DNA of 64,000 nucleotides, from assembly GCF_000519005.1 (NCBI RefSeq), contig NZ_JAER01000008.1, positions 1 through 64,000 of the forward strand, read 5' to 3'. Source of the stretch: Nocardioides sp. J54. GTDB lineage: Bacteria > Actinomycetota > Actinomycetes > Propionibacteriales > Nocardioidaceae. Shown here in pieces: positions 1 to 64,000 of this stretch. The translations under genes and the position numbers were made by a program. The notes below the pieces were generated by a model. The model saw nothing but the letters and a program-made list of their open reading frames with translations. It ran no database searches and was not told the origin of the DNA. The first letter of the stretch is position 1; every line of letters starts with the position of its first letter.

Positions 1-96
1 CCACTCGTCGATCTCGAGCTGATGCCGGGTCTCGGTGTTCTCAGCGATCGTCGACAGCAGTGATGCTGTCGACGGGGTGCTGGTTCCGAGCTCCAT
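1..96 (-). CDS. Probable DUF222/HNH endonuclease-type protein, N-terminal fragment
   Basis: Only the first 32 codons lie in the window; the gene continues off the left edge. The start is the ATG whose complement is at 94-96. The short acidic, helical N-terminus (starting MELGTSTPSTAS and ending in a Glu/Asp-rich helix) resembles the beginning of DUF222 (13E12-repeat) proteins with a C-terminal HNH domain, which are multicopy in Nocardioides and mycobacteria. The piece is too short to prove the family. It sits next to repeat-rich, gene-free DNA, a common setting for that family. Confidence 0.4.
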   Translation of the reverse strand, partial: MELGTSTPSTASLLSTIAENTETRHQLEIDEW

Positions 97-200
97 GACT
101 GGATTCTTCCAGAGACCACCGACACTTTGATTCGCCGGAAACCCGCCTGTGGACTGGGGATTCTCCAGAATCTACGATCCACAGCCTGCCTTGAACGCCC

Positions 201-247
201 GGTGGTTTCGAGGCTCCTCGCTAGCGCTCGTCGCACCTCAACCACCG
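201..247. repeat. Dispersed imperfect palindrome, copy 1
   Basis: Begins GGTGGTTTCGAGGC and ends CTCAACCACC, so the outer arms are inverted. The 97-968 gap contains no gene I can support. It holds this element, an inverted relative at 363-407, a direct copy at 457-501 and the 113-bp tandem array. Confidence 0.75.
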
Positions 248-362
248 GAGCTGGCGCGGGAAGTGAGCCGCGAGCGCGGGGACGTGCACGACCTCCGGAG
301 GAGGGCTGCAGCCGCGCAGCGGCGGCGCCGACGCTGTCCGTGCCGACAGCGATCAACCGCCG

Positions 363-407
363 CTGGTTGAGGTGCGAGGCGCCCCAGCGCCGAGCCTCGA
401 AACCAGT
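363..407. repeat. Dispersed palindrome, inverted diverged copy
   Basis: Carries GGTTGAGGTGCGA at 365-377 and GCCTCGAAACCA at 394-405. These are the reverse complements of the two ends of the element at 201-247, with a diverged centre. Confidence 0.65.
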
Positions 408-456
408 GGCCCGGTGCACCGGACTGTGCCGGGCGCAGCCCGCCAGCAACGCCCGG

Positions 457-501
457 AGGTTTCGAGGCTCCTCGCTAGCGCTCGTCGCACCTCAACCACC
501 G
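457..501. repeat. Dispersed imperfect palindrome, copy 2
   Basis: Nearly identical to 201-247 over about 42 bases, including the central CTCGCTAGCGCTCG and the CTCAACCACC end. It lies in the same orientation about 255 bp away. Confidence 0.75.
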
Positions 502-533
502 GGAGTTGAGCCCCCAGCAAGACCAGCCCACGA

Positions 534-872
534 CCGCCTACCCAGCCGCAAGCCGACCGCCGGACCCGACCACCCACCCAGCTTCTCGTCGCTGCCTCTC
601 GGAGCTGTACCGGCTCGTGACCGCAGCCTGTCCGGGACCACGACGACCGCCTACCCAACCGCAAGCCGACCGCCGGACCCGACCACCCACCCAGCCTCCT
701 CGTCGCTGCCTCTCGCAGCTGTACCGGTTGCGCGACCGAAGCTCGCAGGCATCCGCCACGAAGCTGCCGGACCGCAAGCCGACCGCCGGGCCCGACCACC
801 TACCCAGCCGTCCTCGTCGCTGCCCTTTCGGCACTGTGCCGGCTGGGAAGCCGCAGCCTCGGGGGAGCTGCC
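534..872. repeat. Tandem array, three copies of a ~113-bp unit
   Basis: The word CCGCAAGCCGACCGCCGG recurs at 546, 659 and 772, a period of exactly 113 bp. Each copy continues with GACCCGACCAC or a variant, CTCGTCGCTGCC and an AGCTGTACCGG-like block. All three forward frames stay open only because the repeat is GC-rich. I see no start, ribosome site or protein family, so I treat it as non-coding. Confidence 0.75.
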
Positions 873-955
873 CCGAGTCCGGCGCTCTCGCCGATGCGGA
901 GGACTGTTCCACCTGCACCGGCTACGCAACCGAAGCCCGAGCAGCACCAACCCCC

Positions 956-961
956 TAGCCT
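956..961 (+). promoter_or_regulatory. -10 box (TAGCCT) of a leaderless gene
   Basis: TAGCCT ends 7 nt before the ATG at 969, and no purine-rich ribosome site is present. This is the geometry of a leaderless actinobacterial transcript and fixes the start of the LOG gene. Confidence 0.5.
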
Positions 962-968
962 GTCCCGC

Positions 969-1556
969 ATGGCACGCGAGCTCCGACGAGTAGCCGTCTT
1001 CTGCGCCTCCTCCACCGGCACGGACGAGGACCTGGTCCGGGCGGCGTACGACGTGGGGCGGGGTCTTGCGGAACGCGGGATCGGCCTGGTCTACGGCGCC
1101 GGCGGGCACGGGCTGATGGGGGCGGTGTCGGACGGCGCGCTCGAGGCGGGCGGCGAGGTGATCGGGGTGATCCCCCGCAGCATGGTCGAGCGGGAGTGGG
1201 GGCGCGCGGACCTCACCGAGCTGCACGTGGTGGAGACGATGCACGAGCGGAAGGCGTTGATGGCGGAGAAGGCGGACGCCTTCCTCTGCCTGCCGGGCGG
1301 GCTGGGGACGCTCGAGGAGATCGTCGAGGTGTGGAGCTGGCGGCAGATCGGGTTCAACGACGACCCGGTGTGCTTCTTCGACACCAAGGGCTTCTGGCAG
1401 CCCCTGCTCGGTGCGCTGCAGGGACTGGTGGACGCGGGCTTCGTGCGGCAGGACGTGCTCGACGACGTGGTGGTCGCCGACGACCTGGACGCGGCGCTGG
1501 CCGGGCTGGCGGACCGGGTCGGTGCGACGTTCGTCGACAAGCTGCGCGGCACCTGA
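969..1556 (+). CDS. LOG-family (TIGR00730) nucleoside 5'-monophosphate phosphoribohydrolase
   Basis: Encodes 195 aa with a Rossmann fold. The glycine-rich GAGGHGLMG is at residues 43-51, MHERK at 91-95, and the family signature PGGLGTLEE at 109-117, which carries the catalytic Glu. LOG enzymes cleave the N-glycosidic bond of (modified) AMP; in bacteria they act in nucleotide turnover or cytokinin-like metabolism. An upstream in-frame ATG at 894 would add 25 repeat-derived residues and is rejected in favour of the leaderless ATG. Convergent with the enoyl-CoA hydratase-like gene 41 bp downstream. The true substrate is unknown. Confidence 0.88.
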   Translation: MARELRRVAVFCASSTGTDEDLVRAAYDVGRGLAERGIGLVYGAGGHGLMGAVSDGALEAGGEVIGVIPRSMVEREWGRADLTELHVVETMHERKALMAEKADAFLCLPGGLGTLEEIVEVWSWRQIGFNDDPVCFFDTKGFWQPLLGALQGLVDAGFVRQDVLDDVVVADDLDAALAGLADRVGATFVDKLRGT

Positions 1557-1597
1557 CCCGGCCCACCTGACCCGGCCCACCCGGGCCGGCCGGCGGG

Positions 1598-2359
1598 TCA
1601 GCCCTTCTTGCGGTTGAGGAACGCGGTCATCGCCTCGCGGGCCTCGTCGGAGCCGAAGAGGCGGGCGCTGAGCTCGACCAGCTCCTCGCCCTTCGCGTCG
1701 ATCCGCTCGAGCAGCTCGGCGCCGACGAGCTTCTTGGTCTCGCGCAGCCCCTGCGCGGCACCCGTGGCGATCTTGGCGACGACGTCGTCGACGGTGGCCT
1801 GCAGCTCCGCGGCGGGGACTGCGAAGGTGGCCAGGCCGTAGTCGCGGGCCTCGGTGCCGCTGAACACCTCGCCGCCCAGGGCGGTCCAGGCCAGGCCGCG
1901 CGGGGTGAGCCGCGGGAAGACGGTCAGCGAGATGACGGCCGGGGTGAGGCCGAGCTTCACCTCGGTGAGCGCGAAGGTGGCGTCCTCGGCGACGACCACG
2001 ACGTCGGAGGCGGCGACGATCCCGATGCCGCCGGCGCGCGCCGCGCCCTCGACGACGGTGACGACCGGCTTGGTCAGCGCGACGATCTGGCGCTGGACGG
2101 CGACGATCGCGCGGGCTCCCTCGTGCATCGGCACGGTGGAGGCCTCGGACAGGTCGGCGCCGGAGCAGAACACCCGGCCGGACGAGCGCAGCTGCACGAC
2201 CCGGACGCTGTCGTCCTCGTCAGCCCTCGTGAGCCGGTCGACCAGCTCGGTGACGAGCTGGCGCGAGAGCGCGTTGCGGTTGTGCGGCGAGTCGAGCGTG
2301 ATCGTCGCGACGCCGTCGGCGACGTCGAGGTGGACGAGCTCGGCAGGTGCGTCAGTCAT
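1598..2359 (-). CDS. Enoyl-CoA hydratase/isomerase family protein
   Basis: Encodes 253 aa with a crotonase fold. The CoA/oxyanion segment CSGADL is at residues 65-70 and GAARAGGIGI at 105-114, followed by TEVKLGL near 132-138. The Glu of the second catalytic position (E133) is present. The position matching the first catalytic Glu of classical hydratases, in the GGGCE-like motif, is Gly (about 113), so hydration activity is not assured; a related crotonase reaction is possible. The start is the ATG preceding TDAPAE; more upstream Met codons would add a basic tail. Stands alone between LOG and RimK. Confidence 0.85.
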   Translation of the reverse strand: MTDAPAELVHLDVADGVATITLDSPHNRNALSRQLVTELVDRLTRADEDDSVRVVQLRSSGRVFCSGADLSEASTVPMHEGARAIVAVQRQIVALTKPVVTVVEGAARAGGIGIVAASDVVVVAEDATFALTEVKLGLTPAVISLTVFPRLTPRGLAWTALGGEVFSGTEARDYGLATFAVPAAELQATVDDVVAKIATGAAQGLRETKKLVGAELLERIDAKGEELVELSARLFGSDEAREAMTAFLNRKKG

Positions 2360-2428
2360 GGGCGCCATCCTGCCGGATCCGCGCCGCGCGACCACCCGCG
2401 AACGTGGGTCCCGGCACCGCGTGCCGGA

Positions 2429-3616
2429 TCAGCCCTCGTGGATCGGCTTGCGGGGCAGCTTCTTGACCCGGGTCCGCTTGCGGCGGGCGGGGATCATCGA
2501 GCGCATCTCCTCGAGCTTGCCGAAGCAGAGCAACCGGTCCTCGGCCTCGAGCACGTGGTGCGGGAAGGGGTTCGGGATGACCACGGTGCCGCGGTGGAGG
2601 GTGAGCACGGAGATGTCGCGGTCGCGCAGGCCGGAGTCGCCGATGGACTTGCCGACGAGGTCGGCGTCGCCGTGGACGACGAGCTCGGCGACGCCGTACC
2701 CGGTCGAGACCGAGAGCCGCTCGCGGACGTCGATCTGCGGGAAGGCGACCTGGTTGTCGATGTAGTCGATGATCGCGCCGGCGACGTCGAGCTTGGTGGC
2801 CTGCTCGATGCCCTCCAGGCCCGGGGAGGAGTTGACCTCCATGACCAGCGGACCCTCGTCGGCCTCGAGCATGTCGACGCCGGCGACCTTGAGGCCCATG
2901 ATCTGCGCGGCGCGTACGGCGGTGCGCTCGGCCTCGGGGTCGAGGGAGACCGGCTCGACGCTGCCGCCGCGGTGCACGTTGGAGCGGAACTCGTCGCCCT
3001 GGGCGACCCGGCGCATCGCGGCGACGACCCGGTCGCCGACGACGAGGGCGCGGATGTCGCGGCCGCGGCTCTCGGCGACGAAGCGCTGGATGAGCACCTG
3101 CTGCCTCGTGCTCTGCAGGGTCTCGATGATCGCCTCGGCGACCTTGATGTCCGGGGCGAGGATGACGCCGATGCCCTGCGTGCCCTCGAGCAGCTTGATC
3201 ACGACCGGGGCGCCGCCGACGCGCTCGATCGCGGGGATCACGTCGGCGCGGTCGCGGACGAAGGTGGTCGCCGGCATCCCGATGTTGTGGCGGGACAGGA
3301 TCTGCGAGGCGCGCAGCTTGTCGCGGGAGTTCGAGATGCCGTTCGCGGTGTTGGGCGTGTAGACGTCCATCTGCTCGAACTGCCGGACGACGGCGGTGCC
3401 GAAGTAGGTGATCGAGTTGCCGATGCGTGGCAGCACGGCGTCGTAGTCGGACAGCTGCTTGCCGCGGAACTGCAGGTCCGGCTCGTCGCCGGACAGGTCG
3501 ATCGCGAAGCGCAGGGTGTTGAGCACCTTCACCTGGTGGCCGCGGTCGAGCGCGGCGGTGCGCAGCCGCTGGGTGCTGTAGGACCGGGGTGCGCGCGAGA
3601 GGATCGCAAGCTTCAT
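2429..3616 (-). CDS. rimK: RimK-type ATP-grasp alpha-L-glutamate ligase with C-terminal TrkA_C-like domain
   Basis: Encodes 395 aa. Residues 1-290 are a RimK-type ATP-grasp ligase: N-terminal preATP-grasp fold, NSRDKLRASQIL around 95-106, and the metal-binding VMEVNSSPGLEGIE near 258-271. Family members add glutamates to the C-terminus of ribosomal protein S6 or to small molecules. E. coli RimK is about 300 aa. The extra ~90 residues here (about 305-390) look like a TrkA_C/RCK-type ligand-binding domain, suggesting allosteric control. Transcribed divergently from a retropepsin-like protease gene starting 47 bp away. Confidence 0.88.
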   Translation of the reverse strand: MKLAILSRAPRSYSTQRLRTAALDRGHQVKVLNTLRFAIDLSGDEPDLQFRGKQLSDYDAVLPRIGNSITYFGTAVVRQFEQMDVYTPNTANGISNSRDKLRASQILSRHNIGMPATTFVRDRADVIPAIERVGGAPVVIKLLEGTQGIGVILAPDIKVAEAIIETLQSTRQQVLIQRFVAESRGRDIRALVVGDRVVAAMRRVAQGDEFRSNVHRGGSVEPVSLDPEAERTAVRAAQIMGLKVAGVDMLEADEGPLVMEVNSSPGLEGIEQATKLDVAGAIIDYIDNQVAFPQIDVRERLSVSTGYGVAELVVHGDADLVGKSIGDSGLRDRDISVLTLHRGTVVIPNPFPHHVLEAEDRLLCFGKLEEMRSMIPARRKRTRVKKLPRKPIHEG

Positions 3617-3663
3617 TCCTGGGACTTCGTTCCGCGGGTAGGAGTGCCTGCTTGGATGTCAGG

Positions 3664-4173
3664 GTGGCCAGCACCCATTCAAGCAGCCCGCCGGTCGTCG
3701 CCGGCTGGCGCGAGTGGGTGCGCCTCCCGGGCCTGGGCGTGGGCCCGGTGAAGGCCAAGCTCGACACCGGCGCGCGGACCTCCGCGCTGCACGCCTTCGA
3801 CCTCGCCCACTTCGAGCGGGGCGGTGAGACGTGGGTGCGCTTCTCGGTCCACCCGTGGCAGCGCTCGGCGGAGGACGCGGTGTACGTCGAGTGCCCGGTC
3901 CACGACCGTCGTACCGTCCGCAGCTCGACGGGCCACACCCAGGAGCGCTTCGTCGTGCTGACCGAGCTCGAGCTCCTCGGCCGCACCGTCACCACCGAGG
4001 TGACGCTGACCCGGCGCGACGAGATGGGCTTCCGGATGCTCGTCGGGCGCGAGGCGCTGCGGCAGGGCTTCCTCGTCGACTCCGGCCACTCCTACCTCGG
4101 CGGGCGCCCGCCCCGGAAGGTGCGCCGCAAGAACCGCGGCGTCGCGACGGGGGTGCCGCGTGGCCCTGCGTGA
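3664..4173 (+). CDS. Retropepsin-like protease of the RimB/PF05618 'ATP-dependent zinc protease' family
   Basis: Encodes 169 aa from a GTG start. The segment KAKLDTGARTSALHA (about residues 31-45) contains the DTGA signature of pepsin/retropepsin-like folds. A second conserved block, EMGFRMLVGREAL, follows near 120-132. In Pseudomonas the homologue RimB is encoded with RimK and modulates S6 glutamylation, so neighbouring RimK supports a processing role. The start is chosen at GTG 3664 because upstream codons lie in the divergent promoter region. Its end overlaps the next gene by 14 bp, so the two are probably translationally coupled. Confidence 0.82.
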   Translation: MASTHSSSPPVVAGWREWVRLPGLGVGPVKAKLDTGARTSALHAFDLAHFERGGETWVRFSVHPWQRSAEDAVYVECPVHDRRTVRSSTGHTQERFVVLTELELLGRTVTTEVTLTRRDEMGFRMLVGREALRQGFLVDSGHSYLGGRPPRKVRRKNRGVATGVPRGPA

Positions 4174-5170
4174 GTCCTTCGCGATCGGCAACGTCCGGGT
4201 CCGCGCCGGGTCGACCAAGGAGGTCGAGCTCCCGATCACCCGGCTGGTGACCGGCGGTGACGTGAGCCTGCCCGTGCGGGTCGTGCACGGCCGCGCCGAC
4301 GGCCCGACCGTGTGGGTGAACGCGGCGATCCACGGCGACGAGGTGCTCGGCGTCGAGGTGATCCGGCAGGCGATGGCGACGTTGTCCGCCCGCACCTTCC
4401 GCGGCACGCTGGTCGCCGTCCCGGTGGTCAACGTGCTCGGGTTCATGAGCGGCGACCGCTACCTGCCGGACCGCCGCGACCTCAACCGCTCGTTCCCGGG
4501 CTCGGCGCGCGGGTCGCTCGCGAGCCGGATCGCGCACCTGTTCATGACCGAGGTCGTCAGCAAGTGCGACGTCGGCATCGACCTGCACACCGCCGCCGAC
4601 CGGCGGACCAACCTGCCGCAGATCCGCGCCGACCTCGACGACCCGCGCACCCGGGAGCTCGCCGAGGCCTTCGGTGCGCCGGTGATGCTGCACGCCCGCC
4701 TGCGCGACGGCTCGCTGCGCCAGGCGGCGCGCGACCGCGGGGCGACCGTGCTGCTCTACGAGGCCGGTGAGGCGCTGCGCTTCGACGAGGACGCGATCGC
4801 CGTCGGGGTGCGCGGGGTGCGCCGCGTGCTGGCCGCGCTCGACATGATCGACGCCGAGTCCGACGACGAGCAGCTCCCCACGGTGGTCGAGGCACGCTCG
4901 AGCACGTGGGTCCGGGCCCGCGGGACCGGGATCCTGCACCTCGACGTGCACCTCGGCGAGTGGGTCGAGGAGGGCCAGCGGCTGGGCGGCCTCTCCGACA
5001 CCTTCGGGCGGCGGGTGCGCCTCGTGCACGCGGACCGCGCCGGGATCGTGATCGGCCTGACCCGCGCCCCGATCGTCCACGCGGGTGACGCGCTGGTGCA
5101 CATCGCCACCGAGGTCGCGCCGCCCGAGCCCGCCGAGCCGCGCGACGCGCCGGAGGCCGAGGACCACTGA
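4160..5170 (+). CDS. Succinylglutamate desuccinylase/aspartoacylase (AstE/AspA) family hydrolase
   Basis: Encodes 336 aa from GTG 4160. This is a zinc M14-like carboxypeptidase fold. The HxxE zinc pair is in NAAIHGDEVLGVE (about residues 53-65), RRDLNRSFPG lies near 106-115, and the third zinc ligand is in GIDLHTAADRR. Family enzymes hydrolyse N-acyl or gamma-linked amino acid bonds. The C-terminal ~80 residues form a beta-rich lipoyl-like domain, typical of longer members. Overlap with the protease gene and proximity to RimK suggest it trims a glutamate-containing product. The exact substrate is unknown. Confidence 0.82.
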   Translation: MALRESFAIGNVRVRAGSTKEVELPITRLVTGGDVSLPVRVVHGRADGPTVWVNAAIHGDEVLGVEVIRQAMATLSARTFRGTLVAVPVVNVLGFMSGDRYLPDRRDLNRSFPGSARGSLASRIAHLFMTEVVSKCDVGIDLHTAADRRTNLPQIRADLDDPRTRELAEAFGAPVMLHARLRDGSLRQAARDRGATVLLYEAGEALRFDEDAIAVGVRGVRRVLAALDMIDAESDDEQLPTVVEARSSTWVRARGTGILHLDVHLGEWVEEGQRLGGLSDTFGRRVRLVHADRAGIVIGLTRAPIVHAGDALVHIATEVAPPEPAEPRDAPEAEDH

Positions 5171-5190
5171 CCCGGTCCGGGCGACCCCGG

Positions 5191-5218
5191 ACATCCGCCG
5201 ACCCGGTCGGCTCCGAAG
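5191..5218 (+). promoter_or_regulatory. Putative SigK-type promoter (ACATCC-N16-CCGAAG)
   Basis: A -35-like ACATCC at 5191-5196 and a -10-like CCGAAG at 5213-5218 are spaced by 16 bp. The ATG at 5226 follows 7 nt after the -10 box, so the transcript may be leaderless. The M. tuberculosis SigK consensus is CCATCC-N16/17-CCGAAT. An almost identical block lies at 6793-6819 before the fasciclin gene. Confidence 0.65.
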
Positions 5219-5225
5219 CACCCCC

Positions 5226-6740
5226 ATGAGGACACGACTGCCCTGGGCGGCATACGGCGTGCTGGCGACCCTGGCCGGGGTGGGGCTCGCGCACCTCGCC
5301 GCCGCCCTGACCGACCCGGCGGCGTCGCCGGTGCTGGCCGTCGGCTCCGCGGTCGTCGACCTGACGCCCGCCCCGGCCAAGGAGTGGGCGATCCGGCAGT
5401 TCGGCAGCGCCGACAAGGCGGTGCTCGTCGGCTCCGTGCTGGCCGGCGTGCTCGTGCTCGCCGCCGTCGCCGGGCTGGTCGCCCGGCGGCGACCTCGGGC
5501 CGGGGCGGCGGTGCTGCTCGGGCTGGTGCTGGTCGCCGCCGCCGCGGTCGTCAGCCGCCCCGAGGCCGGTGCCGTCGACCTGCTGCCGGCGCTGGTCGCA
5601 GCCGTGGCCGGTCCGGCCGCGCTGGCCCTGCTGGCCCGCGCCCACCGCGAGTCCGGGCGGGCCGGCGACGCGGGGGACGGCAGCCGGCGCACCCTGCTGG
5701 TCACCGCCGCCGCGCTGGGCGCCACCGCGGCGGTCGGCGGCTTCGCCGGCCGGGTGGTCGCCTCGCTGCGGGCCCGCCCCGAGGACGTCGCCCTGCCCGC
5801 GCCGGCCGACGCCGCGCCTGCGCTCCCCCGGGGCCTGGACGACCAGGTCCCGGGCATCACGCCCTTCCGCACCGCCAACGCCGACTTCTACCGCGTCGAC
5901 ACCCGCCTCGACGTGCCCGTGGTGAGCACCGACGACTGGACGCTCACCATCGACGGCGACGTCGCGAGGAAGGTCACGCTGACCTTCGACGACCTGCTCG
6001 CCATGCCCCTGGTCGAGCGCGACATCACGCTGACCTGCGTCTCCAACAGCGTCGGCGGCCCGTACGTCGGCGGCGCGCGCTGGCTGGGCGTCCGGCTCAC
6101 CGACGTGCTCGACCTGGCCGGGATCGCCGGCACCTCCGCGGACCAGCTGCTGTCCACCGACGTCGACGGGATGACGATCAGCACCCCGCTGGCGCTCGCC
6201 ACCGACGGCCGCGACGCGCTGCTCGCGGTCGGGATGAACGGCGAGCCGCTGCCGCGGGAGCACGGCTTCCCGGTGCGGATGGTGGTCCCCGGTCTCTACG
6301 GGTTCGTCAGCGCCACGAAGTGGCTCTCCCGGCTCACCCTGACCACCTACGCCGAGCGGGAGGCGTACTGGACCGCCCGCGGCTGGGCGACCGACGCGCC
6401 GATCAAGATCGCCGCCCGGATCGACACGCCTCGGGCGCTGGCGCAGCTCGACGCCGGCGACGTCGTCGTGGGCGGCGTCGCCTGGGCCCAGGAGCGCGGC
6501 GGGATCGCGACGGTGCAGGTGCGCATCGACGGCGGCCCGTGGCGCGACACGCAGCTCGGCCCCGACGGCGGCGACGACTACTGGCGGCAGTGGTTCCTCC
6601 GCTGGCCGGCCACCCCGGGGTCCCACCGGATCGCGGTGCGCGCCGTCTCCGGCGACGGCGAGCCCCAGCCGGCCGTGCGGGCCGAGCCCTTCCCCGACGG
6701 CGCCAGCGGCCTGCACGAGCTCATCGTGACCGTGTCCTGA
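5226..6740 (+). CDS. Membrane-anchored molybdopterin-dependent oxidoreductase (sulfite oxidase family)
   Basis: Encodes 504 aa. Residues 1-145 hold about four hydrophobic membrane segments, then a further one (LLVTAAALGATAAVGGFAG) precedes the catalytic part. From about residue 215 comes a sulfite-oxidase-type molybdopterin domain with the Cys of LTCVSNSVGG (near 270), the expected Mo ligand, and a C-terminal Mo-co dimerisation Ig-like domain (TPRALAQLDAG onward). The electron acceptor and substrate are not evident. The start follows the SigK-like promoter by 7 nt. Its gene-neighbour and promoter twin is the fasciclin lipoprotein, so it is probably part of the SigK regulon. Confidence 0.88.
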   Translation: MRTRLPWAAYGVLATLAGVGLAHLAAALTDPAASPVLAVGSAVVDLTPAPAKEWAIRQFGSADKAVLVGSVLAGVLVLAAVAGLVARRRPRAGAAVLLGLVLVAAAAVVSRPEAGAVDLLPALVAAVAGPAALALLARAHRESGRAGDAGDGSRRTLLVTAAALGATAAVGGFAGRVVASLRARPEDVALPAPADAAPALPRGLDDQVPGITPFRTANADFYRVDTRLDVPVVSTDDWTLTIDGDVARKVTLTFDDLLAMPLVERDITLTCVSNSVGGPYVGGARWLGVRLTDVLDLAGIAGTSADQLLSTDVDGMTISTPLALATDGRDALLAVGMNGEPLPREHGFPVRMVVPGLYGFVSATKWLSRLTLTTYAEREAYWTARGWATDAPIKIAARIDTPRALAQLDAGDVVVGGVAWAQERGGIATVQVRIDGGPWRDTQLGPDGGDDYWRQWFLRWPATPGSHRIAVRAVSGDGEPQPAVRAEPFPDGASGLHELIVTVS

Positions 6741-6792
6741 CCCGCTCCCGGGCAGCCCCCGACCAGCCCGTCAGAAAAAGTTCGCGCCGGCC

Positions 6793-6819
6793 CCATCCGC
6801 CGGAGCGGCGGCTCCGAAG
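6793..6819 (+). promoter_or_regulatory. Putative SigK-type promoter (CCATCC-N15-CCGAAG)
   Basis: CCATCC at 6793-6798 and CCGAAG at 6814-6819 with a 15-bp spacer, 42 bp before the fasciclin ATG. It shares CATCCGCCG and CGGCTCCGAAG with the promoter at 5191-5218, which points to one dedicated sigma factor, most simply the SigK encoded just downstream. Confidence 0.65.
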
Positions 6820-6861
6820 AACACACGAGACCCCGTCCACGCCCCTACGGAAGGCACCCCC

Positions 6862-7545
6862 ATGAAGCTCCAGAAGCTCCGCCGCACCACCGGTGTCGGC
6901 ATCGCCGTCATCGCCCTCAGCGCCACCTTCGCCGCCTGCAGCAGCGAGGACGACGAGCCCACCGGCGGCTCCGACACCACCTCCTCCGAGACCTCCGAGG
7001 ACGCCGGCGCCGAGGACGCGATGGCCGAGGGCGGCAACGCCGAGGTGTTCGGCCCCGCCTGCTCCGCCGTCCCCACCGAGGGCGAGGGCTCGCTCGACGG
7101 CATGGTCGACGACCCGGTCGCCACCGCCGCGAGCAACAACCCGCTGCTCAGCACGCTGGTCACCGCCGTGACGAGCATCGACGGCCTGGCCGACACCCTC
7201 AACGGCGCCGAGGAGCTCACCGTCTTCGCGCCGTACGACGACGCGTTCGCCGAGATCCCCGAGGAGGACCTCAACGGCCTCGTCGAGGAGGGCCAGCAGA
7301 AGGGTGACAAGAGCACCCTCTACAAGATCCTCGCCCACCACGTGGTCGGCGCCAACGCCACCGCCGACGCGGTCGTCGGCGACCACGAGACCCTCGCCGG
7401 CGACCAGCTGACCGTGGACGGCGACCCCGCCTCGGGCATGACCGTCACCGACGGCACCGTCACGGCGAACGTGCTCTGCGGCAACATCCCGACCGCGAAC
7501 GCCACCGTCTACGTGATCGACAAGGTGCTCACCGGGGTCAAGTGA
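6862..7545 (+). CDS. Fasciclin (FAS1) domain lipoprotein, MPT83/MPT70-like
   Basis: Encodes 227 aa. An N-terminal signal peptide is followed by a lipobox-like FAAC (Cys near residue 22), then an acidic Ser/Thr/Glu-rich linker to about 65 and one FAS1 domain (about 90-227: NNPLLSTLVTAV, LTVFAPYDDAF, ILAHHVVG, VYVIDKVL). FAS1 domains mediate adhesion at the cell surface. In M. tuberculosis the homologous MPT83 and MPT70 genes are the main SigK targets and lie beside sigK-rskA, as here. Its stop overlaps a possible upstream start of sigK but not the preferred one. Confidence 0.92.
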   Translation: MKLQKLRRTTGVGIAVIALSATFAACSSEDDEPTGGSDTTSSETSEDAGAEDAMAEGGNAEVFGPACSAVPTEGEGSLDGMVDDPVATAASNNPLLSTLVTAVTSIDGLADTLNGAEELTVFAPYDDAFAEIPEEDLNGLVEEGQQKGDKSTLYKILAHHVVGANATADAVVGDHETLAGDQLTVDGDPASGMTVTDGTVTANVLCGNIPTANATVYVIDKVLTGVK

Positions 7546-7583
7546 CCTCGTCAGCCCTTCGGTACCTCTGGAAGGATCAGCAG

Positions 7584-8189
7584 ATGGATGCGGTCCCCGA
7601 CGACCCGGCCGGCGTCCCCCTCGCGGGGGCGCCGGCCGGCGCCGGCCCCGACCTCGGCGCGCTGCTGAAGCGCTCGGCCCGCGGTGACGAGGCCGCGTTC
7701 GCCGAGCTCTACGACGCCACCGCCGCCCGCGTGCACGGCCTGGTCGTGCGCGTGGTCCGCGACCGGGCGCAGTCCGACGAGGTCACCCAGGAGGTCTTCC
7801 TCGAGGTCTGGCGCCAGGCCAGCCGGTACGACGCCACGCGCGGCAGTGCCCTGGCCTGGCTGATGACCATCGCCCACCGCAAGGCGGTGGACCGGGTGCG
7901 CAGCGCCGAGGCCGCCTCCCGGCGGGACGTGGTCTACGAGGAGACCAACCGCTCCGTCCCCCACGACGAGACGGCCGAGGCCGCGACCGCCTCCCTGGAG
8001 GCGGCCCGGGTCCGCGCCGCGCTCGCCAGCCTGACCGACGTCCAGCGCGAGGCCATCGAGCTGGCGTACTTCGGCGGCTACACCCACACCGAGGTGGCCG
8101 CGCTGCTCGACCTGCCGGTCGGGACGGCGAAGACACGGATCCGCGACGGATTGATCCGCCTGCGCGACTCGATCGGAGTAGGAACATGA
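7584..8189 (+). CDS. sigK: ECF RNA polymerase sigma factor SigK
   Basis: Encodes 201 aa. Region 2 spans about 35-105 (FAELYDATAARVHGL, DEVTQEVFLEVWRQ, LAWLMTIAHRKAVDRVR) and region 4 about 140-195 (LTDVQREAIELAYFGGYTHTEVA, PVGTAKTRIRDGLIRLR). ATG 7584 is chosen because GAAGGA lies 7 nt upstream; a GTG at 7542 would overlap the fasciclin stop but has no ribosome site. It overlaps rskA by 4 nt (ATGA). Neighbours match the mycobacterial SigK locus. It is expected to be held inactive by RskA at the membrane and to drive the two CCGAAG promoters upstream. Confidence 0.93.
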   Translation: MDAVPDDPAGVPLAGAPAGAGPDLGALLKRSARGDEAAFAELYDATAARVHGLVVRVVRDRAQSDEVTQEVFLEVWRQASRYDATRGSALAWLMTIAHRKAVDRVRSAEAASRRDVVYEETNRSVPHDETAEAATASLEAARVRAALASLTDVQREAIELAYFGGYTHTEVAALLDLPVGTAKTRIRDGLIRLRDSIGVGT

Positions 8190-8971
8190 CCGATCACGAC
8201 CTGCACGCCCTCTCCGGCGCCTACGCGCTCGACGCGCTCGACGCCGACGAGCGGGCCCGCTTCGAGGCCCACCTCGCCGACTGCGCCGGGTGCCGTGAGG
8301 AGGTGGCCAGCCTCCAGGAGGCGGCCGCCCTGCTCGGCACCGACGAGGTCGAGCCCCCCTCCTCCGTCCGCGACGCCGTGCTCTCCGGCATCGGTGCGAT
8401 CCGCCCGCTGCCGCCGATCACCGAGGACCGCCCCGAGGACCGCACCGACCGCCGCCCCGGCGACCACGCGGCCGCGGAGGACGACGAGCTCGCCGGCCGT
8501 CGTACCCGCCACTCGCTGCTGCACCGCCTGGGCCGCACCCCGCTGCTCGTCGCCGCGGCCGCCGTCCTGCTGCTCGCCGTCGGCACCGCGCTGGTCCGGC
8601 CCTGGGCCGACGACCCGCAGCAGCTCACCCCCGAGCAGCGGGTGCTGGCCGCCGAGGACGCGACCCGCGTCCAGCAGGAGTTCCCCGACGGCTCCCGGGC
8701 CACGGTCGTCCTCTCGCGCAGCGAAGGCCGCGCCGTGATCGTCACCGAGGACATGGCACCGGCCCCCGAGGGCAAGGTCTACGAGATCTGGCTGCAGACG
8801 CCGCAGGGGTCGATGGTCCCCGCCGGCCTGATGCCCGACGACCCCGACACCACCCTGCTGCTCGACGGCGACGCCTCCGAGGCCACCGCCGTCGGCATCA
8901 CGGTCGAGCCGGACGGCGGGTCGCCGGAGCCGACGTCCGAGCCCATCGCCGTGCTCTCCCTGGACACGTGA
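8186..8971 (+). CDS. rskA: Anti-sigma-K factor RskA
   Basis: Encodes 261 aa. The N-terminal zinc-binding anti-sigma motif H-x3-C-x2-C is in AHLADCAGC (about residues 31-39), preceded by the typical LSGAYALDALD. One membrane helix (LLVAAAAVLLLAVGTALV) lies around 117-134, and an extracytoplasmic RskA domain (about 145-261: GKVYEIWLQTPQG, PAGLMP, AVGITVEPDGGS) follows. It sequesters SigK until proteolysis. Overlaps sigK by 4 nt and the next gene by 1 nt. Confidence 0.93.
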   Translation: MTDHDLHALSGAYALDALDADERARFEAHLADCAGCREEVASLQEAAALLGTDEVEPPSSVRDAVLSGIGAIRPLPPITEDRPEDRTDRRPGDHAAAEDDELAGRRTRHSLLHRLGRTPLLVAAAAVLLLAVGTALVRPWADDPQQLTPEQRVLAAEDATRVQQEFPDGSRATVVLSRSEGRAVIVTEDMAPAPEGKVYEIWLQTPQGSMVPAGLMPDDPDTTLLLDGDASEATAVGITVEPDGGSPEPTSEPIAVLSLDT

Positions 8972-11055
8972 TGAGGACCCCGACGACACCGCGGCGCGTC
9001 GCCGTGGTGGGCTCCGGCGTCGCCGGCCTCACCGCGGCACACGTCGCCTCGCACCCCGCGAACGGCGCCCACGTCACGCTCCTCGAGGCCGACGACCGGC
9101 TCGGCGGGCACGCCGACACCCACGACGTGGTCGACCCGACCGGCCGCGAGCTGCGCATCGACAGCGGCTTCATCGTGCACAACCGCCGCACCTACCCGAC
9201 CCTGCTGCGACTCTTCGACGAGCTCGGCGTCGCGACCCTGGAGTCGGAGATGTCGATGTCGATCAGCGACGAGGAGACCGGCCTGGAGTGGGCCGGCGCG
9301 CTCGGCCGCCGCGGTGTCTTCCCCGCGGGCGCCGGCAACCACCGCAACCCCCGCTACCTGCGGATGCTGGGCGAGGTGCCACGCTTCCACCGCCGCGCCC
9401 GGCGCCTGCTCGACGCCGCCGCGGACCCGGCCGCCGACCCGACGACGCTCGCGGAGTTCCTCGACGCCGGCCGCTTCTCGCCGTACTTCCGCCGCCACTT
9501 CATGGAGCCGCTGGTGGCGGCCGTGTGGTCGTGCGACCCCGACACCGCGCTGGACTACCCGGCGGCCTACCTCTTCGCCTTCCTCTCCCACCACGGGATG
9601 CTGCAGGTCTTCGGCTCGCCCACCTGGCGCACCGTCGCCGGCGGCTCGCGCACCTACGTCGACGCGGTCGCCGCGACGCTGCGCGAGCGCGGCGCCGACG
9701 TCCGCACCGGCAGCCCGGTCCACTCCGTGCGGGAGACCGCCGACGTCGTCGAGGTCGTCACCGACCGCGGCACCGAGGTGTACGACGCCGTCGTGGTCGC
9801 CACGCACCCCGACCAGGCCCTGCGGCTGCTCGCCGACCCGACCCCGGCGCAGCGCGAGGTGCTCGGCGCGATGCCGTACAGCCCCAACACCGCGCTGCTG
9901 CACACCGACACCCGGCTGATGCCCGGCGTCGCCGACGCGCACGCGTCGTGGAACTTCCGCCGTCCCGCCGCGGACCGGGCCGGTGTGCTCGTCACCTACG
10001 ACATGACCCGGCTGCAGCGGTTGCCCACCGACACCCGCTACCTGGTGACCCTCGGCGGGGAGGACCTCGTCGACCCGGACACGGTGCTCGTGCGCCGCGA
10101 CTACGCGCACCCGCTCTACACGCCCTCCTCGGTCGCCGCCCAGCGCCGGCTGCCGGAGATCGACAGCGACCACGTCGTCTTCGCCGGCGCCTACCACGGC
10201 TGGGGCTTCCACGAGGACGGCGCCCGCTCCGGCCTCGCCGCCGCCGAGCGCCTCGGCCTGGCCTGGTCCCGTCCGGTGGTCGAGGTGCGAGGCCGTCGTC
10301 CCGCCGCCACGTCGTACCGCGCCTCCCTGGTGCACCAGCGTCGCGAGCCGGTGGAGAGCTCCTTCGAGCACCGCACCCGCACCTGGGTCGTCGACCTCGA
10401 CCAGGTCGGTCCCGACGGCCGGGTGCCCGGCGGTCGCGGCCGGTTCCTGGGCCGCGACCACTTCGACGGTGACACGACCTCCGTGCGCGAGGGCCTGGAC
10501 CGGTTCCTGGCCGCGCACGGCATCGACCTGCGGGGCGGCCGCGCGCTGATGGCCGCGCTCCCCCGGGCGTACGGTCACTGCTTCAACCCCATCTCGATCC
10601 ACTGGTGCTGGGCCGACCGGGAGGGAGGCGGCCGCCCCGCAGCCACCGTCGTCGAGGTGCACAACACCTACGGCGACCGCCACGCCTACCTGCTCGACAC
10701 CGACGAGCGGGGCCGGGCCGTGGTGGACAAGGCGATGTACGTGTCGCCCTTCCACGGCGTCGACGGCCACTACGAGGTCGTCGCACCCCCGCCGGACCCG
10801 GCGACCGGCCGCCTCCGGCTCGCCGTCGGCCTGCGCACCGCCGACGGCGCCCGCTTCGACGCCGGCCTCCTCGGTGCGCCGGCGCGACCGCCCCTGCTCG
10901 CCCTCGCCGGCCTGCGCGGCGCCGCGCTCATCCGCGCCCACGGCGTCGCGCTGTGGCTGCGCCGGCTGCCGGTGCAGCCCCGACCTGACCACCACCCCCG
11001 TCCCCTCGCCGCGGCCCCGCGCCGCCGCGAGCTCGAGGAAGGCCTCCGCCCATGA
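8971..11055 (+). CDS. FAD-dependent amine-oxidase-like protein fused to a DUF1365 domain
   Basis: Encodes 694 aa. Residues 1-440 form an FAD-dependent oxidoreductase: dinucleotide motif VAVVGSGVAGLTAAHVA at about 9-25, LLEADDRLGGHADTH, and the C-terminal FAGAYHGWGFHEDG. Residues about 450-694 are a complete DUF1365 domain (LVHQRREPVESSFEHRT, RAYGHCFNPISIHWCW, YVSPFHGVDGHYE). In M. tuberculosis the counterparts Rv0449c and Rv0448c are separate adjacent genes; here they are one frame with no intervening stop. Next to cyclopropane-synthase-like genes, a lipid-modifying (fatty-acyl desaturation/methylation) role is likely. The start is ATG in a TGATG junction with rskA; a GTG 3 nt upstream is equally possible. 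Confidence 0.88.
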   Translation: MRTPTTPRRVAVVGSGVAGLTAAHVASHPANGAHVTLLEADDRLGGHADTHDVVDPTGRELRIDSGFIVHNRRTYPTLLRLFDELGVATLESEMSMSISDEETGLEWAGALGRRGVFPAGAGNHRNPRYLRMLGEVPRFHRRARRLLDAAADPAADPTTLAEFLDAGRFSPYFRRHFMEPLVAAVWSCDPDTALDYPAAYLFAFLSHHGMLQVFGSPTWRTVAGGSRTYVDAVAATLRERGADVRTGSPVHSVRETADVVEVVTDRGTEVYDAVVVATHPDQALRLLADPTPAQREVLGAMPYSPNTALLHTDTRLMPGVADAHASWNFRRPAADRAGVLVTYDMTRLQRLPTDTRYLVTLGGEDLVDPDTVLVRRDYAHPLYTPSSVAAQRRLPEIDSDHVVFAGAYHGWGFHEDGARSGLAAAERLGLAWSRPVVEVRGRRPAATSYRASLVHQRREPVESSFEHRTRTWVVDLDQVGPDGRVPGGRGRFLGRDHFDGDTTSVREGLDRFLAAHGIDLRGGRALMAALPRAYGHCFNPISIHWCWADREGGGRPAATVVEVHNTYGDRHAYLLDTDERGRAVVDKAMYVSPFHGVDGHYEVVAPPPDPATGRLRLAVGLRTADGARFDAGLLGAPARPPLLALAGLRGAALIRAHGVALWLRRLPVQPRPDHHPRPLAAAPRRRELEEGLRP

Positions 11056-12326
11056 CCGTGACCGACCACCTCCCCACCTCGCCCTGGGTCGGCCTGCAGC
11101 CGGTGTCGACCGGAGGCGTGGCCGCCCGCGTCGCCGAGCGGCTCTTCCGCTCCGCGCTGGGCCGCCGCAAGGTCACCGTGCGGCTCGAGCACCCCGACGG
11201 CACGACCGAGGTCCTCGGCCTCGGCGGACCCGGCATCGTGGTGCACCGGCCGGCGGAGCTCTTCGCCCGCGTCGGGCGCGACAAGCTGATCGGCTTCGGC
11301 GAGGCCTACATGACCGGCGCCTGGTCCGAGGACGGCACGCCCGGCGACGGCGTGCTCGGCGAGTTCCTGACGGTGCTCGCCGCCGACATGGCGCACCTCG
11401 TGCCGCCCTCGCTGCAGAAGCTCCGTGCCGTCGTCGCACCGCGCCGCCCGCGCAGCCAGCGGGGCAGCCGCGAGAACACGCAGTCCAACGTGGCCCACCA
11501 CTACGACCTCTCGAACGACCTCTTCGCGGCCTTCCTCGACCCGACGCTGTCGTACTCCTCGGCCCTCTTCGAGGATCTCGAGACCGCCCTCGCCGAGGAC
11601 TTCGTGGCAGCGCAGCACCGCAAGATCGACCGGCTGCTCGACCAGGCCGGCGTCACCGCGGGCACCCGCCTGCTGGAGATCGGCACCGGCTGGGGCGAGC
11701 TCGCGATCCGCGCCGCAGCCCGCGGCGCCGACGTCCGCTCGATCACCCTGTCCGTGGAGCAGCAGCGGCTGGCCCGGGAGCGGATCGCCGCCGCCGGGCA
11801 CGCCGAGCGGGTCTCGGTCGACCTGTGCGACTACCGCGCCCTGCTGGACGAGCCCGCCGGGGCGTACGACGCGGTGGTGTCCGTCGAGATGATCGAGGCC
11901 GTCGGGCGGGAGTTCTGGCCGGCGTACTTCCGCACGCTGGACCACGTGCTCGCGCCGGGCGGTGCGGTCGCGATCCAGGGCATCACGATGTCCCACGAGC
12001 GGATGCTGGCGACCCGGTCGACGCACACCTTCATCACCAAGTACATCTTCCCGGGCGGTGCCCTGCCGTCGGTCGAGGCGATCCGCCAGGTCATCGGTCG
12101 GCACACCTCGCTGCACGTCAGCGACGAGCTGGCGATGGGTGCGCACTACGCCCCGACGCTGCGCCGGTGGGACCTCGCCTTCCTCGCCTCCCGTGGGCGC
12201 GTCGCCGAGCTCGGCTTCGACGAGACCTTCGTGCGGATGTGGCACTTCTACCTGGAGTACTGCCGGGCCGGGTTCACGTCGGGCTACATCGACAACCACC
12301 AGCTGACGTTCACCCGGGAGGCGTGA
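11052..12326 (+). CDS. Cyclopropane-fatty-acyl-phospholipid synthase-like SAM methyltransferase (UfaA1-type)
   Basis: Encodes 424 aa, full length for the family. An N-terminal lipid-binding region (AYMTGAWSEDG near 88-98) is followed by NVAHHYDLSNDLFAAFLD (about 147-164), SAM motif I LLEIGTGWGE (about 206-215), and the active-site region SVEMIEAVGREFWPAYF (about 276-292). Such enzymes transfer a methyl(ene) group from SAM to an unsaturated phospholipid acyl chain. Overlaps the preceding fusion gene by ATGA and the next methyltransferase gene by one base, so it belongs to the SigK operon. Confidence 0.9.
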   Translation: MTVTDHLPTSPWVGLQPVSTGGVAARVAERLFRSALGRRKVTVRLEHPDGTTEVLGLGGPGIVVHRPAELFARVGRDKLIGFGEAYMTGAWSEDGTPGDGVLGEFLTVLAADMAHLVPPSLQKLRAVVAPRRPRSQRGSRENTQSNVAHHYDLSNDLFAAFLDPTLSYSSALFEDLETALAEDFVAAQHRKIDRLLDQAGVTAGTRLLEIGTGWGELAIRAAARGADVRSITLSVEQQRLARERIAAAGHAERVSVDLCDYRALLDEPAGAYDAVVSVEMIEAVGREFWPAYFRTLDHVLAPGGAVAIQGITMSHERMLATRSTHTFITKYIFPGGALPSVEAIRQVIGRHTSLHVSDELAMGAHYAPTLRRWDLAFLASRGRVAELGFDETFVRMWHFYLEYCRAGFTSGYIDNHQLTFTREA

Positions 12327-13189
12327 TGTCCGACCTGCCCGACGTCGTGCACCTCCAGCCCCGGCAGCCGTCCGGCGGTCCGACGGCCCCGGGCGGCGAC
12401 GCGGATGTCGCGCCCCGCCTCGAGCGGGCGCTGCGCCCGTTCGTCGGGGGTGACTTGCCGGTCCGGCTGGTCGCCTGGGACGGCTCCACCGCCGGACCCG
12501 ACGTCGCCCCCGTCGTGGAGCTGCGCTCCCCGGACGCGCTGCGCCGGCTGCTGTGGCACCCCGGCGAGCTCGGCGCGGCGCAGGCCTACGTCACCGGTGA
12601 GCTGGAGGTGCGCGGCGACCTCGACACCGCGCTGCGCCGCGGGGTGGCCGACCGCGTCGAGATCCGGCTGTGCGACTACCGCGACGCGGTCCCGGCGGCA
12701 GGTGACGAGCGGTACGACGCCGTCGCCTCCCTCGAGATGGGCGAGCACGTCGGCCAGTCGAACTACCCGACCTACGCCCGGGTGCTGCACGACGCGGTCC
12801 GCCCCGGTGGCCGGGTCCTCGTGCAGCAGATGTCGCGCAGCGGCCGCTGGCCCGGCGGCGGACCGTTCATCGAGTCCTTCATCGCCCCCGACATGCACAT
12901 GCGCCCGGTCGGGGAGACGGTCGCGCTGCTCGAGGCGTCCGGCCTCGAGGCGCGCGACGTGCACGCGCTGCGGGAGCACTACGTGCTCACCGTCGCCGGC
13001 TGGCTCGAGCGGTTCGAGGCGAACGTCGACGCCCTGGCGGCACTGGTCGGCGAGGAGCTGGTCCGCGTGTGGCGGCTCTACCTCGTCGGCGGCTCGATGG
13101 CCTTCCGCGACGGCAGGATGGGCGTCGACCAGGTCCTGCTCGTGCGTCCCGGTGCGGCGCACGGCCTGCCGTGGAGGAGGTCCTCGTGA
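12326..13189 (+). CDS. Cyclopropane-synthase-like protein with internal deletion of the SAM-binding region
   Basis: Encodes 287 aa against about 420-430 for the family. Residues 1-108 match the N-terminal part (AQAYVTGELEVRGDLDTALRRG). The chain then jumps directly to ADRVEIRLCDYRDAV, which in the intact neighbour lies about 145 residues later. The HYDLSNDFY block and SAM motif I (ExGxGWG) are therefore absent, while the distal part (ASLEMGEHVGQSNYPTYARVL, RPGGRVLVQQM) is intact. The frame is preserved. It is probably not an active methyltransferase on its own; a natural in-frame deletion, a regulatory paralogue or an assembly error are alternatives. Start overlaps the upstream stop (TGATG). 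Confidence 0.8.
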   Translation: MSDLPDVVHLQPRQPSGGPTAPGGDADVAPRLERALRPFVGGDLPVRLVAWDGSTAGPDVAPVVELRSPDALRRLLWHPGELGAAQAYVTGELEVRGDLDTALRRGVADRVEIRLCDYRDAVPAAGDERYDAVASLEMGEHVGQSNYPTYARVLHDAVRPGGRVLVQQMSRSGRWPGGGPFIESFIAPDMHMRPVGETVALLEASGLEARDVHALREHYVLTVAGWLERFEANVDALAALVGEELVRVWRLYLVGGSMAFRDGRMGVDQVLLVRPGAAHGLPWRRSS

Positions 13190-14022
13190 ACGTGCTCATC
13201 TCGATCCTCGCCGCCCTTGCCGCGGCAGCGCTGGTCATGACGGGGACCGCGCTCGTCGCCCGCCGGCAGGGCCGGGTGGCGATCGTCGACGTGGCGTGGG
13301 GGCTGGGCTTCGTGCTGGCCGCCGTCGCGTCCGGCGCCGCGGCCCTGCTGCTCGACGCCGGTGACGCCGTGCGCACCGGCATCGTCGTGGCGATGGTCGC
13401 CGTCTGGGGCCTGCGCCTGGCGGCCCACATCGGCCGGCGCAGCGCGGGCCACCGCGACGAGGACCCCCGCTACGTCAAGCTCCTCGGCGGCACGCTCGCC
13501 GAGGTCGGCATGGCCCGCGCCGTGCGCAAGGTCTTCGCCATCCAGGGCGCTGCCCTCGCGTTCGTCGCCCTGCCCGTCGCGGTCGGCGTCGTCCAGGACG
13601 TCGCGTGGTGGCCGGTGGTCGTGCTGGGCGTCGTCGTCTGGGCCGTCGGCCTGGTCTTCGAGGCGGTCGGTGACGCGCAGCTGTCGGCCTACCGCGCCCA
13701 GCCCCGCGAGAGCCGGCCCCCGGTGCTCGACACCGGCCTGTGGGCGTGGACCCGGCACCCGAACTACTTCGGCGACTCGTGCGTGTGGTGGGGCACCTGG
13801 CTCGCGGGCGGCCTCGCGTCGGGCTGGGTCGTCGGCCTCGCGACCGTCGCGGCGCCGGCGGTGATGACGTACTTCCTGGTCCACGCCACGGGCGCCCGCC
13901 TGCTCGAGCAGACGATGATGAAGCGTCCCGGCTACCCGGAGTACGCCGCCCGCACGCCGCTCTTCCTCCCGCGGCCCCCGCGTCGGCAGGACCGGGGTCG
14001 CCGGGGTCACCGGGTCCCGTAG
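13186..14022 (+). CDS. DUF1295 integral membrane protein (steroid-reductase/ICMT-like fold)
   Basis: Encodes 278 aa from GTG 13186. GGAGGAGG at 13173-13180 gives a strong ribosome site, and the start overlaps the previous stop. About six to seven membrane helices are visible. The conserved C-terminal WTRHPNYFGDSCVWWGTW (about 188-205) and a late PGYPEYAARTPLFLPRPP are DUF1295 hallmarks, shared with steroid 5-alpha-reductase and isoprenylcysteine methyltransferase folds. In M. tuberculosis the equivalent Rv0446c sits in the same SigK cluster. A role in modifying the lipid made by the upstream methyltransferase is inferred. Confidence 0.9.
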   Translation: MNVLISILAALAAAALVMTGTALVARRQGRVAIVDVAWGLGFVLAAVASGAAALLLDAGDAVRTGIVVAMVAVWGLRLAAHIGRRSAGHRDEDPRYVKLLGGTLAEVGMARAVRKVFAIQGAALAFVALPVAVGVVQDVAWWPVVVLGVVVWAVGLVFEAVGDAQLSAYRAQPRESRPPVLDTGLWAWTRHPNYFGDSCVWWGTWLAGGLASGWVVGLATVAAPAVMTYFLVHATGARLLEQTMMKRPGYPEYAARTPLFLPRPPRRQDRGRRGHRVP

Positions 14023-14726
14023 ACCCCGATCCCGAGCCGGACCTCCCCGACGTCGCGGGTGTAGCGCCGCCCGTCGGCGTCGGTCAGCCGGACCGTGAGC
14101 TCGACGTTGCGCCCGGGCGCGACGTAGCGGTCGCGCTCGGTGCCGTCGGGCCGGGTCCGCGAGACCAGGATGCCGGGCCGGTCGCCACCGCCCTCGGGGT
14201 TGAAGGAGTAGGCACCGAAGGTGTCCTCCGGCTCGGGACCGGACGTGCAGGACACCTGGAAGACGTGCCACCCGTCGAGCTCCACCGTCACCCACGGCAT
14301 CCGGCGGTCCCCCGGGACCGGCTCGGTGGTCGTGCAGTGGACGGTGAAGGTCGCGTCGGCCGGCAGCACCAGCCCGCGGGTGATCGCGCGCTCCCCCGGC
14401 TCGCCCACCACCGACGAGACCAGCGGCTCACCCTCGACCACGGCCGGGAAGGTGACGTCGGCGCCCCGGGTGGGGTCGACGCTGCCGTCGGTGACCGTCG
14501 GCGCCGGGTCGTCGGCCGGGCCGGGACCGGCGTCCCGCCCGAGCAGGGCGACGGCCAGGGCACCGCCGCCGACCACGGCCAGGGCGGCCAGGGCGGCGAC
14601 GGCGTGCCGGCGGCGTCGTACCGTGCGGACGCGGTGGGCGACCTCGGTGGGTCGGGCGGCGAGTCCGTCGTCGCCGTCGGGTGCGTGCGTGGCGAGCGCC
14701 TGCCGCAGGTCGTCGAGGGTGTTCAT
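14007..14726 (-). CDS. Membrane-anchored hypothetical protein, partner of SigE-type sigma factor
   Basis: Encodes 239 aa. A short N-terminal cytoplasmic part (TLDDLRQALATHAP) is followed by one basic-flanked membrane helix (HAVAALAALAVVGGGALAVALL, about 41-62) and an exported beta-rich domain with no family I recognise. It overlaps the upstream sigma gene by ATGA, the usual place for an anti-sigma or sigma-associated membrane protein, but no HxxxCxxC motif is visible. Its 3' end overlaps the convergent DUF1295 gene by 16 bp. The function as an anti-sigma factor is inference from position only. Confidence 0.72.
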   Translation of the reverse strand: MNTLDDLRQALATHAPDGDDGLAARPTEVAHRVRTVRRRRHAVAALAALAVVGGGALAVALLGRDAGPGPADDPAPTVTDGSVDPTRGADVTFPAVVEGEPLVSSVVGEPGERAITRGLVLPADATFTVHCTTTEPVPGDRRMPWVTVELDGWHVFQVSCTSGPEPEDTFGAYSFNPEGGGDRPGILVSRTRPDGTERDRYVAPGRNVELTVRLTDADGRRYTRDVGEVRLGIGVYGTR

Positions 14727-15226
14727 GCGCGGTCCTCCTCAGGGGCGAGCGCGGGGTCGATGCGGAGCTTGGCGAGGGCGCGGCTGCACTGGCTCTTGAC
14801 GTTGCCGACGCTGCAGCCGAGGACCCGGGCGGTCTCCGCCTCGGTGAGGTCCTCGAAGTAGCGCAGCACCACCACCGCGCGCTGCCTGCGCGGGAGCCGG
14901 CCGACCGCGGTCCAGAGGTCGTGGCGGGCGTCGCTGCGCTCGGCTCCCGTGGAGGACGCGGAGCCGGTCGGCTCCGGCAGCTCGTCCGTGGCGTGCTCGC
15001 CGTTCCACCTGCGCCGCCACCAGGAGGCGTAGGTGTTGACCAGGATCCTGCGGACGTACGGCTCCGGGTCGCCGTCGATGCGGCGCCAGGCGAACCACGC
15101 CTTGGTGAGCGCGGTCTGCAGGAGGTCCTCGGCGAGCGCGTGGTCCCGGGTGAGCAGGTACGCCGTGCGCAGCAACGCGCTCGACCGGGCCGCGACGAAG
15201 GCGTCGAAGTCGGCCCGTGCCTGCAT
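14723..15226 (-). CDS. SigE-family ECF RNA polymerase sigma factor (TIGR02983 type)
   Basis: Encodes 167 aa. Region 2 starts with FDAFVAARSSALLRTAYLLT and contains ALAEDLLQTALTKAWFAW and PYVRRILVNTYASWWRRR. Region 4 contains LPRRQRAVVVLRYFEDLTEAETARVLGCSVGNVKSQ. ATG 15226 is chosen because AGGAGGA lies just upstream; longer in-frame starts (to 15334) add a low-complexity Gln/Gly/Pro tail. Forms a two-gene operon with the overlapping membrane protein gene. Divergent from the tyrosine phosphatase gene. Confidence 0.9.
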   Translation of the reverse strand: MQARADFDAFVAARSSALLRTAYLLTRDHALAEDLLQTALTKAWFAWRRIDGDPEPYVRRILVNTYASWWRRRWNGEHATDELPEPTGSASSTGAERSDARHDLWTAVGRLPRRQRAVVVLRYFEDLTEAETARVLGCSVGNVKSQCSRALAKLRIDPALAPEEDRA

Positions 15227-15367
15227 CGCTCCTCCTGGCGTGCTCCGTCTTCCCTGCGCGGTTCCCGGCGCCGTTCCCTGGGCCGATCCCTGTGCCGGGG
15301 GCGGGGACTGGATGGTGTTCACGTGGTGTTCCACCGCCCGGGACCCCGGAATGGTTGCACGCGGCCC

Positions 15368-15373
15368 TAGGCT
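15368..15373 (+). promoter_or_regulatory. -10 box (TAGGCT) of a probably leaderless gene
   Basis: TAGGCT ends 8 nt before GTG 15382, and no ribosome site is present. This supports the GTG start of the phosphatase rather than the longer upstream frame. Confidence 0.4.
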
Positions 15374-15381
15374 TCCTTGCC

Positions 15382-16143
15382 GTGACCGACCACGTGGGCG
15401 AGGAGTACCTCCGGCTGGCCTCGGCCGACAACTTCCGCGACGTCGCCGGCCCCGGCTACGCGACGGCCGACGGCGGCCGCCTGCGCACGGGCGTCTTCTA
15501 CCGCTCCAACGACCTGCGGCTCACCGACGAGGACCACGGCCTGCTCAGCTCGATCGGGCTGCGGACCGTGATCGACCTGCGGGCGCCGGCGGAGATCGAG
15601 CAGCACCCCGACCCGGAGGTGCCCGGCGCGGAGGCGATGCACTTCGACGCGATCGGCATCCCGATGGAGCAGGTCGCCGGCCTCGCCTCGCGCGAGGACG
15701 CTGCCGAGCTGATGGAGGAGGTCTACCGCGGTTTCGTGACCAGCCCGAAGTCGACGACCGCCTTCGGCGGCGTGCTGCGCCAGCTCGCCTCCGGCGGGCC
15801 GCAGCTCTTCCACTGCTCCGGCGGCAAGGACCGCACCGGGTGGGTGGCCGCGATGCTGCTGCACCTCGCCGGCGTCGACGACGCCACCATCGAGGCCGAC
15901 TACCTGCTGACCAACGCGCTCACCGCCGCCAGCCGCGCACGCACGGAGGCCGAGATCGAGCGCCACCTCGGCCCCGACGGCGTCGCGGTCTACGAGCCCG
16001 TGCTCGTCGTCGACACGTCCTACCTGCGGGCCGCCCTGTCCGCGCTGCGCCACGAGTACGGCGACCGGGCGACGTACCTGCGCGAGGGCCTCGGCCTGGA
16101 CGAGGACGTGCTCGGCACGCTGCGCCGGCACCTGCGGCACTGA
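15382..16143 (+). CDS. Tyrosine-protein phosphatase (PtpB-like dual-specificity family)
   Basis: Encodes 253 aa. The P-loop FHCSGGKDRTG (about residues 143-153) has the Cys-x5-Arg active site with the Lys-Asp variant (CxxGKDR) of the MptpB group. The N-terminal ASADNFRDVAGPGYATADG and the LRSIGLRTVIDLR-type segment are also typical. It dephosphorylates phosphotyrosine and possibly Ser/Thr or phosphoinositide substrates; the physiological target is unknown. GTG start with a leaderless -10. Ends 15 bp from the convergent BrkB gene. Confidence 0.9.
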   Translation: MTDHVGEEYLRLASADNFRDVAGPGYATADGGRLRTGVFYRSNDLRLTDEDHGLLSSIGLRTVIDLRAPAEIEQHPDPEVPGAEAMHFDAIGIPMEQVAGLASREDAAELMEEVYRGFVTSPKSTTAFGGVLRQLASGGPQLFHCSGGKDRTGWVAAMLLHLAGVDDATIEADYLLTNALTAASRARTEAEIERHLGPDGVAVYEPVLVVDTSYLRAALSALRHEYGDRATYLREGLGLDEDVLGTLRRHLRH

Positions 16144-16158
16144 GCGGACCGGCTGCCC

Positions 16159-17283
16159 TCAGGCGTCGGACTTGGGCGGGATGGTGAACGGCTGGGTCGG
16201 CTCGTCGACCGCCTCCGGCCGCGGCGGCATCCCCGGGAGGTGCTGCTTGATGACCTTCTCGGTGCGCGGGTCGAGCACGATGTCGTGGGTGTCGCCGTCG
16301 CGGCCCTCGAAGCGCACCGCGACGGTCTGGAAGCCCTTGTGCCGCTGCATCTGCGCGTACATCGCGTAGGCGCGCCGGTCGGCCTCGGTGAGGTCGACGG
16401 AGTCGGTGAACGGCGTGAGCAGCGCCCGCGGCCACAGCCGCCGCGCGAGCACCACGTTGACCTCGATGCCGAGCACGCCCATGATCGCGCCGATGTAGAG
16501 CAGGCCCATCAGGCCGAGGACGACGCCGAACGTCTCGGTCATGTTGTTGCGGTCGGCGCTCGCGATCACCTTGGTGACGTAGATCGTCCCGATCCACTGC
16601 AGGAACTGCCACAGCACGGCGATCGTGTAGCCGCCCGGCGCCGCGCGGATCACGTTGGCCCGGATCGCCCGCGCCGCGGCCATCCGCAGCAGCACCGTCA
16701 TCGTCGCGCCGAGGATCAGCACGGTCAGCAGGCGCACGATCCAGTGGAACCACCCGTGCTCCGAGAGCTCGCCGATCACCTCGGTCTCGGTGAGCACCGC
16801 CGAGCCGACCGAGATCGTGAAGATGACCGACCCCGCGACCAGCAGGATGAACAGGCTGTTGATCCGGGTCATCACCGGGTGCGGCCGACTGTTGCGCGGC
16901 ACCGCCCAGGCCGCGGCCTGCACGTTCTGCAGCGCGAGCCCGAGCCCCAGGGCGCCGTACAGCGCGGTGAGGGCACCGACGACCACACCACCGGTCGAGC
17001 CCTGGATGCCCTCCGGCCGGCCGAGCGCGTCACCGATGATCGGGAACTGGCCGAGCGCCGAGTCGAGCACCTGCTCCTGCAGCCGCGGGTTGCCCTCGAG
17101 GACGAAGCCGAGGATCGAGGTGCCGAGCAGCAGCAGGGGGAAGATCGACAGGAACGCGTAGAACGTCAGGATCGCGGCGAGGTAGTTCCCCTGGTCGTCG
17201 AAGAACTTGTAGATGACCGCGAGCGGGAAGCCGAAGACCGAGTGGCGGCGCTGGCCACGGTCCATGTCTCCGACGAGTCCCAC
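16159..17283 (-). CDS. YihY/virulence factor BrkB family inner-membrane protein
   Basis: Encodes 374 aa. About six membrane helices are visible (LAAILTFYAFLSIFPLLLLGTSILG, GALTALYGALGLGLALQNV, SLFILLVAGSVIFTISVG, LLTVLILGATMTVLLRMAAA, and FGVVLGLMGLLYIGAIMGVLGIEVNVVLAR). The family is named for ribonuclease BN by old misannotation; the function is unknown, possibly transport or envelope. A ~75-residue cytoplasmic tail is charged. GTG 17283 is preferred because TAGGTT lies exactly 7 nt upstream; an ATG at 17265 is an alternative. Confidence 0.88.
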   Translation of the reverse strand: MGLVGDMDRGQRRHSVFGFPLAVIYKFFDDQGNYLAAILTFYAFLSIFPLLLLGTSILGFVLEGNPRLQEQVLDSALGQFPIIGDALGRPEGIQGSTGGVVVGALTALYGALGLGLALQNVQAAAWAVPRNSRPHPVMTRINSLFILLVAGSVIFTISVGSAVLTETEVIGELSEHGWFHWIVRLLTVLILGATMTVLLRMAAARAIRANVIRAAPGGYTIAVLWQFLQWIGTIYVTKVIASADRNNMTETFGVVLGLMGLLYIGAIMGVLGIEVNVVLARRLWPRALLTPFTDSVDLTEADRRAYAMYAQMQRHKGFQTVAVRFEGRDGDTHDIVLDPRTEKVIKQHLPGMPPRPEAVDEPTQPFTIPPKSDA

Positions 17284-17290
17284 ACGACGC

Positions 17291-17296
17291 AACCTA
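17291..17296 (-). promoter_or_regulatory. -10 box (TAGGTT) of a leaderless gene
   Basis: Read on the minus strand, TAGGTT ends 7 nt before the GTG at 17283. No ribosome site is seen. Confidence 0.45.
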
Positions 17297-17365
17297 TGAC
17301 ATCGACCGCAACGACCTGTGGACGAGTGCCCGGAAACCGGTCGGGCGGGTGGGTGGCCGGCCCGC

Positions 17366-17397
17366 GACAGTTTCGCCGGTCGACCGGCGAAACTGTC
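17366..17397. repeat. 32-bp perfect palindrome
   Basis: Two 16-bp arms (GACAGTTTCGCCGGTC and its exact complement) meet with no loop. A second copy of the core is at 17456-17475, and a TGACCGA / TCGGTCA hairpin is at 17423-17446 between them. The 286-bp gap 17284-17569 has no gene. Confidence 0.8.
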
Positions 17398-17422
17398 GGA
17401 CCTGACCGACAAAACTCACGCC

Positions 17423-17446
17423 TGACCGATGAAACTTCGTCGGTCA
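17423..17446. repeat. Small inverted repeat between two palindromes
   Basis: TGACCGA and TCGGTCA arms around a 10-nt centre. The arm word TGACCGA also occurs upstream at 17403. Confidence 0.5.
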
Positions 17447-17455
17447 AGCATGAGT

Positions 17456-17475
17456 TTCGCCGGTCGACCGGCGAA
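17456..17475. repeat. 20-bp perfect palindrome, second copy
   Basis: TTCGCCGGTC followed by its exact complement; identical in core to 17366-17397. It lies about 95 bp from the end of the acyl-CoA dehydrogenase gene, where it could act as a terminator. Confidence 0.75.
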
Positions 17476-17569
17476 TTTGTCCCGGGCTCCCGCCCCGCCG
17501 GCCGGCGCAGTGACGCCGGCCGACGGAGCGGAGGGAGCGAGGCACGAGCGACACGCTCGCGCCATCAGC

Positions 17570-18739
17570 TCAGTACGACTTGGGGAGACCCAGCGAGTGC
17601 ATCGCGACGAAGTTCAGGATCATCTCCCGGCTCACCGGGGCGATCCGGCCCAGGCGGGCGGCGACGAGCAGGTTGCCCAGGCCGTACTCCGCGGTCAGGC
17701 CGTTGCCGCCGTGGGTGTGCACGGCGACGTCGGTCGCGTTGCAGGCGATCTCGCCGGCGGCGTACTTGGCCATGTTGGCGTACTCGCCGGCGGTGAAGTC
17801 GTCGCCGGCGTCGTAGAGCGCGGCGGCCTTCTGCCAGAGCAGGCGGGCCTGCTCGAGCTCGATCTTCACCTTCGCCAGCGGGTGCGCGATGCCCTGGTGG
17901 GAGCCGATCGGCTGGTCCTTCCAGACCGAGCGCTCCTTGGCGTAGCCGACGGCCTTGTCGAGGGCGTAGCGGGCCAGGCCGCACGACATGGCCGCGCCCA
18001 TGATGCGCTCGGGGTTGAGGCCCGCGAACAGCTGCCACAGGCCGCCGTCCTCGTCGCCGACGAGCGCGTCGGCGGGGAGCCGGACGTCGTCGAGGAAGAG
18101 CGTGAACTGCTTCTCCGGGGCGCTCCACGACATCGGGATGGGCTGCTTGGTGAAGCCCTCCGCGTCGGTCGGCACGACGAAGAGCGCCGGCTTGAGCTTG
18201 CCGGTGCTGGCGTCGGCGGTGCGCGCCACGATGAGCACGGACTGGGCCTCGTCGACACCGGAGATGAAGGTCTTCTGGCCCTTGAGCACCCAGGTGTCGC
18301 CGTCGCGCTCGGCGGTGGTGGTGATCTTGTGCGAGTTCGAGCCGGCGTCGGCCTCGGTGATGCCGAAGGCCATCAGGTGGGTGCCGTCGGCGATGCCCGG
18401 CAGCCAGCGCTTCTTCTGCTCGTCGGTGCCGCAGCGGCTGATGATCGAGCCGCAGATGGCCGGCGAGACGACCATCATGAGCAGCGGGGTGCCGGCCGCG
18501 GCCGTCTCCTCGAGCACGGCGGCAAGGTCGGCCATGCCGCCGCCACCGCCGCCGAACTCCTCGGGGATGTTGACGCCGAGGAAGCCGGCCGAGCCCATCT
18601 CGAGCCACATCTCGGTCATCTTGCCGCCCTCGCGGGCCTGCTTCTCGACGAATTCACGGCCGTACCTGGCAGCCAGCTTGGTCACCGCCTCGCGCAGCGC
18701 GACGCGCTCCTCCGGCTCGGTGAACATCGTCTCGGTCAT
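17570..18739 (-). CDS. Acyl-CoA dehydrogenase
   Basis: Encodes 389 aa, normal length. An N-terminal helical domain carries GSAGFLGVNIPEEFGGGGGGM. The middle beta domain has GITEADAGSNSHKITTTA (FAD/substrate loop, about 125-142), and the C-terminal helical domain has VHTHGGNGLTAEYGLG near the FAD end. It oxidises an acyl-CoA to the 2-enoyl-CoA. Last gene of the AtuA-carboxylase operon; overlaps the biotin carboxylase stop by 4 nt. A substrate such as a branched or isoprenoid acyl-CoA is inferred from context. Confidence 0.9.
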   Translation of the reverse strand: MTETMFTEPEERVALREAVTKLAARYGREFVEKQAREGGKMTEMWLEMGSAGFLGVNIPEEFGGGGGGMADLAAVLEETAAAGTPLLMMVVSPAICGSIISRCGTDEQKKRWLPGIADGTHLMAFGITEADAGSNSHKITTTAERDGDTWVLKGQKTFISGVDEAQSVLIVARTADASTGKLKPALFVVPTDAEGFTKQPIPMSWSAPEKQFTLFLDDVRLPADALVGDEDGGLWQLFAGLNPERIMGAAMSCGLARYALDKAVGYAKERSVWKDQPIGSHQGIAHPLAKVKIELEQARLLWQKAAALYDAGDDFTAGEYANMAKYAAGEIACNATDVAVHTHGGNGLTAEYGLGNLLVAARLGRIAPVSREMILNFVAMHSLGLPKSY

Positions 18740-20712
18740 GCTTCCTCTTCTCTTTCGTCCCCGGACTCGACCGGTTCCACGACGGCGAGCACGGTGCCCG
18801 CCTCGACCTGCTGACCGGCGCTCGCCGACAGCTCGGTGACGGTGCCCGCGTAGGGCGCCGCGATGGTGTGCTGCATCTTCATGGCCTCCATCACGAGGAT
18901 GGGCTGGCCTTCCTGCACGACGTCGCCGACGGCCGCGCGGACGTCGACCACGCTGCCGGGCATCGGCGCGAGCAGGGAGCCGGCGGCGACCTGCGTCGAC
19001 GGGTCGACGAAGCGCGGCACGATCCGCAAGGTGGCGCCGCCGCGCGGGCCGTCGACGAGGACGGCCTCGTCGATGACGCGTACGTCGTAGCGGCGGGTCA
19101 CGCCGTCGACCTCGACGGTGACGCCGGTGGGGCTCGCCTCGAGCACGGTGACGTCGTCGCGGTCGGCGTGGCGGAAGCCCCCGCGGCCACCGAGCCAGCG
19201 CACCTCGACCTCCTCGGACCCCACGCCGAGCACGGTCGAGCGCGGGCCGGCATGGACGTTGCGGAAGCCTGCCGGGATGCGCGACTGCACGCGGGCGTGA
19301 ACGCGGCGGTGCTCGGCCAGGGCGACGGCACCGACGAACGGCAGCAGGTCGTCGGCGGCAGCCGGCGCCAGCGTCTCCGGGTGCTCGGCGTAGAAGGACG
19401 TCGCGACGCCGGCGGCGTCGAGGAACGCCGGGTGCCGCAGCGAGGCGACCAGCTGGTCCCGGTTCGTGGTGAGCCCGTGGATCCGCGCCCGCTCCAGGGT
19501 GCGGGCCAGCGCACGGGCGGCCTGCTCGCGGGTCGGCGCCCAGGCGATCACCTTGGACAGCATCGCGTCGTAGAAGGTGCCGACCTCGTCGCCGGACTCG
19601 AAGCCGGTGTCGAGGCGGACCCCGTGCCGGTCGAGCGCGAACGCATCGTCGTGCTCGATGGCCAGCTCCAGCAGGCGACCGGTCTGCGGGGCGTAGTCGG
19701 CGGCCGGGTCCTCGGCGTAGAGGCGCACCTCTATCGCGTGCCCGTCCGGCTGGGGGTCGACCTCGGGGAGGTCGCGCCCCTCGGCGACCGCGACCTGCAG
19801 CTCGACCAGGTCGACGCCGTACACCTGCTCGGTGACGGGGTGCTCGACCTGGAGCCGGGTGTTCATCTCGAGGAAGAAGAACCGCTGGGTGTCGGCGTCG
19901 TAGAGGAACTCCACCGTGCCGGCGCCGCGGTAGCTGATCGCCGCGGCGGCCTTGCGCGCGGCCTCGTGCAGCGCAGCGGCGACCTCCTCGGTCAGCCCCG
20001 GTGCGGGCGCCTCCTCGACGACCTTCTGGTGGCGACGCTGCAGCGAGCAGTCGCGCTCGCCGAGCACCAGCACGCCGCCGCGGCCGTCGCCGACGACCTG
20101 CACCTCGACGTGGCGGCCGCGCTCGACGTAGGGCTCGACGAAGACGGTGCCGTCACCGAAGGCGGACTCCGCCTCGGCCGCGGCCTTCTCCACCTCGCCG
20201 GCGAGGTCGGCCAGCGACCGGACGACGCGCATGCCGCGCCCGCCGCCGCCGGCGGACGCCTTGACGAGCAGCGGGAGGTCGGCCTCGGTGGCGGTGTCCA
20301 CGGTGAGGTTGCCGAGCACCGGGACGCCGGCGGCCTCCATCAGCTTCTTGGACTCGATCTTCGAGCCCATCCGGTCGATGGAGTCCGGCTCCGGGCCGAT
20401 CCACGTCAGCCCGGCCTCGACGACCTGGCGGGCGAAGGCGGCGTTCTCCGACAGGAAGCCGTAGCCGGGGTGGATCGCGTCCGCGCCCGAACGGCGGGCG
20501 GCCTCGATGACGAGGTCGCCGCGCAGGTAGGTCTCGGCCGGCGTGCTCCCCGGCAGGCGTACGGCGGCGTCGGCCTCCCGCACGAACGGCAGCCCGGCGT
20601 CGGCGTCGGAGTGCACCGCCACCGTCTCGATGCCGAGCCGGCGGGCGGTGCGGAAGACGCGGCGCGCGATCTCGCCGCGGTTCGCGACGAGGATGCGGTT
20701 GATCGTGGCCAT
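18736..20712 (-). CDS. Acyl-CoA carboxylase alpha subunit (biotin carboxylase + biotin carrier)
   Basis: Encodes 658 aa. The biotin carboxylase domain (about 1-445) starts RILVANRGEIARRVFRTARRLG, with an ATP-grasp Gly-rich loop SAGGGGRGMRVV and FLEMNTRLQVEHPVTE. A middle BT-type domain precedes the C-terminal carrier domain with EAMKMQH (biotinyl Lys near 612). It carboxylates biotin for the adjacent carboxyltransferase. The size matches 3-methylcrotonyl/geranyl-CoA carboxylase alpha subunits. The start (MATINR) lies 11 bp after the beta-subunit gene. Confidence 0.92.
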   Translation of the reverse strand: MATINRILVANRGEIARRVFRTARRLGIETVAVHSDADAGLPFVREADAAVRLPGSTPAETYLRGDLVIEAARRSGADAIHPGYGFLSENAAFARQVVEAGLTWIGPEPDSIDRMGSKIESKKLMEAAGVPVLGNLTVDTATEADLPLLVKASAGGGGRGMRVVRSLADLAGEVEKAAAEAESAFGDGTVFVEPYVERGRHVEVQVVGDGRGGVLVLGERDCSLQRRHQKVVEEAPAPGLTEEVAAALHEAARKAAAAISYRGAGTVEFLYDADTQRFFFLEMNTRLQVEHPVTEQVYGVDLVELQVAVAEGRDLPEVDPQPDGHAIEVRLYAEDPAADYAPQTGRLLELAIEHDDAFALDRHGVRLDTGFESGDEVGTFYDAMLSKVIAWAPTREQAARALARTLERARIHGLTTNRDQLVASLRHPAFLDAAGVATSFYAEHPETLAPAAADDLLPFVGAVALAEHRRVHARVQSRIPAGFRNVHAGPRSTVLGVGSEEVEVRWLGGRGGFRHADRDDVTVLEASPTGVTVEVDGVTRRYDVRVIDEAVLVDGPRGGATLRIVPRFVDPSTQVAAGSLLAPMPGSVVDVRAAVGDVVQEGQPILVMEAMKMQHTIAAPYAGTVTELSASAGQQVEAGTVLAVVEPVESGDEREEEA

Positions 20713-20723
20713 GTGTGGAGCCC

Positions 20724-22339
<1,616 letters not shown>

Positions 22340-22343
<4 letters not shown>

Positions 22344-22822
22344 GCCGCGCTCCCCTCCTCGAGCACCGACTTCATCCTCTCCAGGGTCGTGCGCATGCCG
22401 CGCTCGTTCGTCCGGCCGCGCAGCCGGCCCAGCACCAGCCAGTAGCCGCGGATCCACCACGACGGCGTGAGCCGGAAGTACTCGGTGACCCGGGTGCCGC
22501 CGTTCTCGGTCGCCATCCGGTAGCCCCAGGTGTTGACCGGCTTGTCGTCGAGGCCGACGCCGAACTCGAAGACCTCGTTCTGGACGCACCTCGTGACCGT
22601 GCACGGCGTCCAGTACGTCGGCCCGACGCCGTTGCGCCGCACGTGGCCCTTGAAGCGGGCACCCGCCTCCGGGCCGGTGGCGCCGTGGGTCCAGCGCGCC
22701 TCGAAGGTCTCGGGCGAGAACTCGCCGATCCGGGTGACGTCGCTGACCAGCGCCCAGACCTCCTCGACCGGCGCCTTGACGTGGACCGTGACCTCGCCGC
22801 CGAGCGGCTTCAGCAGGCCCAT
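22340..22822 (-). CDS. SRPBCC (START-like) family protein
   Basis: Encodes 160 aa. It opens with GEVTVHVKAPVEEVWALVSDVTRIGEFSPE, the typical polyketide-cyclase/START-like beginning, and ends in a long C-terminal helix (RGMRTTLERMKSVLEE). These proteins bind hydrophobic ligands in a deep cavity. Inside a carboxylase/dehydrogenase operon it may bind the acyl or terpenoid substrate; no catalytic residues are evident. Overlaps both neighbours by 1-4 nt. The Met preceding GLLKPLGG is chosen; longer frames run into the upstream gene. Confidence 0.85.
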
Positions 22823-23973
22823 CAGCTGTATCCCAGCAGCCGGGCGGCGAGGTCGGTGAGGACCTCCGTGGCACCGCCGCCGATCGGGAGCAGCCGGACG
22901 TCGCGGTAGTGCCGCTCGACCTCGGACTCGCGCATGTAGCCCATCCCGCCGTGCAGCTGGACGGCCTGGTCGGCCACCCACACCGCGGTGTCGACGGCGG
23001 TCTGCTTGGCCAGGCAGGCCTCGGCGACGACGTCCTCACCGGCGACGTAGCGCCGCGCGACCTCGAGGGTGTAGCTGCGGGCGACGGCCACCTGGCGGTG
23101 CATCTCGGCCAGCTTGGCGCGCACGACCTGGTTCTTCGTCAGCGGCTTGCCGAAGGTCTCGCGGTCCCGGCAGTACTGCGCCGAGAGGTGCAGGCAGCGC
23201 ATCGCGTGGCCGTAGCCCATCAGCGCCAGCCAGATCCGCTCGGTGACGAACTGCTCGGCGATGTAGTAGAAGCCGTGGTTCTCCTGGCCGACGAGGTTGC
23301 CGACCGGGACCCGCACGTCCTCGAAGGTGAGCTCACCGGTGTCGGAGGCGAGCCAGCCCATCTTGTCGAGCTTGCGGGACACGGTGAAGCCCGGTGTCCC
23401 CTTGGGCACGACGATCAGCGAGATGCCGTGGGCGCCCTCCTCGCCGGTGCGGCAGGCGGTGGTGACGAAGTCGCCGCGCACGGAGGAGGTGATGAACATC
23501 TTCGCGCCGTTGATGACCCAGTGGTCACCGTCGCGCACCGCACGCGTGGTGATGCCGGCGACGTCGGAACCGGTGCCGGGCTCGGTGATGCCGAGCGAGC
23601 CGATCATGTCGCCGGACAGCACGGGCCGCACGTAGGTGTCGACGAGCTCCGGCGACCCGTTGCGGATGATGTGCGGGATCGCGATGCCGTGGGTGAACGC
23701 ACTGGCCATGGCGCCGCCCGACCAGCCGGCCTCCATGAAGCCCTCCTGCATCGCGCAGATGTCGAGCAGGTCGCCGCCGTCGCCGCCGACCTCCTCGGGC
23801 ACGCCCACGGCGAGCAGGCCGGCGTGGGCGAGCTTCTTCTGCAGCTCCCGCGGCAGCTCTCCGTCGCGTTCCCACTGGTCGATGTGCGGGGTCACCTCGC
23901 GCTTGGTGAACTCGATGGCGCTGCGCTTGAGCGCGAGCTGCTCCTCGGTCCAGCCGTGGTCGAACGTGCTCAC
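22822..23973 (-). CDS. Acyl-CoA dehydrogenase
   Basis: Encodes 383 aa from GTG 23973. It has LLAVGVPEEVGGDGGDLLDICAMQEG, the FAD loop GSLGITEPGTGSDVAGITT, DKMGWLASDTGELTFEDVRVP, and the C-terminal VQLHGGMGYMRESEVERHYRDVRL, in which Glu residues around ESEVER include the usual catalytic-region position. It probably performs the first dehydrogenation of the pathway, the AtuD/LiuA-like role. Overlaps AtuA by GTGA. Confidence 0.9.
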   Translation of the reverse strand: MSTFDHGWTEEQLALKRSAIEFTKREVTPHIDQWERDGELPRELQKKLAHAGLLAVGVPEEVGGDGGDLLDICAMQEGFMEAGWSGGAMASAFTHGIAIPHIIRNGSPELVDTYVRPVLSGDMIGSLGITEPGTGSDVAGITTRAVRDGDHWVINGAKMFITSSVRGDFVTTACRTGEEGAHGISLIVVPKGTPGFTVSRKLDKMGWLASDTGELTFEDVRVPVGNLVGQENHGFYYIAEQFVTERIWLALMGYGHAMRCLHLSAQYCRDRETFGKPLTKNQVVRAKLAEMHRQVAVARSYTLEVARRYVAGEDVVAEACLAKQTAVDTAVWVADQAVQLHGGMGYMRESEVERHYRDVRLLPIGGGATEVLTDLAARLLGYS

Positions 23974-25703
23974 TGGATCAGGTCCTCCTGGATGTGGACG
24001 ATGCGACTGCGGACCCACTCGCCCAGGCCCTTGGCCTGCGGGTCGAAGCGGGTGGACGCGGCGACGCCGTCGCCGAGCAGCCCGCGGATCACCACGTTGA
24101 CCGCGCCGAGGTTCGGCAGCACGTAGACGTCGACGTCGAGGTCCTTCGCCTCGGGCACGAGCTCGCGCACCTTGCGGTCCTTGACCACCTTCGCGAGCCA
24201 CTGCACGCGGGCCTCGTACTTCGGGGAGCCGTCGTTCTTCACCCACAGGCCGAGGTTCGCGTCGCCGCCCTTGTCGCCGGAGCGGGCGTGCACGAACGTG
24301 CCGAGCGGCATCCGGCGGGTGATGGTGTCCAGCGGTGCGGGGTACGGCGAGGGCCGCTTCCCCAGCTCCGGGTCCAGCTCGGCCGGGTCGACGAACTCGG
24401 TCGGGTCGGCGATCACCTCGCGGGTGCCGTCGTGGTGGACCACGGTGTGCTGCACGACGCTGCGGTCGACGTACTCCGGGCGGTAGATGCCGAAGGGTGA
24501 CGGCTTCTGCGGCGGCGTGGTCATCGTGAAGCCCGGGTAGGACGCCAGGGCGAGCTCGACGGCCGGGCCGGTGAACGCCTTGCCGAGCGGGCCGGCCTCC
24601 GGGTCCTTGCCGATGCAGCGCAGGATCACCGAGGCACCTTCCTCGGTGTCGGCGTCGCCGCTGCGCGCGGGCGTCTGGGTCCAGGTGACCTCGGCGGCCG
24701 TCAGCTGCGGGTCGAGCTGGCTGCGCAGCCACTCGGCCTTCGCGTCGATGTCGAGGCCGGTGAGCACGAACTCCACCTGGTTGCGGTAGCCGCCGAGCAC
24801 GTTGACCGCGACCTTGAGCTGCTCCGGGGGCGGGGCGCCGGTGACGCCGCTGATCTCCACCCGGTCCGGGCCGGCCTGGCGCAGCCGGATCGAGTCGAGG
24901 CGGGTGGTGACGTCGGGGTTGAGGTAGCGCGTGGTCTGCACCTCGTAGAGCAGCTGCGCAGTGACCGTGTCGACGGTGACGGCACCGCCGGTGCCCTCGT
25001 GCTTGGTGATGATGCTGCTGCCGTCGGCCGCGACCTCGGCGATCGGGAACCCGAGCGGCTGCACCATCGGCGCGCCGTCGCGGAACAGGTCGGTGAAGCC
25101 GGAGAAGTTGCCGCCCGTGGCCTGCGTGCCGCACTCGATGACGTGGCCGGCGACGACCGCGCCCGCGAGGGCGTCGTGGTCGATGGGCGTCCAGCCGTGG
25201 TGGGCGATCGCGGGACCGACCACGACGCTGGCGTCGGTGACCCGTCCGGTGACGACCACGTCGGCACCCCGGGTGAGGGCGGAGGCGATGCCGAAGGCGC
25301 CGAGGTAGGCGTTGGCGGTGAGCGCCCCCTCGAACAGGTTCGCGCCACGCAGGTCGTCGCCCTCGACGTGGGCGACCTTCACCTCGACCCCCAGCCGGGT
25401 GGCGAGCTCGCGGACCTTGCTGGCGAGGCCGGCCGGGTTGAGGCCGCCGGCGTTGCTGACGATCTTCACGCCCTTGTCGACCGCGGTGCCGAGGGTGGTC
25501 TCGAGCTGCTTGAGGAAGGTGCGCGCGTAGCCGAGGTCGGCGTCCCGCAGCGTGTCCATGCCCAGGATCAGCATGGTCAGCTCGGCGAGGTAGTCGCCGG
25601 TGATGATGTCGACGTCGCCGCCCTCGAGCTGCTCCTGCAGCGCCGAGAGGCGGTCGCCGTAGAAGCCGCTGCAGTTGGCGATCCGGATCGCGCCCGTCGT
25701 CAT
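23970..25703 (-). CDS. AtuA-family protein (DUF1446), acyclic terpene utilisation type
   Basis: Encodes 577 aa. The N-terminal DUF1446 domain (about 1-440) starts with IRIANCSGFYGDRLSALQEQLEGGDVDIITGDYLAELTM. The C-terminal AtuA extension (about 475-577) contains ARSGDKGGDANLGLWVKNDG. In Pseudomonas, atuA begins the acyclic terpene (citronellol/geraniol) operon, but its reaction is unknown. It sits directly with carboxylase and dehydrogenase genes, as in atu-like clusters. Overlaps the downstream dehydrogenase and the upstream TIGR03084 gene by 4 nt each. Confidence 0.9.
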   Translation of the reverse strand: MTTGAIRIANCSGFYGDRLSALQEQLEGGDVDIITGDYLAELTMLILGMDTLRDADLGYARTFLKQLETTLGTAVDKGVKIVSNAGGLNPAGLASKVRELATRLGVEVKVAHVEGDDLRGANLFEGALTANAYLGAFGIASALTRGADVVVTGRVTDASVVVGPAIAHHGWTPIDHDALAGAVVAGHVIECGTQATGGNFSGFTDLFRDGAPMVQPLGFPIAEVAADGSSIITKHEGTGGAVTVDTVTAQLLYEVQTTRYLNPDVTTRLDSIRLRQAGPDRVEISGVTGAPPPEQLKVAVNVLGGYRNQVEFVLTGLDIDAKAEWLRSQLDPQLTAAEVTWTQTPARSGDADTEEGASVILRCIGKDPEAGPLGKAFTGPAVELALASYPGFTMTTPPQKPSPFGIYRPEYVDRSVVQHTVVHHDGTREVIADPTEFVDPAELDPELGKRPSPYPAPLDTITRRMPLGTFVHARSGDKGGDANLGLWVKNDGSPKYEARVQWLAKVVKDRKVRELVPEAKDLDVDVYVLPNLGAVNVVIRGLLGDGVAASTRFDPQAKGLGEWVRSRIVHIQEDLIQ

Positions 25704-26494
25704 GACCGCTGCTCCCTCCCGCCGCCGGCGGGTCCGGCGAACGCCTGCGCGATGGTCAGCCAGGTCTCGGCGTCGTCGCCGACCGCGACCAGGTCGGTGT
25801 CGTTGCGGTGGATGCGCTGGGTCACCAGCTGGCAGAAGTCGTACGCCGACCCGGTCACCCGCTGCGCCGCGTCCTCCGGTCCCCAGGTCCAGGTCGCGCC
25901 ACCCGGCGCGACGAGCTCGACGCGGAACTCCTCGCCCGGCGGCTGCAGGCCGTTGTTGGCGTAGGCGAAGTTCCGCGTGCGCACGCCGATGTGCGCGACG
26001 TGCCGGATCCGGTCGCTGACCTCCGGCCGCTGGCCGAGGGCGTCGTGCACGTCGAGGGAGTGGGCCCAGGTCTCCATGTAGCGCGCGGTGGCCATCGACG
26101 TCGCCGACATCGGCGGGCCGAACCACGGCATCTTCGTGCCCTCGGGCAGCGCGCGCAGGGCGGCGACCAGGCCGGCGCGGGCGGCGTCCCAGCGCGCCAG
26201 CAGCTCGGCCGGCGGAAGTGCGGCGAGCTCGTGGGCGGCGGTGTCGACGAAGCCCTCCGGGTCCGCGATCGCGCCCAGGACGACCTTGTCCCAGGTTTCC
26301 TTGCCCTCCGGCGTGTGGGCGTTCGCCGCGAGCGTGGCGGCCTCGTCCGTCCAGGCCAGGTGGGCGACCTGGGTGGCCACCGTCCAGCCCGCAGCCGGGG
26401 TGTCCCGGTCCCACGCGTCGGCCGCCACCACGGTGGCGCGCAGCTGGTCGCTCTCGGTGGTGAGGTCGGCCAGCACCTCGTCGAGGACGCTCAT
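25700..26494 (-). CDS. TIGR03084-family protein (DinB/maleylpyruvate-isomerase-like fold)
   Basis: Encodes 264 aa. The N-terminal half has the four-helix metal-binding pattern AGWTVATQVAHLAWTDEAATLAA and a later RYMETWAHSLDVHDAL, the His-rich sites of mycothiol-dependent-isomerase-like proteins. The C-terminal half contains RNFAYANNGLQPPGEEFRVELVAPGG, as in TIGR03084. The function is unknown, possibly thiol-dependent. ATG 26494 has GGAGAAGGAG upstream. Coupled to AtuA and the TetR gene by ATGA overlaps. Confidence 0.82.
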   Translation of the reverse strand: MSVLDEVLADLTTESDQLRATVVAADAWDRDTPAAGWTVATQVAHLAWTDEAATLAANAHTPEGKETWDKVVLGAIADPEGFVDTAAHELAALPPAELLARWDAARAGLVAALRALPEGTKMPWFGPPMSATSMATARYMETWAHSLDVHDALGQRPEVSDRIRHVAHIGVRTRNFAYANNGLQPPGEEFRVELVAPGGATWTWGPEDAAQRVTGSAYDFCQLVTQRIHRNDTDLVAVGDDAETWLTIAQAFAGPAGGGREQRS

Positions 26495-27138
26495 CGTGTC
26501 TCCTTCTCCGCGGGTCGGGGTGCGAGCCTGCGGGCCCCGAGGCCCAGGGCGGCGTCGAGGGTGCGCGCCCACTCGCTGAGGATCCGGCGGCGACGACGGG
26601 CGTCGTCACCGAGCGTGTTGGCCAGTCCCAGGCCACGCACCAGGTCGAGGGTGGCCTGGATCAGCTCCCGGACGCCGGGCTGCGACTCGTCGGCGCCGAG
26701 CAGCTCCACGGTCAGCCGGTGCGTCTCCCGCCCCACCTTCTGCTCCAGCGGCGCGACCGCCTCCTGCAGCGCCGGGTCGGTGCGCGCGGCGACCCACAGC
26801 TCGAGCGCGGCGGTGAACACCGGCGACGCGAAGTGGTCGCCCAGCATCTGCACCACGGCCTCGGTGCGGTCCGTGCCCTCCGGCAGCCGCTGCACGGCCG
26901 CCTCCAGGTCCGACCCGCGGATCTCCGTCAGGTGCGCGACCGCGGCGACGACCAGGTCGTTCTTCGTCGGGAAGTGGTGCAGCTGCGCGCCGCGGCTGAC
27001 GCCGGCGCGCTCGGAGACCAGGGTGGTCGTCGTACCGCTGAAGCCGCGCTCGACGAGCAGCTCGACCGTCGCCTCCATCAGCCGGTGGCGCATGGCGCGG
27101 GTGCGCTCCTCCTGCGGCACGCGGGTGGCGGTCGACAT
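26491..27138 (-). CDS. TetR/AcrR family transcriptional regulator
   Basis: Encodes 215 aa. The N-terminal HTH (about 15-62: RHRLMEATVELLVERGFSGTTTTLVSERAGVSRGAQLHHFPTK) is canonical. The C-terminal helical ligand domain is unassigned. First gene of the eight-gene operon ending at 17570, so probably autoregulatory with an acyl-CoA or pathway intermediate as ligand (inference). A second in-frame ATG 12 nt upstream (27150) is possible. Confidence 0.9.
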   Translation of the reverse strand: MSTATRVPQEERTRAMRHRLMEATVELLVERGFSGTTTTLVSERAGVSRGAQLHHFPTKNDLVVAAVAHLTEIRGSDLEAAVQRLPEGTDRTEAVVQMLGDHFASPVFTAALELWVAARTDPALQEAVAPLEQKVGRETHRLTVELLGADESQPGVRELIQATLDLVRGLGLANTLGDDARRRRRILSEWARTLDAALGLGARRLAPRPAEKETR

Positions 27139-27168
27139 GGCGCCAAGCATGCTCGCGAAGTAACAAAC

Positions 27169-27182
27169 AGTCAAGCCTGACT
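27169..27182. promoter_or_regulatory. Candidate operator/-35 region of the TetR operon
   Basis: AGTCA and TGACT arms with a 4-bp centre. On the minus strand this provides TTGACT, a -35-like hexamer, upstream of the TetR gene. No convincing -10 is seen at standard spacing, so the assignment is tentative. Confidence 0.35.
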
Positions 27183-27254
27183 TTAATTGCCTAATTGCGC
27201 GACCGCGACTCCGCGCCGGCCACGGCAGCAAGCTGCGTCGCTCCGCGGGATGCG

Positions 27255-27260
27255 TACGAT
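27255..27260 (+). promoter_or_regulatory. -10 box (TACGAT) of a leaderless gene
   Basis: TACGAT ends 7 nt before GTG 27268, and no ribosome site is present. Confidence 0.45.
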
Positions 27261-27267
27261 CGGTGGC

Positions 27268-27576
27268 GTGGACAGGGACGAGCACCGGCACACGGCGCGG
27301 GTGGCCGCGGTCGTCGGCGCCCTGCTCGTCTCGCTCGTCACGACGCTCTCGACGTCGCTGCTGGCCACCGACGCCCCGCTGACCGCAGGCGTGCTCGTGC
27401 TCGCGGCGGCGGCGGTCGCCGCCCTGGTCGGGACGACCGCCGGTGGCCTGCTCGGCACGCCGCCTGCGGCGTGGCCGGGCGCCCGCCAGCCGGTGCCGGC
27501 GCTGGCGTCGCGGGTCGCGGACCCGGTCCGGCACCCCGTCCGGCCGCGCGCGCCCGGGACGGTCGCGGCCCGCTGA
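27268..27576 (+). CDS. Small two-helix membrane protein next to a YidC-like gene
   Basis: Encodes 102 aa. Two hydrophobic helices (VAAVVGALLVSLVTTLSTSLL and AGVLVLAAAAVAALVGTTAG) are followed by a Pro/Arg-rich tail (VRHPVRPRAPGTVAAR). Short proteins of this layout accompany the second YidC-like gene in many actinobacteria (I believe DUF6412, not certain). Function unknown; a link to membrane insertion is only positional. Confidence 0.75.
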   Translation: MDRDEHRHTARVAAVVGALLVSLVTTLSTSLLATDAPLTAGVLVLAAAAVAALVGTTAGGLLGTPPAAWPGARQPVPALASRVADPVRHPVRPRAPGTVAAR

Positions 27577-27647
27577 CCTGAGCGACCCCCGAGGTCGCCA
27601 GCGGGCCAGCCGACCCCACCCGTCGACCGACCCGTCCCGGAGCCGTC

Positions 27648-28501
27648 ATGTCCCTGCTCGACCCGTTGTCCCACGCCCTCGCGACCGTCGTCGCGACCAG
27701 CCACTCCGTCGTCACCACCCTCGGTGGCGACCCCGACGCCGCCGGCACCTGGCTGCTCGCGATCGCCGGCGTCGTCGTCCTCGTCCGCCTCGCGCTGCTG
27801 CCCCTCGTGGTCCGCGGCGTGCGCCAGGCCCACGCCACCGCCCGTGCCCGGCCGCACCTGAAACAGCTCACCGAGCAGTACCGCGAGCGCCTCGAGCGCA
27901 GGGACCCCGACGCCGTACGCGCCTTCGTGGAGGAGCGCCGGCGGGTCGGGGCCGAGCACGGGGTGTCCCGCCTCGGCTGCCTGCCGACGTTGGCGCAGGT
28001 GCCGATCTGGATGGCGCTCTACCACCTGCTCGCCCGGGTTGCCGACGGCACCGCGGTGGGCGCCCTCACGCCTGCGCTGGTCGCGTCCTTCGGCTCGGCG
28101 AGCCTGCTCGGCGTCCCCCTCGCCTCGCACGGGTACGACGGCAGCGGGCTGCACGTCGCCGTGGTCGCCGGACTCGCCGGCGCGGCCGCGGTGATCAGCT
28201 TCGTCACCCAGCGCTTCCTCGTCGCCCCCACCACCCCCACCGACGGGATGCCGGAGGCGATGCTGACCGCGCAGCGGGTCACCCCGGTGCTGTCGGCCGG
28301 TGGCCTGCTGCTCGCCGGCGGTGTCGTCCCCGTGGCCCTGCTCGCCTACTGGGTCCTCAGCGGCCTGTGGACCTGCGGCCAGGCGGCCGTGGTGTGGCGG
28401 TGGTTCCCCACGCCCGGCTCCGCTGCGGCAGCGCGCCGCGGTGGGGGTTTCACCGGATCCGTCGGATCGCACACCTGTCGCTCCCCGACGACCGGAGTTA
28501 G
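27648..28501 (+). CDS. YidC/Oxa1-family membrane protein insertase, 3' end disrupted or read-through
   Basis: The first ~265 residues are an Oxa1-type insertase. Helices include TWLLAIAGVVVLVRLALLPLV, the family motif GCLPTLAQVPIWMALYHLL lies near 105-123, and VALLAYWVLSGLWTCGQAAVVWRWFPTPG marks the last helix and usual terminus. No in-frame stop follows: the frame stays open to 30032, right across the PhoX-like gene that is read in another frame. A one-base slip near 28440 would end it at the TAG at 28499-28501, which I use as the nominal end. A sequencing slip, a real frameshift or loss of the stop codon are all possible. It acts in the cytoplasmic membrane. Confidence 0.75.
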
Positions 28502-28509
28502 CGTGGCCC

Positions 28510-29949
28510 ATGGCCATCCAACGACGTACCTTCCTGCAGTCCGTCGGCGCGGGCGTCGCCCTCGGCGGGCCGTTCGCGGGCTTCGTGAACCGGGCACCGG
28601 GGGCCGCCGCGGCACCGGCGTTCCGCGACCTCCGCCCGGTGCCCGACCTGCGCGACGGCGTGGTCCGGCTGCACCTGCCGGCGGACTTCCAGTACCGCTC
28701 CTTCCACGACACCACCACGCCGGTCGTGCTCGACGACGGCACGGTGCTGCCCGGCCGCCACGACGGCATGGGCACCTTCCCCGGCCCCGGCGGGCGCACC
28801 CGCCTGGTGCGCAACCACGAGATCAACAACCCCGCGCCGGCGTTCAGCTCCGCGGCGCCGGTCTACGACCCGATGGCCGGCGGCGGCACGACCAACGTCG
28901 AGGTCGACGGGACCGGCGTCGTCGCCGCGTCGTGGGCGAGCCTGGTCGGCACGCAGATGAACTGCTCCGGCGGGCAGATGCCGTGGGGCTCGTGGATCAC
29001 CTGCGAGGAGACCGTCAACGGCCCCGACGTCGGCCCGGACTTCACGGGGGCGTCGAACGTGCCGCTCACGAAGCCGCACGGGTTCGTGTTCGAGGTGCCG
29101 GCCGACGGGACCGCCAGCGGGGAGCCGATCCGCTCGGCCGGGCGCTTCGCCCACGAGGCGGTGGCGTGGGACCCGGTCGGCGGCGCGCTCTACCTGACCG
29201 AGGACAACTTCGTGTTCCCGTCCGGCTTCTACCGCTACCTCCCGCCGTCGGACCCGATGGAGGTCGGCCGGCTGGAGGACGGCGGCCGGCTGCAGATGCT
29301 GCGGGTCGTGGGGCAGGCGCGGGCGGACCTCGGCGCCAGGCAGCGGCAGCGGGCGACGTACCGGGTCGACTGGGTCGACATCGAGGACCCCGCGCCGTCC
29401 TTCCCCTACACGCCGGGCGAGGTCGCCCCGACGAGCAACGACACGGCGATCCAGCACGTCTCCCGGCAGGGTCTCGAGCAGGGCGCTGCGCGCTTCTCCC
29501 GCCTCGAGGGCTGCGCGTACGACGACGGTGTCGTCTACTTCTGCTCGACCCAGGGCGGCGGGGTTCCCGAGGGCGGGCCGAACCCGGTCGACGACGGCTG
29601 GGGCACCGGCTTCGGCCAGATCTGGGCGTACCGGATCGCCGACCAGGTGCTGCAGCTGCTCTACCAGTCGCCCGGCCGCGACGTGCTCGACTTCCCCGAC
29701 AACGTCACCACCAGCGCCCGCGGGACGCTCGTCGTCTGCGAGGACCACGACCAGGACAACTACCTGCGCGGCCTGACCCGCGGCGGCCAGATCTTCGACA
29801 TCGCGCTGAACCGGATGGAGGGCCGCACCGGCGACGAGTTCGCCGGCACGACCTTCTCACCCGACCACCAGACGCTCTTCGTGAACATCCAGGCCAGCCG
29901 CGGCATGACCTTCGCGATCTGGGGGCCGTGGCACCGGATCCGCGTCTGA
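28510..29949 (+). CDS. PhoX-like / DUF839 secreted protein with Tat signal
   Basis: Encodes 479 aa. A twin-arginine signal (RRTFLQSVGAGVALGG, residues 5-20) is followed by a DUF839 beta-propeller-like domain: NHEINNPAP, WGSWITCEETVNG (about 156-168), LYLTEDNFVFPSGFYRYLPP, RLEGCAYDDGVVYFCSTQGGG, and LVVCEDHDQDN. Family members include the Ca/Fe-dependent alkaline phosphatase PhoX, but DUF839 proteins are diverse, so phosphatase activity is not proven. TAGCGT 5 nt upstream suggests its own near-leaderless promoter. Confidence 0.85.
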   Translation: MAIQRRTFLQSVGAGVALGGPFAGFVNRAPGAAAAPAFRDLRPVPDLRDGVVRLHLPADFQYRSFHDTTTPVVLDDGTVLPGRHDGMGTFPGPGGRTRLVRNHEINNPAPAFSSAAPVYDPMAGGGTTNVEVDGTGVVAASWASLVGTQMNCSGGQMPWGSWITCEETVNGPDVGPDFTGASNVPLTKPHGFVFEVPADGTASGEPIRSAGRFAHEAVAWDPVGGALYLTEDNFVFPSGFYRYLPPSDPMEVGRLEDGGRLQMLRVVGQARADLGARQRQRATYRVDWVDIEDPAPSFPYTPGEVAPTSNDTAIQHVSRQGLEQGAARFSRLEGCAYDDGVVYFCSTQGGGVPEGGPNPVDDGWGTGFGQIWAYRIADQVLQLLYQSPGRDVLDFPDNVTTSARGTLVVCEDHDQDNYLRGLTRGGQIFDIALNRMEGRTGDEFAGTTFSPDHQTLFVNIQASRGMTFAIWGPWHRIRV

Positions 29950-29967
29950 GGGCCGCGGCCCGACCCG

Positions 29968-32631
29968 TCAGTCGATGCGTGCGGTCAGCGGCAGCCGGCC
30001 GCGGGCGCACGCACCGACGGCGAGGGCGGTGAGCAGCGGCAGCCCGACGACCACCAGCCCGACCAGGGTCCACGGCACCTCGAGCAGGGTGGTGCCGGTC
30101 ACCGGGTCCTTGGTGATCGGCTGGCTGATCGCCACGCCGGGGATGAAGCCGACCGGCGCCCCGAGCAGGGCACCGACGCCTCCGACCACCAGCGCGTACG
30201 ACGCGGCGACGCCCCGCCTCGTGCGCGGGCGGGCCCCGACCGCCGCCATGGTGGCCAGGTCCGGCTTCGCGTCGGAGAGGGCGAGGAAGGTCGCGGTCAG
30301 CGTCCCGCCGAGCATCAGGATGCCGCCGAGGGCGGCGAGGACGGCCTGGATGATCCGCACCTCGTCGGGCGTGCGGTAGCCGCGCTCGACGTAGAAGTAC
30401 GGATCACCGGGCAGCGCCGCCAGGGCCTCGGCGACGTCCTTCTCGGTCTCGTCGCTGATCGGCGCTGCCAGCAGCGTGCCGACCACGGCCGTGGGCAGCC
30501 CGAGGTCCTCGACCACCGGCGGGGAGAACACCGCGAGCACGGTCGCCGTGCCGGAGACCTCCAGGAGCACCGTCGGCGCCTCGGCGGTGGCGGCCAGCTC
30601 CGGCTCGGGGAGGTCGTCGGACCAGCGCCGCACGTCGACGGCGACCGGGTCCCCGTCGAGCTGCGGCAGCGTGTAGCTTCCCTCGCTGGCGTGCGGGTCC
30701 TGCAGCAGCACCAGGCCGCCCTCGGCCAGCACCGCGTCGGCCCGCTCCCGTGCGGCGGGAGCGATGTCGACGAAGTCGGGCACGGTCTCCCCGACGGCGT
30801 ACGGCGAGCCGAGGCCGCTCCAGTAGGAGAGCCACAGCGCCTCCTCGCCCTGCCGGAACTCCAGCTCCATCTCCTCGGTGTCGGTCGACAGCCTGAGGCC
30901 GGTGATGGCCTCGACCTGGTCATCGAGGCCGGCCTTGCGCAGGACGGCGTCGACGGCAGCGGGGTCGGTGTCCGGGTTCGACAGCGACACGGAGCCGTGC
31001 CCGTCGCGCAGAAGTGGTGTGTACTCGGCCTCGTTCGCGGCCTCCTGGCTGCTGACGGCGATGCCGAGGGCGACCACGCCCGCGACGGTCGCGCCGACGG
31101 CGGCGACGGCGGGCACGGTGCGTGTGCGGTGCCGGGCCGCGTCGCGGGCGGCGAAGCGCAGCGCGAGGGGCAGCCGCGCGGCCAGCCGGGCCACGACCGC
31201 GACGACGACCGGGACGACGAGGATCATGCCGACGACCGCGACCAGCGCGGACCCGGCGATGAGGACGGCACCGACCTCCTGGCCGGCGACCGCCCCGGTG
31301 GCTGCGCCGGCGACCCCGGCGCCGAGGAGGACCACGCCCAGGATCGGCGACCTCGTCGACGGCCGGCCCTCGCCGCGGCGGCCGCCGAGGACGGCCACGA
31401 CGTCCTGCCGCGAGGCGGCGAACGCCGGCACGACGGCGGCCAGCAGCGCGGACAGGAAGCCGAACACGGCCACCACGCCCAGCAGCGGCCAGGGCACCTC
31501 GAACGGACCGAACACGGTGCTGTTGAAGCGCTGGGCGACCGGCACGGCCAGGGCCCCGGCGCCGATTCCGAGCACGACGCCGACCACGCCGCCGACCAGG
31601 CCCACGACGACGCCGGACGCGAGGACGGTGCGGCGCGCCTGGCGCGGCGTTCCTCCTGCGGCGGCCACCAGGGCCAGCGCGTGCGCCTGCGCCTTGGCGC
31701 GGACAGCGAAGGCGGGGCCGGCGAGCAGCACGACCTCGAGCAGCACCATCACCACGACCAGCGCGAGCACGGTGATCGTCAGCTCGTCGGGGCCGGAGTC
31801 GAGGAGCAGCGAGGACACCGGGCTGCCGCCGGAGGTCAGCACGGAGTCGGGCGGCGGGTCCGTCAGGACGTGCCGGGACGCGACCGCGACCCCGATCCGG
31901 TTGAGCGCCACGACGTCGTCCCAGGTGACGGGGCCGCCGCCCAGCAGCCACTCGTGCTCGTGCGTCGCGGATCCGCCGAACGTGCCCGGCTGGCCGGCGG
32001 CGAACGGGTAGCCCCGGGAGACCGCGCTCTCCGCGATGCCGACGACCTCGAGCTCGACCTCCTGCTCGCCGTCCGCCGTCTTGTGGAGGACGGTGAGGGT
32101 CTCGCCCAAGCCGGGTCCGCGGTCGGCCGCGGCCCGGTTGACGACGACCTCGCCGGGCCCGGGCGGGAAGGTGCCCTCGACCGGGCGGACCAGGCCGGCG
32201 GCCAGCGGGCTGTCGAGGTCGGTGGTGAGCACCTCCATGTCCGCCACCCCGGCATCGGTGCGGAACGTGCGCGACTCGCGCAGGAGGGGTACGGCGGGAC
32301 GGCCGGCGCCGGCCACGGCCAGCACCTCGTCGAGGGTGGCCGGCTTCCGGGTCCCCTCGCCCACCCAGCCCTGGGCGACGTCGGGGTCGAAGTGCTGCTC
32401 GACCATCGGGCCCTCGTGCGCCACCAGCCTCGCGTCGGCCGCGCCCATCCGTCGCTCGATGCTCTCCACGCCGGAGACGTCCTGGGTGCGCCACACCACC
32501 GCGGCCGCGGTCACGGCGACCACGGGCAGGCAGATCAGCAGCAGCATCAGTGCGGTCTGCCCCTTGCGGCGCCACGCCTCGCGTCGCGCCAGGCGCAGCG
32601 CGACCTGCCACCCGCCCCTCGTCGTACCCAT
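29968..32631 (-). CDS. ABC transporter permease, FtsX/MacB-like, two FtsX domains
   Basis: Encodes 887 aa. An N-terminal helix (ALMLLLICLPVVAVTAAAVVW) precedes a large extracellular domain. A cluster of about four helices lies around 285-470, a second extracellular domain at 520-740, and three C-terminal helices end with LVGLVVVGLPLLTALAVGA. This is the MacB/LolE-type export permease layout. It overlaps the ATPase gene by ATGA, so the two form one transporter; the substrate (lipid, peptide or drug) is unknown. Controlled with the PadR gene at the head of the operon. Confidence 0.9.
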   Translation of the reverse strand: MGTTRGGWQVALRLARREAWRRKGQTALMLLLICLPVVAVTAAAVVWRTQDVSGVESIERRMGAADARLVAHEGPMVEQHFDPDVAQGWVGEGTRKPATLDEVLAVAGAGRPAVPLLRESRTFRTDAGVADMEVLTTDLDSPLAAGLVRPVEGTFPPGPGEVVVNRAAADRGPGLGETLTVLHKTADGEQEVELEVVGIAESAVSRGYPFAAGQPGTFGGSATHEHEWLLGGGPVTWDDVVALNRIGVAVASRHVLTDPPPDSVLTSGGSPVSSLLLDSGPDELTITVLALVVVMVLLEVVLLAGPAFAVRAKAQAHALALVAAAGGTPRQARRTVLASGVVVGLVGGVVGVVLGIGAGALAVPVAQRFNSTVFGPFEVPWPLLGVVAVFGFLSALLAAVVPAFAASRQDVVAVLGGRRGEGRPSTRSPILGVVLLGAGVAGAATGAVAGQEVGAVLIAGSALVAVVGMILVVPVVVAVVARLAARLPLALRFAARDAARHRTRTVPAVAAVGATVAGVVALGIAVSSQEAANEAEYTPLLRDGHGSVSLSNPDTDPAAVDAVLRKAGLDDQVEAITGLRLSTDTEEMELEFRQGEEALWLSYWSGLGSPYAVGETVPDFVDIAPAARERADAVLAEGGLVLLQDPHASEGSYTLPQLDGDPVAVDVRRWSDDLPEPELAATAEAPTVLLEVSGTATVLAVFSPPVVEDLGLPTAVVGTLLAAPISDETEKDVAEALAALPGDPYFYVERGYRTPDEVRIIQAVLAALGGILMLGGTLTATFLALSDAKPDLATMAAVGARPRTRRGVAASYALVVGGVGALLGAPVGFIPGVAISQPITKDPVTGTTLLEVPWTLVGLVVVGLPLLTALAVGACARGRLPLTARID

Positions 32632-33353
32632 CAGCGGGCCGCGGGCTCGGTGAGCAGGTCGACCGACGCCGTGCCGGTCTCGTCGACCACGACACCGTCG
32701 CGCAGGAAGACCACGCGGTCCGCCCACGCGGCGTGGCGCGCCTCGTGGGTAACCAGGACCCCGGCGGCGCCCGCGTCGCAGCGGGCACGCAGCAGCCGGA
32801 GGATCTCCTCGCCGGTCTCGGTGTCGAGGGCACCGGTCGGCTCGTCGGCGAGGATCAGCCGCCGCTCGCCGACGACCGCGCGGGCGATCGCGACGCGCTG
32901 CTGCTGGCCGCCGGACATGTCGTCGGGGAACCGGTCGGCGAGCTCGCCGATGCCGACCTCCTCCAGGGCGGCGCGCGCTTCCTGACGAGCGGTGCGGGCC
33001 GGGACGCCGTCGAGCTCGCGCGGCAGGGCGACGTTCTCCGCCGCGGTGAGCGCCGGGATGAGGTTGAAGCCCTGGAAGACGTAGCCGATCGACGTCCGGC
33101 GCATCCGGGCGCGGGCGTCGAGGCCGAGGCCGGTGAGGTCGGCGCCCTCGACGACGACCGCGCCGGAGGTCGGCTGGTCCAGGCCGCCGGCGATGGTCAG
33201 CAGGGTCGACTTGCCGGAACCGGAGGGGCCCATGACGGCCACCAGCTCGCCGGCGTACGCCGCGAACGAGATGCCGCGCAGCGCCTCCACCTGGGTGGCG
33301 CCGGTGCCGTGCACCCGACGGACGTCGGTGAGACGGAGGACGGGGTCGGTCAT
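32631..33353 (-). CDS. ABC transporter ATP-binding protein (LolD/MacB-type)
   Basis: Encodes 240 aa. Walker A GPSGSGKST is near residues 39-47, Q-loop region VFQGFNLIPALTAAENVALP, signature MSGGQQQRVAIARA near 142-155, and Walker B RLILADEPTGALD. It powers the FtsX-like permease encoded immediately downstream. Its start overlaps the stop of a 49-codon coupled frame. Confidence 0.94.
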   Translation of the reverse strand: MTDPVLRLTDVRRVHGTGATQVEALRGISFAAYAGELVAVMGPSGSGKSTLLTIAGGLDQPTSGAVVVEGADLTGLGLDARARMRRTSIGYVFQGFNLIPALTAAENVALPRELDGVPARTARQEARAALEEVGIGELADRFPDDMSGGQQQRVAIARAVVGERRLILADEPTGALDTETGEEILRLLRARCDAGAAGVLVTHEARHAAWADRVVFLRDGVVVDETGTASVDLLTEPAAR

Positions 33354-33499
33354 CGCTGGGGCTCCTTGACGGTGCGGTCGGTGCGCGTGCGGGCGGCGGT
33401 GCGCGGGTCGGGGCGGCCGCGGCGCAGCCGGTCGTGCGCGTCGGCCAGCCAGCGGCGCTCGGCCCGCGCGAGGCGGCGGGCCTGGTCGAGCGGGGTCAC
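33350..33499 (-). CDS. 49-residue coupled small protein between PadR and ABC genes
   Basis: A GTG start at 33499 overlaps the PadR stop (GTGA), and its stop overlaps the ATPase ATG (ATGA). The product begins TPLDQARRLARAERRWLADAH and is rich in Arg, probably a single amphipathic helix plus a basic tail. No family recognised. The double coupling argues that it is translated, at least to carry ribosomes across to the ATPase gene. Confidence 0.6.
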   Translation of the reverse strand: MTPLDQARRLARAERRWLADAHDRLRRGRPDPRTAARTRTDRTVKEPQR

Positions 33500-34107
33500 C
33501 GGGCGCGGCCCTCGGTGGACGGTGCCGGGGCCGCCGAGGCGTCGTCGGTCGGGCGCGGGCCGCGTCGGTCCAGCTCGACCGCGGCCCGGCGCAGCCGCGC
33601 CTCGCAGTGGTCGAGCCAGCGGATCTCCGCCTCGGCGGCGAAGACGAGCGAGTCGAGCACCAGGCTCCACGCGAGGTCGCTCGGCTCGGCCGCGGTCGCG
33701 CCGGCGGCCTGCCGCTTGAGCCGGGTGTAGTCCTGCAGCGCCTTCATCGTCGCGCCGCGCTGCTGCTGGATGACGGTGCCGACGTCGACCCCCGGCACGG
33801 TCACGGCCAGGGCCAGCTTGATCGCCAGCTCGTCGCGCGGGGGCTGGGTGCGGGCGACCGGGGTGGTGAACCAGGTCGCGACCTCGGTCCGGCCGGCGTC
33901 GGTGATCCGGTAGATCACGTGCCCCTCGGCGTCCTCCCCCTGCGCCGCCGCGAGGCCGTCGCGCTCGAGCCGGGTCAGCGTCGTGTAGACCTGCCCGACG
34001 TTCAGCGGCCAGGTCGTGCCGGTGCGCTGCTCGAACTCGGCGCGCAGCTGGTAGCCGTACATCGGCTGCTGCTCCAGCAGCGCGAGCAGTGCGTGCTTGA
34101 CGGACAT
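33496..34107 (-). CDS. PadR-family transcriptional regulator
   Basis: Encodes 203 aa. The N-terminal winged helix (VKHALLALLEQQPMYGYQLRAEFEQRTGTTWPLNVGQVYTTLTRLERDGL, residues 3-52) is classic PadR. The C-terminal helical dimerisation part (about 95-175, DELAIKLALAVTVPG and EAEIRWLDHCEARL) is of the longer subfamily-2 type. It heads the ABC transporter operon and faces an SDR gene across two 11-bp palindromes, its likely binding sites. Ligand-induced derepression of the exporter is the usual logic (inference). Confidence 0.92.
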   Translation of the reverse strand: MSVKHALLALLEQQPMYGYQLRAEFEQRTGTTWPLNVGQVYTTLTRLERDGLAAAQGEDAEGHVIYRITDAGRTEVATWFTTPVARTQPPRDELAIKLALAVTVPGVDVGTVIQQQRGATMKALQDYTRLKRQAAGATAAEPSDLAWSLVLDSLVFAAEAEIRWLDHCEARLRRAAVELDRRGPRPTDDASAAPAPSTEGRAR

Positions 34108-34138
34108 CGGGCCTCCCGGGCTGGTCAGGACCCGGGTG

Positions 34139-34169
34139 CATACCGGGTATGGACATGTATACCCGGTAT
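34139..34169. promoter_or_regulatory. Twin palindromic operator between PadR and SDR genes
   Basis: ATACCGGGTAT at 34140-34150 and ATACCCGGTAT at 34159-34169. Each is palindromic except its central base, and the two are exact reverse complements of each other. They lie between the divergent ATGs at 34107 and 34205. This fits a PadR operator controlling both directions. Confidence 0.65.
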
Positions 34170-34204
34170 GGCCGACCCTGTCGAGCGCTGCCACACTTCC
34201 CCGC

Positions 34205-34975
34205 ATGACGAGCAGCGCGAAGACCGTCCTGATCACCGGTGCGTCCAGCGGCCTCGGCGCCGAGATGGCCCGCCAGCTCACCGCCCGCGGGTACGACGTC
34301 GGGCTGGCCGCGCGGCGTACCGAGCGGCTCGAGGAGCTCCGCGACGAGCTGCTGACCGCGCACCCGGACCGGCGGGTCGCGCTGCGGGCGCTCGACGTCA
34401 CCGACCACGCGGCGGTCTTCCGGGTCTTCGGCGAGCTGCGCGAGGAGCTGGGGCGGCTGGACCGCGTGGTGGTCAACGCCGGGCTCGGCAAGGGCGCCCG
34501 GCTGGGCACCGGGCGGTTCGACGCGAACCTCGAGACCGCGATGACGAACTTCGTCGGGGCGCTGGCGCAGACCGAGGCCGCGATGGAGGTGTTCCGCGCC
34601 CAGGAGTCCGGCCACCTGGTGATGGTGTCGTCGATGTCGGCCCTGCGCGGGATGCCCGGCTCGATGACGACCTACGCGGCCACCAAGGCCGGGGTCGCGC
34701 ACCTCGCCGAGGGCGTGCGCACCGACCTGCACGGCACGAGGCTGCAGGGCAAGATCAAGGTCACCGTGCTCTACCCGGGCTACATCCGCTCGGAGATGAA
34801 CGACAAGGTCGAGCAGTCCACGCCGCTGATGGCCTCGACCGAGAAGGGCGTGCGGGCGATGGTCGCCGCCATCGAGAAGGAGGTCGGCGACGCCTGCGTG
34901 CCGCCGCTGCCGTGGGCCGCGCTGGCGCCGGTGATGAAGCACGCCCCGCTGGGCGTGCTCAAGAAGCTCGTCTGA
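34205..34975 (+). CDS. Short-chain dehydrogenase/reductase (SDR)
   Basis: Encodes 256 aa. NAD(P)-binding TGASSGLGAEMA is near 10-21, and LVMVSSMSALRGMPGSMTTYAATKAG supplies the catalytic Ser and YxxxK. The end (MKHAPLGVLKKL) is short and basic. The substrate is unknown. Divergent from padR with a shared palindromic operator, so possibly a detoxifying partner of the exporter. The ATG at 34205 is preferred; the upstream frame would run through the operator. Confidence 0.9.
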   Translation: MTSSAKTVLITGASSGLGAEMARQLTARGYDVGLAARRTERLEELRDELLTAHPDRRVALRALDVTDHAAVFRVFGELREELGRLDRVVVNAGLGKGARLGTGRFDANLETAMTNFVGALAQTEAAMEVFRAQESGHLVMVSSMSALRGMPGSMTTYAATKAGVAHLAEGVRTDLHGTRLQGKIKVTVLYPGYIRSEMNDKVEQSTPLMASTEKGVRAMVAAIEKEVGDACVPPLPWAALAPVMKHAPLGVLKKLV

Positions 34976-35191
34976 CGAGCCGCCGGGCTCCTTGGGCCGT
35001 GCTGGGCGAGACGGGCCGGCCAGGGATCCGAATCGTCCCCACGGGAGCCCCGGCCGGCGCGTCCGGTCCTCCGAGTGCCGTCCTGCACAGCCGCCTGGCG
35101 ACCCGCTCGCTGATGGGGGGTACCAGCGACCGTCCCACTGTCGCCGGCGTCCACACGCGGACGTTCGGGCACTCGGCCCGCCCCGAGACTA

Positions 35192-35240
35192 GTGAGGGTT
35201 CCTTCACAGTGCCTCGCGGTCACTGTGAAGGAACCCTCAC
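35192..35240. terminator. Long perfect hairpin between convergent genes
   Basis: Two exact 20-bp arms (left GTGAGGGTTCCTTC..., 35192-35211; right 35221-35240) enclose a 9-nt loop. It sits in the 305-bp gap between the ends of the SDR gene and the subtilase gene, which has no other feature. There is no T tract, so it may be a bidirectional terminator or a mobile palindromic repeat. Confidence 0.65.
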
Positions 35241-35280
35241 GTGGTGGTGTGCGGCGGTGGTGCCCGCCGGTGCGGAACTC

Positions 35281-38200
35281 CTAGGAGGTGGTGTCGACGT
35301 AGACGAACGTCGAGTTCGGCGCGCCGTCGTACCCGAGCAGCCCGAAGTAGTGGGCGTCCGGGTCGAGCCCGGTCCAGGACACGTCGAAGGAGGTGTCCCC
35401 GCCGGTCGTGACCGGCACCGGGTTCGGGTCGACGGTCAGGTCACCGACCGGCGGCGTCCCGCCGAGGTCGAAGACCCGCAGCGACCACGGCACCGGGGCG
35501 CCCTGCTCGCCAGCCGAGAAGGCATCCACCTCGACGATGTAGGTGCCGGCCGGCGCACCCTCGAGCGAGAAGGTCTCGCCCGGCGACGGGGTCGCCGCCT
35601 CGCCCGCGATCGCGTAGATGTCACCGGGGTCGCAGGACTCGCTGGCGTAGATGTACATGTCCAGGTCGCTGGTCTGGTCCGGCGCGACGAGGTCGAACTG
35701 GGCGAGGTCGTTGCCCTCGCCGATCGTCACGCACTCGAGGGTGTAGCCACCGACGGCGAGCGACCCCTCGGAGACCTGTCCCTTGGCCAGCCCGGCGGCG
35801 GAGACCTGCAGGTCACCGTTGAAGCCGCCGGTGATCGGGACCTCCACCGAGCCGTCCACGCCGGTGCCGCCGACCGAGGTGGGCGCCTTCACCGAGACCG
35901 GCCGCAGCGCCACGGGCAGCCGCACCGTCGTCGGACCGGTCAGCGTCACGTGGCCGAACGCCCACTGGCTGAGCGGGGCGGTGGTGCGCTCGAAGGTGAA
36001 GCGCACCCGCATGTCCTGGCCGGCCTTCCTGGCCGTGATCTTCGCCTTGGACGCCGTGGACTTGAAGCCGGGGACGTTGACCTTGACCTTCCACGTGCCC
36101 TTGCGGGCCGCGGTGAAGGTGCGTGCCAGGGTCGCCGACGTCATCACGTGGCCCTCGGCGAACGAGGGCAGGTTGACCGCGTTCGGCTCCAGCGCGGGCA
36201 CGCCGGTGTCGAGGCCGAGGCCGGTGATGTAGCCGTACCACTGCTCCCAGTCGGAGAGGACGAACAGGCCCGGGTTGAGGAAGGCCTTCGGGTTGACGTG
36301 TCCGGCACCCTGGGCGAAGAGGTCCTTCGACCGCTTGCCGTCGGCGTCCTTGAGGTCGGTCGCCGTCGTCATCATGGCCGACTTGATCTTCATCGGCTCC
36401 CAGCGCGGGTGCACGCCCTGGACGAGCGCGGCGAGGCCCGCGACGTGCGGCGCCGACATCGACGTGCCGGAGTAGAGGTCGTAGTCGCGACCGTTGTTCG
36501 ACGGCGGCGCGACGGCGGCCAGCACGCTGACGCCCGGGGCCGAGATGTCCGGCTTCAGCAGGTCGCTGTCGTCGGACGCGGCCGGGCCGCGCGAGGAGAA
36601 GCCGGCGATCTGCGGGACCGGGGTGGTCGTGCCCGACAGGTTGCCGAGGTCGAAGCGCGCGGTGGCGCTGTCGCCGGCCGACTCGAGGTAGGCGTAGACC
36701 TTCGGCGCGTCGACGTCGGAGATGTGGATCGTCGGCAGGGAGTGGAAGTCGGCGTCGAGGCTGCCCTCGCTGATGTTGGCGAGGACGACGCCCACGCCGC
36801 CGGCGCGCTCCACCTCGGCGCTCTTCGCGACCCGGTCGTAGACGCCGCGCTGGCACACCACGATCGTGCCGGCGACCTGGGCCGGGTCGAGGCTGTCCGG
36901 GGCGCACAGCGCGGTGTCGCCGCCGGAGGTCGAGCCGTTGCCGACGTCCGCGGCGTCGACGAGCTTCGTGCTCGGCAGCGCCTTCGCGCTGATCGAGGCC
37001 CCGACGATCTTCTGACCGTTGCCGAGCACCACCGTGTTCTCGAAGCTGGTGTGCGTGCTCGCGGCGACCGTGGTCACCCACGGGCTGTTGTGCGCGACGG
37101 TCGAGGCACCCGGGCCGCTGTTGCCGGCGGACGCGGCGACGAAGACACCGGCCTCGGCGGCACCCTCGAACGCGATCTCAGCGGCCTCGAGGACCGTGTC
37201 GGTCGGGCCCGAGATCGAGTAGTTGAGCACGTCGACGCCGTCGGCGACGGCCTGCTCGATCGCGGCGACCAGGTCGGACGTCGTGCCGGAGGCGCGACCG
37301 TCCTCGGTGGCCCACAGCGCCTTGTAGACCGCGACCTTGGCCGCAGGCGCCACGCCGCTGATCGTGCCGAAGGAACGACCCTCGGTGCTGACCTTCGCGA
37401 CCTTGCCGCCCGCGGCGGTCGAGGCCGTGTGCGTCCCGTGGCCGTTGCCGTCGCGCGGGGAGATGTAGTCCTCCTCGATCGTGCGCGCCTCGGTGTAGCC
37501 GTCGACGAAGTACCGCGCCGAGATCAGCTTCGAGTTGCAGTCGGTGACCGCGAACTCCTCGCCGGCCTGGCACAGGCCGCGGAAGAGGTTGCCGTCGGAC
37601 TTGCGCATGGACGTGACGGAGCCGGTGATCTTCGTGCTCCACTTGCCCTTCGGCTTGCTGGTGAGCTTCTCGCCCTTGAAGGACTTCGACTCGGGCCACA
37701 CGCCGGAGTCGATGACCCCGACGACGACGCCGTCGCCGGCCTTCTTCTCGCCGCCGAGCGTCTTCCAGACGCCCTTCTTGCCGGAGAGCCCCAGGAAGTC
37801 CGGGGTGTTCCACGTGTCCGCGTAGACGATGGAGTCCTTCTGCACGGTGAGCACGCGACGGTCGGTCGCCAGCTCGGTGGCCTGCTTGGCGGTCAGGTCC
37901 GCGACGAAGCCGTTGGCCGAGAGCGTGTAGTGCCGCTCGACGTCGAAGCCGAGGTCGCGCGCCATCTTGTCGTGCGAGGAGCGCAGCTTCTTCGTGTACG
38001 ACGCCACGCCGTTGCCGCGGGCGTCGAACTGCTTGCCCGACGGGGCCCGCGTCTGGTCGGCCGTGGAGGCGGGCGGGGCCGCCAGCATGACCACGTAGCG
38101 GCCGGACTTGAAGCGGGTCAGGTCCGCCTTCGTCCCGCTGAGCCCGGCGCCGTCGCTGGCGCCGGGTCCCGGGTCGTCGCCGTCCGCCACGGCCGGCGCA

Positions 38201-38298
38201 CCCAGGCTGAGGGTGACGCCGAGGACCGCAACGGGTGCGATCACCAGGCTCGAGCGGAGTCTGCGGGCGCGCCGGGCGCCCGCGGAAAGGACGTGCAT
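35281..38298 (-). CDS. Secreted S8 family serine peptidase (subtilase) with PA insert
   Basis: Encodes 1005 aa. Signal peptide at 1-40 (RSSLVIAPVAVLGVTLSLGAPAVA), I9 inhibitor propeptide at about 60-160, and an S8 domain with Asp in VVVGVIDSGVWPESKSF (~195), His in DGNGHGTHTASTAAG (~290) and Ser in YSGTSMSAPHVAGLAA (~611). A protease-associated insert lies at about 430-545. The C-terminal part has fibronectin-type (Fn3-like) and two pre-peptidase-type beta domains. The layout resembles plant-type subtilases found in actinobacteria. GGAGG lies 6 nt before the ATG. Extracellular protein degradation is likely. Confidence 0.94.
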   Translation of the reverse strand: MHVLSAGARRARRLRSSLVIAPVAVLGVTLSLGAPAVADGDDPGPGASDGAGLSGTKADLTRFKSGRYVVMLAAPPASTADQTRAPSGKQFDARGNGVASYTKKLRSSHDKMARDLGFDVERHYTLSANGFVADLTAKQATELATDRRVLTVQKDSIVYADTWNTPDFLGLSGKKGVWKTLGGEKKAGDGVVVGVIDSGVWPESKSFKGEKLTSKPKGKWSTKITGSVTSMRKSDGNLFRGLCQAGEEFAVTDCNSKLISARYFVDGYTEARTIEEDYISPRDGNGHGTHTASTAAGGKVAKVSTEGRSFGTISGVAPAAKVAVYKALWATEDGRASGTTSDLVAAIEQAVADGVDVLNYSISGPTDTVLEAAEIAFEGAAEAGVFVAASAGNSGPGASTVAHNSPWVTTVAASTHTSFENTVVLGNGQKIVGASISAKALPSTKLVDAADVGNGSTSGGDTALCAPDSLDPAQVAGTIVVCQRGVYDRVAKSAEVERAGGVGVVLANISEGSLDADFHSLPTIHISDVDAPKVYAYLESAGDSATARFDLGNLSGTTTPVPQIAGFSSRGPAASDDSDLLKPDISAPGVSVLAAVAPPSNNGRDYDLYSGTSMSAPHVAGLAALVQGVHPRWEPMKIKSAMMTTATDLKDADGKRSKDLFAQGAGHVNPKAFLNPGLFVLSDWEQWYGYITGLGLDTGVPALEPNAVNLPSFAEGHVMTSATLARTFTAARKGTWKVKVNVPGFKSTASKAKITARKAGQDMRVRFTFERTTAPLSQWAFGHVTLTGPTTVRLPVALRPVSVKAPTSVGGTGVDGSVEVPITGGFNGDLQVSAAGLAKGQVSEGSLAVGGYTLECVTIGEGNDLAQFDLVAPDQTSDLDMYIYASESCDPGDIYAIAGEAATPSPGETFSLEGAPAGTYIVEVDAFSAGEQGAPVPWSLRVFDLGGTPPVGDLTVDPNPVPVTTGGDTSFDVSWTGLDPDAHYFGLLGYDGAPNSTFVYVDTTS

Positions 38299-38455
38299 GT
38301 GGGTCCTCCGAGATCCGAGAGAGACGGCGACACCTCGGGAGCCGCCGGTGCGGAGATCGTTCCGCCTGAGTCACCCAACTCAGGAAGGACCCCGGCGTCA
38401 AGACCCCCGGGCGAAACAGAAACGGGTAAACCCCATGTTGGGGAAGGCTCTCCGG

Positions 38456-39139
38456 TCACCGGTAGGTGACCATCTCCCGCGGCACGTGGGGGTGCTCGTT
38501 GAAGGTGAGCAGGCGGGCACCCGTGGCGCCGACGATCACGCGGGTGACCGACGTGTTGGCGATGACCGTGTTGAAGCGGGCCCACACCGGACCGACGTCG
38601 GCCCCCTCGGGGACCACGAGCAGCGCGGCCAGCGCGGCGATCACGCCACCGGAGGTGACGACGACGGCCGGACCGGGCAGCGCGGCGGCGGCGTCGAGTG
38701 CGCGGCGGGCGCGGGTGAGGAAGGCGTCGTACGGCTCCGGGTAGCCGGCGTCGGGCCCGGCGGCCGCCCAGTGGCCGGTGGAGACCTCGAAGTGCTCCTG
38801 GAACGCGCGGCGGTCGACGCCGTGGTCCATCACGACGCCGGTGAGCTCGGCGTGGCGGGCCAGCACGGCGAGGTGGTCGAACTCCGCCCAGTCCTCGTCG
38901 ACCGTGGACGCCTGCTCGAGGCGCGGCCCGTCTGCTGACGAGGCACCCTCGACCATCGCCTCCCAGGTCTCGCGGTGCCGGCGCATGCCGCCGTGCACGA
39001 CGGCTCCCGGCGTGGGACCGTGGGCGGCGAGCCAGCGGCCGAGTGCACGGCCCTGCTCCCACCCGGCCTCCGACAGGACGTCGTAGTCGTCGGCACCGAA
39101 GGACGCCTGGCCGTGGCGGACCAGGAGCAGCACGCCCAC
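38456..39139 (-). CDS. Histidine phosphatase (phosphoglycerate mutase-like) family protein
   Basis: Encodes 227 aa from a GTG start. The N-terminal LLVRHGQASFG carries the RHG catalytic motif at 8-10, and VVTSGGVIAAL supplies the C-terminal region, where the usual His (SHG) is replaced by SGG. Members dephosphorylate sugar phosphates or proteins; the substrate is unknown. It lies 4 bp after the kinase-like gene and is probably co-transcribed with it. Confidence 0.85.
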   Translation of the reverse strand: MGVLLLVRHGQASFGADDYDVLSEAGWEQGRALGRWLAAHGPTPGAVVHGGMRRHRETWEAMVEGASSADGPRLEQASTVDEDWAEFDHLAVLARHAELTGVVMDHGVDRRAFQEHFEVSTGHWAAAGPDAGYPEPYDAFLTRARRALDAAAALPGPAVVVTSGGVIAALAALLVVPEGADVGPVWARFNTVIANTSVTRVIVGATGARLLTFNEHPHVPREMVTYR

Positions 39140-39143
39140 GCGG

Positions 39144-40193
39144 TCAACCCCCGAGGATGCGGCGGCAGCGCGCCTCGAAGCCCGCGACGGCGGGGCCGAA
39201 CGCGGCGTAGGCCTCGTTCGTGGTCTGGCCGTGGAAGTAGCGGTACCAGATCTGCTGGGCGATCACGGCGAACCGGAACAGCCCGAAGACCTCGTAGAAC
39301 CGCCACTCCTCGGGGGTGAGGCTCATCCCGCGCCGCTCGAGGTAGGCGTCGATGACCTGCTGGCGGGTCCACATGCCGGGCTCGGCGGTGGGCTGGCGCC
39401 GCGTCATCCGGAAGAACTCGTCGTCGTCGGCCTGCACCCAGTAGGCCAGCGTGCAGCCGAGGTCCATCAACGGGTCCCCGACGGTCGCCAGCTCCCAGTC
39501 GAGGACGCCGATGATGCGGGTGGGGTCGTCCGCGTCGAGGACCATGTTGTCGAGGCGGTAGTCGTTGTGGATCATCGACGACCCGACGTCGGCGGGCTGG
39601 TGCTGGTCGAGCCACGCGGTGATGTCGGACCAGTCGCCGGTGTCGTCGGTGCGCGCGTTCTCGAGCCGCTTGATCCAGCCGCCGACCTGGCGCGCGACGT
39701 AGCCCTCGCCCTTGTTGAGCGCCGCCAGCCCCGGCACCGCCGCCACGTCGATCGAGTGCAGCGCGACGAGGGTGTCGACCGCCGCGTCGCAGAGGCGGTC
39801 GGCCTGCTCCGCGCTGACCGGGAAGCCGAAGTCGCGGCGCGGGATCAGCCCGACGAGCCGCTCCATCACGTAGAGCTCGCTGCCGATGGGGCTCTCGTCC
39901 TCGGTGCAGTGGGCGACCATCGTCGGCACCTGCGGGAACACCGGCTCCAGCGCGGACTGGATGCGGAACTCGCGGCCCATGTCGTGCGCACCGCGGGCCT
40001 TGGTGCCGGCCGGCGGGCGACGCAGGATGAGCTCGGGTCCCTCGGCCATCCGCAGCAGGTAGGTCAGGTTGGACGCGCCGCCGGGGAACTGCCGCACCTC
40101 GGCGATCCGGCCACGGTCCAGCCACTGCTCGACCGCCGCGACGTCGAACGCGTCCTCCTCGCGCACCGGGCGCGACTCGTCCACCGTGCTCAC
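39144..40193 (-). CDS. Phosphotransferase family (APH-like, ACAD10/11-type) protein
   Basis: Encodes 349 aa from GTG 40193. Kinase-like fold: FPGGASNLTYLLRM nucleotide loop near 35-48, catalytic HNDYRLDNMVLD near 207-218, and metal-binding IGVLDWELATVGDPLMDLG. Proteins of this clade (fused to acyl-CoA dehydrogenase in ACAD10/11) phosphorylate 4-hydroxyacyl-CoAs, so lipid catabolism is more likely than drug resistance. Overlaps the SDR gene by GTGA. Confidence 0.88.
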   Translation of the reverse strand: MSTVDESRPVREEDAFDVAAVEQWLDRGRIAEVRQFPGGASNLTYLLRMAEGPELILRRPPAGTKARGAHDMGREFRIQSALEPVFPQVPTMVAHCTEDESPIGSELYVMERLVGLIPRRDFGFPVSAEQADRLCDAAVDTLVALHSIDVAAVPGLAALNKGEGYVARQVGGWIKRLENARTDDTGDWSDITAWLDQHQPADVGSSMIHNDYRLDNMVLDADDPTRIIGVLDWELATVGDPLMDLGCTLAYWVQADDDEFFRMTRRQPTAEPGMWTRQQVIDAYLERRGMSLTPEEWRFYEVFGLFRFAVIAQQIWYRYFHGQTTNEAYAAFGPAVAGFEARCRRILGG

Positions 40194-40990
40194 CGGGCCT
40201 CCTCCGTCGGGTCCGTCGGGTCCGTGCCGACCTCGTCGAGCTTGCGGGCCTGGGCCCGCATCACCGCGTCGTACGACGCCCGGTCGGCCAGCTTCAGCTG
40301 GTAGGCCGCGCGTGCCGCGTCGTCGGGCACGATCAGCTCGGTGCCGGCGTCGATGCCAGCGAGCACCGCGGCCGCGATGTCCTCGGCGCTGACCGGGCTG
40401 TCCTCGACGAGGCGCGTCATCACCTGCTGCAGTGCGGCGTCGCGCCCCTGGACGCCGGCCATCAGGTTGGTCCGGAAGTACGACGGGCACACCGCGTGCG
40501 CCGTCACGCCGTACGCCGCCAGCTCGTGGCCGGTGGTCTCGGTGAGCGCGACGACCGCGGCCTTGGTGGCGTTGTAGCCCGCCATCCCGGCGGGGTGCAC
40601 CAGCCCGGCGAGCGAGGCGATGTTGACGACCCGCCCGCTGCGCTGCTGCTTGAAGACAGGGGTGAACGTGGCGGTGCCGCGCACCGCGCCGAGCAGGTTG
40701 ATGTCGACCAGCCGCTGCCACTCGTCGATCCCGGACACGTCGAGCCGCCCGCCGCCGGCGATGCCGGCGTTGTTGACGAGCACGTCGAGGCCGCCCCACT
40801 GCTGCACGACGAGCTCCCGGGCCACGGCCCAGTCGTCGTCGCTGGTGACGTCGAGGCGGTGGATGCCCGCGCCCTCGACCCGGTCGGTGCGCAGCACCCG
40901 CGCGCCCCGCTCCTCCCACGCGGCCGCGAGGGCGGCACCCAGCCCGGAGGCGGCGCCGGTGACCAGGACTCGAACCGAGCGATCGTTCAC
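40190..40990 (-). CDS. Short-chain dehydrogenase/reductase (SDR)
   Basis: Encodes 266 aa from GTG 40990. TGAASGLGAALAAAW is near 11-25, DVLVNNAGIAGGG near 77-89, and SLAG...YNATKAA supplies the active-site Ser/Tyr/Lys. First gene of a three-gene operon with the APH-like kinase and histidine phosphatase. Start set by TAGGGT exactly 7 nt upstream (leaderless). Confidence 0.88.
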   Translation of the reverse strand: MNDRSVRVLVTGAASGLGAALAAAWEERGARVLRTDRVEGAGIHRLDVTSDDDWAVARELVVQQWGGLDVLVNNAGIAGGGRLDVSGIDEWQRLVDINLLGAVRGTATFTPVFKQQRSGRVVNIASLAGLVHPAGMAGYNATKAAVVALTETTGHELAAYGVTAHAVCPSYFRTNLMAGVQGRDAALQQVMTRLVEDSPVSAEDIAAAVLAGIDAGTELIVPDDAARAAYQLKLADRASYDAVMRAQARKLDEVGTDPTDPTEEAR

Positions 40991-40997
40991 CCTGCTG

Positions 40998-41003
40998 ACC
41001 CTA
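40998..41003 (-). promoter_or_regulatory. -10 box (TAGGGT) of a leaderless gene
   Basis: On the minus strand TAGGGT ends 7 nt before GTG 40990, with no ribosome site. Confidence 0.45.
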
Positions 41004-41056
41004 CTGATCGGGTCCGGGGGAGGCGGAGTCGCCCAACCACCGGACTCGGGGCGGGT

Positions 41057-41116
41057 GGTTCCCCATCCGAATAGGTCGGCAGTACGACGCGAAGCGAACA
41101 ATTCGGATGGGGAACC
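41057..41116. repeat. Inverted-repeat element, GGTTCCCCATCC family
   Basis: Exact 16-bp arms (GGTTCCCCATCCGAAT at 41057-41072, complement at 41101-41116) enclose a 28-nt loop. It is just downstream of the glutamate dehydrogenase gene. A related larger element is at 59272-59366. Confidence 0.7.
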
Positions 41117-41151
41117 GCAGACCCGGACCCGGGGCCAGCAGGCTTCCGGAG

Positions 41152-42423
41152 TTACGGGTACAGCCCGCGCGCGAGGTGGGCGTTCGCGACGCGGTCGACC
41201 GCCAGCACCATCGCGGCGCGCCGGAGGCTGGTGCCGCGCTGCTCGGCCGTCTCCACGACGCTCTCCCACGCCAGCTGCATGCGCTCGGCAAGCCGGTTGT
41301 TCACGTCGGACTCGCTCCACCAGTACGCCTGATTGGCCTGCACCCACTCGAAGTAGGAGACGACCACGCCGCCGGCGTTGGCGAGGATGTCGGGCACGAC
41401 GAGGGTGCCGTTGTCCGCCAGGACCTCGTCGGCGGCCGGCGTGGTGGGTCCGTTCGCCCCCTCGACCACCACCGACGCACGCACGCGGTGGGCGTTGTCG
41501 GCGTTGATGACCGCCTCGACGGCGGCCGGCACCAGCAGATCGAGGTCGAGGAACAGCAGGTCGTCCCCGTCGTCCATCGGATCGGCACCCGCGAAGCCCA
41601 CCACGCTGCCGGTGGCGTCGACGTGCGCCGCGAGCGCGGTGACGTCGAGCCCGGCGGGGTGGTGCACCGCGCCGTACTGGTCGCTCACGGCGACCACCTG
41701 CACGCCCGCCTCGGCGAGCAGCAGGGCCGCGTCACGCCCGACCTTCCCGAACCCCTGGACGGCGGCCCGGGACCCGGCGACCGCGACACCGCGGTGCCGG
41801 AGGGCGGCGAGCGCGACGTGGACGACGCCCCGGGACGTGGCGCTGGCCCGGCCCAGCGACCCGCCGAGGGCCACCGGCTTGCCGGTCACGACCCCGAGGA
41901 CCGTGTGCCCGCGGTTGACCGAGTAGGTGTCCATCATCCAGGACATGACCTGCTCGTCGGTGCCGATGTCGGGCGCCGGGATGTCAGTCGCGGGGCCGAG
42001 GACGGGCATCAGCTCCGAGGTGTAGCGGCGCGCGACGCGCTGCAGCTCCCCGCGCGAGTAGTTGCGGGGGTCCAGGGTGACGCCGCCCTTGGCGCCGCCG
42101 TAGGGGATGTTGACCAGCGCGCACTTCCAGGTCATCCACATGGCGAGCGCACGCACCTCGTCGAGGTGGACGTGGGGGCTGAAGCGCACGCCGCCCTTCG
42201 CCGGGCCGCGCGAGAGGTTGTGCTGCACCCGGTGCCCGATCAGCACCTCGACGGTCCCGTCGTCACGACGGAGCGGGACCGAGACGGTGACCTCGCGGCG
42301 TGGCGTCGCGAGCATGTCGAACATGCCCGGCAGGTCGAGCTCGGCCAGGGCGTCGCGCAGTTGGCGCCGCGCGGCGACCAGGGGGTTGCGGTCCTCGACC
42401 TCGGTCGGGAGCAACGTGGTCAT
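41152..42423 (-). CDS. Glu/Leu/Phe/Val dehydrogenase (glutamate dehydrogenase, catabolic type)
   Basis: Encodes 423 aa, hexameric GDH length. It has GPAKGGVRFSPHV, the catalytic Lys in NIPYGGAKGGVTLDPR (~111), GPATDIPAPDIGT, the NAD-binding AVQGFGKVGRDAA (~230) and VEGANGPTTPAADEVL. It deaminates glutamate to 2-oxoglutarate. Overlaps the ornithine transaminase gene by ATGA, which fits the last step of ornithine/arginine breakdown. Confidence 0.92.
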   Translation of the reverse strand: MTTLLPTEVEDRNPLVAARRQLRDALAELDLPGMFDMLATPRREVTVSVPLRRDDGTVEVLIGHRVQHNLSRGPAKGGVRFSPHVHLDEVRALAMWMTWKCALVNIPYGGAKGGVTLDPRNYSRGELQRVARRYTSELMPVLGPATDIPAPDIGTDEQVMSWMMDTYSVNRGHTVLGVVTGKPVALGGSLGRASATSRGVVHVALAALRHRGVAVAGSRAAVQGFGKVGRDAALLLAEAGVQVVAVSDQYGAVHHPAGLDVTALAAHVDATGSVVGFAGADPMDDGDDLLFLDLDLLVPAAVEAVINADNAHRVRASVVVEGANGPTTPAADEVLADNGTLVVPDILANAGGVVVSYFEWVQANQAYWWSESDVNNRLAERMQLAWESVVETAEQRGTSLRRAAMVLAVDRVANAHLARGLYP

Positions 42424-43682
42424 CGGCGCGCTTCCTCCAGGACGGTGCGGAGGGTGGCGACGAGGAGCTCGATGTCGGCCTCCGTGGCGACCAGCGGCGG
42501 GGCGAAGCGGACCGTCGAGCCGTGGGTGTCCTTGGCGAGGACCCCGTGGCGCATCAGGCCCTCGCAGACCTCGCGGCCGGTCATCAGCGCCGGGTCGACG
42601 TCGACGCCGGCCCACAGGCCGCGGACGCGGACCGCCAGCAGGCCCTGCCCGATGAGCTGCTGGAGACCGGCCTCCAGCCGGTCGCCGAGCACGCGGGCGC
42701 GCTCCTGGAACTCGCCGGTCTTGAGGATCTGCACCACCTCGTGCCCGATCGCGGCGGCGAGCGGGTTGCCGCCGAAGGTCGAGCCGTGGGTGCCGGGCCG
42801 CACGACGTCCATCACCACGCGGTCCGCAGCGATCGCCGAGACGGGGTAGAGCCCGCCACCGAGCGCCTTGCCCAGGATGTAGATGTCGGGGACGACGTCC
42901 TCGTGGTCGCAGGCGAAGGTGCGGCCGGTGCGGGCCAGCCCGGACTGGATCTCGTCGGCGACCATCAGCACGTTGCGCTCGGTGCAGAGCTGGCGCAGCT
43001 GGCGCAGGAAGCCCTCCGGCGGCAGCACGACGCCGCCCTCCCCCTGGATCGGCTCGAAGAGCACCGCGACGGTCGAGTCGTTGATCGCCGCGGCCACGGC
43101 GTCGATGTCGCCGTACGGGACGCCGACGAAGCCGGGGGTGAACGGGCCGAAGTCCGCGGTGGCGACGTCGTCGTCGGAGAAGCTGACGATGGTCGTCGTA
43201 CGGCCGTGGAAGTTGCCGTGCATCGTGATGATGTTCGCGGTGCCCGGCGTGACGCCCTTGACCTGGTAGCCCCACTTGCGGCTGACCTTGATCGCGGTCT
43301 CCACGGCCTCGGCCCCGGAGTTCATCGGCAGCACGGCCTCCTTGCCCGTGAGCTCGCAGAGCGCCTCGGCGAACGGACCGAGCTGGTCGTTGAAGAAGGC
43401 ACGGCTGGTGAGTGTCAGCTGCCGGAGCTGGTCGGTGGCGCGGGCGACCAGGCGCGGGAGGCCGTGGCCGAAGTTCAGCGCGGAGTAGCCCGCGAGGCAG
43501 TCGAGATAGCGGTTGCCCTCCACGTCGGTCACCCAGGCGCCCTTGCCGTGGGTCAGCACGACCGGCAGCGGGTGGTAGTTGTGCGCCGCGTGCCGCTCGG
43601 TCAGCTCGATCTGCTCGGCAGTCCGGGCGCCCTCGCCCTTCACGCTGCCAGGGGTCTCGTTCAGTGCCGTGGTGGAGGTCAT
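42420..43682 (-). CDS. rocD: Ornithine--oxo-acid transaminase
   Basis: Encodes 420 aa, class III PLP fold. NYHPLPVVLTHGKGAWVTDVEGNRYLDCLAGYSALNFGH is the ornithine aminotransferase opening, followed by MNSGAEAVETAIKVSRKWGY, FEPIQGEGGVVLPP, ADEIQSGLARTG and the PLP Lys in LGKALGGGLYPVSA (~270). It converts ornithine to glutamate 5-semialdehyde. ATG 43682 is supported by a CATTCT -10 box six nt upstream; ATG 43700 is an alternative. Divergent from pruA, which takes its product. Confidence 0.93.
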   Translation of the reverse strand: MTSTTALNETPGSVKGEGARTAEQIELTERHAAHNYHPLPVVLTHGKGAWVTDVEGNRYLDCLAGYSALNFGHGLPRLVARATDQLRQLTLTSRAFFNDQLGPFAEALCELTGKEAVLPMNSGAEAVETAIKVSRKWGYQVKGVTPGTANIITMHGNFHGRTTTIVSFSDDDVATADFGPFTPGFVGVPYGDIDAVAAAINDSTVAVLFEPIQGEGGVVLPPEGFLRQLRQLCTERNVLMVADEIQSGLARTGRTFACDHEDVVPDIYILGKALGGGLYPVSAIAADRVVMDVVRPGTHGSTFGGNPLAAAIGHEVVQILKTGEFQERARVLGDRLEAGLQQLIGQGLLAVRVRGLWAGVDVDPALMTGREVCEGLMRHGVLAKDTHGSTVRFAPPLVATEADIELLVATLRTVLEEARR

Positions 43683-43689
43683 GGATCTA

Positions 43690-43702
43690 GAATGATTCAT
43701 TC
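43690..43702. promoter_or_regulatory. Palindrome in the rocD/pruA divergent promoter
   Basis: GAATGATTCATTC is a perfect odd-length palindrome. It covers the -10 (CATTCT) of the rocD promoter, whose -35 is TTGCGC with a 17-bp spacer, and touches the -35 of the pruA promoter. Well placed for a single regulator to control both operons. Confidence 0.55.
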
Positions 43703-43728
43703 CACTTTGTCGCGCAAGGGGCTATTCT
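43700..43728 (+). promoter_or_regulatory. pruA promoter (TTCCAC-N17-TATTCT)
   Basis: -35-like TTCCAC at 43700-43705 and -10-like TATTCT at 43723-43728 with 17-bp spacing, about 30 nt before the pruA GTG. A GAGGAGGA ribosome site lies at 43748-43755. Confidence 0.5.
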
Positions 43729-43758
43729 GAAATCTCAGTTACACAACGAGGAGGATTC

Positions 43759-45432
43759 GTGGATTCGATCAGCCGTGTACCGGCTCCCCGCAACGAGCAG
43801 GTGCTCGACTACGCCCCGGGCAACCCTGAGCGCTTCGCGCTGAACGCCGCGCTGGCCGAGCTGGCCACCGGCACGATGGACCTGCCGCACGTGATCGGCG
43901 GGCGCAAGGTGACCGGCTCCGGCGACCCCATCGAGGTCCGCGCCCCGCACGACCACAAGCACCACCTGGGGACCATGCGCAACGCCACGGCCGAGGACGC
44001 CCTCGCCGCCGTGGAGGCCGCCCGGGCCGCCGCGCCGGCCTGGCGCGCGCTGCCGTACGACGAGCGGGCCGCGGTCTTCCTGCGCGCCGCCGACCTGCTC
44101 TCCGGACCCTGGCGTGCCCGCTTGGTGGCGGCGACCATGCTCGGGCAGTCCAAGACGTCGTACCAGGCGGAGATCGACGCCGCCTGCGAGCTCATCGACT
44201 TCTGGCGCTTCAACGTCCACTACGGCCGCCAAGTGCTCGCCGACCAGCCCATCGCCAACTCGCCCGGCGTGTGGAACCGCACCGACCACCGCCCGCTCGA
44301 GGGCTTCGTCTACGCGATCACGCCGTTCAACTTCACCGCCATCGCCGGCAACCTGCCCACCGCGCCGGCGCTGATGGGCAACACCGTGATCTGGAAGCCC
44401 TCGCCCACTCAGCAGGTGGCCGCGTCGCTGACCATGGAGCTGCTGACCGAGGCCGGCCTGCCGCCGGGGGTCATCAACATGGTGACCGGCGACGGCCTCG
44501 CCGTCTCCGACGTCGTCCTGGCCCAGCGCGACCTCGCCGGCATCCACTTCACCGGCTCCACCGCCACCTTCCGCCACCTGTGGCGCGAGGTCGCGAACCG
44601 CCTCGACGACTACGCGGCCTACCCGCGCCTCGTCGGCGAGACCGGCGGCAAGGACTTCGTGCTGGCCGCCCCCGACGCCGACCCGGTCGCGCTGACGACT
44701 GCCCTGGTGCGCGGTGCGTTCGAGTACCAGGGCCAGAAGTGCTCGGCCGCCTCCCGCGCCTACGTGCCCGCCAGCCTGTGGGAGCAGATCCGCGAGCCGC
44801 TGGCCCGCACGGTGGACGAGCTGGCGATGGGCGACGTGCGCGACCACCGCAACTTCATCGGCGCGGTCATCGACCAGCGCGCCTTCGACCGGCTGCGGAC
44901 CGTGCTGGACGAGGTCAAGGACGACGCGGCGGTCGAGGTCGTCGCCGGCGGCACGTACGACGACTCGCAGGGCTGGTTCGTGCGCCCGACCGTGCTCCGG
45001 ATCGACGACCCCCGGCACCCGGCCTTCTCGACCGAGTACTTCGGGCCGCTGCTCGCGGTGCACGTCTACGACGACAGCGTCCCCGGGGCGCTGGAGGCAG
45101 TCGCGGACCTGGTCGACTCGACCTCGCCGTACGCGCTCACCGGGGCGATCCTGGCCACGGACCGTCGCGTCGTGCACCAGCTCTCGGAGCGGCTGCGCTT
45201 CGCCGCGGGCAACTTCTACGTCAACGACAAGCCCACGGGCGCCGTCGTCGGCCAGCAGCCCTTCGGTGGCGGCCGCGCGTCGGGCACCAACGACAAGGCC
45301 GGTGCGGCAGCCAACCTGCTGCGCTGGACCAGCCCGCGGTCCATCAAGGAGACCTTCGTGCCGGCCACCTCGCACACGTACCCGCACATGCGGGACCCGC
45401 GCGAGGTCGACCTCACCGACGTCGTCCTCTGA
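43759..45432 (+). CDS. pruA: L-glutamate gamma-semialdehyde dehydrogenase (1-pyrroline-5-carboxylate dehydrogenase)
   Basis: Encodes 557 aa, usual for actinobacterial PruA. It has GFVYAITPFNFTAIAGNLPTAPALMGNTV, IHFTGSTATFRHLW, GETGGKDFVLAA, and the active-site Cys in GAFEYQGQKCSAASRAYVP (~328). It oxidises glutamate semialdehyde, from RocD or proline, to glutamate, which the GDH next door deaminates. GTG start with a strong GAGGAGGA site. Followed by an RpiR-type regulator. Confidence 0.95.
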   Translation: MDSISRVPAPRNEQVLDYAPGNPERFALNAALAELATGTMDLPHVIGGRKVTGSGDPIEVRAPHDHKHHLGTMRNATAEDALAAVEAARAAAPAWRALPYDERAAVFLRAADLLSGPWRARLVAATMLGQSKTSYQAEIDAACELIDFWRFNVHYGRQVLADQPIANSPGVWNRTDHRPLEGFVYAITPFNFTAIAGNLPTAPALMGNTVIWKPSPTQQVAASLTMELLTEAGLPPGVINMVTGDGLAVSDVVLAQRDLAGIHFTGSTATFRHLWREVANRLDDYAAYPRLVGETGGKDFVLAAPDADPVALTTALVRGAFEYQGQKCSAASRAYVPASLWEQIREPLARTVDELAMGDVRDHRNFIGAVIDQRAFDRLRTVLDEVKDDAAVEVVAGGTYDDSQGWFVRPTVLRIDDPRHPAFSTEYFGPLLAVHVYDDSVPGALEAVADLVDSTSPYALTGAILATDRRVVHQLSERLRFAAGNFYVNDKPTGAVVGQQPFGGGRASGTNDKAGAAANLLRWTSPRSIKETFVPATSHTYPHMRDPREVDLTDVVL

Positions 45433-45459
45433 TCATCCTCCGTCCGCCCCCTGCGTTGA

Positions 45460-45465
45460 TAGGTT
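45460..45465 (+). promoter_or_regulatory. -10 box (TAGGTT) of a leaderless gene
   Basis: TAGGTT ends 6 nt before GTG 45472, with no ribosome site. This suggests the regulator has its own promoter after pruA. Confidence 0.45.
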
Positions 45466-45471
45466 CAGCAC

Positions 45472-46323
45472 GTGACTGACATCCCTGGCGGCCACGCCTC
45501 GGTGCGCAAGCTGCTCACGGCGATGCTCAACGAGCTCAGCAACAGCGAGCGCAAGGTCGCCCGGGCGTTGCTGGCGCAGTACCCGACCGCCGGCCTGACC
45601 ACGGTCGTCGACCTCGCCACGGCGGCCTCGGTCAGCCCGCCCACCGTGGTGCGGTTCGTGACCCGGCTCGGCTTCAGCGGGTTCCCGGCGTTCCAGCGCG
45701 CGCTGGTGCACGAGCTCAACGGGGAGCTGGGCTCGCCGCTGAAGCAGTACCCCGAGAAGGGCGGTCCCTCCAAGGAGGGCGTGCTGACGGAGACCTACCA
45801 GGCCTTCGCCGCCATGCTCTCGGCGTCCTACGAGGAGCTGCCGGAGTCGGAGTTCCACAAGATGACCAAGCTGCTGTGCGACCCGGGCCGTGAGGTCCGG
45901 GTCGCCGGTGGCCGGTTCAGCGGCTCGGTGTCGTCGTACCTCGTGGGGCACCTGCGCCTGCTGCGCGCCGGGGTCCACCACGTCGACGGTGACGACCTCG
46001 ACCGCCGTACCGCCATCGCGGACGCGTCGTCCAGCACGGTGCTGGTCATCTACGACTACCGGCGCTACACCGACCGGAGCGTGGTCTTCGCCGAGGGCAT
46101 GGCGGCCCGCGGCGCGACGGTGTGCCTGATGACCGACAACTGGCTCTCCCCGATCGCCAAGTTCGCAAAGGTGGTCCTGCCCATGCGGGTCGACTCGGCC
46201 TCGCCGTTCGACTCCCTGGTGGCGTCCATGGCCCTCACCGAGAGCCTGGTCGCGGCGGTGGCCGCCGAGCTCGGCGACGCCGGCGTCAAGCGCCTGGAGC
46301 TGGTCGAGGAGTCCGGCGGCTGA
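45472..46323 (+). CDS. MurR/RpiR-family transcriptional regulator
   Basis: Encodes 283 aa. An N-terminal HTH_6 domain (SNSERKVARALLAQYPTAGLTTVVDLATAASVSPPTVVRFVTRLGFSGFPAFQ, about 22-75) and a C-terminal SIS domain (about 125-275: REVRVAGGRFSGSVSSYLVGHL, ASSSTVLVIYDYRRYT, CLMTDNWLSPIAKFA). RpiR proteins bind phosphosugars or other small anions. The position after pruA suggests control of the arginine/ornithine genes, possibly at the 43690 palindrome (inference). Confidence 0.9.
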   Translation: MTDIPGGHASVRKLLTAMLNELSNSERKVARALLAQYPTAGLTTVVDLATAASVSPPTVVRFVTRLGFSGFPAFQRALVHELNGELGSPLKQYPEKGGPSKEGVLTETYQAFAAMLSASYEELPESEFHKMTKLLCDPGREVRVAGGRFSGSVSSYLVGHLRLLRAGVHHVDGDDLDRRTAIADASSSTVLVIYDYRRYTDRSVVFAEGMAARGATVCLMTDNWLSPIAKFAKVVLPMRVDSASPFDSLVASMALTESLVAAVAAELGDAGVKRLELVEESGG

Positions 46324-46355
46324 GCAGGTACGACGATCACGACGATCACGAAGAG

Positions 46356-46383
46356 AAGGGCCCCACCGCCAGGTGGGGCCCTT
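46356..46383 (+). terminator. Intrinsic terminator after the RpiR gene
   Basis: AAGGGCCCCACC and GGTGGGGCCCTT arms with a 4-nt loop, followed by a CTT-containing tail; about 30 bp after the stop. Its stem is almost the same as the opposite-strand terminator at 46595-46630. Confidence 0.75.
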
Positions 46384-46490
46384 CTTGCATCGGTCGGGAT
46401 CCCCGGAGATCCGGGGATCCATGCAGCTGTCGGGCGCTGCCCCCGGGGCCACGGCCGGCACCGCCGGACCGGAGGGGGCGCCGTACCAAC

Positions 46491-46560
46491 CCCAGCTCGA
46501 CGCCACAAACCACAACTCGACGCCGACAAGCCCCAACTCGACGCCGACAACCCCCAAGTC
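46491..46560. repeat. Short tandem repeat, ~21-bp unit
   Basis: Units CACAACTCGACGCCGACAAG and CCCAACTCGACGCCGACAAC (46511-46552) are flanked by a diverged copy on each side. The 345-bp gap 46324-46668 has no gene I can support, only this and two terminators. Confidence 0.65.
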
Positions 46561-46594
46561 AACGGGGTGAGGGGGCGGGGAGGCGGCAGACACG

Positions 46595-46630
46595 AAGCAG
46601 GGCCCCACCGCGGACGGTGGGGCCCTGCTT
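46595..46630 (-). terminator. Intrinsic terminator after the livM-like gene
   Basis: Exact 16-bp arms (AAGCAGGGCCCCACCG and its complement) with a 4-nt loop, 38 bp past the end of the leftward transporter operon. Confidence 0.75.
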
Positions 46631-46668
46631 GGTTCCTGACGCCGTCGGTCGCGCGTCCGGGGACGGGA

Positions 46669-47742
46669 CTACCCGGCGTGGGCGGGCTCGCGCTCCGCCT
46701 CGGGAGCCGGCTCGGCGGCGCGGCGGCGCGAGCCCGGGAGCCGGAGCTCACGCACGCCCATCAGGCCGTAGGGCGCCTTGACCAGCACCACGAGCAGGAC
46801 GCCCGCGACGATCAGGTCGGCCACACCCGCCGGCAGCGCCGAGCCGCCGGTGAACTGGCCGTCCTGGAAGCGACGCAGCACCTCCTGGAGCGCGCTGACC
46901 GCCAGGGCGCCGACGACGGCACCGCTCAGCGACAGGTAGCCGCCGAGCACGATCATCACGACGAAGGAGAAGGTCGCGGCGAGGAAGAAGCCGTTGACGT
47001 TGAACGACGTCAGGTAGCCGGCGTACAGCGCCCCGGCCACGCCACACAGCATCGCGCTGATCACCCAGGCGATGGCGCGGTGCCGGCCGACGGCGATCCC
47101 GGCCGCCTCGGCGGCCCAGAAGTCCTCGCGGGAGGCGCGCAGCTGGAGGCCGCCGCGCGAGCACCTGTAACCCCAGGCCACGACCACGGCCAGCGCCGCG
47201 ACCGCGAACGCCCACCAGGCCGTCGTGCCGCGCGGGATGCCGATCATGCTCGAGGAGCCGCGGGTGACCTCGGTCCAGCTGTTGAGCACGTTGTAGGTGA
47301 CCATGAGCATCGCCAGCGTCGCGATGCCGGACTGCAGGCCGCTCAGCCGCGCCACGACGGGCGCGGTCACCAGTCCGACGACCCCGGCCACCACGGCACC
47401 GGCGAGCAGCGCCACCGGGAAGCTGGTGTGCACGTCGGCCAGCCACGACAGCCAGCCCGGCAGGTCGGAGAAGAGCGACTTCTTCAGTGGCACCGGGATG
47501 GTCAGGTACGCCGTCGTGTACGCGCCGGCCGCCATGAACGCCACGTGCCCGAAGGACATGACGCCGGAGTTGCCGGAGAAGACCGACAGCCCGACCACGA
47601 AGACCACCGAGACCAGGGCGAGGGTGGCCACCCGTGCCGTGGTGACGTCGCCGTAGGCCCCGATGAGGGCGACGACGAGGACGAGCCCGATCAGGATCGC
47701 GGGCGTCGAGACGGCTGCGACGAGCCGGTTCTGGTTCTTCAC
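46669..47742 (-). CDS. livM: Branched-chain amino acid-type ABC transporter permease (LivM family)
   Basis: Encodes 357 aa from GTG 47742. About nine helices are visible. It carries the LivM signature NSGVMSFGHVAFMAAGAYTTAYL and the loop near ASREDFWAAEAAGIAVGRHRAIAWVISAMLCGVAGALYAGYL. A Pro/Glu/Arg-rich C-terminal tail of about 25 residues is cytoplasmic. Last gene of the eight-gene leftward operon; overlaps LivH by GTGA. Confidence 0.92.
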   Translation of the reverse strand: MKNQNRLVAAVSTPAILIGLVLVVALIGAYGDVTTARVATLALVSVVFVVGLSVFSGNSGVMSFGHVAFMAAGAYTTAYLTIPVPLKKSLFSDLPGWLSWLADVHTSFPVALLAGAVVAGVVGLVTAPVVARLSGLQSGIATLAMLMVTYNVLNSWTEVTRGSSSMIGIPRGTTAWWAFAVAALAVVVAWGYRCSRGGLQLRASREDFWAAEAAGIAVGRHRAIAWVISAMLCGVAGALYAGYLTSFNVNGFFLAATFSFVVMIVLGGYLSLSGAVVGALAVSALQEVLRRFQDGQFTGGSALPAGVADLIVAGVLLVVLVKAPYGLMGVRELRLPGSRRRAAEPAPEAEREPAHAG

Positions 47743-48614
47743 GAGACACGCACCTTGGTACCGGAGAGGAGGCCCTGGGGCCGCACGACGAGCACGGCGA
47801 TGAGGGCGCTGAACAGGAAGGCGTCGCGGAAGGCGATCAGGTCGGTCGGCAGCAGCGACTCGAGCAGCGCGGTGGCCGCACCGAGCAGGAAGCCCCCGAG
47901 CGCCGCGCCCTTGAGGCTGCTCATGCCGCCGAGCACGGCACCGATGACACCGATCAGCATCGGCTGCAGGCCCATCTCGGCACTCACCGATCCCTGCCGG
48001 GCCACCAGGACCGCGGCTCCGACGGCGGACAGCACGCCCACGATGACGAACGCCGCCGGGATGACCAGGTTCGCCTTCACCCCGAGGCTGGACGCCATCC
48101 GGAAGTCCTCGGCCGCCGCCCGCAGCTGGATGCCCAGGCTGGTGCGGCCCATGAGCCACGCGACGCCGAGCAGCATCACGCCGCACAGGCCGAGCGTAAG
48201 CAGGTCCAGGACGCTGACGTCCGCACCGAGGAACTCGATCCGGTGGGAGAGGAAGCTCTCCGGCGGCACGCCCTTGGTGCGGGGCAGGACCGTCATCCGG
48301 GCCACGCTCTGCAGCGCGAGGCTGACCGCGAAGGACGCGATCATCAGCGTCACCGGGTCGGCGTCGCGCAGCGGGTGGAACGCCAGGCGTTCGCTGACCA
48401 CGGCCACGACGACCGAGAAGAGGATCGCCATCAGCACCGCGAACGGCCAGGGCTGGTCGCGGAACAGGTACATGGCGAAGGCGCCGGCGAGGATGAGCTC
48501 GCCGTAGGCGAAGTTCATCAGGCCGAGGACACCGAAGAGCAGCGCGACGCCGATGGTCAGCAGCGCGTAGAGCGCTCCGAGCCCGACCGCGTTGACGAGG
48601 AACTCGATGATCAT
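47739..48614 (-). CDS. livH: Branched-chain amino acid-type ABC transporter permease (LivH family)
   Basis: Encodes 291 aa. Opens with VNAVGLGALYALLTIGVALLFGVLGLMNFAYGELILAGAFAMYLF, the LivH hallmark. It has about eight helices and the coupling region SLGIQLRAAAEDFRMASSLGVKANLV. It forms the membrane channel with LivM. Overlaps LivF by ATGA. The true solute is not necessarily a branched-chain amino acid. Confidence 0.93.
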   Translation of the reverse strand: MIIEFLVNAVGLGALYALLTIGVALLFGVLGLMNFAYGELILAGAFAMYLFRDQPWPFAVLMAILFSVVVAVVSERLAFHPLRDADPVTLMIASFAVSLALQSVARMTVLPRTKGVPPESFLSHRIEFLGADVSVLDLLTLGLCGVMLLGVAWLMGRTSLGIQLRAAAEDFRMASSLGVKANLVIPAAFVIVGVLSAVGAAVLVARQGSVSAEMGLQPMLIGVIGAVLGGMSSLKGAALGGFLLGAATALLESLLPTDLIAFRDAFLFSALIAVLVVRPQGLLSGTKVRVS

Positions 48615-49345
48615 TGGGGGGCACCCACTTCCGCAGGGGAGAAGCCGAGGTAGTCCACGACCGCCGGGATGCGGCCGAGCTCGGCCGCGGTGCCGCTGCC
48701 GAGCACGCGGCCCGGCGCCTGCAGCACGTAGGAGCGGTCGGAGACCTCGAGGGAACGGACGGCGTTCTGCTCGACCAGGAGGATGGTCATGCCCTCCTCG
48801 CGCAGCGCCACGACCACGTCGAAGATCAGGTCGACGATGATCGGCGCCAGGCCGAGGGTGGGCTCGTCGAGCAGCAGCAGCTTCGGGTTGAGCAGCAGGG
48901 CCCGCGCGATCGCGAGCTGCTGCTGCTCACCGCCGGACAGCAGGCTGGCGCCGCGGGACCAGTACTTGCGCAGGACGGGGAACCGCTCGAGCTCGCGCTC
49001 GATGTCGGCGGCCACCTGGGCCTTGTCCTTGCGGGTGACCGCACCCAACCGCAGGTTCTCGCCGACGGTCAGGCTGGCGAAGATGCCGCGGCTCTCGGGG
49101 ACGTGCGAGACGCCGGCCCGGATGGTCGAGTAGGACTTGTCCGAGACCGAGACGCCGTTGACCGTGATCGAGCCGGAGGCCACGGGCACCTCGCCCATGA
49201 TCCCCTTGACCAGGGTGCTCTTGCCGGCGCCGTTCTGGCCGATGAGCGAGACCAGCTCGCCCTCGCCGACCTCGAGCGAGCAGCCCTGCACCGCCCGGAC
49301 CGACGAGCCGTACTGGAGGTGGACATCCTCGATGCGCAGGACCAT
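48611..49345 (-). CDS. livF: ABC transporter ATP-binding protein (LivF family)
   Basis: Encodes 244 aa. Walker A GQNGAGKST is near 37-45, SHVPESRGIFASLTVGENLRLG, signature LLSGGEQQQLAIARALLLNPK, and Walker B LLLLDEPTLGLAP. No extra domain. One base separates it from LivG. Confidence 0.94.
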   Translation of the reverse strand: MVLRIEDVHLQYGSSVRAVQGCSLEVGEGELVSLIGQNGAGKSTLVKGIMGEVPVASGSITVNGVSVSDKSYSTIRAGVSHVPESRGIFASLTVGENLRLGAVTRKDKAQVAADIERELERFPVLRKYWSRGASLLSGGEQQQLAIARALLLNPKLLLLDEPTLGLAPIIVDLIFDVVVALREEGMTILLVEQNAVRSLEVSDRSYVLQAPGRVLGSGTAAELGRIPAVVDYLGFSPAEVGAPQ

Positions 49346-49346
49346 G

Positions 49347-50099
49347 TCAGTGTCGCTTTCCGAAGTAGATCTCGATGACCCGCGGGTCGGAGCGCACCGT
49401 CGCCGGCTCGCCCTCGACGACCGTGCGGCCGCTGTCGAGCACGTGCAGGCGGTCGCAGGTCCCCATCACCACGGACATGTCGTGCTCGACGAGGAGCACG
49501 CCGCAGTCGCGGCGCTGGGCGAACCCGCGGATCGCGGTGATCAGCTCGACCGCCTCGCTCTCGTTCTGGCCGGCGGCCGGCTCGTCGAGGAGGAGGAAGC
49601 GCGGGCCCGTGGCGAGCGCCCGGGCGATCGCGGCGGTGCGGACCCGCCCGGCGGTGAGCTGCTGGGCCAGGTCGTGGGCGACCGGCTCGAGCCCGAGCTC
49701 CTCGATGATCTCCGCGGTCAGGGCTCGTGCCGCGGGGCGGCGGAGGCCGCCGCCCAGGGCGGCGGCCTCCACGTTCTCCCACACCGTGAGCCGGCCGAAG
49801 ACCCGGCCGCTCTGGAAGGTGCGGACGACACCCCGGCGTGCGCGCTGGCGCATGGAGAGCCGGGTGATGTCCTGGTCGTCGATCGAGATGCTGCCGGCGC
49901 TGGCCTTGAGCATCCCGCTCAGCAGGTTGAGCGTGCTGGTCTTGCCCGAGCCGTTGGGGCCGATCAGGCCCAGCACCTCACCGCTGCGCACCTCGATGGT
50001 GACGCCGTCGACGGCCTTGACACCGTCGAAGTGGATCCCCCCGCCGGCCATCCGGAGCACGGACGACCGGCGGGTGGGGTTGAGGTCGGTGGCGGTCAT
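49347..50099 (-). CDS. livG: ABC transporter ATP-binding protein (LivG family)
   Basis: Encodes 250 aa. Walker A GPNGSGKTST is near 47-56, RRGVVRTFQSGRVFGRLTVWENVE (LivG-type Q-loop), a degenerate signature LTAGRVRTAAIARALATGPR in place of LSGGxQ, Walker B FLLLDEPAAG, and LLVEHDMSVVMGTCDRLHVLD. The altered signature is notable but Walker motifs are intact. Overlaps the binding-protein gene by ATGA. Confidence 0.92.
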   Translation of the reverse strand: MTATDLNPTRRSSVLRMAGGGIHFDGVKAVDGVTIEVRSGEVLGLIGPNGSGKTSTLNLLSGMLKASAGSISIDDQDITRLSMRQRARRGVVRTFQSGRVFGRLTVWENVEAAALGGGLRRPAARALTAEIIEELGLEPVAHDLAQQLTAGRVRTAAIARALATGPRFLLLDEPAAGQNESEAVELITAIRGFAQRRDCGVLLVEHDMSVVMGTCDRLHVLDSGRTVVEGEPATVRSDPRVIEIYFGKRH

Positions 50100-51346
50100 G
50101 ACGCGCAGGCGTTGCCGTCACCGAGGTCCGGGATCGTGTCGACACGCTGCTGGCCCGCGAAGGTCATCGCACCGTTGGCGACCTCGACGACCGTCATCGG
50201 CATGTCGATGATCTTGTGGCAGCTCGACGAGAAGTAGTTCACGTCGCCGATCGGCGTCGACACCGAGCCGTCACCCTCGAGGGCGTCCTTCAGGTCGCTG
50301 CCGGACAGGGACTTGGCGTCGCCGACGGCGTCCGCGATCGCGGTGACCATGTTGTAGCCCAGGAGCGCGTAGCTGGAGGCCGGCTTCGAGCCGTAGTCCG
50401 CCTCGTAGGCCTTCACGAAGGCGTCGAGCTCGTCGGCCGAGTCGGCGCCGCTGCAGTACACGTAGCAGGCGAAGGCGGTGTAGTAGATGTCGCTGGCCTT
50501 GTCACCGACGATGTCCAGCAGGGCCTGGCCGTCGAGGGCCGCGGGGGCGACCACGGGGATGGTCACGCCGGCCTCGCGCAGCTGGCGGATCGCGGTGGAG
50601 CCGCCCGGGTTCCAGCTGGCGACGTACACGAAGTCAGGCTGGGTCGACAGGCCCTTGAGGCGGCTGGCCTGGCTGTTGATGTCGACGTTGTCGCCACCGG
50701 GGAAGGCGTCCTTGCCGACGATCTTGCCGCCGAGGTCCTCGAACTTCGCGGTGAAGTAGCGGCCGGCCGACTTGGTGTACTCGATGCTCTCGTCCTGCAG
50801 CACGTAGGCCGTCTTCCAGCCCTTCTCGAACGCCCAGGCGGCGCCGGAGGCACCCTCGACGTCGCTGCCGGCGTTCGCGGAGAACACGTAGTCGCCGAGC
50901 GTGGTGGTGTCGGCCATCTTCGGGTCACCGGCGCAGATGGAGACCGCCGGGATGCCGGAGGACTGCGCGACGGTCGCACCGGGGGCGCTGAGGTCGAAGT
51001 CGCACGGCGTGACCAGCAGGTCAATGCCCTCCGAGATCAGCTCGGTGGCCGCGGTGCCCACGGTGTCGGGGCTGGACCGGACGTCCTTGCTGATGACCTT
51101 GATCTTCTTGCCGTCGATCCCGCCGGCGTCGTTGATCTCCTTGACGCGCAGCAGGGCGGCGTTGCCCGGCTCGACGTCGAAGGGAGCCATGTTGCCGCTC
51201 TGGCTGAGCGCGAAGCCGATGACGATCTCGTCGGCGTCACTGCCGGAGTCGTCCGAGCCCGAGCACGCGGTCGCGAGCACGAGGGGGGCGATGGCAGCCG
51301 CTACCAGGGCCTTGGAGCCTGACAAAGGGCGCGCGAATCCAAGCAT
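50096..51346 (-). CDS. ABC transporter substrate-binding lipoprotein (LivK family, periplasmic-binding type 1)
   Basis: Encodes 416 aa. Signal peptide with lipobox LATAC (Cys ~28) and a Ser/Asp linker, then a type 1 binding fold starting IVIGFALSQSGNMAPFDVEPGNAALLRVKEINDAGGIDGKKIKVISKD. It captures the solute for LivHMGF. AGGTAGGA precedes the ATG. Its position 67 bp after the aminotransferase gene suggests that the ligand is the substrate of the catabolic genes, probably an amino compound (inference). Confidence 0.92.
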   Translation of the reverse strand: MLGFARPLSGSKALVAAAIAPLVLATACSGSDDSGSDADEIVIGFALSQSGNMAPFDVEPGNAALLRVKEINDAGGIDGKKIKVISKDVRSSPDTVGTAATELISEGIDLLVTPCDFDLSAPGATVAQSSGIPAVSICAGDPKMADTTTLGDYVFSANAGSDVEGASGAAWAFEKGWKTAYVLQDESIEYTKSAGRYFTAKFEDLGGKIVGKDAFPGGDNVDINSQASRLKGLSTQPDFVYVASWNPGGSTAIRQLREAGVTIPVVAPAALDGQALLDIVGDKASDIYYTAFACYVYCSGADSADELDAFVKAYEADYGSKPASSYALLGYNMVTAIADAVGDAKSLSGSDLKDALEGDGSVSTPIGDVNYFSSSCHKIIDMPMTVVEVANGAMTFAGQQRVDTIPDLGDGNACAS

Positions 51347-51413
51347 GGGTCCTACCTAAGGGTCAGAGAGGTTGGGTTGAGGGGTGAGGAGGGGCGGCCC
51401 TGGCCGACGCTGG

Positions 51414-52739
51414 CTAGGAGATGGCCGCCCTCAGTGCGACCCGGACGCACTCGATGGTGGTGGCGACATCGGCCTCGGTGGTGGCCGCGTTGAGCCGACG
51501 GTCCCCGGTCGGGAAGGCCGGCTCGAGAACACCTTGGGACAGGAGCGAGGCGTGGTAACGCCCGTACATCTCCGCGTCGCACTCGAGCGACTCGCGGAAG
51601 TTCTTGGGGAGCTCGGGGCGGAAGTAGATCGCCCACTCCGAGCCCAGGCCGGTCACCGTGGCCGGCGCACCGGTCTCGGCGATCGCGTCGGCGATGCCGG
51701 CGCGCATCTGCTCACCCCGCGCGTACAGCGTGGTGAAGATGTCGTCGCTCGCCATGATCTCGAGGGTCTTGTTGGCCGCGGCGAGGGCGTACGGCGAGGC
51801 GTTGTAGGTGCCGTCGATGGTCGCCTCGGTCTTGCTGTAGGCACCGAGGTGGCCCATCAGCGAGTCGATGCCGGCCAGGCCGGCCAGCGAGTAGCCGTTG
51901 GCGACGGCCTTGCCGAAGGCGGTCAGGTCGGGGGTGACGCCGCAGATCGACTGGTAGCCACCGATCGCCGCGCGGAAGCCGGTCTTGATCTCGTCCATCA
52001 CCATCACGACGCCGTGCTGGGTGCACAGCTCGCGCAGCAGCTCGAGGAAGCCGGGCTCGGCGGGCACGCACCCGAAGCTGTGCACGTAGCCCTCGGTGAA
52101 GGCCGCGGCCAGCTGGGCACCGTGCTCGGCGAAGGCGGCGCGCAGGCCGTCCGCGTCGTTCCACTCGACGACGACGACGTCGTCCACGACGGCCGGGTGG
52201 AGGCCCCCGCCGTTCGGGGTGTTGAGCGGGGTGTCGGGTCCGAGGTCCTTGCGGGAGCTGCCGACCGCGACGTGGTCGTTCCAGCCGTGGTAGGAGCCGT
52301 GGAACTTCAGCACCTTGAGCCGGCCGGTGGCCGCGCGGGCGATGTGGACCGCGTGCATGGTGGCATCGGTGCCGGAGGTGCAGAACGCGACCTTGTCGGC
52401 CGACGGCATCACCTCGCAGATCCGCTCGGCCAGCTCGGCCTCGCCGGCCTGCGGGCCGACGCCGGTCAGGTCACAGGTGTTGGCAGCCTTCAGCACCGCC
52501 TCGTTGACCCGCTCGTCGCTGTGGCCCAGGACGATCGGGCCCCACGCGTTCAGGTAGTCGACGTACTGGCGACCCTCCTGGTCCCAGATGTAGGCGCCCT
52601 TGGTGCGGACGAACACCTGCTGCCAGCCGACCCGGTGGCCGGAGGAGACGCCGCGGGGCACGACGGCCTCCGCACGGCGCCAGCTCGCGACCTGCTCGGC
52701 GGCCGGGGCGGGGTCGGTGGTCTCAGACAGAGAGGACAC
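51414..52739 (-). CDS. Class III PLP aminotransferase (glutamate-1-semialdehyde aminomutase-like)
   Basis: Encodes 441 aa. It has VVPRGVSSGHRVGWQQVFVRTKGAYIWDQEGRQYVDYLNAWGPIVLGHSD, AFCTSGTDATMHAVHIARAATGRLKVLKFHGSYHGWND, DEIKTGFRAAIGGYQ and the PLP Lys in TAFGKAVANGYSLAG (~273). The HemL-like opening does not mean haem synthesis here: it lies in a catabolic operon, overlapping the GMC gene by 17 bp. It probably transaminates an aldehyde or ketone made by the adjacent oxidoreductases, or releases amino groups from the substrate. Confidence 0.88.
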   Translation of the reverse strand: MSSLSETTDPAPAAEQVASWRRAEAVVPRGVSSGHRVGWQQVFVRTKGAYIWDQEGRQYVDYLNAWGPIVLGHSDERVNEAVLKAANTCDLTGVGPQAGEAELAERICEVMPSADKVAFCTSGTDATMHAVHIARAATGRLKVLKFHGSYHGWNDHVAVGSSRKDLGPDTPLNTPNGGGLHPAVVDDVVVVEWNDADGLRAAFAEHGAQLAAAFTEGYVHSFGCVPAEPGFLELLRELCTQHGVVMVMDEIKTGFRAAIGGYQSICGVTPDLTAFGKAVANGYSLAGLAGIDSLMGHLGAYSKTEATIDGTYNASPYALAAANKTLEIMASDDIFTTLYARGEQMRAGIADAIAETGAPATVTGLGSEWAIYFRPELPKNFRESLECDAEMYGRYHASLLSQGVLEPAFPTGDRRLNAATTEADVATTIECVRVALRAAIS

Positions 52740-54195
52740 GGTCGGTCGCTCCTTCGGTGGTGGAGGTGGCCAGGTCCTCGAGCAGCGCAGCGCTGAGCCG
52801 CTCGGCGACCATGACGACGGGGAGGTGGGTGTTCGCAGCCGGCACCTCGGGGATGATGGAGCAGTCGATGACGCGCACGTTGTCCAGGCCGAGGACCCGA
52901 CCGCGCTGGTCGACCACGGCGTCCGGGTCGTCGGCGCGACCCATCCGGGCGGTGCCGACGGCGTGGAAGTAGTCGCCGATCGACGAGCTGAGCCACGCCT
53001 CGTAGGCCTCGGGGTCGTCGAGTGCCGAGACCGGGGTGCCGGCGGCGTCGATGAACGCCTCCTCGACGATCTCCTGGAAGGGCGGCGTCTCGAGCACCCG
53101 ACGGGCCAGGTCCACGGCCTCGCGCATGACCTGGCGGTCGCGCTCGGTCGTGAGCATCCGCTCGGCGATGACCGGCGGGCCCGACGGGTCGTCGGGGTTG
53201 AGTCGGACCTCTCCGGTGGACGTCACCGTCATCACCGCGGCCATCACGACCGCGTGGTGCTGCGGCGAGCTCTCGGAGAGCGCGCCCTGCATCGGCAGGA
53301 GGTGGATGTCGCCGTACTCGACGCTGGAGGAGGCGCGGACCACGGCGTTGATGCAGGGCTTGCCCTCGCGCACCTCCTGGTGCCCGGGCCGCAGGGAGAG
53401 CAGGATCGAGGCAGCGGGGTGGTCCTGCAGGCCCTTGCCGACGCCCGGACGGTCGCAGCCGCTGCGCAGCAGGATCGCCGGGGTCTCAATGGTGCCCGCG
53501 GCGAGGACCACCTGGTCGGCCCGCAGCTCGGTGCCGTCCACGAGCACCACGCCGACGACGGCGTCGCCCTCGCGGAGCAGCCGCTCGACGCGGCTGTCCG
53601 TGCGCAGCTCGACCCGGCCCGCGGCGACCGCCGGGCGCAGGTAGGCCTCGGCGCTGGAGCGACGGCCGTTCTCGTCGGCGTTGCGCCACAGCGTGCCCGC
53701 CCCGTTGTCGGGGGTGAGCGTGTCGACGCCGGTCGTCATGCCCAGCACCCCGGCCGCCTCGACCAGAGCCCGGTCCATCGGGGTGTAGTCCTCAGGCTGC
53801 GTCGCGACGAGGTCGGCACGGAGCCGCTCGAAGGTCGGGGCCACGGCCTCCCAGGACCACTCGTTGAGGCCGAAGTGCTCGGCCCAGCGGTCGTAGTCAC
53901 GCGGCAGCCCCGGCAGGGCGAGCATCGCGTTGACCGAGGACGACCCGCCCACGCCGCGGCCGCGGTGGTACTGGCGGGGCGCGTCGCCCTCAAGCCGCGT
54001 GGCGAGCAGGCCAGGGTCGAAGGCCTCGGGGGAGACCATCGCGTCCATCCAGTTCGCGGACGCCAGTCGGTCGCCGGTCTCGGTGCCCTGCCAGTCCGGT
54101 CCACCCTCGAGGAGGACGACGTCGTGGTCCTCGCCCAGCCGGGCGGCGACGATGCAGCCGGCGCTGCCGGCCCCGACGACGATGATGCGTGCCAT
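52723..54195 (-). CDS. GMC family FAD-dependent oxidoreductase
   Basis: Encodes 490 aa. The N-terminal dinucleotide motif IIVVGAGSAGCIVAARLGEDHDVVLLEGG, GMC signature RGRGVGGSSSVNAML (~78-92), second signature VVLAAGTIETPAILLRSG (~232-249), and the C-terminal FHAVGTARMG...NVRVIDCSIIPEVPAANTHLPVVMVAERL with active-site His and Asn. It oxidises alcohols or alcohol-like centres. It shows some likeness to MftG-type GMC proteins, and it lies beside an MftD-like gene, but no mycofactocin peptide or radical-SAM gene is in the window. Confidence 0.9.
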   Translation of the reverse strand: MARIIVVGAGSAGCIVAARLGEDHDVVLLEGGPDWQGTETGDRLASANWMDAMVSPEAFDPGLLATRLEGDAPRQYHRGRGVGGSSSVNAMLALPGLPRDYDRWAEHFGLNEWSWEAVAPTFERLRADLVATQPEDYTPMDRALVEAAGVLGMTTGVDTLTPDNGAGTLWRNADENGRRSSAEAYLRPAVAAGRVELRTDSRVERLLREGDAVVGVVLVDGTELRADQVVLAAGTIETPAILLRSGCDRPGVGKGLQDHPAASILLSLRPGHQEVREGKPCINAVVRASSSVEYGDIHLLPMQGALSESSPQHHAVVMAAVMTVTSTGEVRLNPDDPSGPPVIAERMLTTERDRQVMREAVDLARRVLETPPFQEIVEEAFIDAAGTPVSALDDPEAYEAWLSSSIGDYFHAVGTARMGRADDPDAVVDQRGRVLGLDNVRVIDCSIIPEVPAANTHLPVVMVAERLSAALLEDLATSTTEGATDRVLSV

Positions 54196-54218
54196 GGTGC
54201 GTTTCTCTCCGGTCCTGC

Positions 54219-55400
54219 TCAGCGGGCGGGCGGGACGAAGAAGCCAGGGTTGAGGACCATGAGGTCCTCGCGGGACAGCTCGGACAGCGAGCTGCGACCG
54301 ATGCCGTACATGGTCTCGTGGATGCCGCTGCGCAGGATCTGCAGGACCTCGTGCACGCCGTCCTCACCGTTGACCGCGAGGCCGTAGAGGAAGGCCCGAC
54401 CGACGAGCACGGCGCGCGCACCGAGCGCCAGCGCCTTCACCACGTCGGATCCGCGGCGGATGCCGCCGTCCAGGGTGACCTCGACCTGGTCGCCGACAGC
54501 CTCGACGATGGAGGGCAGGTAGCGCAGCGGGGACGGGCTGCCGTCGATGTTGTTGCCGCCGTGGTTGGACACACCGATGGCGTCCGCACCCAGGTCGACG
54601 CTCATCTTCGCGTCCCGGATCGTGTTGATGCCCTTCACCATGAAGGGGCCACCCCACAGCTCACGCAGCCACTTGACGTCGTCCCAGGTCGGCGGCGGCG
54701 TCTCCTCGAAGCGCGACCAGGCCGCGCCGAAGTAGGGCTCGGTGCCGTCGAGCTCGAACAGGTTGGGCACCTTGAGCTGCGGGATCTGGCCGCGGCGCAG
54801 GTAGCTGGCGAACCAGCGCGGGCGGCTGAGCGGCTCGGGCGCCAGCTCGGCCATGGTCCGCAGCTTCATGTCGCTCGGCGGCGACGGCGGCACACCCCAG
54901 TCGCGGCGCGGCGTGTGGGACCAGTCGAGGGTCACGATCAGCGCCTTGGCGCCGGCGTCACGGGCGGCCTCGACGCGGGCCTCGATCTCGGTCTTGGTGC
55001 CCACCCAGTAGAGCTGGAAGATCGTCTTGTCGTTGGCGCGGGCGACGTCCTTGACCGAGTCGGACGCCCACGAGCTGAGGCCCACCGCGGTGCCGGCCCG
55101 GGCCGCCGCGCGGGCCACCCCGACCTCGCCGTCCGGGTGGATCGCCTGCGCGCCCACCGGCGAGATGACGACCGGGAAGTCGATGTCGAGACCCATCAGC
55201 GAGGTCTTGAGGTCGATGTTGGTGGGCCGGTCGAAGACGGTCGGCGAGAAGCCCAGCTCGTTGTAGGCCCGGAGGTTCTCGTCCAGGGTCCAGCCCTGCT
55301 CGTTCCCGGCCTTGACGGCCAGCCACACGGCACGGGGAAGACGCTTCTTGGCGAGTCTCTCCGCCTCCGCGAGGTTGCGGAAGCGCACACGCTTGCTCAT
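54219..55400 (-). CDS. FMN-dependent alpha-hydroxy-acid oxidase family protein, MftD-like
   Basis: Encodes 393 aa, TIM barrel. It has the MftD-like opening AEAERLAKKRLPRAVWLAVKAGNEQGWTLDEN, FPVVISPVGAQAIHPDGE, the LDWSHTPRRDWG segment, SNHGGNNIDG (~275-284) and LDGGIRRGSDVVKALALGARAVLVGRAFLYGLA. In lactate/glycolate oxidases the motif is SNHGxRQLD, with Arg binding the substrate carboxylate; here that Arg is Asn, as in pre-mycofactocin synthase MftD, which oxidatively deaminates an amine. AAGGAG lies 7 nt before the ATG. First gene of the leftward operon. Confidence 0.87.
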   Translation of the reverse strand: MSKRVRFRNLAEAERLAKKRLPRAVWLAVKAGNEQGWTLDENLRAYNELGFSPTVFDRPTNIDLKTSLMGLDIDFPVVISPVGAQAIHPDGEVGVARAAARAGTAVGLSSWASDSVKDVARANDKTIFQLYWVGTKTEIEARVEAARDAGAKALIVTLDWSHTPRRDWGVPPSPPSDMKLRTMAELAPEPLSRPRWFASYLRRGQIPQLKVPNLFELDGTEPYFGAAWSRFEETPPPTWDDVKWLRELWGGPFMVKGINTIRDAKMSVDLGADAIGVSNHGGNNIDGSPSPLRYLPSIVEAVGDQVEVTLDGGIRRGSDVVKALALGARAVLVGRAFLYGLAVNGEDGVHEVLQILRSGIHETMYGIGRSSLSELSREDLMVLNPGFFVPPAR

Positions 55401-55431
55401 GGGGGACTCCTTCAGTGGGTCGGAGGGCTTC

Positions 55432-55460
55432 ACCGTAGGTTGAAACGTTTCTTACGGCAA
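55432..55460 (-). promoter_or_regulatory. Leftward promoter with palindromic operator in the spacer
   Basis: On the minus strand: -35 TTGCCG (55455-55460), 17-bp spacer, -10 TACGGT (55432-55437). The spacer contains the perfect palindrome GAAACGTTTC (55442-55451), the form of LacI/GalR-type operators. This should control the MftD-like/GMC/aminotransferase/Liv operon. Confidence 0.65.
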
Positions 55461-55552
55461 GACCCCTTGCAGAACTTTTTGTAACAGCCGTGCCAGCAAC
55501 GGAGGCTCGGGTGAGAGAATCTGAAGTCGACCAAGTCTTGTAATCAGTATTG

Positions 55553-55594
55553 CAGAATGCAAGGGTTGACCGCATTCTGTAATGCATGTACCAA
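55553..55594 (+). promoter_or_regulatory. Rightward promoter region with 8-bp inverted repeat
   Basis: CAGAATGC (55553-55560) and GCATTCTG (55572-55579) flank a candidate -35 TTGACC (55566-55571); 17 bp on is a weak -10-like TACCAA (55589-55594). TTGCAGAA recurs at 55468 nearer the leftward promoter. A regulator bound here would block the glutamine-synthetase-like operon. Confidence 0.55.
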
Positions 55595-55645
55595 TCGTGG
55601 TGGCAGGACGACGACTGCTCCTGACCCCGCTCGAGAAGGTGGACG

Positions 55646-56938
55646 ATGACCCCCGACAAGACCCTCTTCGTCGCGACCAGCGACCTCGCCGGCCAGCTGC
55701 GCGGGCGATCCGTGCCCTCCGCGGCCGCAGACTCCGTCCTGCGCCGGGGCGTCGGCTGGGTGCCTGCTGACCTCGCCATCACCGCCTTCGGGCCGATCGC
55801 GCCGAACGTCTTCGGCTCGACCGGTGACCTCCGGCTCATGCCGGACGCCTCCACCCAGGTCGACATCCCCGCGCGCGGGGAGGACCCTGCCGTCTCGATC
55901 GTGCTGGCCGACCAGTGCGAGCCGGACGGCTCGGCGTGGGCGTGCTGCCCGCGGACCTTCGCGCGCACCGCGCTGGAGGACCTGCGGCGCGAGACCGGCC
56001 TGGAGGTGACCGCGTCCTTCGAGCACGAGTTCATGGTCCGCGACCTGCCCGCGACCGCGCCGTTCTCCTTCGAGCGGCACCGCAGCGTCGAGCCGTTCGG
56101 CTCCGAGCTGGTGGCCCTGCTGGAGTCCGCGGGCCTGCAGCCCGAGAACTGGCTGCCCGAGTACGGCGAGGACCAGTTCGAGATCACCCTGGAGCCCGCC
56201 CCCGGACTGGTCGCTGCCGACCGCGCGGTCCTGCTCAAGGAGCTGGTGCGCGACCACGCCCGCCGCCACGGCCACCGGGTGACCTTCGCCCCCCTCGCGC
56301 ACCCCGACGGCAGCGGCAACGGCGTCCACGTGCACCTCTCGCTGCAGACCGCCGACGGCTCCCCCGCGCTCCACGACCCCTCGGCACCGGCCGGCCTCAG
56401 CGAGGTCGGACGACGTTTCTCCGCCGGGATCCTGGCGCACGCCCGAGCCCTGCTGGCGTTCACCGCCCCGAGCCCGGTGTCCTACCTCCGGCTCACGCCG
56501 CACCGCTGGAGCGCCGGCGGCGTCTTCCTCGCCGAGCGCAACCGCGAGGCGTTGCTGCGCATCTGCCCGACGAGCACGGTCGGCGGCGGCGACCCGTCGC
56601 GCCAGTACAACCTGGAGTTCCGCGCCTCCGACGCGACGGCGAACCCGTGGCTGACCCTCGGGCTCCTCGCCCGTGCCGGTCTCGCGGGCATCACCGGCGA
56701 CCTGCCGGAGCCGGTGATCTGGCCGGAGACCGTGACCGAGGAGGAGCTCGCCGGCGTGCCGCTCCTTCCCACGGACCTCTCCGCCGCGCTGGACGACCTG
56801 CTCGCCGACGAGGTCGTCACCGGCTGGCTCGACCCGGCCCTGCTCGACACCCACGTGTCGGTCAAGCGGGCCGAGCTCGAGGCCGTCGCCGCGCTGGACC
56901 CGGTCGAGCGGTGCGCGAGGTTCGCCGATGTCTACTGA
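55646..56938 (+). CDS. Glutamine synthetase-family (gamma-glutamyl-amine synthetase/FluG-type) ligase
   Basis: Encodes 430 aa, similar to class-I-like GS relatives and shorter than GlnA. Metal and substrate positions are visible: SFEHEFMV (~124-131), EYGEDQFEITLEPAPG (~172-187), GNGVHVHLSL (~228-237), PSPVSYLRLTPHRWS, NREALLRIC and NLEFRASDATANPWL. There is no adenylylation-loop Tyr motif. Such proteins ligate glutamate to amines rather than ammonia (e.g. PuuA, IpuC). First gene of the rightward operon; overlaps the amidohydrolase gene by 11 bp. Confidence 0.88.
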   Translation: MTPDKTLFVATSDLAGQLRGRSVPSAAADSVLRRGVGWVPADLAITAFGPIAPNVFGSTGDLRLMPDASTQVDIPARGEDPAVSIVLADQCEPDGSAWACCPRTFARTALEDLRRETGLEVTASFEHEFMVRDLPATAPFSFERHRSVEPFGSELVALLESAGLQPENWLPEYGEDQFEITLEPAPGLVAADRAVLLKELVRDHARRHGHRVTFAPLAHPDGSGNGVHVHLSLQTADGSPALHDPSAPAGLSEVGRRFSAGILAHARALLAFTAPSPVSYLRLTPHRWSAGGVFLAERNREALLRICPTSTVGGGDPSRQYNLEFRASDATANPWLTLGLLARAGLAGITGDLPEPVIWPETVTEEELAGVPLLPTDLSAALDDLLADEVVTGWLDPALLDTHVSVKRAELEAVAALDPVERCARFADVY

Positions 56939-58085
56939 CGTGTCCCCCGCCCTCGCCGAGGCGGTCGGCGCCCTGCGGTTGGTGGACCACCACGTCCACT
57001 CCTCGCTGGCGGCTCCGGTCGGGCTCGAGGAGCTCGGTGGCCTGCTGAGCGAGTCCGACCGACCCCCGGCGCCCGGCACCTCGCCGTTCGACAGCCAGGT
57101 GGCCTACGCCGTCCGCGCCCACTGTGCCCCGCTGCTGGACCTCGACCCCCACGTCCCCATGGAGGACTACGTCGCCGCCCGTGCGGCACTGCCGGTCGAG
57201 GAGGTCGACCGCCGGCTGCTCGGCGCCGCGGGCGTGGACCGCTGGCTGATCGACACCGGCTTCCGCGGTGACGCCCTGCTCGACCTGCCCACCTTCGGGT
57301 CCCGGGTGCCCGGCGCGTCGGTGGAGGAGGTGGTGCGGTTGGAATCCGTCCTGGAGGGCATCGCCCGCGACGGCGACGCCGCGAGCCTGGAGCTGCGCTT
57401 CGTCGAGGCCCTCGCCACGGCGAGCGCCGGCGCGATCGGGCTCAAGTCGGTCATCGCCTACCGCCACGGCTTCGACTTCGACCCGGCCCGCCCGACCACC
57501 GACGAGGTCCGTGAGGCCGCCTCGCACTGGCTGGCCGAAGTCGAGCGCAGCGACGCCGAGCCCCGGGTGGACCACCCGGTCCTGCTCCGGATGGCGCTGT
57601 GGCACGGCATCGACACCGGCCTGCCGCTCCAGCTGCACGTGGGCTTCGGCGACCCCGACCTCGACCTGCACCGGTGCGACCCGTTGCTGCTCACCGAGTG
57701 GCTGCGCCTGGTCGAGCCCACCGGGACGCCGGTGATGCTGCTCCACTGCTACCCGTTCCAGCGGCAGGCGGGCTTCCTGGCCCACGCCTTCCCGCACGTC
57801 TACCTCGACGTCGGGCTCGCCGTGAACTACGTCGGCGCCGCCGCGCCGACCGTGATCGCGGAGTCCCTCGAGCTGGCGCCGTTCACCAAGGTGCTGTACT
57901 CCTCCGACGCCTGGGGTCCCAGCGAGCTCCACCTGCTCGGGGCGCAGCTGTGGCGCCGGGGCATGACCACCGTCCTCTCCCGCTGGGTCGAGGACGGCGA
58001 GTGGTCCGTCGCGGACGCCGTGCGCGTCGCCACCCTGGTCGGCCGCGAGAACGCCGAGCGTGCCTACGGAGGTCGGCGTGGCTGA
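56928..58085 (+). CDS. Amidohydrolase (FluG N-terminal-type, metal-dependent)
   Basis: Encodes 385 aa. TIM-barrel metal hydrolase: VDHHVHSS near 19-26, GLKSVIAYRHGFDF (bridging Lys region, ~166-179), LQLHVGFGDPDLDL, MLLHCYPFQRQAGFLA, the YLDVGLA strand and VLYSSDAWGPSE with the catalytic Asp (~323). In fungal FluG and plant NodGS this domain is fused in front of a GS-like domain; here they are two overlapping genes in reverse order. It probably hydrolyses an amide linked to the GS-like reaction (inference). Confidence 0.85.
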   Translation: MSTDVSPALAEAVGALRLVDHHVHSSLAAPVGLEELGGLLSESDRPPAPGTSPFDSQVAYAVRAHCAPLLDLDPHVPMEDYVAARAALPVEEVDRRLLGAAGVDRWLIDTGFRGDALLDLPTFGSRVPGASVEEVVRLESVLEGIARDGDAASLELRFVEALATASAGAIGLKSVIAYRHGFDFDPARPTTDEVREAASHWLAEVERSDAEPRVDHPVLLRMALWHGIDTGLPLQLHVGFGDPDLDLHRCDPLLLTEWLRLVEPTGTPVMLLHCYPFQRQAGFLAHAFPHVYLDVGLAVNYVGAAAPTVIAESLELAPFTKVLYSSDAWGPSELHLLGAQLWRRGMTTVLSRWVEDGEWSVADAVRVATLVGRENAERAYGGRRG

Positions 58086-59235
58086 CATCTGGGACGTGCT
58101 CGAGAGCCACCTCGCCGAGGCCGCCGAGCTGCGTCGTACCCTGCACCGGCAGCCGGAGCTGTCCGGCAACGAGGCGCTCACGCGTGACCTCGTGCTCGCA
58201 GCCCTCCCGGCGACCAGCACGCCGACCAAGGTCGCCGAGACCGGCGCCGTGCTCCGGATCGGCGGAGCGGGTCGCTGCGTCGGGATGCGCGGGGAGATGG
58301 ACGCGCTGCCGGTCAGCGAGTCGACCGGCGTCGACTGGGCCTCGCAGAACCCCGGCGTCATGCACGCCTGCGGCCACGACGTGCACCTGGCTGCGCTCGT
58401 CGCCGTCGCGCGCACGATCCACGAGGTCGGCTCCGACGTACCGCTGCTCGTGGTGCTGCAGCCGCGGGAGGAGACCTACCCGTCGGGCGCCCGGGACATC
58501 GCCGAGGACGGCATCCTCGATCGCGAGCAGTGCGCCGTCATGATCGGCGCGCACATCCAGCCGGCGCTGCCCGCGGGTGTCGTCGCCTGCGTCGCCGGGG
58601 GCGTCAACGCCTCGTCCGACGAGTTTGAGATCGAGGTCCGTGGCGAGGCCGGACACGCGGCCTACCCGCACCTCGCCGACGACCCGCTGCTGGCACTGGC
58701 CGAGACGGTCGTCGCGCTGCAGTCGGTGGTGAGCCGTTCGATCGACCCGATGCGCTCCGCCGTGGTCGGTGTCTCGTCCTTCCAGGCGGGCCAGGCGGCC
58801 AACGTGGTGCCCGACGTGGCCCGGGCGACCGGCACGATCCGCGCCCTCGCCTCGGAGACCCGGGACCTGATCCACAAGCGGATCGTGTCGGTGGCCGAGA
58901 ACATCGCCCGGGCGCACGACTGCGAGGCGTTCGTGAGGATCACCGTCGGCGAGCCCGTCCTCGAGAACGACCCGACGCTGGTCGAGGTCGTCACGGCCGA
59001 GCTCACGGCCCAGGACACCCCGGTCTCCACGGACCTCCGCTCGCTCGGTGCCGACGACTTCTCCTACTTCTCCGAGCGGGTGCCGGCCACCATGATGTTC
59101 GTGGGGACGGAGTCGGACGAGTCGCTGCACACCGCGAGCCTGCTGCCCACCGACGCGGACCTGCGTGCCGTCGCCCGGGCGATGTTGGCCGGCTACCTCG
59201 GCGGCGCAGCGATGATCCGGGCGGGCTCCGCCTGA
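58078..59235 (+). CDS. M20 family amidohydrolase/aminoacylase
   Basis: Encodes 385 aa from GTG 58078 with GGAGGT just upstream; overlaps the previous gene by 8 bp. Metal ligands are in MRGEMDALPVSE (~70-81), MHACGHDVHLA (~95-105) and LQPREET (~132). The dimerisation lid follows NASSDEFEIEVRGEAGHAAYPHLADDPL. These peptidase-fold enzymes cleave N-acyl amino acids, hippurate-like or gamma-linked amides. It is probably the final deacylation step of the same pathway. Confidence 0.9.
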   Translation: MADIWDVLESHLAEAAELRRTLHRQPELSGNEALTRDLVLAALPATSTPTKVAETGAVLRIGGAGRCVGMRGEMDALPVSESTGVDWASQNPGVMHACGHDVHLAALVAVARTIHEVGSDVPLLVVLQPREETYPSGARDIAEDGILDREQCAVMIGAHIQPALPAGVVACVAGGVNASSDEFEIEVRGEAGHAAYPHLADDPLLALAETVVALQSVVSRSIDPMRSAVVGVSSFQAGQAANVVPDVARATGTIRALASETRDLIHKRIVSVAENIARAHDCEAFVRITVGEPVLENDPTLVEVVTAELTAQDTPVSTDLRSLGADDFSYFSERVPATMMFVGTESDESLHTASLLPTDADLRAVARAMLAGYLGGAAMIRAGSA

Positions 59236-59271
59236 CCGTCCGCCCGGGGCGGTTCCGCTGGCCCGGTGGCT

Positions 59272-59366
59272 GCGGTTCCCCATCCAGATCGGTCGTCCTG
59301 ACGGCGATTCGCGACCGATCTGGATGGGGCGCGGCCGACCCATGACCGGGATGGATGGGGAACCGC
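59272..59366. repeat. Nested inverted-repeat element, GGTTCCCCATCC family
   Basis: Inner arms of 18 bp (59278-59295 and 59312-59329) are exact, and the outer GCGGTTCCCCATCC (59272-59285) also pairs exactly with 59353-59366. It therefore can fold in two ways. It lies between the convergent M20 and mmsA genes. The outer arms match the 41057-41116 element. Confidence 0.75.
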
Positions 59367-59379
59367 TCCCCGCGCCGGC

Positions 59380-60873
59380 TCAGCTGTTCTGCGGGAAGCC
59401 CAGGTTGATGCCACCGTGGGAGGGGTCGAGCCAGCGGGACGTGACGGCCTTCTCGCGGGTGAAGAAGTCGACCCCCTGCGGTCCGTAGGCCTTGGCGTCA
59501 CCGAAGAGCGAGGCCTTCCAGCCGCCGAAGGAGTGGTAGGCGACCGGCACCGGGATGGGCACGTTGATGCCCACCATGCCGACCTCGACCTCCCGCTGGA
59601 AGCGGCGCGCCGCACCGCCGTCGTTGGTGAAGATCGCGGTGCCGTTGCCGTAGGGGCCGGCGTTGATGAGCTCGACACCGTCGGCGTACGACGCCACGCG
59701 GACCACCGACAGCACGGGACCGAAGATCTCGTCGGTGTAGACCGTCGAGCTCGTCGGGACCTTGTCGATGAGCGTCGGCCCGAGCCAGAAGCCGTCGGCC
59801 GCACCGTCGGGCTGGACGTCGCGCCCGTCGACGACGACGGTCGCACCGTCCTGGGTGGCGACGTCGATGTAGCCGGCGACCTTGTCGCGGTGCTCGCGGG
59901 TGATCAGCGGCCCCATGTCGCAGGACCGGCGGCCGTCGCCGGTGACCAGCTTGCCCATCCGGTCGCGGATCTTCTCGATGAGCTCGTCGGCGACGGGCTC
60001 GACGGCGACCACCACGGAGATGGCCATGCAGCGCTCACCAGCGGAGCCGAAGCCCGCGTTGACGGCGGAGTCGGCGACCAGGTCGAGGTCGGCGTCGGGC
60101 AGCACCAGCATGTGGTTCTTGGCACCGCCGAGGGCCTGCACCCGCTTGCCGTGGGCGGTGCCCGTCTCGTAGACGTAGCGCGCGATCGGGGTCGAGCCGA
60201 CGAAGGAGACGGACGCGACGTCGGGGTTGACGAGCAGCGCGTCGACGGCCTCCTTGTCGCCGTGCACGACGTTGAAGACGCCGTCGGGCAGGCCGGACTC
60301 CTTGAGCAGCGCGGCCATCCAGTTGGCGACGCTCGGGTCCTTCTCGCTCGGCTTGAGGACCACGGTGTTGCCGGTGGCGAGCGCGATCGGGAAGAACCAC
60401 ATGGGCACCATCGCCGGGAAGTTGAACGGGCTGATGATGCCGACGACGCCGAGCGGCTCCTTGACGGAGTAGACGTCGACGTCGGTCGAGACGTTCTGCG
60501 AGAACGCACCCTTCGCCAGGTGCGGCATGGCGCAGGCGAACTCCACGACCTCGAGGCCGCGCGCGACCTCGCCGGCGGCGTCGGAGAGCACCTTGCCGTG
60601 CTCGGAGGTGAGGATCGCGGCGAGCTCGTCCTTGCGGGCGTTGAGCCGCTCGCGGAAGCCGAAGAGCACCTGCTGGCGCCGCGCGATCGAGGTCCGGCCC
60701 CAGCTCGCGAACGCCTCCTTCGCGACGGCGACGGCGCGGTCGACGTCCGCGGCGCTGCCGTAGCGCACCTCGCGGGCGACCTCGCCCAGGGCGGGGTCGT
60801 AGACGGGACCGGTCCGGTCCGACGATCCGGCGTCGGGACGGCCGGCGATCCAGTGGTCGAGTACTTCGGTCAT
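59380..60873 (-). CDS. mmsA: CoA-acylating methylmalonate-semialdehyde dehydrogenase
   Basis: Encodes 497 aa. ALDH fold with VVGIISPFNFPAMVPMWFFPIALATGNTVVLKPSE, VSFVGSTPIARYVYETG, ALGGAKNHMLVLPDAD, catalytic Cys in GFGSAGERCMAISVVVAV (~284), and the MMSDH-specific GINVPIPVPVAYHSFGGWKASLFGD. It converts (methyl)malonate semialdehyde to acetyl- or propionyl-CoA. Five bp after an aminotransferase gene, so beta-alanine or valine/pyrimidine breakdown is likely. Confidence 0.94.
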   Translation of the reverse strand: MTEVLDHWIAGRPDAGSSDRTGPVYDPALGEVAREVRYGSAADVDRAVAVAKEAFASWGRTSIARRQQVLFGFRERLNARKDELAAILTSEHGKVLSDAAGEVARGLEVVEFACAMPHLAKGAFSQNVSTDVDVYSVKEPLGVVGIISPFNFPAMVPMWFFPIALATGNTVVLKPSEKDPSVANWMAALLKESGLPDGVFNVVHGDKEAVDALLVNPDVASVSFVGSTPIARYVYETGTAHGKRVQALGGAKNHMLVLPDADLDLVADSAVNAGFGSAGERCMAISVVVAVEPVADELIEKIRDRMGKLVTGDGRRSCDMGPLITREHRDKVAGYIDVATQDGATVVVDGRDVQPDGAADGFWLGPTLIDKVPTSSTVYTDEIFGPVLSVVRVASYADGVELINAGPYGNGTAIFTNDGGAARRFQREVEVGMVGINVPIPVPVAYHSFGGWKASLFGDAKAYGPQGVDFFTREKAVTSRWLDPSHGGINLGFPQNS

Positions 60874-60878
60874 GGGGG

Positions 60879-62207
60879 TCAGAGCTCCTCGTCGAGCAGG
60901 GTCAGGACTTCGTCGTACGTCGCCAGCGCCTCGGCCGCCTCGTCGGCGGTCACGACGCAGGGCGGGACGACATGGATGCGGTTGTCCGCGGTGAAGGGGA
61001 TGAGGCCGCGCGCCACCAGCTCCGACTTGGCGCGGCCCATGGTGGCGGCGGGGACGGGGGCCCGGGTGGCGGCGTCGGCGACGAGCTCGACGGCCCAGAA
61101 GACGCCGAGGCCGCGCACCTCCCCCACCACCGGGTGCTTGTCGGCGAGCTCGGCGAGGCCCGGTCCGAGGACCTCGGCCCCGATCCGTTTGGCGTTGTGG
61201 ACGATCCCTTCCTCCTCCATCGCGTCGATGGAGGCGACGATCGACGCCGCCGCGAGCGGGTGGCCGCTGTAGGTGAGGCCGCCGGGGAAGACCCGCTCGT
61301 CGAAGGTCGCGGCGATCGCGTCGCTGATGATGACGCCGCCGACCGGGACGTAGCCGGAGTTCACGCCCTTCGCGAACACGATCAGGTCCGGCACGACGTC
61401 GTGCGCGTCGAGCGCGAACCACTCGCCGGTGCGCCCGAAGCCGGCCATCACCTCGTCGAGGATGAGCACGATGCCGTGCTGGTCGGCCAGCTCGCGGACG
61501 CCGGCGAGGTAGCCCGGCGGCGGGACCAGGACGCCGGCGGTGCCGGGCACGGTCTCGAGCAGGATCGCGGCCACCGTGTCGGGGCCCTCGCACTCGATGA
61601 TCCGGCGCAGGTGGTGCAGCGCGCGCTCGCACTCCTCCTCCGGCGTGGTGGCCCAGAACTCCGAGCGGTAGAGGTACGGCCCGAACACGTGGACGTGGCC
61701 GCGGGCGTACTCGTTGGGCAGGCGGCGCCAGTCGCCGGTGGAGACGATCGCCGCGCCGGTGTTGCCGTGGTAGGAGCGGTAGGTCGAGACCACCTTGTCG
61801 CGGCCGGTGTGCAGCCGCGCCATCCGGATGGCGTTCTCGTTGGCGTCCGCGCCGCCGTTGGTGAAGAAGACCTTGTCGAGGCCCTCGGGGGCGCGGGCGG
61901 CGATCCGGCGGGCGGCCTCACCACGGGTGAGGTTCGCGGTCGCCGGGCCGATGGTGGCGAGCGTCGCCGCCTGCTCCTGGATCGCGGCCACCACCTTCGG
62001 GTGCTGGTGGCCGATGTTGACGTTGACCAGCTGGCTGGAGAAGTCGAGCCAGCTCCGGCCGGAGTGGTCCCACACCCGGGTGCCCTGGCCGCCGGCGACG
62101 ACGATCGGCGCCAGCGAGGCCTGGGCGCTCCAGGAGTGGAAGACGTGGCTGCGGTCGAGCTGCACGGCCCGATCGTCGAGTTCGCTGCTGTTCTGGACCG
62201 TCACCAT
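60879..62207 (-). CDS. Class III aminotransferase (beta-alanine/omega-amino acid:pyruvate type)
   Basis: Encodes 442 aa. It has VFHSWSAQASLAPIVVAGGQGTRVWDHSGRSWLDFSSQLVNVNIGHQHP, FFTNGGADANENAIRMAR, LDEVMAGFGRTGEWFALD and the PLP Lys in LIVFAKGVNSGYVPVGGV (~279). With mmsA it would turn beta-alanine into malonate semialdehyde and then acetyl-CoA. GGAGAAGGAG lies upstream of the ATG. A hairpin separates it from the upstream ABC genes. Confidence 0.9.
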   Translation of the reverse strand: MVTVQNSSELDDRAVQLDRSHVFHSWSAQASLAPIVVAGGQGTRVWDHSGRSWLDFSSQLVNVNIGHQHPKVVAAIQEQAATLATIGPATANLTRGEAARRIAARAPEGLDKVFFTNGGADANENAIRMARLHTGRDKVVSTYRSYHGNTGAAIVSTGDWRRLPNEYARGHVHVFGPYLYRSEFWATTPEEECERALHHLRRIIECEGPDTVAAILLETVPGTAGVLVPPPGYLAGVRELADQHGIVLILDEVMAGFGRTGEWFALDAHDVVPDLIVFAKGVNSGYVPVGGVIISDAIAATFDERVFPGGLTYSGHPLAAASIVASIDAMEEEGIVHNAKRIGAEVLGPGLAELADKHPVVGEVRGLGVFWAVELVADAATRAPVPAATMGRAKSELVARGLIPFTADNRIHVVPPCVVTADEAAEALATYDEVLTLLDEEL

Positions 62208-62237
62208 CGTCGGCTCCTTCTCCTCGGTGCTGCGGTG

Positions 62238-62254
62238 CTGCAGCCATGCTGCAG
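62238..62254. promoter_or_regulatory. Candidate operator upstream of the aminotransferase
   Basis: CTGCAGC and GCTGCAG are exact 7-bp arms with a 3-bp centre, 31 bp before the ATG at 62207. They could bind a repressor of the aminotransferase-mmsA pair; no regulator gene is nearby in the window. Confidence 0.35.
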
Positions 62255-62272
62255 GTCGTCCTGGTGGGGGTG

Positions 62273-62306
62273 GGTCCCGGGACGCCCCTGCGGGCGTCCC
62301 GGGACC
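62273..62306 (-). terminator. Strong hairpin after the binding-protein gene
   Basis: Exact 15-bp arms (GGTCCCGGGACGCCC and its complement) with a 4-nt loop begin 7 bp after the stop at 62313. There is no T tract. It probably ends or attenuates the ABC transporter transcript before the aminotransferase gene. Confidence 0.65.
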
Positions 62307-62312
62307 TGGTGG

Positions 62313-63458
62313 CTAGTTGCCGCCCTCGGCGAGCTCCACCTCGATCGGCTGGAACGACTCACCGGTCGTGTCGACCTCGTCGCCGAGCTCCTCGATGGCC
62401 TGCTCGATCCAGGTGTTGTCGTACGCCGTGGCCGGCGGCTCCTGGGTGATGAGCTGCTGGCCCTGCTCGTTGACGGCGGCGAGCGCCCCGTCGACGGTGC
62501 GCTTCCACGCCCCCTCGTCGATCACGCCGATGCCGTTCTCGGCCGGCCAGATCAGCTTGTTCGTCTCGTTGGTCATCCACAGCTCGTGGCTCGGGCCCCA
62601 GCTGGAGCCTGCGTCGACCGTGATCTGCGCGGCCTCCTCGGCGTTGTCCCGGGCGTAGGCCCAGCCCTTGATGACGGCCTTGAGGAACTTGACCGTGCGC
62701 TCCTGGAACTCCTCGTCGTCGAGGCACTCGGTCTGCGCCCAGATCGCGTCCTGCAGCATGGCGCCCTCGGTGTCCTCGTAGGAGATGACGTTGAAGTCCT
62801 CGGGCGTGTAGAGCTTGCCGGTGTCGGGGTTCCTGGTCTCGAGCAGCTGGGCGTACTCGTTGTAGGTCATCGCCTGCGCCGCGTCGATGTCGCCCTGCAG
62901 GAAGGCGTTCATGTTGAAGTCCTGGGTGACGATCGAGACCGACGTGGAGTCGAGGTCCTCGGCGGCCATGGCCGCGAAGATCTCCCACTCGTTGCCGAAG
63001 CCCCAGGAGCCGATCTTCTTGCCCTCGAAGTCGGCCACCGACTCGATGCCCGAGTCGGCCCACGAGACCTGCAGGGTGCCGGAGCGCTGGAAGATCTGGG
63101 CGATGTTGGTCAGCTCGGCGCCCTGCTCGATGGAGCCGAGGACCTTCGGCACCCAGGCGATCGCGTAGTCGACGTCGCCGGAGGCGAGCGCGTCCTGCGG
63201 GACGATGTCGCCGCCCGACGGGATGATCTCGACCTCGAGCCCCTCCTCCTCGAAGAAGCCCTGGTCGACCGCGGCGTAGTAGCCGGCGAACTGGGCCTGC
63301 GGCAGCCACTGCAGCTGCAGCTTCACGTCCGAGCCGACGTTGCAGCCGCTCGCTCCGGTGCTGCCTCCGTCATCGTCGTCGCCGCAGGCGGCGAGCAGGC
63401 TGGAGCTGGCGAGCACGACCGCAGCGGCAGCCAGCCCGCGGCGCAAGGTGTTCTTCAT
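62313..63458 (-). CDS. ABC transporter substrate-binding lipoprotein (NMT1/THI5-like)
   Basis: Encodes 381 aa. Signal peptide with lipobox LLAAC (Cys ~25) and an Asp/Gly linker, then SDVKLQLQWLPQAQFAGYYAAVDQGFFEEEGLEVEIIPSGGDIVPQDALASGDVDYAIAW, the NMT1/SsuA-type beginning. Relatives bind pyrimidine precursors, nitriles or sulfonates. With the permease upstream and a beta-alanine set downstream, pyrimidine or a related compound is a reasonable guess only. Confidence 0.9.
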   Translation of the reverse strand: MKNTLRRGLAAAAVVLASSSLLAACGDDDDGGSTGASGCNVGSDVKLQLQWLPQAQFAGYYAAVDQGFFEEEGLEVEIIPSGGDIVPQDALASGDVDYAIAWVPKVLGSIEQGAELTNIAQIFQRSGTLQVSWADSGIESVADFEGKKIGSWGFGNEWEIFAAMAAEDLDSTSVSIVTQDFNMNAFLQGDIDAAQAMTYNEYAQLLETRNPDTGKLYTPEDFNVISYEDTEGAMLQDAIWAQTECLDDEEFQERTVKFLKAVIKGWAYARDNAEEAAQITVDAGSSWGPSHELWMTNETNKLIWPAENGIGVIDEGAWKRTVDGALAAVNEQGQQLITQEPPATAYDNTWIEQAIEELGDEVDTTGESFQPIEVELAEGGN

Positions 63459-63537
63459 GGCAGTTCCTTTCGGGCGGGGGGTGGAGCCGTCGTACGCCGC
63501 GCGACGCTGCCGGCGAGGACGGGCCGATCGGGGCGGC

Positions 63538-64000
63538 TCACGTCGCCGCTCCGGTCGGTAGGCGGTGCTGGACCAGGCGTTCGACCAGCACGGTCACGAC
63601 GTACGCGACCAACCCGAGAACGATGGCGGCGCCGACGTAGGCCCACGCGCGGGCGTAGGCACTCGTCGCGGCGCTGGTGGAGATGAAGCTGCCGAGGCCG
63701 CCGCGCGGTCCGCCGAAGTACTCCGCGACGAGCGCGGAGATCACGGCGAGCGAGCTGGCGACGCGGATGCCGGTCAGCACGAACGGGGTCGCGGACGGCA
63801 ACGTGAGGACGCGGAAGCGCTGCCAGCCGTTGGCGGCGGTCGCGTGCAGCAGGTCGCGGTGCAGCTGGGTGGTCTGGTGCAGGCCCCGGGCGCTGTTCAC
63901 GTAGACCGGGACGAAGGCGGCGATCGCGGCGACCACCCGTCGGCCGTACTGGCTGTCCGCGCCGTACATGGAGTTCAGCACGGGCGCGAGCGCGACGATC
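63538..64000 (-). CDS. ABC transporter permease (SsuC/TauC family), partial at window end
   Basis: The C-terminal 153 codons are present; the gene continues beyond 64000. It reads PVLNSMYGADSQYGRRVVAAIAAFVPVYVNSARGL, then the EAA-type loop LLHATAANGWQRFRVLTLPSATPFVLTGIRVASSLAVISALVAEYFGG, and a last helix AYVGAAIVLGLVAYVVTVLVERL. This is a binding-protein-dependent inner-membrane component, with the partner binding protein 79 bp downstream. An ATPase gene should lie outside the window. Confidence 0.88.
   Translation of the reverse strand, partial: IVALAPVLNSMYGADSQYGRRVVAAIAAFVPVYVNSARGLHQTTQLHRDLLHATAANGWQRFRVLTLPSATPFVLTGIRVASSLAVISALVAEYFGGPRGGLGSFISTSAATSAYARAWAYVGAAIVLGLVAYVVTVLVERLVQHRLPTGAAT

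Follow-up and report, generated by a model that had tools for sequence, protein, structure and literature searches.

FluG is a fungal fusion of an amidohydrolase and a gamma-glutamyl ligase, the halves of which were substituted in Aspergillus by the bacterial proteins LSEI_0440 and PA5508, as passages of PMC6478659 state; the same passages report that PA5508 favours bulky amines such as catecholamines and call the fungal pathway of FluG unidentified. Here, we describe in a 64,000-nucleotide stretch of Nocardioides sp. J54 (the window) about 15 conserved and seemingly co-controlled genes, which appear to import and degrade a nitrogen compound, ending at ornithine. Among the matches listed, none of the open-licence PMC papers describes this gene set in its title or abstract opening. 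The features of the unit are given below, with their positions in the window.

41152..42423, minus strand: glutamate dehydrogenase (GdhB/GdhA type), a local unit member; NF041398 487 bits and NF040817 463 bits, under their cut-offs of 620 and 750
42420..43682, minus strand: RocD-type ornithine aminotransferase; TIGR01885 474.6 bits, cut-off 378.4
43728..43743, no strand: operator-like palindrome TGAAATCTCAGTTACA between the divergent rocD and P5C-dehydrogenase genes
43801..45432, plus strand: L-glutamate gamma-semialdehyde (P5C) dehydrogenase; TIGR01236 789.6 bits, cut-off 613.6; start uncertain, 43759 possible
45502..46323, plus strand: RpiR-family regulator (HTH_6 and SIS; PF01418, PF01380)
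46596..46629, no strand: symmetrical G+C-rich terminator-like hairpin (fold) where the RpiR and LivM genes converge
46669..47742, minus strand: LivM-type permease; frame reading, homologues in relatives
47739..48614, minus strand: LivH-type permease; PF02653 104 bits, UrtB/LivH matches below cut-off
48611..49345, minus strand: LivF-type ATPase; top matches UrtE and LivF, below cut-off
49347..50099, minus strand: LivG-type ATPase; top match LivG, below cut-off
50096..51346, minus strand: substrate-binding protein of the Liv/HAAT kind; PF13458 178 bits, PDB relatives
51414..52739, minus strand: class-III aminotransferase (AT3), glutamate-1-semialdehyde aminomutase-like; PF00202 174 bits
52723..54195, minus strand: GMC-family FAD oxidoreductase, MftG-like but under the MftG cut-off; PF00732, PF05199, TIGR03970 216 bits
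54219..55400, minus strand: MftD-like FMN enzyme of its own clade; TIGR03966 547 bits; ATG start, GTG 33 nt upstream possible
55539..55593, no strand: two operator-like palindromes of the shared control region, TGTAATCAGTATTGCA (55539) and TGTAATGCATGTACCA (55578), at a distance of 39 bp
55646..56938, plus strand: GS-like gamma-glutamyl ligase of the PA5508 (4hpp) type; PF00120 228 bits, 4hpp E 1.2e-102
56928..58085, plus strand: FluG-type (2qpx-like) TIM-barrel amidohydrolase; PF04909, 2qpx E 1.9e-39
58060..59235, plus strand: M20-family amidohydrolase (YxeP/IAA-amino acid hydrolase kind); TIGR01891 266 bits, cut-off 153.75; top structure 1ysj

By reading frames and families, we confirmed the divergent layout that an earlier sequence-only reading had proposed: eight minus-strand genes face three plus-strand genes across one 245-bp region, and neighbouring genes overlap by 4 to 26 nt or leave short gaps. 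The control region shared by the two halves holds operator-like palindromes. A frame competing with LivM (46748-47749) has no family match, and LivM sits in the frame ending at 46669. The hairpin at which that reading had ended the unit is strong and symmetrical (15 base pairs, of which 12 are G-C; -42.6 kcal/mol, z -6.2, 0/200 shuffles as good); a terminator consensus scan does not list it. The left border at 46595 was also drawn too short, as the genes for RpiR, P5C dehydrogenase, RocD and glutamate dehydrogenase continue the unit to 41152. The idea of import and gamma-glutamyl-type degradation survives as one conserved uptake and catabolic gene set, but not its supposed completeness, and the four missed genes shift the reading towards a pathway yielding ornithine. 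We are confident that the stretch 41152-59235 forms one common regulon.

The co-occurrence search that had been suggested, run with tblastn, returned a conserved gene set rather than homologues in unrelated contexts, with 16 further named actinobacterial loci from five families and one unplaced strain. First, the MftD-like, GMC and AT3 genes are adjacent in all 17 loci, window included. Second, the GS, amidohydrolase, M20 and RpiR genes are on the unit contig in 15/17 and elsewhere in the genome for the remaining two. Third, the full Liv/HAAT ABC importer, five genes (adjacent in the window) for a binding protein, two permeases and two ATPases, lies on the same contig in 14/17 loci and is spread over two contigs in a fifteenth, with LivM homologues 60-88% identical in 14 of the 16 relatives (one on a second contig). 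Genes of relatives come from a home-made caller or the longest frames, so their starts are approximate, and neighbours were named by eye unless a family match is cited. As sole marker of the unit the amidohydrolase was discarded: it matches 23 of 145 relatives, and the unit was found in only three of them (G000, the genome of the window, G086 and G014). Other candidates rejected were a TIGR03966 match of 540 bits with two stops (G041:C4, considered as a fourth member), which is 45% identical to the window protein and has no unit genes nearby; a GMC match (G629, 45%) with no other labelled unit genes around; and an AT3 match (G449, 66%) whose 7.3-kb contig carries no other unit gene. A further AT3 match (G452) shows 43% identity.

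RocD and P5C dehydrogenase both pass their equivalog cut-offs, and among solved structures RocD comes closest to one acetylornithine aminotransferase and several ornithine aminotransferases. RocD is linked to the unit in 11/17 loci (the window and 10/16 others), and also in both Nanopelagicales. P5C dehydrogenase adjoins it in 7/10 linked relatives, and glutamate dehydrogenase only in the window and 3/10; neither adjoins RocD in any of 28 RocD loci from unit-free genomes, an adjacency that was examined over flanks of ~1.5 kb and is meant within that distance only. A second, unlinked RocD of the window's genome is 67% identical. In both Aeromicrobium, ornithine cyclodeaminase adjoins M20 (505 and 488 bits, cut-off 350). 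In both Leucobacter, MftD has an Orn/Lys/Arg decarboxylase-family gene as its neighbour, and M20 is immediately followed by ornithine carbamoyltransferase. The Leucobacter argF-argH-tyrS genes could be an ordinary arginine locus; the two species are closely related. In N. hwasunensis, a proline dehydrogenase-like gene and P5C dehydrogenase adjoin the unit, and in Tamaricihabitans and Gulosibacter no ornithine enzyme was found within the sequence stretches examined. Because ornithine cyclodeaminase in Aeromicrobium and the other ornithine enzymes in Leucobacter replace an unlinked RocD, gene content suggests that ornithine is rather probably one output of the pathway.

The two divergent control regions in the window both contain the palindrome TGWAAY-N4-RTTWCA, with one and two mismatches to it at the two sites of the shared region. 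It was derived from this shared region and then generalised after the relatives' sites, so that site counts are partly after the fact and the RocD controls are their fairest part. We found the palindrome at RocD in 10/10 linked loci of relatives, versus 0/28 RocD loci from genomes lacking the unit (those with loci among 46 other RocD matches, mostly best-scoring) and 0/9 unlinked or paralogous RocD loci. At one mismatch or less it is absent from 6/16 unit loci (L088, L089, L090, L092, L100 and L102): the region of L088-L090 holds a palindrome pair with four mismatches in all, the best Aeromicrobium pairs have five and six, and Gulosibacter has no good pair (eight). The two Nanopelagicales have their sites in the GS-RpiR interval instead of ahead of RocD. 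Background sequence gave seven matches in 885,813 bases, four of them in regulon loci L113 and L127, without which three remain in 843,539 bases; the shuffles for the paired sites in the shared region preserve base composition only. The whole genome of the window contains the palindrome in five places, and a wider regulon was rejected, with no more than three additional palindrome-like places (two for a reversed-pattern control) and neighbours that look unrelated by eye (a luciferase-like oxidoreductase, a small heat-shock protein and a SerC-like gene). The regulon is probably controlled by its RpiR protein, which we assume binds the palindromes, and sites common to both halves favour one inducer. 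Candidate operator and regulator together offer a handle for finding the inducing substrate.

The structure nearest to the GS-like protein, best by far, is PA5508 (4hpp). Both have a Trp where the true GS row 8ool has a Glu, which we take to be the ammonium-site residue. None of the GS, GMC and AT3 proteins reaches an NCBIfam equivalog cut-off: AT3 falls short of PRK00062 (319/398 bits), HemL (305/527) and GntE (304/525), with 6w80 as top structure, and M20 passes only a broad subfamily model.

Judging from sequence, we lean towards one catabolic regulon running from importer through ligase, oxidation and amide cleavage to ornithine. A small nitrogen compound would enter via the Liv-type importer, and the PA5508-type ligase would couple glutamate to its amine, as suggested by the ligase family and the active-site residue. 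The MftD-like FMN enzyme and the GMC flavoenzyme may then oxidise carbinol or amine carbons, the class-III aminotransferase may handle the resulting carbonyl, and both hydrolases, FluG-type and M20, would cleave amide bonds, with ornithine released as one product. RocD and P5C dehydrogenase, joined by glutamate dehydrogenase in the window and the relatives nearest to it, would carry ornithine towards 2-oxoglutarate; by their gene content, some relatives would use ornithine cyclodeaminase or other ornithine enzymes in place of the RocD route. An amine or amino alcohol, as the earlier reading had proposed, is a candidate substrate class; ornithine lipid, hypusine, catecholamine and hydantoin are candidates none of which has decisive support.

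An ordinary gamma-glutamyl pathway like Puu or GlnA4, degrading a monoamine or polyamine while RocD, P5C dehydrogenase and glutamate dehydrogenase merely recycle the glutamate of the ligase, would account for the match of the GS-like protein to the PuuA equivalog NF045547 (GGputSyn, 238 bits) and for amidohydrolase-GS pairs that occur alone. In the sequence examined around the 20 other amidohydrolases (43-57% identity), a GS-like match accompanies the amidohydrolase in 18 loci, long and at 30-34% identity in 17 and a fragment at a contig end in L035, with none in L034 and L036, while M20 was found in one and the MftD-like gene in none. However, the GGputSyn cut-off of 650 bits is not reached, the palindrome marks RocD only when RocD is linked to the unit, and ornithine cyclodeaminase, which makes proline and not glutamate, stands for RocD in Aeromicrobium. 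We regard such an ordinary pathway as unlikely. Still less probable is a biosynthetic or tailoring system that builds a specialised metabolite from ornithine, with the Liv importer there by coincidence. In its favour, one of the nearest family models to AT3 is GntE from guanitoxin biosynthesis, and GMC and FMN oxidases are known from biosynthesis too; however, the five importer genes keep to the unit's contig in most loci, we noticed no carrier-protein, NRPS, PKS or exporter gene in the unit (frames by eye), and P5C dehydrogenase and glutamate dehydrogenase indicate breakdown. A catabolic direction of the regulon is likely.

The label "MftD-like" given earlier holds as homology, with TIGR03966 passed (cut-off 470.85), but not as identity with mycofactocin MftD. 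In our tree, from which a length or stop filter removed L056, L110, L156 and L084 and whose MftD group was set without L154 and L157, the 17 unit rows form their own clade (support 100/100) with 18 diagnostic columns, two being gap columns. MftC was seen in the sequence examined around MftD-group rows in 42/55 and 26/30 loci, hence not for every row; the 55 are the other loci from the same scan, and several of those remaining are short contigs. In contrast, MftC or MftE matches were found in 0/16 unit loci, and MftC over cut-off is missing from 9/17 host genomes, including that of the window (best 49 of 265 bits), while 8/16 other unit genomes have it. G014 and G086 carry the unit plus a separate true MftD. 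Judged by genome content, mycofactocin is unnecessary for the MftD-like version. A role in mycofactocin metabolism, with the MftD-like protein as pre-mycofactocin synthase and the GMC protein as MftG, would fit the TIGR03966 score, the eight genomes with MftC and both Nanopelagicales, whose set adjoins a true mycofactocin operon (mftC-mftD-mftE), but we rejected it as very improbable on the genomes without MftC over cut-off, the missing MftC/MftE linkage, the separate clade, the additional true MftD in two unit genomes and a GMC score of 216 bits against the MftG cut-off of 387.45.

Within the catabolic regulon that we prefer, a mycofactocin-type SDR accompanies the gene set in the two Nanopelagicales, and we saw no MftD-like gene there. 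This suggests that both enzymes perform the same oxidation, an exchange that we hold possible but doubtful. More speculatively, and rather unlikely as a whole, the MftD-like clade may be a mycofactocin-free catabolic oxidase acting, like MftD, on a carbon adjacent to the carbonyl of an amide or lactam in a compound that carries ornithine, with the mycofactocin-dependent SDR as its equivalent in Nanopelagicales and a catabolic ancestor common with MftD. If true, a cofactor-making family and a cofactor-using enzyme would swap places within one regulon. The unit places an orphan clade of this cofactor-biosynthesis family in a genetic context, and TIGR03966 also captures, over its cut-off, proteins from genomes without MftC.

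By model score, the unit enzyme shares the FMN_dh subfamily of mycofactocin MftD, and the motif NHGGNN is present in 17/17 unit rows and 80/80 MftD rows, with Asn versus Arg in glycolate-oxidase-type enzymes; it differs from MftD by its own clade and by loci without mftC or mftE. Among the PA5508 and GlnA4/GlnA3/PuuA ligases, the window protein has the Trp-for-Glu replacement in common with PA5508, whereas it stays below all four NCBIfam ligase cut-offs, PuuA type included. The unit shares the RocD and P5C dehydrogenase equivalogs with ornithine/proline catabolism (RocD, P5C dehydrogenase, ornithine cyclodeaminase, glutamate dehydrogenase); unlike there, its RocD is a second copy with the unit's operator-like site. 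Finally, both halves of FluG have homologues in the window, adjacent and overlapping, but as two separate proteins joined by M20, an importer and two flavoenzymes, and the bacterial FluG-type ligase/amidohydrolase pair thereby becomes linked to ornithine enzymes.

Reading frames and family matches in the window bore out the gene content proposed by the sequence-only reading, with eight leftward genes facing three overlapping rightward ones. The parts of the unit, including those beyond LivM, are as follows:

41152-46323, RpiR, P5C dehydrogenase, RocD and glutamate dehydrogenase
46596-46629, symmetrical hairpin of 15 pairs
46669-55400, minus strand, eight genes: LivM, LivH, LivF, LivG, Liv/HAAT-type binding protein, class-III aminotransferase (AT3), GMC oxidoreductase and MftD-like FMN enzyme
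55646-59235, plus strand, three overlapping genes: GS-like ligase (GS), FluG-type amidohydrolase and M20 hydrolase

Past LivM, two genomes of the same genus (G086 and G014) share the window's order RpiR, P5C dehydrogenase, RocD and glutamate dehydrogenase. The RocD and P5C dehydrogenase of the window both passed their NCBIfam equivalog cut-offs, and its glutamate dehydrogenase scored under the cut-offs of its NCBIfam models. We conclude that the unit is a real and conserved catabolic one, comprising some fifteen genes that are very probably under common control; the interpretation made from the sequence was right in part, and the borders had been drawn too narrowly. The genome itself (4.75 Mb, 80 contigs) continues past M20 with a region (window positions 59380-62207, and contig C68 to about 69533) that adjoins M20 but is not beside the unit in G086 or G014. 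This region, which resembles a cluster for the breakdown of pyrimidines or ureides, holds a methylmalonate-semialdehyde dehydrogenase (TIGR01722, 686 bits) and a class-III aminotransferase, along with ABC transporter, hydantoinase-like and nitrilase-like genes named by eye.

A single scan with the MftD-like protein returned 71 loci. Sixteen of them (L088-L103) encode proteins 67-92% identical to that of the window, the next loci reaching 59% or less, and their hosts are Nocardioides, Pimelobacter, Aeromicrobium, Tamaricihabitans, Streptomyces, Actinoallomurus, Leucobacter, Gulosibacter and a marine actinobacterium. In Pimelobacter simplex ATCC 6946, the genes of the unit show 82-93% identity to those of the window. 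With the window counted, the MftD-like, GMC and AT3 genes stand side by side in 17/17 loci, GS, amidohydrolase, M20 and RpiR share the contig of the MftD-like gene in 15/17, and in 14/17 that contig also carries the binding protein gene and the complete set of four Liv genes. Two loci account for the exceptions in GS, amidohydrolase, M20 and RpiR: in Tamaricihabitans these four are encoded at a separate locus (L252), and in Leucobacter weissii a second short contig (L254) carries amidohydrolase, LivG, LivF, LivH, LivM, RpiR, GS and M20, so that the binding protein and Liv genes are divided between two contigs. L094 and L095 showed neither the binding protein nor Liv genes, and L252 gave no Liv match. 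At L252:4339-7028, an NCS1-like permease and an ArgE/DapE-like hydrolase (named by eye) accompany the Tamaricihabitans genes. Two further loci without the MftD-like gene (L049 and L083) combine amidohydrolase and GS-like genes with an APC-type permease (by eye), L049 having M20 too; this gene set is a smaller module. We found the unit in 3 of 145 relatives. Searches with AT3 in 394 genomes of the class (three matches at E up to 1e-100, one just 43% identical) and with GMC in 396 genomes of the phylum (two matches at E up to 1e-90, the other 45% identical), window included in each, returned so few matches that we regard the unit as rare.

In ten of the 16 other loci (L088, L089, L090, L091, L093, L095, L096, L097, L101 and L103), RocD shares a contig with the MftD-like gene and lies no more than about 11 kb from it, with P5C dehydrogenase beside RocD in seven of these ten and glutamate dehydrogenase in three. 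As controls we took RocD loci from members of the genus that lack the unit, namely the 28 of 46 other RocD matches for which loci were available; neither dehydrogenase was found beside RocD in any of them (0/28, about 1.5 kb each side). The window's genome has a second RocD elsewhere, 67% identical. Other ornithine enzymes occur in further loci. First, in both Aeromicrobium loci RocD is unlinked (a RocD of 61-62% identity lies elsewhere in each genome) and an ornithine cyclodeaminase adjoins M20 (505 and 488 bits, cut-off 350). Second, both Leucobacter have an Orn/Lys/Arg decarboxylase-family gene (PF01276) divergent from the MftD-like gene and an ornithine carbamoyltransferase immediately after M20 (380 and 374 bits, cut-off 281), a weaker case because argF-argH-tyrS might belong to an ordinary arginine locus. 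N. hwasunensis carries, besides its linked RocD, a P5C dehydrogenase and a proline dehydrogenase-like gene on the GS side, the latter over the cut-off of PF01619 and at 201 bits under that of NF045947 (500). The stretches around the unit in L094 and L100 showed no ornithine enzyme. From all of these observations we infer ornithine as the likeliest output of the pathway.

The pattern TGYAAT-N4-ATTRCA, taken from the window's own shared control region, matched the 64 kb at two places with at most two mismatches (55539 and 43728; 0.17 expected), and these are the unit's two divergent control regions. A wider form, TGWAAY-N4-RTTWCA, searched with one mismatch allowed, was found in all ten linked RocD loci, nine times directly before rocD and in the tenth (marine actinobacterium PHSC20C1) before the amidohydrolase gene, and in none of the 28 control RocD loci, the nine unlinked or paralogous RocD loci or 502,203 bases of other loci. 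Ten of the 16 unit loci have one site or more, and L088, L089, L090, L092, L100 and L102 have none. We counted 19 sites in the 328,529 bases of the 16 unit loci against 3 in 843,539 bases of loci that came from the same scan but lie outside the regulon; the whole genome of the window has five such places (two in the unit), compared to two for a reversed-pattern control. Palindromes of the GS/MftD regions are often paired at a spacing of 39 bp. Mismatches summed over 13 regions were 48 at this spacing, against 81 at the next best of the spacings tried (17-89) and 104 at their median; base shuffles gave 134 on average. Pairs had one to four mismatches in ten regions and five and six in Aeromicrobium, and Gulosibacter had no real pair (eight mismatches). 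From genetic linkage we infer that RpiR would bind the palindromes.

The MftD-like protein scores 547 bits with TIGR03966 (cut-off 470.85). Nevertheless, a mycofactocin link was rejected for the window: no MftC over the cut-off was found in its genome (best 49 of 265 bits), none of the 16 unit loci had an MftC or MftE match, and the protein belongs to a separate clade. Among the other unit genomes, whose completeness is not given, MftC was over the cut-off in only 8/16. Of the 55 loci that the scan returned besides the 16 of the unit, 42 have MftC. In a 99-row tree, a branch with 100/100 support divides the 17 unit proteins from the rest, the root position being uncertain owing to the length of L154 and L157. 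There are 18 diagnostic columns, of which two are gap columns, that distinguish these 17 rows from 80 others. An MftD-like match at G041:C4:22708-23823, 45% identical to the window protein, contains one TGA and one TAG, and five mycobacterial loci (L110, L119, L126, L129 and L133) have a RocD homologue (59-64%) about 5-8 kb from mycofactocin mftD.

Two MAGs, one labelled Candidatus Nanopelagicales (L113) and its tree neighbour, labelled uncultured actinobacterium (L127), carry a variant in which a true mftC-mftD-mftE run (in L113, MftC 650 bits and MftE 299 bits) is followed by GS, RpiR, amidohydrolase, M20, GMC, RocD, SDR and AT3. Both have a palindrome pair with 39 bp spacing between GS and RpiR and no palindrome before RocD; the MftD-like clade and Liv genes were not seen in these stretches. 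The SDR of L113 is of the mycofactocin-coupled kind (TIGR03971, 349 bits against 300), and the simplest reading of these gene contents would be that, in this variant, the SDR performs the oxidation done elsewhere by the MftD-like enzyme. In PHSC20C1, a catalase gene (L185:4754-6499; PF00199, 585 bits) lies near the M20 end of the unit, a single case that would fit the idea of an H2O2-forming oxidase. Gulosibacter has a 3,4-dihydroxyphenylacetate 2,3-dioxygenase gene (L100:19951-21093; HpaD 434 bits, cut-off 321) convergent with the unit's RpiR gene, a possible hint at an aromatic substrate.

Known enzymes offer further comparisons. The motif NHGGNN is present in 17/17 unit rows and 80/80 others, whereas the glycolate oxidase row has NHGARQ, the Arg of which binds the substrate carboxylate. 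MftD, as described in an excerpt of PMC11778925, converts AHDP by deamination into premycofactocin, which bears a ketoamide. Given this action and the replaced motif, it is plausible by analogy that the MftD-like enzyme would act on an amide-side carbon instead of an alpha-hydroxy acid. The closest relative of the GS-like protein is PA5508 (4hpp), and in our alignment both have Trp where the true GS row (PGYEAPV) has Glu. For the amidohydrolase, the nearest relative is 2qpx, which we take to be LSEI_0440. According to passages of PMC6478659, PA5508 favours bulky amines (catecholamines; Ladner et al. as reported there), and LSEI_0440 and PA5508 can replace the halves of fungal FluG. In Pseudomonas, as shown in an extract of PMC11335346, a GS-like enzyme initiates aromatic amine breakdown.
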